Positions 1 to 40,367 of a stretch of DNA of 40,367 nucleotides are shown piece by piece. Every line of letters starts with the position of its first letter. Position 1 is the stretch's first letter. The notes beneath the pieces are model-generated. The model worked only from the letters and a program-made list of their open reading frames with translations. It was not told the DNA's origin and searched no databases. The stretch is from Novosphingobium sp. (GTDB lineage: Bacteria > Pseudomonadota > Alphaproteobacteria > Sphingomonadales > Sphingomonadaceae): the NCBI GenBank assembly GCA_015657645.1, contig JACDQK010000263.1, forward strand, positions 1-40,367, given 5' to 3'. Both the position numbers and the translations under genes were made by a program.

Positions 1-693
1 AATGCCATGGTCCGGCGCTTCGTGGCCGAGGGCGCGGCGGTGATCATCGCCGATATCGATGACGCGAACGGGCAGACCCTCGCCGCCGAGCTCGGCCAGC
101 AGGCCAGCTTCGTCCATCTCGATGTCGCCAAGGAGGAGGACTGGCAGCGCGCGCTGGGCGGCGGCGCCAGCATCGACGTGCTGATCAACAACGCCGGGAT
201 CACCACCTATGGCTCGATCGAGGAGGTGACGCTCGAGCAATTCAAGCACGAGCTCGATATCGATGTGATTGGCGTGTTCCTGGGCTGCAAGTACGCTGTC
301 GCCAACATGAAGGCCCACGGCCGCGGCGGCTCGATCATCAACATGTCCTCGCTGGCGGGTTTGCGCGCCAATGGCAATCTGGCCGCCTATAACGCAGCCA
401 AGGCGGCGGTGACGCTGCTGACCAAGTCGGTCGCGATGCACTGCGCGACCAGCGGCTATGGCATCCGCTGCAATTCGATCCATCCCGGCGTGATTCACAC
501 CCCGATCCTCGACAAGGTGCTGGCCCAGACCCCCAACCCGGATGAAGTATATGCCGGCTGGGTCGCGGTTCACCCGATTGGCCGGATCGGCAAGCCCGAG
601 GAGATCGCGGCTATGGCAGTCTATCTCGCCTCGGACGAGGCCGGGTTTACCACTGGCGCGGAATTCAAGGTCGACGGCGGCAGCTCGATATGA
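1..693 (+). CDS. SDR family oxidoreductase, 5'-truncated by window edge (hydroxysteroid dehydrogenase-like)
   Basis: Frame is open from base 1; NNAG, S-x12-Y-x3-K type region (INMSSLAGLRANGNLAAYNAAK), C-terminal VDGGSSI; N-terminal Gly-rich motif missing because the window starts inside the gene. Pattern recalls 3beta/17beta-HSD-type SDRs. Confidence 0.88.
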   Translation, partial: NAMVRRFVAEGAAVIIADIDDANGQTLAAELGQQASFVHLDVAKEEDWQRALGGGASIDVLINNAGITTYGSIEEVTLEQFKHELDIDVIGVFLGCKYAVANMKAHGRGGSIINMSSLAGLRANGNLAAYNAAKAAVTLLTKSVAMHCATSGYGIRCNSIHPGVIHTPILDKVLAQTPNPDEVYAGWVAVHPIGRIGKPEEIAAMAVYLASDEAGFTTGAEFKVDGGSSI

Positions 694-1484
694 ACCCGAT
701 TTCCTTCGCGGCGGGAATCGTACCGGGCGCTGGCCCGGTCGAGACGATCCGCGCGGCGGCGGCGGGCGGCTTCGACATGACCGGGCTGTGGATCGAACCG
801 GACCAGTGGACCCCCGCCTTGCTGCGCGAGACCAAGGCTGCACTGGCGGACACCGGCCTGCCGCTGCTCGATGTCGAAGTCATCTGGATCAAGCCGGGCG
901 ATGACCTCGACGCCTACAAGTCCTGCATCGATATCGGCGCAGAGCTGGGCGCGAAGAACGTGCTGTGCGTTTCGTCCGATCCCGACATGGGCGCCACCGC
1001 CGCGCGCCTAGCCGCGCTGTGCGAGCATGCGGAAGCCTCGCAGACGCGGGTGACGCTGGAGTTCGGGATTTTCACCGAGGTCAAGAACCTGACCATGGCG
1101 CTGGCGGTGCTCGACGCCGTTGCCCACCCGCTGCGCGCGCTGCTGATCGATCCGATCCATGTCGACAGGTCTGGCAGTTCTATTGAGGATATGGCCAAGG
1201 TCCCGCGCGAGCTGTTGCCCTACGCCCAATTCTGCGATGCTCCGGCTGAGCGACCCGACCCGGCAGATTTCAATGCCATCATCACCGATGCGATCGACCT
1301 GCGCGAACAATGCGGCGCAGGCGGTCTGCCGCTGCAAGCGCTTTACCAAGCGCTCCCGCCCGGCATCCCGCTCAGCATCGAGCTCCGCTCCAAGGCCTTG
1401 CGCGATGGCTACCCGGACCTGGGCGAACGGGCCAAGGCCGTCGCCAGCGCGACCCGCAACTGGCTGAGCGCCCTGCCTGGCTAG
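690..1484 (+). CDS. sugar phosphate isomerase/epimerase-like TIM-barrel protein
   Basis: 264 aa, overlaps upstream SDR stop by ATGA; LEFGIF..., LIDPIH and IELRSK segments typical of xylose-isomerase-like TIM barrels. Confidence 0.7.
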   Translation: MNPISFAAGIVPGAGPVETIRAAAAGGFDMTGLWIEPDQWTPALLRETKAALADTGLPLLDVEVIWIKPGDDLDAYKSCIDIGAELGAKNVLCVSSDPDMGATAARLAALCEHAEASQTRVTLEFGIFTEVKNLTMALAVLDAVAHPLRALLIDPIHVDRSGSSIEDMAKVPRELLPYAQFCDAPAERPDPADFNAIITDAIDLREQCGAGGLPLQALYQALPPGIPLSIELRSKALRDGYPDLGERAKAVASATRNWLSALPG

Positions 1485-3040
1485 CTGCCGGATGCGAGCA
1501 ACTCGGCCCGCAGTTCCGATTTCAGGATCTTGTTCGCGCCGCTCAGCGGCATTGGCTTGGCGCGAATGTCGACACTGCGGGGGCATTTGTAGTGGGCGAT
1601 CAGGCCCCGGCAGTGCGCGATCAGGTCGTCGGCGCTGGCCGCCATTCCCTCGCGCAGGTTGACGACGGCATGGACTGCCTCGCCCCAATGCGGATCGGGT
1701 TTCCCGATCACCGCGCACTGCGCCACCGCCGGGTGTGAAGCGAGTGCGTTTTCAACCTCTTGCGACCAGACGTTCTCACCCCCGGTGATGATCATGTCCT
1801 TCAGCCGGTCGACCACATAGAGATAGCCGGCTTCGTCGAAGTAGCCGATGTCGCCGGTGTGCATCCAGCCACCGCGCAGCGCTTCGGCGGTCAGATCCGG
1901 CCGGTTCCAGTAACCCTGCATGACCATCGGCCCACGCGCGACGATCTCTCCGTGGGTGCTGCTCGGGACGGGCTGGTCCTGCGGATCCACCACCGCCACT
2001 TCGGCAAACATGGCCGGGCGCCCGGCTGAACGCAGCCGCCCGCTAGCCGCCGCCTCGGGCAAGTGATCCCGCCAACCCAGGATCGTGACCACCGGCGAAA
2101 GCTCGGTCATGCCATAGGATTGCAGCAGCCGCGCCCCCGGCAGCGCCGCCATGAATTCGCGCAGCAACGGCTCGGGCATGGCAGCCGAGCCGTATGAGAC
2201 ATAGCGCAGGCTGGAGAGATCGGTCGTCCGCAGGCTCGGCTCGTCCAGCATCATCCGGAACATGGTCGGCACGAAAGTGGCGTGGGTCACGCCGGTCCGG
2301 GCAATCTCCGCGATAACCTCGCTCGCCACAAAGCGCGGCAGGAACACGTGGGTCCCGGCGACATGCGTGGTCGAGAACAGCCGCGCCGCCGAGGCAACGT
2401 GGAACAGCGGACCATGGTGGAGGTGCACCGTCGTCTCGTCCATGCCCAGTTCGGGCACGACATTGGCGGTGTTGGCGCAGAAGTTGGCGTGGCTGAGCAT
2501 CACTCCCTTGGCCGCGCTGGTCGTGCCGCTGGTATAGAGCAGGCAGGCCAGATCATCGCCGTAGCTGCCAGCGTCGGCCCCACCGTCGTGGCCCGCAATC
2601 AGGTCCTCATAAGCAGCGAACCCGGCTGGAGCGGACCCAGCGGCGCAATCGACCAAAGCGCGTTTCGCCCCGTCCGCCCCGCTGGCAAGCGCATCGGCCA
2701 AGCCAACAAAGTCGGGACCAAGCACGACGACTTTGGGCGAACAATCGTCAGTCTGGGCGACGATCTCCCCCAGCCCGAGCCGGTGATTGAGCGGCACGAT
2801 CACCCCGCCGGCCCACATCGCCGCGTAGAAGCACTCCAGCGTCCGGTGGCTGTTGAGCGCGAGCAGCACGATCCGGTCGCCCGGCCGCACGCCAAGGTCG
2901 ATGAAAGCCGCAGCCAGCCGCGCAACGCGGTCGGCAAAGTGCCGCCAGGTAAAGCGCATGTCGCGATCGATCACCGCCACCGCATCGGGCCGGATCGCCA
3001 GTGCGCGGCGGATGGCCTGGGTCAGACTGAAACCGCTCAT
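1481..3040 (-). CDS. AMP-dependent acyl-CoA synthetase/ligase
   Basis: YTSGTTSAAKGV P-loop, GWMHTGDIGYFDEAGYLYVVDRLKDMIITGGENV, C-terminal lysine region; complete 519 aa. Confidence 0.92.
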   Translation of the reverse strand: MSGFSLTQAIRRALAIRPDAVAVIDRDMRFTWRHFADRVARLAAAFIDLGVRPGDRIVLLALNSHRTLECFYAAMWAGGVIVPLNHRLGLGEIVAQTDDCSPKVVVLGPDFVGLADALASGADGAKRALVDCAAGSAPAGFAAYEDLIAGHDGGADAGSYGDDLACLLYTSGTTSAAKGVMLSHANFCANTANVVPELGMDETTVHLHHGPLFHVASAARLFSTTHVAGTHVFLPRFVASEVIAEIARTGVTHATFVPTMFRMMLDEPSLRTTDLSSLRYVSYGSAAMPEPLLREFMAALPGARLLQSYGMTELSPVVTILGWRDHLPEAAASGRLRSAGRPAMFAEVAVVDPQDQPVPSSTHGEIVARGPMVMQGYWNRPDLTAEALRGGWMHTGDIGYFDEAGYLYVVDRLKDMIITGGENVWSQEVENALASHPAVAQCAVIGKPDPHWGEAVHAVVNLREGMAASADDLIAHCRGLIAHYKCPRSVDIRAKPMPLSGANKILKSELRAELLASGS

Positions 3041-3048
3041 GCCGGATG

Positions 3049-3216
3049 CTAACCCGCCAGCTCGACCAGAAGGATGCGGGCCGAAGGATTGGCCGCGATC
3101 TCGGCCGGATCGTGCCCGGTCGAAGCGCAGACGAACAGGTGCTTACCGTCCGGCCCACCGATCACGACGGCATAGGCGTGGACGTCCAGTTCAACCGGTG
3201 AATATGCTGTCATCAT
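3049..3216 (-). pseudogene. C-terminal remnant of an SMP-30/gluconolactonase family protein
   Basis: Minus-strand 55-codon tail MMTAYSPVELDVHAYAVVIGGPDGKHLFVCASTGHDPAEIAANPSARILLVELAG matches the terminal strand pattern of SMP-30 proteins (AxxxGGPDxxxLFVCxAxxHDPxxxAxxxxARIxxVEV); no body of the gene upstream. Confidence 0.6.
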
Positions 3217-3368
3217 CCCCGCTCCTTTGATCGGAGAAATGGACGACCGTCGCCACTCGCTCAACCCCGATCTCGTTAGGGCTTTCACTCTCCTGCCCCG
3301 CAGCCGTTGTTTTGACAGTGACGACGCGGGCAGGATCAGGATAGGGGCAAGGCCGGACAGGAGGATGT

Positions 3369-5081
3369 GTGATCGACGTTGCGGCATGGCTGACCAGCCT
3401 CGAACAGGCACTGGCACAGAACGAACCGGACCAGGTGGCAGACCTGTTCCTCGAGACGGGCCTGTGGCGCGATTTCCTCGCCTTTGACTGGACGCTGGCG
3501 ACTCACGAGGGCCGTCCCGCCATCAGCGCCTTTGCTGCCCGGCGCGGTGCCGCCACCTCCGCAACCGACTGGACCACCGAGGCAGCCAGCGGGGCCAGCG
3601 AGGGCTTCATCGCCTTTGAAACCGCCCAGGGCCCGGGCAAAGGTTATGTCCGGCTGGTCGAAAGCAAGGCGCTCAGCCTGTTCACCATGCTTGATGAGCT
3701 CAAGGGCCATGAGTTTCCGCTGTGCAAACGCCGCCCGACCGGCCTCCCCGACGGTGAAACTTGGTCCGACCGGCGCGAGCGCGAACGCGCAGCGCTGGAC
3801 AGCAGCGGGCAGCCCTATGTCCTGATCGTCGGCGCCGGCCAGGCCGGGCTGGCGCTGGGGGCCACGCTGCGGCTGCTGGGCGTGCCGCACCTGCTGATCG
3901 ACAAGCACCCGCGCGTCGGGGACCAGTGGCGCTCACGCTACAAGTCGCTGACCCTGCACGATCCGGTCTGGTACGATCACATGCCGTACCTGCCCTTCCC
4001 CGATCACTGGCCGGTCTACACGCCCAAGGACAAGATGGGGGACTGGCTGGAGCTCTATGCGACCGCGATGGAGCTTGATGTCTGGACCGGGACCGAGCTC
4101 AAGTCGGCCCGCCCGGCCGATACGGGCTGGACCGCGACAGTCCTGTGCAATGGGCAAGAGCTGGAGCTGCGCCCGGCCCACGTGGTCATGGCGGTGGGCA
4201 ATGCCGGCTTCCCGCGGCTGCCCGAGTTTCCGGGCGCAGAGACCTTTCAGGGCCAGCAGTATCATTCCAGCGCCCATCCCGGCGGCGCAGGGCTGGAGGG
4301 CAAGCGGGTGGTCGTGATCGGTGCCAACAACAGCGCACACGACATCTGCGCTGATCTGGTTGAAAATGGCGCCCATCCGGTGATGATCCAGCGCTCGTCC
4401 ACCCACATCATTCGCCAGTCGACCATGACTGACGTGATGCTGAAGCCGCTCTATTCGCAGGAAGCGGTTGAGGCCGGGCTGACCACGGAACGCGCCGACC
4501 TGATTTCCGCCTCGGTCCCGATCCGCCTGCAGGAGATCGGCAGCCGTCAGGCCTGGGCGAAAATCCGCGAAGCCGAAGCGCCGTTCTACAGCCGGCTCGA
4601 ACAGGCCGGCTTCAAGCTCGATTTTGCCGAGGACGGGGCCGGGATTGCCGGCAAGTATCTGCGCTCCGGTTCGGGCTATTACATCGATGTCGGCGCCTGC
4701 GAGTTGATCGCCGATGGCCGCATCGCCTTGCGCTCCGGGATCGAGGTCAGCCGGATCGTGCCGGACGGGATCGAGCTGGCCGACGGTGAGCATATTGCCG
4801 CCGATCTCATCATCTACGCCACTGGCTTCGGCGCGATGGAGGAATGGGTCGCCCGGCTGATCGGCGAAGATGTCGCGGCGCGGATCGGGCGCTGCTGGGG
4901 CTATGGCTCAGGTTACCGCGGCGATCCCGGGCCCTGGGACGGCGAAATGCGCAACATGTGGAAGCCGACCGCGCAGGAGGGGCTGTGGTTCATGGGCGGT
5001 AATCTGGCCCAGGCGCGGTTCTACAGCCGCCTGCTGGGACTGCAGCTCAAGGCGCGGCTTGAGGGGCTGACGGGCGGCTGA
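3369..5081 (+). CDS. flavin-containing monooxygenase (FMO/BVMO-like), with SnoaL-like N-terminal extension
   Basis: GTG start behind AGGAGG; VLIVGAGQAGLALG FAD motif, VVVIGANNSAHDI NADPH motif, IYATGFGAMEEW; 570 aa. Confidence 0.88.
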   Translation: MIDVAAWLTSLEQALAQNEPDQVADLFLETGLWRDFLAFDWTLATHEGRPAISAFAARRGAATSATDWTTEAASGASEGFIAFETAQGPGKGYVRLVESKALSLFTMLDELKGHEFPLCKRRPTGLPDGETWSDRRERERAALDSSGQPYVLIVGAGQAGLALGATLRLLGVPHLLIDKHPRVGDQWRSRYKSLTLHDPVWYDHMPYLPFPDHWPVYTPKDKMGDWLELYATAMELDVWTGTELKSARPADTGWTATVLCNGQELELRPAHVVMAVGNAGFPRLPEFPGAETFQGQQYHSSAHPGGAGLEGKRVVVIGANNSAHDICADLVENGAHPVMIQRSSTHIIRQSTMTDVMLKPLYSQEAVEAGLTTERADLISASVPIRLQEIGSRQAWAKIREAEAPFYSRLEQAGFKLDFAEDGAGIAGKYLRSGSGYYIDVGACELIADGRIALRSGIEVSRIVPDGIELADGEHIAADLIIYATGFGAMEEWVARLIGEDVAARIGRCWGYGSGYRGDPGPWDGEMRNMWKPTAQEGLWFMGGNLAQARFYSRLLGLQLKARLEGLTGG

Positions 5082-5100
5082 CGCACCTAAGGCAGAGGGA

Positions 5101-5150
5101 GGCGCTAGTGAACAGTCCCAAAAGGGGCGGAACCTGGCGTTCACTTCGCC
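5101..5150. terminator. possible bidirectional hairpin between convergent FMO and uxaB/uxuB genes
   Basis: GGCG-ct-AGTGAAC ... GTTCACT-t-CGCC inverted repeat (7 bp + 4 bp around a small internal loop, 25-nt spacer); no U-tract. Confidence 0.35.
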
Positions 5151-6502
5151 AGCAAGTTGATCGCCGCTGCGTCAACCTCGGTCGGCAGCCAAAGATTTGA
5201 GACCATTCCGAGCCGTCCAAATAGTGCTGCAACCGGATCTGACCCGCGGGCAGCCGCGCCCAGTTCAAGCGCGCGCGGGTCATCAACCGGGCCGTTGACG
5301 CCGCGCAGGTGGCGGATCCAGGCGGCGATGCCTTGCAGGATCACCGGACATGCACGGCCCAAGGCCTGGTTAGCGGCCAGGGTTTCGAGCCAGCGTTGCG
5401 GCAGCTTCTGGCTGCCGTCCATCGCGATCTGGATCAGGCGGTGGTTGAGCGCCGGATTGGCGAAACGTTCGACCAGGGCGGTGGCATAAGCGGCCAGGTC
5501 CTGCCCTGCCCCGGCAGCGATCGTCGGCGCGGCCTCTTCGCGCAGCAGGGCTTCGACCAGCGGGCGGAGTTCCGGGTTGCCGATCGCCTCGTGGACATAG
5601 GTGTGGCCATGGGCCAGCCCGACATAGGCAAGGAACGAGTGCGCCCCGTTGAGCATCCGCAGCTTGGCGGTCTCGTAAGGGCGGACATCGCTGACCAGCT
5701 CGGCCCCCACCGCGTGCCAGCGCGGGCGCGGGCCGGCGAAGCGATCCTCGATCACCCATTGGCTGAACGGCTCGGTCAGCACCGCCGCCTGGTCGTCCAA
5801 CCCGATCCGGGCAGCAAGTTCGGTGCGGTCGGCATCGGTCGTCGCCGGCACGATCCGGTCGACCATGGTCGAGGGGCAAGTACAGGCCTGCTCGAACCAG
5901 GCCAGCAGGCCGGGATCATGGCGACCAAGGTATTCGTCCATCAGGCGGGCCAGCTGCTGGCCATTGTCGGCCAGGTTGTCGCAGGACAGTAGCGTCAGGC
6001 CAGCCAGGCCCGCGTCATGGCGCCGCCGCAGGGGCTCCGCGATCAGTGCGTAGAGCGAGCCGGCATCGGCCAGCGCAAAGTCCAGACTGCCGTCAGCTGC
6101 GCGGCAATAGCCTTTCTCGGTCACGGTCAGGCTGACGATGTGGGTGGCTGGGTCGGCAATCCGGTCAATCACCGCGCCGCGCTGCCCCTGCGCCACCAGC
6201 ACTTCGCGCACGGCCCCGACCAGCCGGCTGTTCCAGCCTGCCTCGGAGCGTTCGGTCACGGTATAGAGCCCGTCCTGCGGGTTCATCTGCTCGGCCACGG
6301 TTGGGGCGCGCAGCGAGACGCCGGTGATCGCCCAGTCGCGGTCGCCCGCAGCCATGGCGAGATCAGTGTACCAGGCCTGGTGGGCGCGGTGGAACGCGCC
6401 GATGCCCAGGTGAACGATGCCGCTGGCCTGGCCTGCGCGGTCATAGCCGAAGCGGGTCACCGCGCTGTCCAGCGCAGCCAGGTGGGCGAGCGACAGCCTC
6501 AC
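5141..6502 (-). CDS. mannitol dehydrogenase-family hexuronate reductase (UxuB/UxaB type)
   Basis: IVHLGIGAFHRAHQAWYTD...DGLYTVTER, K-x4-LNGAHSFLAY; GTG start overlaps uxaC stop (GTGA). Confidence 0.85.
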   Translation of the reverse strand: MRLSLAHLAALDSAVTRFGYDRAGQASGIVHLGIGAFHRAHQAWYTDLAMAAGDRDWAITGVSLRAPTVAEQMNPQDGLYTVTERSEAGWNSRLVGAVREVLVAQGQRGAVIDRIADPATHIVSLTVTEKGYCRAADGSLDFALADAGSLYALIAEPLRRRHDAGLAGLTLLSCDNLADNGQQLARLMDEYLGRHDPGLLAWFEQACTCPSTMVDRIVPATTDADRTELAARIGLDDQAAVLTEPFSQWVIEDRFAGPRPRWHAVGAELVSDVRPYETAKLRMLNGAHSFLAYVGLAHGHTYVHEAIGNPELRPLVEALLREEAAPTIAAGAGQDLAAYATALVERFANPALNHRLIQIAMDGSQKLPQRWLETLAANQALGRACPVILQGIAAWIRHLRGVNGPVDDPRALELGAAARGSDPVAALFGRLGMVSNLWLPTEVDAAAINLLAK

Positions 6503-7899
6503 AGCTTGTAAGCCGCCTTGGCGAGGTTGTAGGTCAGGTCTTGCGCCAGTTCGGCCGCTTCCCAGTCCTCCAGCCGGTGTTCCATCACCAGTTCGGCCAG
6601 GAAGCCGCAATCGATCCGCCGCGCCACGTCGTGCCGGGCCGGGATCGACAGGAAGGCGCGGGTATCGTCGTTGAAGCCGACGGTGTTGTAGAAGCCGGCC
6701 GTCTCGGTGCACATCCGGCGGAAGCGGCGCATGCCTTCGGGGCTGTCATGGAACCACCAGGCCGGGCCGAGCTTCAGGCAGGGATAGTGCCCGGCCAGCG
6801 GTGCTAGTTCGCGGGCATAGGCGCTCTCGTCCAGCGTAAAGAGGATCAGCGACAGGCGGTTGTCATTGCCGAAGCGGTCCAGCAGCGGCTTCAGCGCATG
6901 GACATAGTCGGTGCGGGTCGGGATATCGGCACCTTTGTCGCGCCCGAGAGCGGCGAAAACCGGCGCATTGTGGTTGCGGAAGGAGCCGGGGTGGAGCTGC
7001 ATGACGAGGCCGTCGTCAATGCTCATCGCCGCCATCTCGGTCAGCGTCTGGGCGCGGAACAGCTCGGCCTCGGCTGCGGTGCAGCTGCCGCTGGTGACCT
7101 TGGCGAACAGCGCCGCCACCTCGGCGACGGAGAGATTGGCGGTCTGGGCCGTCGGGTGGCCGTGATCGGTGCTGGTCGCGCCCATCGAGGCGAAGAAGGC
7201 GCGGCGCTGGCGATGCGCGGCCAGATAGCCCGTCCAGCTGAAAGTGTCTTCGCCGGTCAGGTCAGAGAAGGTCTTCAGGTTGTCGCGGAAGCCTTCGAAT
7301 TCCGGATCGACGACCGGGTCCGGGCGATAGGCGGTGATGACCTTGCCCGCCCAACCGGAGGCGCGGATCGCGGCGTGGTCGGCCAGGCTGTCGATCGGGC
7401 TTTCGGTCGTGGCGATCACTTCGATGTTGTAGCGTTCGAACAGCGCGCGCGGACGGAAGGCGGCGCTCGCCAGCATCTCCGTGATCGTGTCGAAATAGAG
7501 GTCGGACGTTTCGGCGCAGAGCTGAACGCCCATGCCGAAGACTTCGGCAAAGACCCAGTCGAGCCACATCCGCGATGGTGTGCCGCGGAACAGGAAGTAG
7601 CGTTCGGCGAACAGCCGCCAGCTTGTCCGGGGGTCTGCGGCGGGATTGCCGATACCCAGATCGGCCAGCGCCACGCCCTGCGAATAGAGCATCCGGAAGA
7701 CGTAATGGTCCGGGTGGAGCAGCAGTTCGGCGGCATTGCCGAAGTTGGCATTGGTCGCGAACCATTCCGGATCGGTATGGCCATGCGGGCTGATGATCGG
7801 CAGGTCCTTGACCTGCGTGTAGAGCGACCGCGCCAGCGCCCGCGTGGCCGGATCGGCCGGTAGCAGACGGTCGGGGTGGAGAGACAGAACAGATAACAC
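6499..7899 (-). CDS. uxaC: glucuronate/galacturonate isomerase
   Basis: LSLHPDRLLPADPATRALARSLYTQVKDLPIISPHGHTDPEWFATN..., LGPAWWFHDSPEGMRRFRRMCTETAGFYNTVGFNDDTRAFLSIPARHDVARR; GTG start inferred at 7899; the ORF-track start at 8325 is an over-extension into the MFS gene. Confidence 0.93.
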   Translation of the reverse strand: MLSVLSLHPDRLLPADPATRALARSLYTQVKDLPIISPHGHTDPEWFATNANFGNAAELLLHPDHYVFRMLYSQGVALADLGIGNPAADPRTSWRLFAERYFLFRGTPSRMWLDWVFAEVFGMGVQLCAETSDLYFDTITEMLASAAFRPRALFERYNIEVIATTESPIDSLADHAAIRASGWAGKVITAYRPDPVVDPEFEGFRDNLKTFSDLTGEDTFSWTGYLAAHRQRRAFFASMGATSTDHGHPTAQTANLSVAEVAALFAKVTSGSCTAAEAELFRAQTLTEMAAMSIDDGLVMQLHPGSFRNHNAPVFAALGRDKGADIPTRTDYVHALKPLLDRFGNDNRLSLILFTLDESAYARELAPLAGHYPCLKLGPAWWFHDSPEGMRRFRRMCTETAGFYNTVGFNDDTRAFLSIPARHDVARRIDCGFLAELVMEHRLEDWEAAELAQDLTYNLAKAAYKL

Positions 7900-7910
7900 G
7901 TTAAACTCGC

Positions 7911-9203
7911 TTATAGCTCGACCCGCTTCAGCCCCGGTGAGAGCAGGTGGATCGCCGCCACGGCCAGGAAGTAGGTCACCGTGCAGGCCATGAAGATCAG
8001 CGTGTAGTTGCCATTCGTCGCCTCGAGCACCAGCCCGGTCGACTTGGCCATGATCATCCCGCCGATGCCGCCGGCAAACCCGCCCAGCCCGATCGCCGAG
8101 CCGACCGCCCGCTTGGGGAACATGTCGGGCGGCAGCGAAAGCAGGTTGGAACTGAACGACTGGTGCCCGGCCAGTGCGATCCCGATCAGCAGGACGGCGA
8201 GCCACATGTTCTGCAAGCCCGAGACGAACAGCAGTGGCAGGACCATGCAGCCCGACAGCAGCAGGGTGATCTTGCGGGCAAAGTTGGGGCTGCTGCCGCG
8301 CTGGATCAGCTTGGACGAGACCCACCCGCCCATGACCGAACCGACATCGGACAAGAGGTACATGATGATCATCGGCAGCAGGACGACCTTAAGATCGACG
8401 CCGTAAGTCGTGCTGAAGTACTTCGGCAGCCAGAACAGCATGAGGAACCAGACCGGGTCGGTCAGGAACTTGGCCACGGCAAAGGCCCAGGCCTCACGCA
8501 TGGTGATCAGGCGGCGCCAGGGCACCTGCGCGATCTTCTCGGGTGGATCATGTTCGATCCAGCTCAGCTCGGCCTCGCTCACCGTCCCGCTCTCACGCGG
8601 GTTGGAATAGAGCTTCCACCACAGCGCCAGCAGGATCACCCCGAACAGGCCGGACCAGATAAAGGTCTCGCGCCAGCTCAGCCCCATCCAGGTCATGAAT
8701 ACCCATAGCGTCGGGGCGGTCAGGATCACGCCGATCGTCGTGCCCGAATTGACCCAGCCGATGGCCAGGGCGCGTTCTTTCTGCGGGAACCATTCGCTGC
8801 TTGAACGGACCACGGCCGGGAAATGCCCCGCCTCGCCCACGCCAAGCACCACGCGTGCGGCCATGAAGCTGGCAACGCTTGAGGCAAAGCCGTGCGCGAC
8901 ATGGCCGATCGTCCAGACGGTAATCGCGATGGCATAGCCGATCTTGGGCCCGAACCGGTCGATCAGCCAACCCATCAGCAGGAAGCCAAGCGCATAGGCT
9001 GCCTGGAAGGCGGTGACGATATTGCCGTAATCGTCTTCACTCCAGCCCAGTTCCTTGCCCAGCGAAGGGGCCAGCAGGCCTAGCATGGTCCGGTCGACGT
9101 AGTTGACCGTGGTCGCGAAGAACAGCAGCGCGATGATCATCCAGCGGCGGCCACCGCTCGGACTGGCAATGCTGGTCGGCGCGGCAGGTGTGCTCTCGGT
9201 CAT
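7911..9203 (-). CDS. MFS transporter, hexuronate (ExuT-like)
   Basis: 12-TM hydrophobic pattern, NYVDRTMLGLLAPSLGKELGWSEDDYG typical of the anion:cation symporter/ExuT family; located in the uxaC operon. Confidence 0.87.
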   Translation of the reverse strand: MTESTPAAPTSIASPSGGRRWMIIALLFFATTVNYVDRTMLGLLAPSLGKELGWSEDDYGNIVTAFQAAYALGFLLMGWLIDRFGPKIGYAIAITVWTIGHVAHGFASSVASFMAARVVLGVGEAGHFPAVVRSSSEWFPQKERALAIGWVNSGTTIGVILTAPTLWVFMTWMGLSWRETFIWSGLFGVILLALWWKLYSNPRESGTVSEAELSWIEHDPPEKIAQVPWRRLITMREAWAFAVAKFLTDPVWFLMLFWLPKYFSTTYGVDLKVVLLPMIIMYLLSDVGSVMGGWVSSKLIQRGSSPNFARKITLLLSGCMVLPLLFVSGLQNMWLAVLLIGIALAGHQSFSSNLLSLPPDMFPKRAVGSAIGLGGFAGGIGGMIMAKSTGLVLEATNGNYTLIFMACTVTYFLAVAAIHLLSPGLKRVEL

Positions 9204-9229
9204 CAGCCTCTCCGGTTATAGTCTGGCAC

Positions 9230-10025
9230 CTAGCGCGGCTGCGCCAGGGTTATTGTGCAGGATAGCGCGCCGTAGCTGCCGAAGCTGGCGGTCACGGTCT
9301 GGCCGGGGACGACCGGGTGAACCCCGGTGATCGCGCCGGTCGAAACCCACAGCCCCTGCGACAGGTCGAACCGCGCGCGCCAAATTGCCGAGCAGGAAGC
9401 GCACTGCGCCATAGGGTCCGTCAAGCATGGTCGCCGCCGTCGCCTCGCCCACCGTCTCGCCGTCGACTTCAGTCCGTACGACAATCGCGCAGAGGTCGAG
9501 CGTGCGCCAGCCGTCCAGCGCAGGGCCCATCACCACGCCGTGGTTGTTGCCGAAGTCCGAGACCGTCACCAGCGGGCCGTCGGCATTGATCCGAGCATAG
9601 GGCGAACTGGCGATCTCGATTCCCAGCCGCACTTCGTCGATGATCGCGCGGGTGCCGGCATCGTCGGTCGGCACCGCCCCGTTCCAGCCGGGTGCGACAT
9701 GGAGCAGCAGCTCCGCCTCGCCCGCCGCGAAACCCCCGGCGAAGACCGGCATGGCCGGTACTTCCCCATTGCCGGCAAAGACCACCTCGTCGGCAAAGAC
9801 GGGGCCGGACAGGCGATTGGAGCCGAGCTGGCCATCAAGCGGCGGCCAGATCCGGCCGACCTTCCAGCCCGCGACTGTGCGTCCGTCGAGCCGAATCGCC
9901 GCGTCCTGGATGCGATAGGCGGATGCCAGATCTTGCGGCGGAGCGCCCGGATAGTCGGCCAGCGCGCGGGCCGCGCGGCGCGCGCTTACGAAGGCCGTGG
10001 CAACGGATTGTGCCTGCTCAGTCAA
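9230..10025 (-). CDS. 2-keto-4-pentenoate hydratase/MhpD-like (FAH fold), apparent frameshift near 9369-9382
   Basis: GWKVGRIWPPLDGQLGSNRLSGPVF, ELLLHVAP, EIASSPYA; after the indel the protein resumes as RFDLSQGLWVSTGAITGVHPVVPGQTVTASFGSYG in the adjacent frame. Confidence 0.75.
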
Positions 10026-10086
10026 ACTCTGCCCCTCGTCTCGCTACTTGTGCCCGGCCTGTGCCAGTGCTTGCGCGTTGGCTATA

Positions 10087-10100
10087 GGAAACCGGTGTCA
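10087..10100 (-). promoter_or_regulatory. LacI-family operator site 1 (TGACACCGGTTTCC on minus strand)
   Basis: Matches the other four copies of the motif; 62 bp upstream of the hydratase-MFS-uxaC-reductase operon. Confidence 0.75.
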
Positions 10101-10133
10101 TTGGCAAGTCTGCGTGTATGACAAGCGAGTAGA

Positions 10134-11615
10134 TCACAGCGTCACACCGCGTTTCCAGATGGCAATGGCGCGCTGTCCGGCGCGTTCGGCGGCGGTTGGC
10201 GTGCCGCTGGCGATCGCCGCCAGCTGCTCTGCAAAGGCCAGGTCTGCGGCCGCCAGCCCATCGCGCAAGGCCAGCGAGGCATCGAAATCGATCCAGTGCG
10301 GCTTGCCCTCGGCCAGCCCCTGATTCGAGGCGACCTTGACCGTTGGCACCGGGAAGCCAAGCGGCGTGCCGCGCCCGGTGGTGAACAGCACCAGTGTGGC
10401 CCCGGCCGCCGCCAGTGCCGTGGAAGAAACCGCGTCGTTGCCCGGCGCTTCGAGCAGGGTCAGCCCGGCCCGCTGCGCCTGCTCGCCATAACCGATCACA
10501 TCGACCAGCGGGGCATTGCCGCCCTTCTGCACCGCGCCGAGCGACTTCTCCTCGAGCGTGGTGATCCCGCCGGCCAGGTTACCAGGCGAGGGATTTTCCG
10601 AAACGGGCAACCCCTGGTCGAGGTAATAGCGCTTGAACCGGTTCACCAGGCCCGCAGCGGCATCGAACACCTCCGCTGAAACCGCCCGGTCGAGCAGGGC
10701 CTGCTCGGCCCCGAAGATTTCGGGAATTTCGGTCAGGATCGCCCTGCCCCCGGCGCTACACAGGCTATCGGCAAGCCGCCCGAGCAGCGGGTTGGCAGTC
10801 AGGCCGGAGAAGCCATCCGATCCGCCGCATTTGAGGCCAATCGTCAGCGCCGAGAACGGCAGTGGCTCGCGGCGAGCGGTCGCCGCCGCATTGACCAGTT
10901 CGTCAATCAGCGTTGCGGCTGCGGCCAGTTCATCGCCGGCGCTCTGGCTGGACAGCAGCCGGACCTTGCCGCGCGCAGCGGGCGGCACAGCTTCGAGCAG
11001 AGCGTCGAGCTGGTTGGATTCGCAGCCCAGCCCCAGCAGCAACACCCCCGCGGCATTGGGATTGGTCGCGAGGCCCGCCAGCAGCGCGCGCGTGCCATCT
11101 AGATCGTCGCCGAGCTGTGAGCAGCCATGGGGATGGGCAAAAGCATGGACGCCGTCGATCCGCCCGGCATGGCGTTCGCGCGCGGCGCGGGCCACTTCCT
11201 CGGCCGTGATCCCGACGCAGCCGACGCTCGGCAGGATCCATATCTCGTTGCGGGTAGCCGCGCGGCCATCGGCGCGGCAGTAGCCCTGCCAGGTTGGGAG
11301 ATCGCTAGTTGCCGCCACTGCTGCGACGCCTGCACCCGGCCGATAGACCAGCTCCCCAGCCAGTGCCGTCGCCAAGTTGTGGCTATGAACGTGCTCCCCG
11401 GCCGCAATCGCCGCGCTCGCTCGCCCGATCGGTTGGCCGTACTTCATCACTACCGAGCCAGCAGGCAGATCGACCAGCGCCAGCTTGTGTCCCTGCGGCA
11501 CGGGCGTGGAGAGCTGCACCCCCGCAACCGCCTCACCCGCTTCGAGCGGGCGCAGCGCTACGGCCACCGTATCGGCGGGATGGATTTGCAGCGCGGCAGG
11601 AAGCTTGTGCGACAT
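10134..11615 (-). CDS. uxaA: altronate dehydratase
   Basis: N-terminal SAF-like domain plus RNEIWILPSVGCVGITAEEVAR, FAHPHGCSQLGDD, ALTIGLKCGGSDGFSGLTANPLLG, FTTGRGTPLGFPVPTVKVASN. Confidence 0.93.
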   Translation of the reverse strand: MSHKLPAALQIHPADTVAVALRPLEAGEAVAGVQLSTPVPQGHKLALVDLPAGSVVMKYGQPIGRASAAIAAGEHVHSHNLATALAGELVYRPGAGVAAVAATSDLPTWQGYCRADGRAATRNEIWILPSVGCVGITAEEVARAARERHAGRIDGVHAFAHPHGCSQLGDDLDGTRALLAGLATNPNAAGVLLLGLGCESNQLDALLEAVPPAARGKVRLLSSQSAGDELAAAATLIDELVNAAATARREPLPFSALTIGLKCGGSDGFSGLTANPLLGRLADSLCSAGGRAILTEIPEIFGAEQALLDRAVSAEVFDAAAGLVNRFKRYYLDQGLPVSENPSPGNLAGGITTLEEKSLGAVQKGGNAPLVDVIGYGEQAQRAGLTLLEAPGNDAVSSTALAAAGATLVLFTTGRGTPLGFPVPTVKVASNQGLAEGKPHWIDFDASLALRDGLAAADLAFAEQLAAIASGTPTAAERAGQRAIAIWKRGVTL

Positions 11616-11630
11616 GGGCCCGTCATTTAT

Positions 11631-11644
11631 GGTAACCGGTGTCA
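11631..11644 (-). promoter_or_regulatory. LacI-family operator site 2 (TGACACCGGTTACC on minus strand)
   Basis: Exact 14-mer shared with sites 3 and 4; between divergent uxaA and the LacI regulator. Confidence 0.85.
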
Positions 11645-11719
11645 AGATTGCCTTTGCGCTTGCAAGAAGGCAAGGGGGATCACGCCCGGCCCACTGGTCG
11701 GCACGCGCAAGGGATAAAC

Positions 11720-12748
11720 ATGGCGGGCAATTCCGGCCGAGAAGGCAAACCGACGATCAATGACGTCGCGCGCCTGTCGGGCGTATCGAAGAAAACCGTC
11801 AGCCGGGTGATCAACCGCTCGCCGCTGCTTAACCAGGCGACGCGTGAAAAGGTTGAGGCAGTGATTGCCGAGCTGGGCTATGTCCCCAACCCGCAGGCCC
11901 GCCAGCTCGCCCTGCGGCGCAACTTCTCGCTCGGGCTGATCTACGACAACCCGAATGCGCAGATGGTGCTGAACTTTCAGGAAGGCGTCCTCGACGCGAT
12001 CCGCGGGACCGAGTTCGCGCTGGTGATCCACCCGGTCGATCGCCACGATCCCGGCCTGTTCGGCCAGATCCGCAAGTTCATCGAACAGCAGCGCTTCTAC
12101 GGCGTGATGGTCCTGCCGCCGCTGTCGGAGAACGATGCCTTCTTTGCGCTGCTGGATGAACTTGGCTGCAACTACGTCCGGATGGGCTCGGCTGAGCTCG
12201 ATGATCCGGCCCACCTGGTCCAGTCGAATGACCGGCAGGCCGTGCGCGGCGCGGTCGAGTACCTGATTGCCCAGGGTCACAAGCGGATCGGACTGGTCGA
12301 GGGGCCGGACGGCTTCCGCTCGGCCCACGAACGCCGCGAAGGCTGGCGTGAGGCTGTGACGGCGCATGGCTTGCCCGCCGACATCAGCCTGACCGCGCGC
12401 GGCAACTACACTTTCGAGACCGGCAAGGAAGCCGGCATTTCGCTCCTCGGCCTGCCGCACCCGCCCACCGCGATCTTCGCCAGCAACGATGTGATGGCCG
12501 CCGGCGTGGTCCACGTCGCACGCGAACGCGGGCTGGACGTGCCGGGCGATCTTTCGGTGGTCGGCTTCGACGATACGGCCATTGCCGCAACGATCTGGCC
12601 CCCGCTGACCACGGTGCGCTGGCCGATCCGGACCATGGCCCGCTCGGCGGCGCTGAAGCTGATCCACCCAGAAACGGCGGGTAAGGAGCAGTCCTTGTTC
12701 CCGACCGAATTCGTCCCCCGCGCCTCGGTTTCCCCGCCCAAGAACTGA
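11720..12748 (+). CDS. LacI-family transcriptional regulator
   Basis: N-terminal HTH TINDVARLSGVSKKTVSRVINRSPLLNQATREKV, periplasmic-binding-like effector domain, IFASNDVMAAG, VVGFDDT. Confidence 0.95.
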   Translation: MAGNSGREGKPTINDVARLSGVSKKTVSRVINRSPLLNQATREKVEAVIAELGYVPNPQARQLALRRNFSLGLIYDNPNAQMVLNFQEGVLDAIRGTEFALVIHPVDRHDPGLFGQIRKFIEQQRFYGVMVLPPLSENDAFFALLDELGCNYVRMGSAELDDPAHLVQSNDRQAVRGAVEYLIAQGHKRIGLVEGPDGFRSAHERREGWREAVTAHGLPADISLTARGNYTFETGKEAGISLLGLPHPPTAIFASNDVMAAGVVHVARERGLDVPGDLSVVGFDDTAIAATIWPPLTTVRWPIRTMARSAALKLIHPETAGKEQSLFPTEFVPRASVSPPKN

Positions 12749-12786
12749 ACTGACCTGGCCGGCAGAAGAATCCTTGATCTGGATAA

Positions 12787-12800
12787 TGACACCGGTTACC
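12787..12800 (+). promoter_or_regulatory. LacI-family operator site 3 (TGACACCGGTTACC)
   Basis: Exact 14-mer; 42 bp upstream of the RpiB-family isomerase start. Confidence 0.85.
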
Positions 12801-12841
12801 TAGGGCGCCAAACAAGCATCCAGCAGGAAAGACCCCATCCC

Positions 12842-13473
12842 ATGAAGATCGCCCTGATCATCGAGAACAGCCAGGCCGCCAAGAACGCGATTGTCCACGA
12901 AGCGCTGACTTCGGTTGCCGAACCGCTGGGCCACCAGGTGTTCAACTATGGGATGTACACCCCCGAAGACGCCGCCTCGCTGACCTATGTGATGAATGGC
13001 CTGCTCTCGGGCATCCTGCTGAACTCCGGCGCGGCGGACTTCGTGGTGACCGGCTGCGGCACCGGCATGGGTTCGATGCTGGCGGCCAATTCGATGCCCG
13101 GCGTGTTCTGCGGGCTGGTGATCGACCCGACCGACGCTTTCCTGTTCAGCCAGATCAATGACGGCAACGCGATTTCGATGCCCTATTCCAAGGGCTTCGG
13201 CTGGGCGGCCGAGCTGAACCTGCAGGACTGCTACCGCAAGATCTTCGAGAACGAGGGCGGTGCTGGCTATCCCAAGGAGCGTGCCCACTTCATGGCCGCC
13301 AACCGCAGCAAGCTGAAGGACATGAAGGCCGCCTCGTGCCGCGACATGCTGACCGTGCTGAAGTCGGTTGACCAGGAGCTGCTCAAGGCGCGATCGCCGG
13401 GGAGAAGTTTACCGAGCTGTTCTATCCGAACTGCCAGGATCAGGCGATCGCCGACTACCTGCGGGCGCTCTGA
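12842..13473 (+). CDS. RpiB/LacA/LacB-family sugar isomerase (candidate DhuI-type uronate ketol-isomerase), apparent 1-nt deletion near 13388
   Basis: MKIALIIENSQAAKNAIVHEAL..., VVTGCGTGMGSMLAAN; restoring one C at AAGGC(C)GCG gives ...LLKAAIAGEKFTELFYPNCQDQAIADYLRAL-stop. Confidence 0.82.
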
Positions 13474-14227
13474 TGGCGATCTCGTTCTCGCTTGCCGGCA
13501 GGCCGCGCTGGTCACCGGGGCCAATACCGGCATCGGCCAGGCCATCGCCGTGGCGCTGGCCGAGGCCGGGGCCGATGTAGCGCTGGCCGGGCGCAGCGAG
13601 CCGACCGAGACGCTGGCGCTTATCGCCGCGACCGGCCGCAAGGCGATCAATATCAAGGCCGACCTGTCCTCAATCGAGCCAGTCCAGCGCGTGGTGGACG
13701 AGGCGCTGGCGGGGCTCGGCCGGATCGACGTGCTGGTCAACAACGCCGGGATCATCCGCCGCGATGACCTTCTCCAGTTCTCGGAAGAAGACTGGGACGC
13801 GGTGATGGACACCAATCTAAAAACGCTGTTCTTCCTCAGCCAGGCCGCCGCGCGGCACATGGCGGAGCGCGGATCGGGCAAGATCATCAACATCGCCAGT
13901 CTGCTGACTTTCCAGGGCGGGATCCGCGTGCCGAGCTATGCCGCCGCCAAGTCGGGCGTGGGCGGGGTGACCAAGGCCATGGCCAACGAGCTCGCCCCCA
14001 AGGGCGTGCAGGTCAACGCCATCGCGCCGGGCTATATCGCCACCAACAATACTGCCGCACTGCAGGCCGACGAGACCCGCAACCGCCAGATCCTGGAGCG
14101 GATTCCGACCGGGCGCTGGGGCCGGCCCGAAGACATCGCCGGGGCGGCCGTGTTCCTGGCGGCGGAAGCGTCCGACTATGTCACCGGCCAGGTCCTGGCG
14201 GTGGACGGCGGCTGGCTGGCGCGGTAG
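13473..14227 (+). CDS. kduD: KduD-like 2-deoxy-D-gluconate/5-keto-4-deoxyuronate dehydrogenase (SDR), apparent 1-nt deletion near 13500
   Basis: ATG overlaps preceding stop (TGATG); restoring one A gives [77 protein letters not shown] is diagnostic for KduD-type SDRs. Confidence 0.85.
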
Positions 14228-14236
14228 CCTGACGGC

Positions 14237-15241
14237 ATGACAGTCACCTGCTTTGGCGAGCTGCTGCTCCGGCTGACCCCGCCGGGATCACAGCTGATGG
14301 TCCAGGCGGACAGCCTCGAACTCCATCCAGGCGGGGCAGAAGGCAACGTTGCGGTGGCACTCGCTAGCCTGAGTCACGCGGTCCGCTTTGCCGGACTGGT
14401 CAGCGACAATCCGCTGGGCGACCGGGTTGTCACCGCACTGCGCGGTGCCGGGGTCGACACGCAATTCCTGAGCCGCGCGCCGGGCCGGATGGGCCTCTAC
14501 TTCATGGAGGACGGCGCTGGGCCCCGCCCCTCCGCGATCACTTATGACCGCGCCGGCAGCGCCTTTGCCGAGGCTGAGCCTGCGGCGATCGACTTTGCCG
14601 GGGCACTACAGGGCGCGCGGCTGTTTCATACCGGCGGGATCACCCCGGCGCTTGGCCCCAAGGGCGTGGCGCTGGCCAAGGCCGCCAATGCCGCAGCCGT
14701 CGCCGCGAATGTCCCGATCTGCTTCGATGGCAATTACCGCGGCGCATTGTGGTCGAGCTGGGACTGCGATCCCGGCGCCGTGCTGCGCGAGTTGGTGGCC
14801 GATGCGACGATCCTGATCGGCAACCACCGCGACATTTCGTTGCTGCTCGGCCAGACGTTTTCCGACGACGGCCCGGACCGGCGGCGCGAGGCAGCGGAGG
14901 CGGCCTTTGCGGCCTTCCCCAGGCTTGAACTGATCGCCTCGACCGCACGCCACCTCGTCACCTCGGACCACCACCGCATCTCCGCGCGGGTCGACAGTCG
15001 CACGGCCGCGCACCAGACCGCCGAGATCGACGTGACCGGGATCGTCGAGCGGATCGGCACCGGCGATGCCTTTGCCGCTGGGGTGCTGCACGCCTGGTTG
15101 GCAGGCGGCGACGTGGCCACCATGGCCGAGACTGGCTTGGCCCTCACCGCGCTCAAGCACACCGTCCCCGGCGACATGTGCCTGGTAAACCGCGCCACGC
15201 TTGAAAGCTTCTCGGCCAACGGCGGCGATGTCCGGCGCTGA
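14237..15241 (+). CDS. kdgK: 2-keto-3-deoxygluconate kinase (PfkB family)
   Basis: FGELLLRLTPPG, HPGGAEGNVAVALASLSH, FDGNYRGALWSSWD, GTGDAFAAGVLHAWL. Confidence 0.9.
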   Translation: MTVTCFGELLLRLTPPGSQLMVQADSLELHPGGAEGNVAVALASLSHAVRFAGLVSDNPLGDRVVTALRGAGVDTQFLSRAPGRMGLYFMEDGAGPRPSAITYDRAGSAFAEAEPAAIDFAGALQGARLFHTGGITPALGPKGVALAKAANAAAVAANVPICFDGNYRGALWSSWDCDPGAVLRELVADATILIGNHRDISLLLGQTFSDDGPDRRREAAEAAFAAFPRLELIASTARHLVTSDHHRISARVDSRTAAHQTAEIDVTGIVERIGTGDAFAAGVLHAWLAGGDVATMAETGLALTALKHTVPGDMCLVNRATLESFSANGGDVRR

Positions 15242-16735
15242 GGGCTGGAGCCGGCGGGCCGTTCTGGCAGGCGCTGCGGCGTTGGCCTCAACTCCAGCCA
15301 GCGCGACAGTCCATTCGATCAGCTGTGAATACATTCCCGACGAAGTGCGCGCATCAGATGGGGTGTACCGCAGCCGTTCAAGCAACGCTTGCCAGAACGA
15401 CGCTGAAATATCGTTTCCCGGTATTCGCTACGCCCGGGCCAGCCGCTTTGCGCCGCCCGTCGCGCAGAGGATGGCTTCACAGCTGGAAGGGTTCGGGCCG
15501 GCCTGTCACCAGCCGGGCGCGCGCTATCGCCCGCAGGATGAGGACTGCCTGTTCCTGAACCTCTGGCGACCATCCAGGCCTGCACGGCGTCTGCGGCCGG
15601 TCATGGTCTATTTCCACGGTGGCGCCTATTCCACCGGCTCCGTAACCGATCCGCTCAACAATGGCGCAAAGCTGGCCGAGCGCGGCGATGTCGTCGTCGT
15701 CACGGTCAACCACCGCCTCAACGCCTTCGGCTATCTCTACCTGCCCGATCGCTTCCCCAGCAGTGGCAACAATGGCCAGCTCGACCTGATCTGTGCGCTG
15801 CAATGGGTCCAGCGCAATATCGCGGCATTCGGCGGCGATCCGGGCAATGTCACGGTCTTCGGCCAATCCGGCGGCGGGGCCAAGATTGCGACGCTGATGG
15901 CCATGCCCGAGGCCAAGGGCCTGTTTCACAAGGCGATCACGATGAGCGGCCAGCAGGTCACTGCGTCCGGCCCGCTTAACGCCCGCAAACGCGCCCAGGC
16001 GTTCCTCGACAAGCTGGGGGCCGATCCGGCGACCGCGCCGGTCGAAGCGCTGGTCGCGGCGCTCTCGGCGACCGATCCGGTCATGGGCGGCGGGGTCTAT
16101 ATGGGGCCGGTGCTCGACATGAGGCATCTGCACCGCCACCCGTTCTGGCCCGATCCGGCGCCGCAGGGCAATGCGATCCCGATGCTGCTGGGCAACACTG
16201 TGGCCGAGACGCGCGCCTTTTTCCCGCCCGATCACCCCCGGCTCAAGGGGCTCGACTGGTCAAACCTTGCCGAGCGGGCCGGGCCGGAGCTGAAGGTCGA
16301 TATCGATCCGCGCTGGGTGACGGAGCAGTTCCGCGCCCGCTACCCCGCCGAAAGTCCGGAACAGGTGTTCCACCGCATGGTCACGGCCGGCGTTCCTGGC
16401 GCGGCCAGGTTGAGGAAGCCGATGCTCGCGCCCGCGCCGGGGTGCGGCAGACCTGGGTCTACCAGCTCGATTTCGAACAGGCCAAGCACACCGACGACAT
16501 CGGCCTGTCCTTCGGCACCTTCGAGGAGCCCACCCCCGCGCGCCAGGCGATGAGCGACCGGATGATGGACGCCTTCGTCCGCTTTGCCCGCACCGGCAAT
16601 CCGGGCTGGTCACCCTATACCGTGCCGGGGCGCGAGACGATGGTGTTCGACAGAGTCAGCCGCGTGGTCAGGGACCCGCGCAGGTGGGAGCGGGAGCTGT
16701 TTGCCCGCGTGCCCTACATCCAGCCGGGGAGCTGA
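15228..16735 (+). CDS. type-B carboxylesterase with Tat-like signal peptide, apparent frameshift near 16390
   Basis: WSRRAVLAGAAALASTPASA leader; EDCLFLNLWRP, PVMVYFHGGAYSTGS, VTVFGQSGGGAKI; a missing base near 16389-16393 shifts the tail (RSWRGQVEEADARARAGVRQTWVYQLDFEQ...) into the ORF at 16442-16735. Confidence 0.82.
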
Positions 16736-16738
16736 GGC

Positions 16739-17128
16739 TCAGCGCTGGTTGTTGGGATAGCTGATGATCAGCGACAGGGGCTTCTTGCCGACCTGCCGAA
16801 TCCCGACCACCGCACCCTTGTAGAGATAGGCGGCCATGCCCCTGGTCAGCCGCGCGCGCTGGCCATCGGAGAGGACCTCGCCCTCTCCTTCGAGCACGTA
16901 ATAGACCTCGTCGTGATCGATCGGATGCTCGCCAATCGCGGCACCGCGGTGGAGGATCCGGCGACGGAATTCCATCGCGCGGGGCTGCGGCACGGCATCG
17001 CTGATCCGGTAGGCCGTGCTCATCCCGATTGCGCCGTGCGGCGGGGCCTCTTCGCGCCGGGTCGCGCGCTCGTCGATCACCGCCATCGGCGGCGCGGCGG
17101 CCAGCAGGAGCAGCGCGGCGAGGCTCAC
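16739..17128 (-). CDS. exported cupin-domain protein (KdgF-like role possible)
   Basis: Signal-peptide-like N-terminus MSLAALLLLAAAPPMA; cupin motif GEHPIDHDEVYYVLEGEGEVLSDGQ; ATGA overlap with pectate lyase. Confidence 0.75.
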   Translation of the reverse strand: MSLAALLLLAAAPPMAVIDERATRREEAPPHGAIGMSTAYRISDAVPQPRAMEFRRRILHRGAAIGEHPIDHDEVYYVLEGEGEVLSDGQRARLTRGMAAYLYKGAVVGIRQVGKKPLSLIISYPNNQR

Positions 17129-18474
17129 CGGGTGGCTCCGCGTGAGCTGCGATCGCGCGGGCTCAGCGCTTCTTGCGCGCCCGCCTTCTGGCCCGGATAG
17201 CGGCCAGACTTCGGCTGCATGGTGGCGAGATCCCAGTCAGCTTCGACGAAGGCCGCGCGGGTTTCGGCCGGGCGGGGATAGCCGGGGCCGACTTCCTTTT
17301 CGTCGTCGATGATATCGCCGCGCCCTTCTGCCACGAAGAACAGCACGCGGATATCGTCCGGCGCGCGGTCCCAGGGGCGAGCCCCGGCACTTGCGAGCAG
17401 GCTGGTCTCGACCTCGTCCGATGGCAGCACCGGCAGGCCCGACAGATCCGCTAGCGGCTTGGGCGCGCGGATCAGCTTGGCCTTGGTCTCACCATAGCGG
17501 CCAAATTCCGGCAGCGGATTGCCATGGCGATCGACAGCGCGATTGTCGCGCCCGTGGTATTTCAGGTCGCCATCGCCGCCCAGCATCAGGAACGGCAGGC
17601 CTGCGTCGGTATCATTGCCGCCGCGCATCACGTTGCCCACAGCAGTCAGTTCGCCGGTGACATAGGGCTGGCCAGTCCATTCCAGCGCCATCAGGTTGTA
17701 ATGCACTGCGCGGTGGCCGGGATTGTAGATCAGGTTGTTGACCATCAGCGCCTGGACCCCGCCCTTCAGCAGCGGGGACCGCTCGACATTGTGGGCCCAG
17801 ACATTGCGGTAGAAGACGATGCCGGTGGCATTGTCATGGATCAGCGAGCCCTTGGAATGCTCGCCCTTGGGGTGGCTGGCATTGGCCAGCCCCTCAGCCG
17901 CCAGATTGTTTCGGAACAGGATATTGTGGCTGGTCCCCTTGCGCCATTCCGCCACCGTCTTGCCGGTAAAGCGCGGGCCAGAGGCCGACATGTTCTCGTC
18001 GATCCCCCACAGGAAACTGTTGTGCTCGATGATGACATTGTAGGCCGCGACAGTGGACAAGGCGTCAGCCTCCCAGCCAGAGAACAGCGCTTGGCCATCG
18101 CGCCCGGTCATCACGCGCAGGTGGCTGATGATCACGTCATGGGCCTTGAGATCGATCCCGCCGCGGATGATCGTCACACCCGGCGAAGGCGCGGTCTGGC
18201 CGGCAATGGTGAGGAAGGGTTCGGAAATGGTCAGTGATTCCCGCGCAAGGTCGATCACCCCGCCCACTTCGAACACGACGACGCGCGGACCCTTGGCCTC
18301 GACCGCTTCCTTGAACGAACCCGGGCCGTCCTTGGCCAGGGTGGTAACGCGGATGATTCGCCCGCCCTGCCCGCCTTTGGTCGGCTCGACCGGCCCCGCC
18401 CAGACCGCCGCTGGCAGGACAAGTGCCTGCAAAGCCGCGAGGAATACCGCCAGCTTCAACCACCAATGCCGCAT
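17125..18474 (-). CDS. pectate lyase-like polysaccharide lyase (PL1-type right-handed beta-helix)
   Basis: Signal peptide MRHWWLKLAVFLAALQALVLPAAVWA; GGQGGRIIRVTTLAKDGPGSFKEAVEAKGPRVVVFEVGGVIDL, SEPFLTIAGQTAPSPGVTIIRGGIDLKAHDVIISHLRVMTG. Confidence 0.88.
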   Translation of the reverse strand: MRHWWLKLAVFLAALQALVLPAAVWAGPVEPTKGGQGGRIIRVTTLAKDGPGSFKEAVEAKGPRVVVFEVGGVIDLARESLTISEPFLTIAGQTAPSPGVTIIRGGIDLKAHDVIISHLRVMTGRDGQALFSGWEADALSTVAAYNVIIEHNSFLWGIDENMSASGPRFTGKTVAEWRKGTSHNILFRNNLAAEGLANASHPKGEHSKGSLIHDNATGIVFYRNVWAHNVERSPLLKGGVQALMVNNLIYNPGHRAVHYNLMALEWTGQPYVTGELTAVGNVMRGGNDTDAGLPFLMLGGDGDLKYHGRDNRAVDRHGNPLPEFGRYGETKAKLIRAPKPLADLSGLPVLPSDEVETSLLASAGARPWDRAPDDIRVLFFVAEGRGDIIDDEKEVGPGYPRPAETRAAFVEADWDLATMQPKSGRYPGQKAGAQEALSPRDRSSRGATR

Positions 18475-18532
18475 CGTCCAATCTCCCTTGCGCACCTTCT
18501 TGACAGAGCGCCGGAACGGGAGCAATACAAAA

Positions 18533-18546
18533 TGACACCGGTTACC
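18533..18546 (+). promoter_or_regulatory. LacI-family operator site 4 (TGACACCGGTTACC)
   Basis: Exact 14-mer in the divergent pectate lyase/TonB receptor intergenic region. Confidence 0.85.
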
Positions 18547-18631
18547 ATGCCGGTCAGAACGCAGCGGCCGCAAGACCGCACAGGGAGTAGAGGTGCTGGG
18601 GGAGTTGTGCGGCGACACGCATATCATCCTT

Positions 18632-18645
18632 TGACACCGGTATCA
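18632..18645 (+). promoter_or_regulatory. LacI-family operator site 5 (TGACACCGGTATCA)
   Basis: Same TGACACCGGT core, more symmetric right half; 35 bp upstream of the TonB receptor start. Confidence 0.8.
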
Positions 18646-18679
18646 TGAGGAAGCGCCGCACGGCGTCGAGGGAGTAGAA

Positions 18680-21520
18680 ATGCGCAAGACCCATTCCAGC
18701 AAGACGCTGTTCAAGCTTGCCCTGATCGCCAGCACCGCGATCGCCGCGCCCACTGGCGCCTGGGCGCAGGATGCCGCTCCGCCCGCCGAGGATGCCCCGG
18801 CCGAAGAGATCATCGTCACTGGCTTCCGCCAGTCGCTGCAGGCCGCGATCAACCTCAAGAAGAATTCGGTCGCCGCGGTCGATGCGATCGTCGCCGAAGA
18901 CATCGCCAAGTTCCCCGACCAGAACCTGGCCGAATCGCTCCAGCGCATCCCCGGCATCTCGATCTCGCGCGATGCCGGCGAAGGCCGGGCAATCACTGTG
19001 CGCGGTCTGTCGAGCCAGTTCACCCGCGTCCGCGTCAACGGCATGGAAACGATCGCCACCTCGGTCGATGGCGCCAGCGCCAACCGCGACCGCGCGTTTG
19101 ACTTCAACGTCTTCGCCTCGGAGCTGTTCTCCAGCCTGGTCGTCCGCAAGACCGCCGAAGCCAGCCTCGATGAAGGTTCGCTCGGAGCAGTGGTCGATCT
19201 TAACACTGGCAACCCGCTGGCCGGCAAGGCCGGGCTGACCGCCGCCGCCTCGATCGTCGGTTCCTACAACGACCTGTCCGGCAATGTCGGCCCGCGCCTG
19301 GCGGGCCTCCTGTCATGGCGCAACGATGCCGATACCTTCGGCGTCTCGCTTTCGGCCGCCTATTCGAAGACCAAGGTGCTTGAGCTCGGCAACAATTCGG
19401 TCCGCTGGGCCCAGGCCCGGTTTGACAACGTCAACGGCACCAACTGCTTTACCACGCCGAACTCGGGCGGCAGCTATGTCGCCAGCGCGGCTTGCGATCA
19501 GGCCGCCCTCGCCTTTCACCCGCGCATTCCGCGTTACGGCGAAGTGGCCCATGATCGCGAGCGCCTGGGCCTGACCGGCTCGATCCAGTTCGCCCCGACC
19601 GAGGCAACCAAGCTGTCGATCGACGGCCTCTATTCGAAGTTCGATGCAGCCCGCGAAGAACAGTGGGGCGAAGTCCTGCTGCGTTCGAACGAGCGTTCGA
19701 TCAACGTTGTGAACCCGGTTTACGACGCCAACAAGAACATGATCTCGGCCACGCTCAACGACGCCTGGGTCCGCACCGAGCACTACCTGCGCAAGAGCAC
19801 CACCGAGTTCTACCAGATCGGGGCGACGCTCGATCAGGACGTGACCGACACGCTGCGCTTCACCTTGCTGGGCGGTATTTCCAAGTCGGACGCCGATATC
19901 CCGGTTGAAACCACCATCATCTTCGATGATCGCGACGCGCAGGGCTACTCGTTCGACTATTCGAACATGAAGTTTCCCAAGTTGACCTTCGGGACCAGCG
20001 TGGCCGATCCGGCCAATTTCCAACTGGCCGAAATCCGCGACCGCCCGTCGAACAACACCAACCGTTTCAAGACGGTCCAGCTGCGCACCGAATTCGACCT
20101 GACCGACAAGATCACTTTGAAGGCCGGTGCCGTCTGGCGCCGCTACAACTTTGACCTGGTCGCCTATACCCGTGACACGGCAGTTTGCGGCAATGGCGGC
20201 ACCAGCCTGGTCACCAGCACCTCGGGCACCATCGCCTGCTCACCCACCAGTCTGTTCGGCCCGACTGCAGTCTATGGCTTCCCGGTCACCGCCGCGCTGT
20301 CGCAGATGTTCAACCTCGGCAACGCCGGTCAGCCGGCCGGAAACACCAATTCTTGGCTGGTCCCCAATCTCGATGCGGCGGCAGCCTTCACCGGGCTCTA
20401 CAACCGTCCACTCGCAAACGACGCCGGCAATATCCGCGGCGTCCAGGAAACCACCAAGGGCGCCTACTTCCAGGCGGACCTGAAGGGCGACCTCGGCGGT
20501 TTGGAATATGCGCTCAATGCTGGGATCCGCTATGTGAAGACCGACCAGAGCTCCTATGGCCTGGTCAGTGGCACGCAGGCCACCGTCACCCGCGACTACG
20601 ATGACTGGCTCCCTTCGGCCAACCTGGCGCTGTTCCCGACGCAGAACGTGATCCTGCGTGCTGCCGTGGCCGAGGTGATGACCCGTCCGACGCTCGGCTC
20701 GCTGACGCCGGGCGGTTCGGCCGACGGCTTCAATTACCGCGTGACCAGCGGCAACCCGTTCCTCGAGCCCTATCGCGCCACCAATTATGACCTGGCCGCC
20801 GAATGGTACTTCGCTCCGCAGGCCGTGCTCTCGGTCGCCTGGTTCAAGAAGGACGTGAGCAGCTTCACCCAGTCGGCCTCGATCACTGGCGCCACTTTCA
20901 CCCAGACCGGCCTGCCGGCTTCGGTGCTGAGCCCCAGCTCGCCGGCTGCGCTCAACCCGGCGCAGCTCAGCCAGCCGATCTGGACGCTCTCGACCACGGT
21001 CAACGGCTCAGGCGCAACGCTCAACGGCTGGGAATTCGCTGCCCAGGTGCCGTTCAGCGCTTTCACCGATGGCTTCTTCAAGCACTTCGGCGTGATCGCC
21101 AACGCCACCTTCATCAGCTCGAACGCCACCTTCAACCTGCAGGGTCCGGCGATTGCCCCGGGCGGCGCGCTGCAGAACGTGACCGTAAGCAACACGCTGT
21201 CGAACGTCTCCAAGCAGGCCTACAACGGTACGCTCTACTACGATGACGGCAAGTTCGCGGCCCGCGTGATGCTGTCCTATCGTGGTCGCTACCACGAAGG
21301 CGCTTCGGGCACGGGCAACCTGCTTGAAGGCTATGGCGCCACCACCAACCTCGATGCTTCGATCCGCTACAAGCTGACCGACTGGATCGAACTATCGGTG
21401 GAAGGCAACAACCTGCTCGACACCTACCGCTACCGCTTCACTGACTTTGACGCGGATCGCAATTACGAGAACAACCATTTCGGCCGCACGATCCTGTTTG
21501 GGGCGCGGTTCAAGCTCTGA
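18680..21520 (+). CDS. TonB-dependent receptor (oligogalacturonide uptake candidate)
   Basis: Signal peptide; TonB-box-like EEIIVTGFRQSL; plug domain VAEDIAKFPDQNLAESLQRIPGISISRDAGEGRAITVRGLSSQFTRVRVNGMET; C-terminal beta-barrel ending ...GRTILFGARFKL; 946 aa. Confidence 0.95.
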   Translation: MRKTHSSKTLFKLALIASTAIAAPTGAWAQDAAPPAEDAPAEEIIVTGFRQSLQAAINLKKNSVAAVDAIVAEDIAKFPDQNLAESLQRIPGISISRDAGEGRAITVRGLSSQFTRVRVNGMETIATSVDGASANRDRAFDFNVFASELFSSLVVRKTAEASLDEGSLGAVVDLNTGNPLAGKAGLTAAASIVGSYNDLSGNVGPRLAGLLSWRNDADTFGVSLSAAYSKTKVLELGNNSVRWAQARFDNVNGTNCFTTPNSGGSYVASAACDQAALAFHPRIPRYGEVAHDRERLGLTGSIQFAPTEATKLSIDGLYSKFDAAREEQWGEVLLRSNERSINVVNPVYDANKNMISATLNDAWVRTEHYLRKSTTEFYQIGATLDQDVTDTLRFTLLGGISKSDADIPVETTIIFDDRDAQGYSFDYSNMKFPKLTFGTSVADPANFQLAEIRDRPSNNTNRFKTVQLRTEFDLTDKITLKAGAVWRRYNFDLVAYTRDTAVCGNGGTSLVTSTSGTIACSPTSLFGPTAVYGFPVTAALSQMFNLGNAGQPAGNTNSWLVPNLDAAAAFTGLYNRPLANDAGNIRGVQETTKGAYFQADLKGDLGGLEYALNAGIRYVKTDQSSYGLVSGTQATVTRDYDDWLPSANLALFPTQNVILRAAVAEVMTRPTLGSLTPGGSADGFNYRVTSGNPFLEPYRATNYDLAAEWYFAPQAVLSVAWFKKDVSSFTQSASITGATFTQTGLPASVLSPSSPAALNPAQLSQPIWTLSTTVNGSGATLNGWEFAAQVPFSAFTDGFFKHFGVIANATFISSNATFNLQGPAIAPGGALQNVTVSNTLSNVSKQAYNGTLYYDDGKFAARVMLSYRGRYHEGASGTGNLLEGYGATTNLDASIRYKLTDWIELSVEGNNLLDTYRYRFTDFDADRNYENNHFGRTILFGARFKL

Positions 21521-21550
21521 TCACACGTACCTCCCGGAGGCCGGTTCCCG

Positions 21551-22546
21551 ATGACGATTGACCGCAGGTCGCTGATTGTCGCGGGGCTGGCCTCCACCCT
21601 TACCGCACGGGCGGGGGCGCAAACGCCTCCGCCCGTTGCCATTGGCGCGCTGCCCCCTGGCCAGCCGCAGCCGGTCGAAACGATCGACCTCTGGCCCGCC
21701 GGTGCGCCCGGCCTGCCCCCGAAGGCGCTGACCGAGACGGTCAACGAACGCTCAACCGATCCGCTCGTCACCGATCGCGCAGTCTTCGGTATCACCCGCC
21801 CGCGCCTGGCCGTGTTCCGGCCCGACCGGCCCAATGGCGCCGCTGTGCTCCTCACGCCCGGCGGCGGCTATCGCTGGGTCGTGGTCGACAAGGAGGGCTA
21901 CGAGATGGCGCGCTGGCTGGCCGCGCGCGGTTTCACCGCCTTTGTCCTGTTCTACCGCCTGCCCGGCGAAGGCTGGGCCGCCGGACCCGACGTCCCGCTG
22001 GCCGATGCCCAGCGCGCCATGCGCCTGATCCGCCACCGCTCGCGCGACTTTGCCGTGGATCCGGAGCGCGTTGCCGCCATGGGCTTTTCCGCTGGCGGCC
22101 ATGTCTGCGCCAGCCTCTCCACGCGCTTTGCCGCCAGTGTCTACCAGCCGGTCGATGCCGCCGATCGTCTTTCCGCCAAGCCGCACAGCGCCGCGCCGAT
22201 CTATCCGGTGGTCAGCATGGACCCGACGATTGCCCATCCCGGCTCGCGCCAATTGCTGCTCGGCGCTACACCGACGCCTGAGCGGGAGGCGCTCTATTCG
22301 CCCGACCGGCAGGTGCCGGCCGACGCCCCGCCGCATTTCCTGCTGCATGCCGAGGATGACGATGTCGTCCCGGCCGAAAATTCCCTGCGGCTGCGCGCGG
22401 CGCTCAAGGCACGCGGTATCGCGGTTGAAACGCACCTCTTTGCCAATGGCGGCCATGGCTTTGGCCTGCGCAAGGCGGTTGGCAAGCCGGCCGAGGCCTG
22501 GCCTGACTTGTGGCGCGCCTGGGCCCGCACTGTGGGTCTTGGCTGA
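21551..22546 (+). CDS. alpha/beta hydrolase, acetylesterase-like, with signal peptide
   Basis: RRSLIVAGLASTLTARAGA leader; LLTPGGGYRWVVVDKEGYEMARWLAARGFTAFVLFYRLP; GFSAGGHVCASLSTRF; HAEDDDVVPAENSLRL; HGFGLR. Confidence 0.87.
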   Translation: MTIDRRSLIVAGLASTLTARAGAQTPPPVAIGALPPGQPQPVETIDLWPAGAPGLPPKALTETVNERSTDPLVTDRAVFGITRPRLAVFRPDRPNGAAVLLTPGGGYRWVVVDKEGYEMARWLAARGFTAFVLFYRLPGEGWAAGPDVPLADAQRAMRLIRHRSRDFAVDPERVAAMGFSAGGHVCASLSTRFAASVYQPVDAADRLSAKPHSAAPIYPVVSMDPTIAHPGSRQLLLGATPTPEREALYSPDRQVPADAPPHFLLHAEDDDVVPAENSLRLRAALKARGIAVETHLFANGGHGFGLRKAVGKPAEAWPDLWRAWARTVGLG

Positions 22547-24120
22547 TGGACCGGCGCGACCTGCTCAAGGCCGGGGTGCTGGCCCCGCTGGTCTCGGCCC
22601 TGCCGCTCAGCGCCGCCGCACCGGTCCGCACTGGGATCGAAGGCCAGCGCCAGCCCGACCTGGGTAATGGCCGCTTCCTCAACCCGGTCCTCTCGGGCGA
22701 CCGGCCTGACCCGGCGGTGCTGAAGGACGGCGACGACTATTACCTGACCTTCTCCAGCTTCGATGCCTATCCCGGCCTGACGATCTGGCACAGCCGCGAT
22801 TTGGTGAACTGGCAGCCGCGCAAGGCTGCGCTCCACCGCAATATCGGTTCGGTCTGGGCGGTCAGTCTGGAGAAGCACGCGGGGCGCTACTTCATCTACA
22901 TCCCGGTCAAGGCCCAGCCGCGGAACGACATCTATGTGATCTGGGCCGACCATATCGACGGACCATGGAGCGATCCGCTTCCCCTTGGCCTGCACAGCCG
23001 CATCGACCCCTGCCACGCCGTGGCCGAGGACGGTTCGCGCTGGCTGTTCCTTTCCGGCGGGGACCGCGTCCGACTGGCGGACGATGGCCTGTCGGTCACC
23101 GGGCCGGTCGAGCATGTCTACGATCCCTGGCGCTATCCCGATACCTGGGATGTCGAAGGCTTCTCCCCCGAAGGCCCCTCGATCACCGTCCGTGGCGGCT
23201 GGTACTATCTGATCACCGCAGTCGGCGGAACGGCTGGGCCGCCTACCGGGCATATGGTGATCGCCGCCCGCTCACGCTCGCTTCACGGCCCGTGGGAACA
23301 GCACCCCCGTAATCCGCTGGTGCGCACCCTATCGGCGGGCGAGGCCTGGTGGTCGCGCGGACACGCGTCGCTGGTTGAAGGGCCGGATGGTTCGTGGTGG
23401 TCGCTCTATCATGGTTATGCGGCGGGCTTCTGGACGCTGGGCCGCCAATGCCTGCTCGACCCCGTCGAATGGACCCGCGACGGCTGGTTCCGGATGACCG
23501 GCGGCGACCTCTCACGTCCGATCCGCAAGCCCCGCGGCGGGCAGGCCCTGCCCCACGGCATGGCCCTGTCCGACGATTTCAGCGCGCCGCTGTTGCTCGG
23601 CTCCAAATGGACCTTCTTCCGCCCCGCCCCGGACGAGACCGACCGCATCCGGGTGGCAGACGGCGCGCTGCACCTTACCGGCAAGGGCCTCGCTCCCTCC
23701 AGCGGCTCGCCCTTGCTGTTGACGGCTGGTGATCGCTCCTACCAGTTCGAATGCGATATCGAGCTGGCCGCCGGCGCCACAGCCGGCTTGGTGCTGTTCT
23801 ATGACGACAAGCTCTATTGCGGGCTGGGTTTCGACGAGCGCCGCTTCGTCACTCACCAGTACGGGATCGAGCGCGGCCGCCCGGCCAATCCCCATGGGCG
23901 GCGGATGAAGCTACGCGTCACCAACCGCGAACACATCGTCGCGTTCCACACCAGCGGCGATGGCGGGCAGACCTGGCAACGCTTTGACCGCGGCATGGAA
24001 GTATCCGGTTATCATCACAACGTGCGCGGCGGCTTCCTAGCGCTCAAGCCGGGGCTCTACGCCGCTGGCCCCGGCGCCTGCACTTTCCGCGATTTCCGGT
24101 ACACAGCCCTGCGGGATTGA
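22546..24120 (+). CDS. GH43-like glycoside hydrolase with C-terminal concanavalin-like domain
   Basis: TGATG overlap with upstream hydrolase; NPVLSGDRPDPAVLKDGDDYYLTFSSF, RIDPCHAV, VEGFSPEGPSITVRGGWYYLITAVGG; DRRDLLKAG leader. Confidence 0.87.
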   Translation: MDRRDLLKAGVLAPLVSALPLSAAAPVRTGIEGQRQPDLGNGRFLNPVLSGDRPDPAVLKDGDDYYLTFSSFDAYPGLTIWHSRDLVNWQPRKAALHRNIGSVWAVSLEKHAGRYFIYIPVKAQPRNDIYVIWADHIDGPWSDPLPLGLHSRIDPCHAVAEDGSRWLFLSGGDRVRLADDGLSVTGPVEHVYDPWRYPDTWDVEGFSPEGPSITVRGGWYYLITAVGGTAGPPTGHMVIAARSRSLHGPWEQHPRNPLVRTLSAGEAWWSRGHASLVEGPDGSWWSLYHGYAAGFWTLGRQCLLDPVEWTRDGWFRMTGGDLSRPIRKPRGGQALPHGMALSDDFSAPLLLGSKWTFFRPAPDETDRIRVADGALHLTGKGLAPSSGSPLLLTAGDRSYQFECDIELAAGATAGLVLFYDDKLYCGLGFDERRFVTHQYGIERGRPANPHGRRMKLRVTNREHIVAFHTSGDGGQTWQRFDRGMEVSGYHHNVRGGFLALKPGLYAAGPGACTFRDFRYTALRD

Positions 24121-24131
24121 GCCGCGCTCCG

Positions 24132-25499
24132 TCAGCCGTGTGCCGCCAGGCACGCATCCAGCGCATCATGGAAGTGCTGGACGCGGCATTCCTCGTCGCT
24201 CAGCCAGACCGATTGGAACCCACTAGAGGCCATGCCTTCCTGCACCCGCGCCAAAAGCGAGATGTCTTCATCGATCGTCACGGTCATGCTTTTGCGACCG
24301 GCAATGATATCCTCATGGGTAAAGGCATCGCGCGGCGGGCGCTGGTAGTCGTCTGGCCGCGGGCCGTTGAGGCGAAAATGGGTGCCGATTGCCACCCCAT
24401 CCTGGCCCTTGGCGCGCTGTGCTTCTTCCGCGCTGCCCTGGAACTGCACCAGCGTGATCATGTCGAACTGGCTCTTGCCGGGATCGCCAGCGTCGGGCCG
24501 GGATCGCATCAGCCAGGCGCTTTCCGGCGTGACCGACAGGATGATGTTGGGAAACAGATTGAACTGCCAGACATCGCTTAACTGCGCGTCGGACAGGTCG
24601 GCATAGGCCAGGCCCCGTTCCTGTGCGATGGCACGCTTGGCGCGTTGCAGGGCCGGCCTGATTTCCGCCACCCGCCCGCGATAGTCCTCGGGATCCAGAC
24701 CGACGGCTCGCAGTTGCAGCGTCAGCATGTCGGTTGGCACCTCGGGCGTCGGGAAGCCGGAGTCGGTCACGCCGCCCGGCACATAGACCGCCGTGTGGCC
24801 ATGTTCGAACAGCTCGATCGGGGCGGTTGCGCACTCGAACATCCGCCGATGGATCGGGTGGATGAAGGGCACGTGATAGAGCTCTGCGAAGTTATCGAGG
24901 ATCGCCTTCCAGTTGCAGGTATGCGAGACCGACTGATCGTTGGTGACGCTCATCGTTTCCAGGCGGTAAGGCCTGAGCAAGTCGAGCACGGGGCCCAGGA
25001 AATCAGGCAGTGTGATCCCGCCCGGTGTCAGGCGCACAAAGACCAGGCCCAACGCCTCCTCAACCTCGACCGCCCGCAGCGCCAGCTGCGCTTTCGGCAA
25101 GCCATTGGAAAAGCGCGAAGCGCCCGGCGCGCCCTGCAATCCGCCATCCAGCCCATAGGCCCCGGCATGATAGGGGCAGACGAACTTCTTCAGGACGCCC
25201 AGCGGCTCGGTCACCAGACGGGTGCCGCGGTGGGTGCAGGCATTGTGCAGCGCCCGCAGTCGCCCGTCGGTTCCGCGCGCAATGATCAGGCTTTCCGCGC
25301 CGATTTCGAAAGTAAAGTATTGGCCGGCGGTCTGAACGTCGCAGGCCAGTCCGGCGACGAGCCAGGTGTGCGCCCACAGCGCCTGCCGCTCCCGCTCCAT
25401 CCAGTCGCGGGAGAGATACCGGTCCTTGTCGAAATTGCGGATCGGAATGGGCGATTTGTCAGGCGCCTGCGGCTGGGGCTGGGGCTGGGATGCAGACAT
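24132..25499 (-). CDS. Rieske [2Fe-2S] oxygenase alpha subunit
   Basis: CTHRGTRLVTEPLGVLKKFVCPYHAGAYGLDG Rieske ligands; DNFAELYHVPFIHPIHR non-haem iron site; RBS AGGAG upstream of the internal ATG at 25499. Confidence 0.92.
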   Translation of the reverse strand: MSASQPQPQPQAPDKSPIPIRNFDKDRYLSRDWMERERQALWAHTWLVAGLACDVQTAGQYFTFEIGAESLIIARGTDGRLRALHNACTHRGTRLVTEPLGVLKKFVCPYHAGAYGLDGGLQGAPGASRFSNGLPKAQLALRAVEVEEALGLVFVRLTPGGITLPDFLGPVLDLLRPYRLETMSVTNDQSVSHTCNWKAILDNFAELYHVPFIHPIHRRMFECATAPIELFEHGHTAVYVPGGVTDSGFPTPEVPTDMLTLQLRAVGLDPEDYRGRVAEIRPALQRAKRAIAQERGLAYADLSDAQLSDVWQFNLFPNIILSVTPESAWLMRSRPDAGDPGKSQFDMITLVQFQGSAEEAQRAKGQDGVAIGTHFRLNGPRPDDYQRPPRDAFTHEDIIAGRKSMTVTIDEDISLLARVQEGMASSGFQSVWLSDEECRVQHFHDALDACLAAHG

Positions 25500-25532
25500 T
25501 TCGGTCTCCTGACGGTGCGCCGTCACACGCCC

Positions 25533-26906
25533 TCAGCCCGCCAGATAGTCATCGAGCGTAAGGTGCAGTTGGCGGATCCGCGCTTCCTGATAATTGCCCA
25601 GTGTCTGCCCGCGCTTGCGCGAGGCCTTGGCCCCGTCGCGCTGCAGCGCAAGGTTGTCAGTATCCTGGTCGAGGATCTCGGCCAGGGCAAAGCCGGGCAC
25701 CGTCGTGTAGCTGTCTGCCACGCCCAGCCGGATCGGCTTGGCCGGCGGCGGGCGCTCTCCGCTTTTGGGCAGGGGTTGCAACACCAGGATTTCGTGCAGG
25801 CATTGATCGACGCCCAGCGGGCGGAAGCGGTAACACAGCCGGATATTGATGCCGGGGAAGAAGAAGGCGTTCGGGAACAGAAAGTATTCGATCGAATCCA
25901 TCATCTCGCTGGTCGAGACGGCGGAGAGATCGACACCGAATTGCGCCCCCAATTCCTGCCGCAGCAGCTTCGCATGTTCGGCCCGCGCCGAAGCACCGGC
26001 CGGCAGCTGCGCCGGGTCGCGGCCCAGCTTGCCGAACAGGGTGGCCTCGCTCACCTCCTGCTGCAAATGGGGACTCGGCACACCCACCGCATGCATGAAG
26101 CGCGACACGTGCGGGCCGAAGATGTCGTATTGGGCATTGGCATCGGCGGCGGTGTAGATCGCCTGGCTGTGGGTCTCGAGCACGTGGAACGCCTCAAGAA
26201 AGGCTTCCATCGCCATCTTCCAGTTGGCTGGCAGCACCTTCTCAGTATGCAGCGCGACATAGCGGTCGTGCATCGGCCACAGCCGGAAATGTTCGGGCAG
26301 CACTTCAAGCTGTTCGGCCAGCGGCGGGGGCGCCTCGCCCATGTGGATGAAGACGAAGCCGCCCCAGCTTTCGCAGGCGATCTCGTCCAGCCCGAAATTG
26401 GCCTCATCGACATGCGGGAAGTCCCAGCGGCAGGGAATCTCGCGCAGCGACCCGTCGAGGTTCCAGCTCATGCCATGGAACGGGCAGCGGATGTGGCTGC
26501 GCCGCACCCCGCGCGATCCCTCTGCCGCGAACTTCATGCCGCGGTGCGGGCAGCTGTTGATGAAGGCCCGGATCTTCGCGTCGGCGCCGCGCACCACCAG
26601 CACCGAATGGGGGCCGACATCGTAGACATAGCGGTCGCCCGGATCGGGAATATGCTCCTCGCGGCAGGCCCATTGCCAGACATTGGGCCAGAGCTGTTCA
26701 AGCTCGCGCCCAAGGAAGGCCGGGTCGTGATAGCGATCGAACGGCAGGTCGGCATTGCCGATGAAGCGGTATTGCTCGTCCCGCATCGCCGCCGGCGGGT
26801 TGTCGCCGTCAGCATCCAGGATGTCCTGCATCGAAGGGCCAGGGCAGCGCGCCTCGCCCGGGGCCAAGGCGGGATCGGAAGGCGCGGTCAGATCGGGCCG
26901 GCTCAT
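25533..26906 (-). CDS. Rieske [2Fe-2S] oxygenase alpha subunit
   Basis: CPHRGMKFAAEGSRGVRRSHIRCPFHGMSWNLDG; MAMEAFLEAFHVLETHSQ iron site; start overlaps upstream SnoaL-like stop (ATGA). Confidence 0.92.
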   Translation of the reverse strand: MSRPDLTAPSDPALAPGEARCPGPSMQDILDADGDNPPAAMRDEQYRFIGNADLPFDRYHDPAFLGRELEQLWPNVWQWACREEHIPDPGDRYVYDVGPHSVLVVRGADAKIRAFINSCPHRGMKFAAEGSRGVRRSHIRCPFHGMSWNLDGSLREIPCRWDFPHVDEANFGLDEIACESWGGFVFIHMGEAPPPLAEQLEVLPEHFRLWPMHDRYVALHTEKVLPANWKMAMEAFLEAFHVLETHSQAIYTAADANAQYDIFGPHVSRFMHAVGVPSPHLQQEVSEATLFGKLGRDPAQLPAGASARAEHAKLLRQELGAQFGVDLSAVSTSEMMDSIEYFLFPNAFFFPGINIRLCYRFRPLGVDQCLHEILVLQPLPKSGERPPPAKPIRLGVADSYTTVPGFALAEILDQDTDNLALQRDGAKASRKRGQTLGNYQEARIRQLHLTLDDYLAG

Positions 26907-27409
26907 GCGCGGCTCCGCATGGCGGCGCGGTTGTAAAGCGGATCGGCCGGCTTGCGCTGGCCCAGGATAAAGGGCGTTGCTTTGAGGATCGTGTCGCTGG
27001 CGGGATCGTCCCGCGCCCAATCGACAATCTCGGAGCGGTAGGCGAATTTCCAGACCCCGCCGCGCTTTTCGCAGCGGTCGACATAGCGGCCCGCGATCAC
27101 CAGATCGCGCTTGGCGCCATGCTCATCGGTCAGCCGGTGATAGGCCTGATAATAGACCTCGCCAAAGGCCTCGTCGCCAACGATCTCGACCAAGTGCTGG
27201 CCCAGCATGTGGTGATTGCGGTCATGGCCGGACAGCGCCGTCATGCAGAAGGCGGCGAATTCGCGCGGGCCGCCTTCGTAGATGCCATAGGCCAGGTGCG
27301 CATCATCCCAGAACTGCGCCTCGAGCAGCGCCTGGTCGAGCCGGTCCAGTGCACGCATGTAATTGGCGGCCAGATCGATGATCGCCTGCCGGTCAGCACC
27401 TGCGCTCAT
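26903..27409 (-). CDS. SnoaL/NTF2-like protein, translationally coupled to Rieske oxygenase
   Basis: DRQAIIDLAANYMRALDRLDQALLEAQFWDDAHLAYG...NHHMLGQHLVEI...RYVDRCEKRGGVWKFAYRSEIVDW; SnoaL_4-type pattern. Confidence 0.82.
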   Translation of the reverse strand: MSAGADRQAIIDLAANYMRALDRLDQALLEAQFWDDAHLAYGIYEGGPREFAAFCMTALSGHDRNHHMLGQHLVEIVGDEAFGEVYYQAYHRLTDEHGAKRDLVIAGRYVDRCEKRGGVWKFAYRSEIVDWARDDPASDTILKATPFILGQRKPADPLYNRAAMRSRA

Positions 27410-27495
27410 AGCTCCCTCTCCATTTTGCGGATACTACGGCCGGGCCCGCAGCGGTAACTTGGCGATATGGATAGGGAAGCTGGCGGGAAGCGCGG

Positions 27496-28008
27496 ATGAG
27501 CGGCACGGGGGCGATCCCGAGCGCCGCCCGGCTGGCCGATGAGGCCGCGATCCAGGCAGTTCTGGCCAGCTATTGCCGCGGGGTCGATCGGGCCGATCCA
27601 GAGCTCCTCACCCGCTGCTTTTGGGAAGATGCCAGCGTCGATTATGGCGGTTACAAAGGGCCGGCACAGCCCTTCTGTCCGCTGCTGGTCGAGGCTATCC
27701 GCAGCTGGGGCCAGACCCATCACCAGCTCGGCCAGACGCTGATCGAGTTTGCGGGCGAAGCATCCGCGCTGGTCGAAACCTATGTCACCGCCGGCCATTT
27801 CCCCGCCGACGGCCAGGGCGAGGAGATGACCTACCTCGGCCGCTATATCGACCGGTTTGAACGGCGCGGCGCGGAGTGGCGGATTGACACGCGGATGATC
27901 GTCATGAGCTGGACCAGACTGGCCCCCGCCTCGCACGATCCCCAAGGGCGCGCGGTTGCCGGGCTACGGACTGCGGGGCGCAAACCAGACGATCCGCTTT
28001 ACGCGTAA
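27496..28008 (+). CDS. SnoaL/NTF2-like protein, divergent paralog of 26903..27409
   Basis: DEAAIQAVLASYCRGVDRADPELLTRCFWEDASVDYGGY...THHQLGQTLIEF...RYIDRFERRGAEWRIDTR. Confidence 0.82.
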   Translation: MSGTGAIPSAARLADEAAIQAVLASYCRGVDRADPELLTRCFWEDASVDYGGYKGPAQPFCPLLVEAIRSWGQTHHQLGQTLIEFAGEASALVETYVTAGHFPADGQGEEMTYLGRYIDRFERRGAEWRIDTRMIVMSWTRLAPASHDPQGRAVAGLRTAGRKPDDPLYA

Positions 28009-28160
28009 GCCGCTGGCCAGGCCGCTTTAAACCGCCAACAGCACGCGCTCACCGATAGTTGCAAAGGCGAGCTTCGGAGAACGTCGGACTCGCGGAATAG
28101 GCGGCTTCCCATGGGTCACCTGGCGGCGCTGCCAGTCTGACGCAAGCCGCGCTCCCGCAG

Positions 28161-28931
28161 CTATGCTCTGCTGACAAAAGATCCCGACAGCAGGATATCC
28201 AGCCGACGCCGCGCCACATCCTTGCTTGGCTCACTCGAAAATATGACGCTCTGATTGTCGATGATGCCATCGAACGCCAGCTTCGCCATTTCCGCCGGGC
28301 TGATGCCGTGCGTTTCCATTCGGCGCTTGAGGCGATGGAGCAAGGTCGTCTTACCGTCGGCAATGCCGGTTTGGACGGCCGCTGGGCACAGGATAGCCGC
28401 ACGGACGGGAGACTTGGCCTGCAGCAGTTCGGCATCCAGTGCTTCGGCCACGGCCAGCAAGGCATGCTTGGTCGCAGCATAGCCGCCAAAGCCGGGAGCA
28501 GCTGAAAGCATTGAAGTTGAACCGGTAAACACGAAGATTGATTTCTCGTCCTGGTGCTGCATGTGCGGCACCAGTGCCCTTGCCGTCCTTATCGGCCCCA
28601 TGACGTTGACGGCCAGCATCTGCTCGATATCCGTAATCGGCTGATCGAGGATATCTCCGGCGCGCAGGATGCCGGCGTTAGCGAATGCCATTCGCAGTGG
28701 CTTGCCGAATGAACCCGCGATCTCGCTGAAACGCCGCAGATCCGCATCGCTACTGACATCTCCTGAGGAGATCTTGCACCTGTCCTCGCCCAGGGCTGAC
28801 CGCAAGCTTTCCAGTTCAGGCAGATCCTGATCGAACAGGGCAACGTCGTAGCCGCGGCTGACCGCCTCTCTTGCCAGAGCTTCCCCGATCCCCCGGGCGG
28901 CACCTGTGATCGCCACTACGCCATTCGTCAT
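28161..28931 (-). CDS. SDR family oxidoreductase
   Basis: VVAITGAARGIGEALAREAVSRGYDVALFDQ, ANAGI, GSTSMLSAAPGFGGYAATKHA. Confidence 0.88.
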   Translation of the reverse strand: MTNGVVAITGAARGIGEALAREAVSRGYDVALFDQDLPELESLRSALGEDRCKISSGDVSSDADLRRFSEIAGSFGKPLRMAFANAGILRAGDILDQPITDIEQMLAVNVMGPIRTARALVPHMQHQDEKSIFVFTGSTSMLSAAPGFGGYAATKHALLAVAEALDAELLQAKSPVRAAILCPAAVQTGIADGKTTLLHRLKRRMETHGISPAEMAKLAFDGIIDNQSVIFSSEPSKDVARRRLDILLSGSFVSRA

Positions 28932-28965
28932 TGTGCAACCCTCGATTAGCGCGGGTGGATCCGTG

Positions 28966-30501
28966 TCAGGCTTTCAATTCAATCTTCAGCACCTTCCCGG
29001 AAGCATTGCGCGGCAGATCGTCCACCACAACAACCCGGCGGGGCACCTTGTAATTGGCCATGTTGTCGCGCGACCAGGCGATTACTTCCTCGGGAACGAC
29101 CCTGGCTTCGGGCCGCGGCACAATAAAGGCAACGCCCACTTCACCCATTCGCTCGTCAGGGGCGCCAACCACGGCAACCATGCCGACTGCCGGATGCGCC
29201 GCCAGGATCTTCTCAACCTCGGCCGGATAAACGTTGAACCCGCCGGAAATGAACATGTCCTTCTTGCGGTCGGTAATGCGGACATAGCCGCCCGCATCCA
29301 TCGTCCCGACATCGCCGGTGTGGAGCCAGCCAGCAGGATCAATCGCTTCGGCAGTTGCCGTAGGATCGTCGAGGTAGCCCAGCATCACGCCCGTGCCGCG
29401 TACCCAGATCTCTCCGGTTTCGCCGCGCGGAACCTCGCTTCCGTCTTCGCCAGCAATTATCACCTCGTTGCCGGGGATCGCTGCGCCGCAGGTCTGGGCG
29501 ATCAGCTCAACCGGATCGCCCGGCCGGCACGAGGTGATGTTGACGCATTCGGTCATGCCATAGGCGGTGATGATGTCGCGCATGCCCAACTCGCTGCGGA
29601 TCCGCTCGATCAGCACGGGGGGGACCGTCGCGGCGCCAGTTGTACCGCCGCGCAGCGAGGAGCAATCGAACGGCTGCCTCTCGCGCTCGGCCAGCAGCAT
29701 CTGGAAGATCGTCGGCGGGCCGGGCAGGAAGGCAATGCGCTCCTGTTCGATCAGCCGGATCGCCTCAGCGACGTCGAACTGCGGCATCGGGACCATGACC
29801 GCGCCGGCCAGTAGACAAGCGACCCAGCCAACCTTCATGCCAAAGGAATGGAAGAACGGGTTGGCGATCAGATAGCGCTCGCCCCGCGCGAGGCCAGTGT
29901 TGCCGATCCAGACGCCAACCTGCGGCAGGATCCGGCCGTGCGTCATCAACACACCCTTGGGCAGGCCGGTGGTGCCGCTGGTGAACATGATGTCGGAAAC
30001 GTGGTCCGGGGTCAGGGCAGCCAAGCTGGCATCTACCCGCGGATCGGCCGCGCCTTTGCCGCTGGCGATGAAGGCGCCGAAGCCGCTATCCAGCAGAACG
30101 GTCTCGCCAAGCTCAGGCAAGTTCTCCGCCTTGAGCAGCGCGGGATAGTCGATGCCCAGGAACCCCTTGACGGTAAACAGCATCCTGGTCCGGGTCCGAC
30201 GCAGAATGTCGCCCGCCTCGCGCCCCTTGAGGCGCGTGTTCAGCGGCACGATCGCCGCGCCGCAAGTCTGAGCCGCGACAGCAGCCACAACCCACTCGCG
30301 GCAATTGGGCGCCCAGATCGCAATCCGGTCACCGCTCCGCACCCCGCGTTCGCGTAGCGCCGAAGCGGCCGCGCGGCATTCCTGCCAGAGCTGTGCAAAG
30401 GTGCGGGTCTCGCCGCGCTCGATCAGCGCCACTTCATCGGGCCAGCGCTGCGCTGCAGCCGCGGCGGCATGCGGGATGGTCAGGGGCAGCGGCTCAGCCA
30501 T
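28966..30501 (-). CDS. fadD3: FadD3-like acyl-CoA ligase (HIP-CoA synthetase candidate)
   Basis: FTSGTTGLPKGV, GWLHTGDVGTMDAGGYVRITDRKKDMFISGGFNVYPAEVEKIL, NASGKVLK; overall pattern recalls Mtb FadD3, and genomic context fits. Confidence 0.82.
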   Translation of the reverse strand: MAEPLPLTIPHAAAAAAQRWPDEVALIERGETRTFAQLWQECRAAASALRERGVRSGDRIAIWAPNCREWVVAAVAAQTCGAAIVPLNTRLKGREAGDILRRTRTRMLFTVKGFLGIDYPALLKAENLPELGETVLLDSGFGAFIASGKGAADPRVDASLAALTPDHVSDIMFTSGTTGLPKGVLMTHGRILPQVGVWIGNTGLARGERYLIANPFFHSFGMKVGWVACLLAGAVMVPMPQFDVAEAIRLIEQERIAFLPGPPTIFQMLLAERERQPFDCSSLRGGTTGAATVPPVLIERIRSELGMRDIITAYGMTECVNITSCRPGDPVELIAQTCGAAIPGNEVIIAGEDGSEVPRGETGEIWVRGTGVMLGYLDDPTATAEAIDPAGWLHTGDVGTMDAGGYVRITDRKKDMFISGGFNVYPAEVEKILAAHPAVGMVAVVGAPDERMGEVGVAFIVPRPEARVVPEEVIAWSRDNMANYKVPRRVVVVDDLPRNASGKVLKIELKA

Positions 30502-30865
30502 GCATGTTCCCGGGACCGAAGTAGGCCTTCATCTCCTTGACCTTGCCGTCTGCATCGAAGGCGAAGGTATCGATGACATGGATTTCCATGTCCTTGCCGT
30601 CGAAATGCAAGGGCACGTGAAAGGCGAAGGCGGCATGGCTGGCCGCCACCCGCACCGGCCCGTCCAGCACCAGCTTGGCCCCTGTCGCCATTGAAGCGAC
30701 GTAAAACTCACGGATTGCGGCATGGCCGATTCGCTGCGGCGTGCCGATCGGGTCCTCAACCACGGCGTCTTCGGCAAAAATCGCCACAGCCAGATCAGGA
30801 TCGCCCTTGGCGAAGGCCTCGACATAGGCGTGAACTGCCGCTTCCATTTGCTCGGGCGTGGGCAT
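30494..30865 (-). CDS. ksi: Delta5-3-ketosteroid isomerase (steroid Delta-isomerase)
   Basis: 123 aa; MPTPEQMEAAVHAYVEAFAKGDPDLAVAIFAEDAVVEDPIG... aligns without gaps in the N-terminal part with classical KSI; Y14, D38 and D99 at the canonical positions. Confidence 0.85.
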   Translation of the reverse strand: MPTPEQMEAAVHAYVEAFAKGDPDLAVAIFAEDAVVEDPIGTPQRIGHAAIREFYVASMATGAKLVLDGPVRVAASHAAFAFHVPLHFDGKDMEIHVIDTFAFDADGKVKEMKAYFGPGNMHG

Positions 30866-30867
30866 GC

Positions 30868-31329
30868 TCAGTTCTCCGGAAAATAGCGGCTGATCGTGTC
30901 GACCACACAGGCCGGCTTCTCGCCGCCCTCGATCTCGACTGTCACGCGGACCACCGACTGGATCGCGCCCTTGACCTCCTCGACCGAGACGATCTCACCG
31001 GCTCCGCGGATCCGGCTGCCGACCTTGACCGGCGCCAGGAAGCGCAGACGGTCTGCGCCGACATTCACCGCATGCGTGAAGCCGCGCACCTCGATCAGGT
31101 CGGGCAGGAAGAAGTTGACCAGGCTCATGGTCAGGTAGCCGTGGGCGATGGTTCCGCCGAATGGACCATCCTTGGCCCGTTCGGCATCGACATGGATCCA
31201 CTGGTGATCACCGGTCACCTCGGCAAAGCCATCGACCCGGTCCTGCTCGATCGCCAGCCAGTCGGTCGGGCCGAGGATAGTTCCTTCCTGGCCGAGCAGA
31301 TCGCGCGGATTGCTGTAAATCTTTGGCAT
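30868..31329 (-). CDS. MaoC-family enoyl-CoA hydratase (R-specific, HtdZ/NodN-like)
   Basis: FAEVTGDHQWIHVDAERAKDGPFGGTIAHGYLTMSL hydratase-2 motif; RFLAPVKVGSRIRG. Confidence 0.9.
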   Translation of the reverse strand: MPKIYSNPRDLLGQEGTILGPTDWLAIEQDRVDGFAEVTGDHQWIHVDAERAKDGPFGGTIAHGYLTMSLVNFFLPDLIEVRGFTHAVNVGADRLRFLAPVKVGSRIRGAGEIVSVEEVKGAIQSVVRVTVEIEGGEKPACVVDTISRYFPEN

Positions 31330-31331
31330 GG

Positions 31332-32117
31332 TCAGGCCCGCTGGCTCGAGACCGAGACAACTTCCCCGGTCATGTAGGAGGACAGGTCCGAAGCGAGGAA
31401 GATCATCACGTTGGCCACTTCCCAGACCTCGGCCGGACGGCCGAAGGCTTCGCGGCTCGACAGTTCGGCCAGAAGATCATCGGTGGTCACCTTCGCCAGG
31501 AAGGCATGCATCGCGATCGAAGGCGCAACCGCATTGATCCGGACGTTGTGCTCGGCTGCCTCGACTGCAGAGCAGCGGGTAAAGGCCATGACCCCGGCCT
31601 TGGCCGCGGCATAGTGTGCCTGCCCCTTCTGTGCCCGCCAACCCAGCACCGAGGCATTGTTGACGATGACCCCGGACTGGCGCGCATACATCGCGGGCAG
31701 GAAGGCGCGGCTCATCCGGAACACCGAGTTGAGCGTAACGTCGAGGACGCGGAACCACTGCTTGTCGGTCATGTCGACCACATCGACCTCGCCGCCCAGC
31801 CCGGCATTGTTGATCAGCACGTCAATGTGTCCCAATTCGCGGATCGCCGCGGCATGCAGCGCATCGACCTGATCCTGGCTGGTCACGTCGCAAACCACGG
31901 TCGCGGGGCGGGCACAGCCGACCTCGGCCGCGATCCGGTCCGCTGCTTCGCCCAGGCGCCGCTCGTGAAAGTCGCTGATCAGGACGGTTGCGCCCTCTTC
32001 AGCGGCGCGCTTGGCCACTGAATAGCCAATCCCGGTGCCGGCAGCAGCGGTAACCACCACCGTCTTGCCTTTCAGCAGGTTGCGGGGTTCGGGATAGGCA
32101 GGAACAGGCGCAGCCAT
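31332..32117 (-). CDS. ipdF: IpdF-like SDR (HIP-CoA pathway dehydrogenase)
   Basis: KTVVVTAAAGTGIGYSVAKRAAEEGATVLISDFHERRLGEAADR; NNAGLGGEVDVVDMTDKQW; VIVNNASVLGWRAQKGQAHYAAAKAGVMAFTRCSAVEAAEHNVRINAVAPSIAMHAFL, a distinctive IpdF-type signature. Confidence 0.85.
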   Translation of the reverse strand: MAAPVPAYPEPRNLLKGKTVVVTAAAGTGIGYSVAKRAAEEGATVLISDFHERRLGEAADRIAAEVGCARPATVVCDVTSQDQVDALHAAAIRELGHIDVLINNAGLGGEVDVVDMTDKQWFRVLDVTLNSVFRMSRAFLPAMYARQSGVIVNNASVLGWRAQKGQAHYAAAKAGVMAFTRCSAVEAAEHNVRINAVAPSIAMHAFLAKVTTDDLLAELSSREAFGRPAEVWEVANVMIFLASDLSSYMTGEVVSVSSQRA

Positions 32118-33295
32118 CAGGCATCTCCTCGGGGTTCGCGCGGCAGGCCAAGGCCCCGCTCGGCAATCAGGTTGCGCTGAATCTGGTTGGTGCCGCCATA
32201 GATCGTGTCGGCCCGGCTATAGAGGAACAGGTTGGACAGGACCGGCCATTCATAATCAGCACCCTCGGCCAGTTCACCCGCCTGGCCCAGCACGTCCATC
32301 GCCAGTTCACCCAGGCTGCGCCGCCAGGTGGCCCACTGGATCTTGTAGGTCAGCGCCGCGCCATCGATCTTGGAGTGATCGGTGTTGGACAGCATCCGCA
32401 GCGCACCATAGCGCATCAGCCGCAGGCCAATCTCGGCCTTGGCAATGCGCTGGCGGATCAGCGGGTTCCTGGCCGCACCGGTTTCCTTTGCCGCGGCGAT
32501 GATCTCGTCCAGCTCGTTGCGGAAGGCCATTTGCTGGCCCAGCGTCGAAACCCCGCGCTCGAAGGCCAGCAGCCCCATGGCGATCTTCCAGCCCTCGCCG
32601 ACGCCGCCGATCATGGAATCGGCAGCGCAGCGGGCATCGGTGAAGAAGGTTTCGTTGAATTCGGCATCGCCGTTGATCTGCTTGATCCCGCGCACCTCAA
32701 TTCCGGGCTGATCGAGTTCCATCATCAGGAAGGTCAGGCCCTTGGGGCCCTTCGAGCCTTCCTCAGTCCGGGTGACGACGAAGATCCAGTCGGAAATGTG
32801 CGCCAGGCTGGTCCAGATCTTCTGACCGTTGACCACCCATTCGCCATTCTCAAGCCGACCCTTGGTGCGAACCGAGGCGAGGTCCGAACCTGCACCCGGC
32901 TCCGAAAAGCCCTGGCAGAAGATGGTCTGCCCGGCGGCAATCCCTGGCAGGAAGCGTTGCTTCTGCTCCTCGGTCCCGAAGGCCAGGATCGTCGGCCCGG
33001 CCAGTTCGATGCCGATGTGATTGACCCGGCCAGGCACTCCGGCCCGGGCATATTCTTCGGCAAAGATCACCTGTTGGGCGAGGGTGGCATCGCGCCCGCC
33101 CCATTCGCTGGGCCAACCGATGCACGACCACTTGTGCGCGGCGAGCTGCTGCTCCCATTCCTTGCGGCGTTCGGCTTTGGCGGTCAGCGTGCTGATGCCC
33201 TTGATGTCGCGAAACTCGCCGGCCATCTGGCCCTGCAGCCATTCGGCGCATTCCTGGCGGAACAGCTCTTCTTCAGCGGAGAAGCCAAGTTTCAT
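32117..33295 (-). CDS. fadE30: FadE30-like acyl-CoA dehydrogenase (large partner)
   Basis: CQGFSEPGAGSDLASVRTKGRLENGEWVVNGQKIWTSLAHISDW, FERGVSTLGQQ, SRADTIYGGTNQIQRNLIAERGLGLPRE. Confidence 0.86.
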   Translation of the reverse strand: MKLGFSAEEELFRQECAEWLQGQMAGEFRDIKGISTLTAKAERRKEWEQQLAAHKWSCIGWPSEWGGRDATLAQQVIFAEEYARAGVPGRVNHIGIELAGPTILAFGTEEQKQRFLPGIAAGQTIFCQGFSEPGAGSDLASVRTKGRLENGEWVVNGQKIWTSLAHISDWIFVVTRTEEGSKGPKGLTFLMMELDQPGIEVRGIKQINGDAEFNETFFTDARCAADSMIGGVGEGWKIAMGLLAFERGVSTLGQQMAFRNELDEIIAAAKETGAARNPLIRQRIAKAEIGLRLMRYGALRMLSNTDHSKIDGAALTYKIQWATWRRSLGELAMDVLGQAGELAEGADYEWPVLSNLFLYSRADTIYGGTNQIQRNLIAERGLGLPREPRGDA

Positions 33296-34347
33296 GCCGC
33301 TTCTCCCAGAATCATCGTGGCCACCTGCTCCCGGTGCCATTCGCCGCTGCCCAACATCGACTGCAACGCCCGCGCGCGTTTGAAGAACAGATGCGCGTCA
33401 TGTTCCCATGTGAAGCCGATCCCGCCATGCAACTGGATCATGTTGCCAGCGCACATGAAAGCGGTGTCGGCGGCAAAGCTCTTGGCGGCATGGAGGGCGA
33501 CGGCTGCTTCGTCGGCACCTTCGTCGACGGCGCAGGCAGCCCAGTAGACGGCCGAGCGGGTCTGTTCGATCTCTACCACCATATCGGCGAGGCGGTGCTT
33601 GTAGGCCTGGAACGATCCGATCGGTCGGCCGAACTGGGTCCGTTCGCGCGAATAGGCCACCGTGCGGTCCAGTGCGGCCTGGGCTACACCTAGCCCCTCG
33701 GCCGCGACGCAGATCCAGCCGGTCTCGCGGGCTGCGACCAAGCCAGCGCTGCCGCCTGGCAGCGCTTCGGCTGCCGCACTGGCAAGCGTCACCGTGGCAT
33801 AGGGGCGTGTCTGGTCCATTGTGGTGTGGGCAGTGACAGTGACACCGGAAGTATCCGCGCGGACCAGCCAGGCACCGGTTGGATCGCCCAGCACGAACAG
33901 GTCGGCGCTGGCACCATGCGGCACAAAGCGGAAGGTGCCGGACAGCGTCCCACCCTCCTGCACCACGGCATCAGTTCCGGCACAGGCGGCGATCACTTCC
34001 CCGCCCAGCATCCCCGGCAGCCATTCAGCCTGCTGCCCGGCCGAGCCGCCAACGGCGATCGCCCGTGCGGCCATGGCGTGGCTCAGCAGCGGCAGCGCTG
34101 CCACCTGGCTGCCCGCCGCCTCGGCCACGATGGCAAATTCGATCATGCCTAGCCCGGCCCCGCCCAGCTCCTCCGCAATGCCGATGCCCGAAAGACCAAG
34201 TTCGGTGCAGAAGCTGGCCCACAGCGCGCGATCAATCCCGTCGCCGGCCATGGCCTTGCGGGTGCGCTCGCTGGTTGCGTGCTCGGCAAAGAAGCCGCGG
34301 ACGGTTTCGGCGATCATCGCCTGTTCTTCGGTGAAGACGAAGTGCAT
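33292..34347 (-). CDS. acyl-CoA dehydrogenase (short partner)
   Basis: MHFVFTEEQAMIAETVRGFFAEHAT..., GLSGIGIAEELGGAGLGMIEFAIVAEAAG, NMIQLHGGIGFTWEHDAHLFFKRA; about 351 aa; upstream ORF extension to 34908 ignored. Confidence 0.88.
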   Translation of the reverse strand: MHFVFTEEQAMIAETVRGFFAEHATSERTRKAMAGDGIDRALWASFCTELGLSGIGIAEELGGAGLGMIEFAIVAEAAGSQVAALPLLSHAMAARAIAVGGSAGQQAEWLPGMLGGEVIAACAGTDAVVQEGGTLSGTFRFVPHGASADLFVLGDPTGAWLVRADTSGVTVTAHTTMDQTRPYATVTLASAAAEALPGGSAGLVAARETGWICVAAEGLGVAQAALDRTVAYSRERTQFGRPIGSFQAYKHRLADMVVEIEQTRSAVYWAACAVDEGADEAAVALHAAKSFAADTAFMCAGNMIQLHGGIGFTWEHDAHLFFKRARALQSMLGSGEWHREQVATMILGEAA

Positions 34348-35252
34348 TACGCTGTCCCCCAGACCTTGCGCGGCGGCACCCGAGCGGCGAGCAGCTGTTC
34401 GACCGCTGCACCGACCTCGGTCGGCGCCCAGCGGTCGCCCTTGTCCACGACCGGGCCTTCGCGCCAGCCGTCCTCGAGCATGATCTTGCCGCCTTCGAGT
34501 TCGAAGACGCAGCCGGTCACTTCGGCGCTCTGGGGCGAACCGAGCCAGACCACCGTCGGGGCGATATTGGCAGGGTCCATCACGTCGAAGGTCTGCCCCT
34601 CGGTTGCCATCTTCTCGGCAAAGGCCTGTTCCGTCATGCGGGTGCGGGCAGACGGCGCCAGGGCATTGGCGGTGATCCCATATCGCCCCAGTTCTGCAGC
34701 CTGGACCAGGGTCAGCGCCGCGATCCCGCCCTTGGCCGTAGAATAGGCTGCCTGGGCGATCGAGCCCTGCAATCCGGCGCCGGACGAGGTGTTGATGATC
34801 CGGGCATCGGGATTGGCCCCGCCCTTCTGCTTTTCCCGCCAATAGTTCACCGCATGGCGCGCCAGGCAGAAGTGGCCGCGCAGATGAACATGCATGGTCG
34901 CGTCCCATTCCTCGAGCGTGGCGGATACGAACATCCGGTCGCGGACGATGCCGGCATTGTTGACGATGACATGAAGGTCACCAAAGGCTTCCAGCGCCGC
35001 ATCGACGATCCGCTTGGCACCATCCCAGTCGGTGATGTCCTCGTAATTGGCGATCGCCTGGCCACCGGCGGCGCGGATTTCGTCGACCACTGCGTCTGCG
35101 GCAGAGGTGTCGCGCCCTTCACCGTGGAGCGAGGTGCCGATGTCATTGACCACCACGTTGGCACCTTCCGCGCCGAAGGCCAGGGCATAGGCCCGGCCCA
35201 GCCCGCGCGCGGCGCCGGTGATGATGACGGTGCGGTTGTCGCAGATTCCCAT
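34347..35252 (-). CDS. SDR of HSD17B4/Rv3548c type
   Basis: RTVIITGAARGLGRAYALAFGAEGANVVVNDIG, NNAGIVRDRMFVSATLEEWDATMHVHLRGHF, SSGAGLQGSIAQAAYSTAKGGIAALTLVQAAELGRYGITANALAPSARTRMTE. Confidence 0.88.
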   Translation of the reverse strand: MGICDNRTVIITGAARGLGRAYALAFGAEGANVVVNDIGTSLHGEGRDTSAADAVVDEIRAAGGQAIANYEDITDWDGAKRIVDAALEAFGDLHVIVNNAGIVRDRMFVSATLEEWDATMHVHLRGHFCLARHAVNYWREKQKGGANPDARIINTSSGAGLQGSIAQAAYSTAKGGIAALTLVQAAELGRYGITANALAPSARTRMTEQAFAEKMATEGQTFDVMDPANIAPTVVWLGSPQSAEVTGCVFELEGGKIMLEDGWREGPVVDKGDRWAPTEVGAAVEQLLAARVPPRKVWGTA

Positions 35253-36403
35253 TACAGCCTCTCGATGATCGTGACGTTGGCCTGGCCGCCGCCTTCGCAC
35301 ATGGTCTGCAGACCATAGCGTCCTCCGGTGCGTTCCAGCGCGTTCAACAGCGTGGTCATCAACCGCGCACCGGTCGCGCCCAGCGGATGGCCCAGCGCAA
35401 TCGCGCCGCCGTGAATGTTGACCTTCTCGTGCGGGATGCCGAGCTCCTTCATCCATGCCATCGGCACCGAGGCGAAGGCCTCGTTGCATTCGAACAGATC
35501 GATGTCGGCCACGGTCATCCCGGCCTTTTTCAGTGCATGTTCGGTCGCCGGGATCGGCGCAGTGAGCATCCAGACCGGATCGTCGGCGCGGACCGAGATG
35601 TGATGGATGCGCGCGCGCGGCTTGAGGTTATGTTCCTTCACCGCGCGCGCGCTGGCGACCAGCATGGCGGCTGCGCCATCGCAGTTCTGGCTGGAAATCC
35701 CGGCGGTGATGATCCCGCCTTCCTGCACGGTACGCAGACCAGCAAGACCTTCCAGCGAAGTGCCGGGGCGGATTGTTTCGTCTGCAGCCAGTTCGGCCAT
35801 TGGCGCGATTTCATTGGCGAACCAGCCGTTGTCCGCCGCTGCCTGCGCGCGCTGGTGGCTGGCTACGGCGAAGGCTTCCATCTCGGCGCGGGTCAGGCCC
35901 CACTTCGCCGCGATCATTTCCGCCGAGTTGATCTGGTTGAGGATCCCGTCACCATAGCGCGCGACCCAACCAGGCGAGGTGTTGAACGGGTTGGTGAAGC
36001 CATAAGGCTCTGCCGCCAGCATCGCCGCCGAAATCGGAATGGCGTTCATCGCCTGGCTGCCGCCAGCAACGACCAGGTCCTGCGTTCCGCTCATCACGCC
36101 CTGCGCGGCAAAGTGGACGGCCTGCTGGCTCGATCCGCATTGGCGGTCGATCGTGGTGCCGGGTACGTGCTGCGGGAGGCCTGCGACCAGCCAAACGGTG
36201 CGGCCGATATCACCCGCTTGCGGACCGATCGTGTCACAGCAGCCCCAGACCACATCGTCTACGAGGTTGGCGTCGATCCCGGTCCGCTCGACCAGTGCCT
36301 TGATCGGATGGGCGCCCAGATCGGCCGGGTGGAGCTGGGCCAGGCTGCCCTTCTTGCGCCCGATGGGCGTACGGACAGCATCGATGATATAGGCTTCAGC
36401 CAT
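35252..36403 (-). CDS. fadA6: FadA6-like thiolase (acetyl-CoA acetyltransferase family)
   Basis: EAYIIDAVRTPIGRKKGSLAQLHPADLGA; DRQCGSSQQAVHFAAQGVMSG nucleophile Cys; NIHGGAIALGHPLGATGARLMTTLLNALERTGGRYGLQTMCEGGGQANVTIIERL. Confidence 0.9.
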   Translation of the reverse strand: MAEAYIIDAVRTPIGRKKGSLAQLHPADLGAHPIKALVERTGIDANLVDDVVWGCCDTIGPQAGDIGRTVWLVAGLPQHVPGTTIDRQCGSSQQAVHFAAQGVMSGTQDLVVAGGSQAMNAIPISAAMLAAEPYGFTNPFNTSPGWVARYGDGILNQINSAEMIAAKWGLTRAEMEAFAVASHQRAQAAADNGWFANEIAPMAELAADETIRPGTSLEGLAGLRTVQEGGIITAGISSQNCDGAAAMLVASARAVKEHNLKPRARIHHISVRADDPVWMLTAPIPATEHALKKAGMTVADIDLFECNEAFASVPMAWMKELGIPHEKVNIHGGAIALGHPLGATGARLMTTLLNALERTGGRYGLQTMCEGGGQANVTIIERL

Positions 36404-36411
36404 GGTATTCC

Positions 36412-37344
36412 TCACGCAAAGGTGTGTTCGGGGCCGATCGGCATAGTGCCGCCGATAACGGCTTGATCGATCCGCTTGAGATGCCAGGCGCGGTCGCCCC
36501 AGGCGCCGTTCAACGCCCAGCTGCGCTTCATCCAGAAGTGCAGATCGACCTCATAGGTATAGCCCATCGCGCCGTGCACCTGGATCGCGGTCTCGGCCGT
36601 CAGCACCGCGGCGTCGCTGGCTGCAACCTTGGCATGGCTGACATGGACCGAGGCGCTCTCGCCCCCATCCTGGAGCGCCTCGGCGGCGCGCCAGACGGCC
36701 GGCTTGGCAAATTCAACGGCCACGGCGCAGCTGGCCAACTGGTGCTTCAGTGCCTGGAAGGCACCGACCGGCTGGCCGAACTGGGTGCGGATCTTGGCAT
36801 ATTCGACTGCCTGGTGAAGCATGGCATCTGCCAAGCCGACCAACTGCGCGGCGCTCATCAACGCGCCAAGATCGAGCAGGTAGGGATCGGCGCTGCCAGC
36901 AGCCGGAAACATCACCAGATTGCGCAGCGGATCGACACTTTCCAGCGCCGATCCTTCACCATCGGCCACCCAGGGATTGAGCACGTGCGGTAGCGGCATC
37001 TGGCGCTCGCCCGCAGCAATCGCCCCGAGATCGGCCAGATCGCCGTTCCGGACCAGCCAGGGTACGGCAACGAAGGCGGTATCGACCAGCGGTTCGGCCA
37101 AGCAGGCGCGGCCGCATTCGGCGGCAATTAGCGCAGCTTCGACCAGGCCAAGACCTAGCCCGCCATGCTCTTCCGGCACGAGCAGACCGGTCAGGCCCAT
37201 CTCGGTCAGCCCCTGCCAGATCGCGGGATCGCGGTTGCCCTCTGCATCAAGCCGGCGCAGCACTTCGGGGCCGTGTGTCCCGGCCAGGTAGTCGCGAACG
37301 CTCTCGGCCAGGGTCAGCTGGTCGTCGGTGAAGCGGAAGTCCAT
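36412..37344 (-). CDS. acyl-CoA dehydrogenase (short partner, about 310 aa)
   Basis: MDFRFTDDQLTLAESVRDYLAG..., EMGLTGLLVPEEHGGLGLGLVEAALIAAECGR, TAIQVHGAMGYTYEVDLHFWMKRS; ATGA coupling with 37344..38507. Confidence 0.87.
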   Translation of the reverse strand: MDFRFTDDQLTLAESVRDYLAGTHGPEVLRRLDAEGNRDPAIWQGLTEMGLTGLLVPEEHGGLGLGLVEAALIAAECGRACLAEPLVDTAFVAVPWLVRNGDLADLGAIAAGERQMPLPHVLNPWVADGEGSALESVDPLRNLVMFPAAGSADPYLLDLGALMSAAQLVGLADAMLHQAVEYAKIRTQFGQPVGAFQALKHQLASCAVAVEFAKPAVWRAAEALQDGGESASVHVSHAKVAASDAAVLTAETAIQVHGAMGYTYEVDLHFWMKRSWALNGAWGDRAWHLKRIDQAVIGGTMPIGPEHTFA

Positions 37345-38507
37345 CAGCCTGCTCCCACCCGCGGAAGGCCCAGCAGGCGCTCGGCGATGATGTTGCGCTG
37401 CACCTCGTTCGATCCGGCATAGATCGGGCCGGACAAGGAAAAGATGTAACCTTCCAGCCACTGATTGATCTGGCCATTGCCGAAACGCTTCAGCTCGGCA
37501 TGGGCGCCCAGGATCTGCATCGCGGTGCGGTGCATCATCCGGTCAAGCTCGGACCAGAAGATCTTGTTGAGACTGGCCTCAGCGCCGATCTTGCCCCCGG
37601 CCATGATCTTCGAGGCAACGGCATAGGTATTGTAGGCATAGGCCTGCGTCTGCATCCAGGCTTGCAGCACAGCCTCGCGCGCAGCGGGCGAGGCCTCGGC
37701 CTCGTGCGCGCGATAGAGGTCGACCAGTCGCTTGGCCGTAGCTTGAAACCGGCCCGGCGAGCGCAGCATCAGGCCGCGTTCGAAGCCGGCGGTAGCCATG
37801 GCGACGTTCCAGCCCTCGCCCTCGCCAGCCAGGCAATTCTCGACCGGCACCCGAACTTCGTCGAAGAACAGCTCGGCAAAGCCGGTGTCGCCGTGAAGCT
37901 GGCGGATCGGGCGGCGGGTGATGCCCGGGCTGTTCAGATCGAACAGGATGAAGGTCAGGCCCTTGTGGCGCTTGCTGTCGGGATCGGTGCGAAAGATGCC
38001 AAAGCCCCAGTCGGCAAAGGCGGCGCGGCTGGACCAGGTCTTCTGCCCGGTGATGACATAGTGATCGCCGTCCCGCACTGCCTTGGACTGGATCGCGGCC
38101 ATGTCGCTGCCAGCGCCCGGTTCGGACCAGGCCTGCGCCCAGATCACTTCGCCCCGCGCCATTGGCGGCAGAAAGCGGGCCTTCTGCTCTTCAGTGCCGA
38201 ACTCCATGATCGTCGGGCCGAGCAGGAAGATGCCATTCTGGTTGGCCCGGTTGGGGCCGCCAGCGCGGAAATACTCTTCCTCGAAGATCAGCCACTGGAT
38301 CAGGTCCAGCCCGCGCCCGCCATAGGCTTCAGGCCAGGTGACCATGCCCCAGTTGCCGCTGGCCAGGGTCCGCTCCCAGGCGACATGCTGGTCATAGCCT
38401 TCGCGGCATTCCAGCGTGACAAGCGGCTCCTTCGGCACGTGAGCTTCCATCCACGCGCGCACTTCGGCCCGGAACGCCTGTTGTTCAGGGGTATAGACCA
38501 GGTCCAT
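37344..38507 (-). CDS. acyl-CoA dehydrogenase (large partner, FadE31/32-like)
   Basis: WAQAWSEPGAGSDMAAIQSKAVRDGDHYVITGQKTWSSRAAFADW; GPIYAGSNEVQRNIIAERLLGLPR. Confidence 0.88.
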   Translation of the reverse strand: MDLVYTPEQQAFRAEVRAWMEAHVPKEPLVTLECREGYDQHVAWERTLASGNWGMVTWPEAYGGRGLDLIQWLIFEEEYFRAGGPNRANQNGIFLLGPTIMEFGTEEQKARFLPPMARGEVIWAQAWSEPGAGSDMAAIQSKAVRDGDHYVITGQKTWSSRAAFADWGFGIFRTDPDSKRHKGLTFILFDLNSPGITRRPIRQLHGDTGFAELFFDEVRVPVENCLAGEGEGWNVAMATAGFERGLMLRSPGRFQATAKRLVDLYRAHEAEASPAAREAVLQAWMQTQAYAYNTYAVASKIMAGGKIGAEASLNKIFWSELDRMMHRTAMQILGAHAELKRFGNGQINQWLEGYIFSLSGPIYAGSNEVQRNIIAERLLGLPRVGAG

Positions 38508-39262
38508 CAGAACTTCGCGGCCTTGCCCGTTTCGACGAAGGCATCGCGGCTCTTCTGGCTGTCTTCATGCATGTACATTTCCAGCGTGAAGCCCTGCTCC
38601 CAGCGGTAGCCGCGGTCGACATCGCGCGGCTCCAGGCCGTTGAGCGCTTCCTTGGCGATGACCAGGGCCTTGCGGCTCTTGCTGGCGATCACCGCGCAGA
38701 ATGCACGGGCCTCGGCCACCAGATCAGCGCGCGGAACGACCCTTTCGACCGCGCCCAGCCGGTATGCTTCGGCCGCCGGGATATTCCCGCCCGTGAAAAA
38801 GGCCGCGCGGACCTTGTGCAGCGGGAGCATCCGCGACAGGTGGCTGGCGCCGCCCATTGCCCCGCGATCAACCTCGGGCAGGCTGAAGAAGGCATCGTCG
38901 GCCGCAATGATCGTGTCGCTGGCGCCGCAGATGCCGATCCCGCCACCGATCACGAACTTGTGGGCCGCCACCACCACCGGCACCTCGGCATCGCGGATCG
39001 CCTTGAAGGTCAGGTAATTGCCGCGATTAAGGACCGTAATCCGCTCGGGGTAAGCCTGCATTTCCTTGATATCTACACCGCCGCAGAACCCGCGCGCTTC
39101 CTCGGCCGCGCGGATCAGCACGCAGTTGACCTCAGGATTGCTGGCCGCTGCCGTGATGATTGCGGGCAGCGACATCCAGGTCTCGCTGTCGAAGGCATTG
39201 ACCGGGGGTACGTCGAAGACGATTTCGGCGATGCGATCCTGGATCGTGGTGGTGATCGGCAT
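38507..39262 (-). CDS. echA20: EchA20-like crotonase (HIEC-CoA-type ring hydrolase candidate)
   Basis: PPVNAFDSETW, GFCGGVDIKEMQAYPERITVLNRGNYLTFKAIRDAEVPVVVAAHKFVIGGGIGICGASDTIIAADDAFFSLPEVDRGAMGGASHLSRMLP; YRWEQGFTLEMYMHED tail. Confidence 0.84.
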   Translation of the reverse strand: MPITTTIQDRIAEIVFDVPPVNAFDSETWMSLPAIITAAASNPEVNCVLIRAAEEARGFCGGVDIKEMQAYPERITVLNRGNYLTFKAIRDAEVPVVVAAHKFVIGGGIGICGASDTIIAADDAFFSLPEVDRGAMGGASHLSRMLPLHKVRAAFFTGGNIPAAEAYRLGAVERVVPRADLVAEARAFCAVIASKSRKALVIAKEALNGLEPRDVDRGYRWEQGFTLEMYMHEDSQKSRDAFVETGKAAKF

Positions 39263-39267
39263 GGCGT

Positions 39268-40333
39268 TCAGTCCTTCGCGCAGAGCGCCGCGATACGTTC
39301 GCGCGCCTGGGTTTCGATCGATTGGAGCAGTTCTGCGGCAGTCGGCAAGTCGGTCAGCCGCCCGGCGACCATGCCGGTAGCCATCAGCCCCTGGTCGGCA
39401 TCACCGGAAACAACCGCGCGCTGGATCATGATGGGCGCGGCCGCTGCCATCATCGCCGCGCTCAGCGGCATTTCGCCGTGGCTGGTCATGCCGCGAGCAG
39501 CGCCGAGCACCTCACCCCAGGTCATCCCGGTCTGGCGTTTCATCTCAAGGCCCGCCTCGATCGCCCGCAACCACATCGCGGTCCGTCCTGATCCCTCGAT
39601 CCGGCGCAGCAGGGGGTTGAGGATCATCCGCTGCGGGATGCCGTCAACCTTGGTCGAAACGACGATATCGGCGTCCCGGCTTTGACGTAGGCCGACTTTG
39701 GCGCAGCCGGAACCGGACTTTCGGCGGTCATCAGGAAACGGGTACCATGGCGATTCCGCAGGCGCCATAAGCCAATGCCGCTGCCAGCCCGCGCCCGTCA
39801 CCGAAGCCTCCGGCGGCGACAACCGGAACATCAACGGCATCGAGGACCTGAGGGAGCAGCACGGTAGTTGGCACAGACCCGGTGTGGCCACCGCCCTCAC
39901 CGCCCTGGACGGTGATCATCTCGCAGCCCAGCTGGACCATCTTTTCGGCATGCTTCACCGCGCCCACGGTAGGAATGCACAGGATCCCGGCATCGCGGAA
40001 TCGGCCGATCATCTTCGCATCGGGTCCCCGGCCAAAGCTGACCGCACGCACCCGGTCGGCATTCGCCAGGATGATCTCGACGATTTCGGCCGCACCGGGC
40101 TGAAACGAGTGGAAGTTCACCCCGAAGGCGTGCGGCGTCAGGTCCCTGAGCCGAGCGATTGCCTCGCCCAGCTCGGCCGGCTTCATCACGGCGCCGGCCA
40201 GAAAGCCAAAGGCGCCGGCGTTGCTGGTCGCCGCCACAAGCTGCGGCGTCGCGATCCAGCCCATTGCGGTCTGGATCACGGGGAGGCGGCATCCGAGCCG
40301 CCCGGTCAGTGCCGTGGCGAGTGGATCAGCCAA
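39268..40333 (-). CDS. ipdC: IpdC-like flavin oxidoreductase (nitronate monooxygenase/NPD family), two apparent frameshifts near 39677 and 39745
   Basis: TTG start; PVIQTAMGWIATPQLVAATSNAGAFGFLAGA, ITVQGGEGGGHTGSVPTTVLLPQVLDAVDVPVVAAGGFGDGRGLAAALAYGACGIAMG; restoring two single bases joins GTRFLMTAESPVP...KSAYVKARDADIVVSTKVDGIPQRM. Confidence 0.82.
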
Positions 40334-40336
40334 GGG

Positions 40337-40367
40337 TCAGCCCTCGTTCGCCTTCTGCTTGTTGGTG
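40337..40367 (-). CDS. 3' end of an upstream gene (...TNKQKANEG-stop), truncated by the window edge
   Basis: Open minus-strand frame ending in TGA immediately before the ipdC-like start; product unknowable from 9 residues. Confidence 0.4.
   Translation of the reverse strand, partial: TNKQKANEG

Follow-up and report, generated by a model that had tools for sequence, protein, structure and literature searches.

A predicted LacI-family pectin/galacturonate regulon in Novosphingobium and related Sphingomonadaceae

We found that five short sites in the window (the whole 40,367-nucleotide stretch of Novosphingobium sp. DNA that was analysed) are very probably operators of the LacI-family protein encoded in their midst at 11720–12748, and that they mark out a predicted local pectin/galacturonate regulon, as the original prediction had proposed. 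This reading draws on the co-inheritance of motif and regulator gene, the way the sites keep to the same promoters across dozens of species, the invariant recognition helix of the regulator and the placement of the sites over promoter-like elements.

Five predicted operators in intergenic regions

The five predicted operators are positioned as follows:

10087–10100, minus strand: operator 1, TGACACCGGTTTCC, 61 bases upstream of the hydratase start
11631–11644, minus strand: operator 2, TGACACCGGTTACC, in the gap between two divergent genes, 15 bases upstream of uxaA and 75 upstream of lacI
12787–12800, plus strand: operator 3, TGACACCGGTTACC, 41 bases upstream of dhuI
18533–18546, plus strand: operator 4, TGACACCGGTTACC, in the gap between two divergent genes, 58 bases from pel and 133 from the TonB receptor gene
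18632–18645, plus strand: operator 5, TGACACCGGTATCA, 34 bases upstream of the TonB receptor start

Exact matches confirmed the positions and strands originally given for the five motif copies, as well as their intergenic location: the four gaps that hold them together account for 510 of the 8,559 bases spanned (6%). A scan of the whole 3,007,229-base genome, suggested at the outset as a check, retrieved TGACACCGGTNNCM exactly five times, always at operators 1–5 and nowhere else, and the reversed control pattern not once. With up to three mismatches allowed, the window holds eight matches against a shuffle mean of 1.84, and none of 100 shuffles reached eight. Since the motif has only five exact matches in the genome, and these fall in gaps forming 6% of the span, the arrangement is well beyond chance.

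The central CG typical of LacI-family operators is present in all five sites, and the core forms the pseudo-palindrome around it that had been described before. Within the core, ACCGGT is fully symmetric, and overall 8–12 of the 14 positions are symmetric, with a degenerate right arm. The same degeneracy ([T/G][A/T]C[C/A]) is found in a matrix of 140 sites, the left part of which is invariant because the sites were gathered by searching for TGA[CT]ACCGGT.

Nearly all one-mismatch sites examined elsewhere in the genome fall within coding-like ORFs. Only two lie outside such ORFs; one of them has hslU immediately upstream, neither has a recognized pectin gene nearby, and we rejected them as further members of the regulon. 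The proposed extension to GH28 and GH105 genes does not apply to this genome, in which the models for GH28, GH88/105 and PL22 gave no match; the regulon is thus local.

Gene content of the locus

The genes in and around the site-bearing region are:

5141–6490, minus strand: UxuB/UxaB-like reductase of the mannitol-dehydrogenase type (start approximate)
6499–7899, minus strand: UxaC-like uronate isomerase
7911–9203, minus strand: MFS transporter of the hexuronate type (best model TIGR00893)
9216–10025, minus strand: divergent hydratase of the FAH superfamily, MhpD-like, first gene of the operon; in the assembly its C-terminus falls out of frame
10134–11615, minus strand: uxaA-type altronate/galactarate dehydratase
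11720–12748, plus strand: LacI-family regulator of 342 aa, with recognition helix VSKKTVSRVIN, hinge NPQARQLALRRN and sugar-binding core
12842–13471, plus strand: dhuI, isomerase of the RpiB family, related to Streptococcus agalactiae gbs1892 (4u8e) and 3c5y
13468–14227, plus strand: kduD (TIGR01832 above the curated cut-off), its ATG overlapping the dhuI stop
14237–15241, plus strand: sugar kinase resembling KDG kinase (kdgK)
15201–16736, plus strand: carboxylesterase-family gene, frameshift near 16392
16739–17128, minus strand: cupin-domain protein, in one operon with pel
17125–18474, minus strand: PelZ-like pectate lyase (pel)
18680–21520, plus strand: TonB-dependent receptor (TIGR01782)
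21551–22546, plus strand: alpha/beta hydrolase
22540–24120, plus strand: GH43 glycosidase

The UxaC and reductase names come from inspection of the translations and from conservation in relatives. The closest structures to the RpiB-like part are 3c5y and 4u8e, both of the RpiB family; we take the latter, S. agalactiae gbs1892, to be DhuI. In S. agalactiae, DhuI is an isomerase turning DHU into DK-II, and dhuI-kduD clusters have been reported only in Sphingomonadaceae and Erythrobacteraceae (PMC12838403).

Compared with the related locus L065, several reading frames carry one-base deletions, namely at 9373–9385 (hydratase), 13390 (dhuI, the end of which is shifted), 13501 (kduD) and 16392 (esterase), and some of them sit in short runs of one base. 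These breaks look more like assembly or sequencing errors than gene decay. The transcription units originally drawn are all covered by the sites, but the "rpiB-like-kduD" gene among them did not stand: two one-base deletions create the mere appearance of an RpiB-KduD fusion enzyme, and dhuI and kduD are separate adjacent genes.

The MFS transporter shares 80–91% identity with its counterparts in L065, L096 and L100 but only some 50% with those that hold the same operon position in other loci, a split that suggests replacement of the transporter within the regulon. The flanks (1481–5081 and 25533–33340) hold AMP-binding acyl-CoA synthetases, an FMO-like monooxygenase, a Rieske ring-hydroxylating oxygenase, an acyl-CoA dehydrogenase and an SDR, and are an unrelated neighbourhood of aromatic or steroid-type degradation.

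The regulator

The regulator matches PF00356 (helix-turn-helix, 1.3e-19) and PF13377 (periplasmic-binding-like core, 7.7e-36) and aligns with the structures of LacI, CcpA and RbsR. Its alignment with Escherichia coli LacI spans residues 5–332, and the hinge, with its minor-groove leucine region, aligns to that of LacI. Both domain content and the combination of hinge and operator thus place the predicted protein among LacI-family transcription factors. It shares the domain plan of E. coli LacI but differs from it in the recognition residues (KK instead of YQ), in the missing C-terminal tetramerization helix and in its predicted targets, which are several dispersed operons rather than one. The recognition helix is identical in all 14 homologues read.

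Motif and regulator across the family

We sampled 399 genomes of the family and counted as a LacI homologue any match at E below 1e-100 (at least 52% identity). Such a homologue is present in 121 genomes, and 119 of these contain at least two exact motif copies, as against 38 of the 278 genomes that lack it. Mean copy numbers are 4.51 with the homologue and 0.64 without, while those of the reversed control pattern hardly differ (0.33 and 0.29). The association gives a Fisher p of about 1e-64, a value which ignores shared ancestry and so overstates independence, although the contrast still spans many genera. At least three motif copies occur in 15 of the 278 genomes without a close homologue, to which chance, fragments or paralogues contribute.

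The positions of the motif were compared in 37 Sphingomonadaceae loci (L065–L101), where it recurs upstream of the hydratase gene, of uxaA/lacI, of dhuI-kduD or uxaC, and of pel/TonB receptor genes. In nearly all of them lacI is flanked by two of the sites. Where the genes are arranged differently, the sites remain at promoters: in five loci, mostly of Sphingomonas (L077, L079, L080, L082 and L101), the site downstream of lacI precedes uxaC, and in Sphingobium loci the hydratase gene replaces uxaA opposite lacI with the operator kept. The operator stands out in intergenic alignments across species as a block that is invariant or nearly so; sites and regulator are therefore conserved together in several species. 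The more distant LacI loci (L102–L138) contain no exact motif copy.

These data bear on whether the sites might be bound by a different protein, a LacI paralogue or an unlinked factor, with the local LacI being a passenger or regulating only itself. The genome does encode five further proteins matching PF00356, and some genomes without a close homologue carry several motif copies. Against this stand the co-occurrence of motif and homologue, the location of lacI between two sites, and the recognition helices of the remaining LacI proteins read, all different from VSKKTVSRVIN. We therefore consider binding by another regulator very unlikely and retain the local LacI protein as the predicted binder.

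In one genome (G073) the motif has 31 exact copies, roughly sevenfold the mean of regulator-bearing genomes. Ten of these loci were examined, and in most of them the copy falls within a coding-like ORF, so that we propose no expanded regulon in this case.

Promoter-like elements and direction of control

A consensus promoter scan called no sigma-70 site, and the promoter elements described here thus rest on conservation, with the -10 elements assigned by our own reading of the alignments. Operator 1 lies within the 17-base spacer of the conserved promoter-like TTGCCA-N17-TAGCCA. In 30 of 33 loci a TTG starts 7 bases before this hydratase operator, and a TA follows it at the distance that gives a 17-base spacer. 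Operator 2 directly follows the -10-like CAATCT of the uxaA element (TTGCCT-N17-CAATCT), operator 3 overlaps TTGATC-N17-TACCTA, and operator 4 begins four bases after the conserved TTGACA-N17-CAATAC element of the TonB receptor gene. At the dhuI/uxaC promoter, 22 of 36 loci have a TTG that starts 13 bases ahead of the operator, and loci of the Novosphingobium type have a TACC(A/T)(A/T)-like sequence 17 bases further, partly inside the operator. About one TTG at such a fixed offset would be expected in either set. The predicted operators are thus located over or just after promoter-like elements, which is the geometry of steric repression, and repression as the direction of control is well supported by the site positions.

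A regulator with a dual or activating role, aiding RNA polymerase when ligand-bound, is very improbable in our view: some LacI-family proteins are dual, and PckR was predicted to be so (PMC4052901), but the readable sites here are in or just after a promoter-like spacer or -10 region and none is upstream of a -35 element. That the motif is itself a promoter or other shared element, its TGACA resembling a -35 hexamer and TTGACACCGG containing TTGACA at sites 2 and 5, is hardly credible, as the motif faces either way with respect to the genes, stands at varying distances from their starts (15–133 bases), has separate conserved -35/-10-like elements nearby, is confined to this locus in the genome, and tracks the LacI gene in its presence.

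Between operator 2 and lacI (11650–11690), many aligned species share a conserved inverted repeat, TTGCCTT ... AAGGCAA, part of which may be the uxaA -35 and -10 region.

Proposed circuit

The predicted operators lie upstream of genes for uronate catabolism and transport and in the region of the regulator gene itself, as in LacI regulons for uronates and pectin. We infer binding, repression, ligand response and autoregulation by the regulator along the following lines. As long as pectin is absent, the repressor would sit on each site, probably as a dimer given the missing tetramerization helix, and cover a -35/-10 spacer, a -10 element or a transcription start. It would thereby bar RNA polymerase from the promoters of hydratase-MFS-uxaC-reductase and of uxaA (and lacI itself), and likewise from those of dhuI-kduD-kdgK-esterase, of pel-cupin and of the operon of the TonB receptor. 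Upon uronate entry, an intermediate would bind the core domain and the repressor would release the DNA. From pathway knowledge, the effector is most plausibly 2-keto-3-deoxygluconate (KDG), as the UxaC-UxaA and DhuI-KduD branches both lead to it and differences in gene set from genus to genus mainly concern the galacturonate branch.

Relation to known systems

LacI-family regulators of uronate metabolism have been assigned to six non-orthologous groups, ExuR, KdgR, UxaR and UxuR among them (Ravcheev et al., 2014, PMC4052901). These four groups likewise control galacturonate, glucuronate and KDG genes through short palindromic sites. The main text of that study makes no mention of Sphingomonadales or pectin, and the present regulator may equal a group listed in its supplement or in RegPrecise. 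The TonB-dependent carbohydrate utilization loci of Xanthomonas and Caulobacter (Blanvillain et al., 2007, PMC1790865) share with our locus a TonB receptor, an inner-membrane MFS transporter, a degradative enzyme and a LacI regulator, but the characterized example is a sucrose locus, whereas the present one concerns pectin/galacturonate. The related LacI in Pseudoxanthomonas is only about 38% identical to ours and comes with no exact motif copy. Type G dhuI-kduD clusters (PMC12838403, 2025) contain the same gene pair, but LacI is not mentioned in that text, so that regulation is the addition made here. Among the articles searched, as distinct from RegPrecise and paper supplements, we found no publication on the motif or on a sphingomonad pectin regulon. 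The circuit is a fairly ordinary LacI-family uronate/pectin regulon of known type, which in Sphingomonadaceae seems to be undescribed.

For the study of pectin use in Sphingomonadaceae, the locus supplies a regulator, an operator and a set of genes that can be tested, and in roughly one third of the family genomes sampled the operator can serve to predict pathway genes.

The hydratase

The operator also singles out, as a constant member of the regulon, a hydratase of unassigned role. Its gene is the operator-bearing head of an operon in 33 loci. Most members have no Pfam match, and a sequence search of the PDB with the hydratase gave none. We tentatively raise the possibility, which we think doubtful, that this enzyme, encoded by the gene most constantly under the operator, performs an unrecognized step of pectin/uronate catabolism in Sphingomonadaceae, and that the true effector may be a substrate or product of this enzyme. 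In the pectin pathway as known, no step requires the hydratase.
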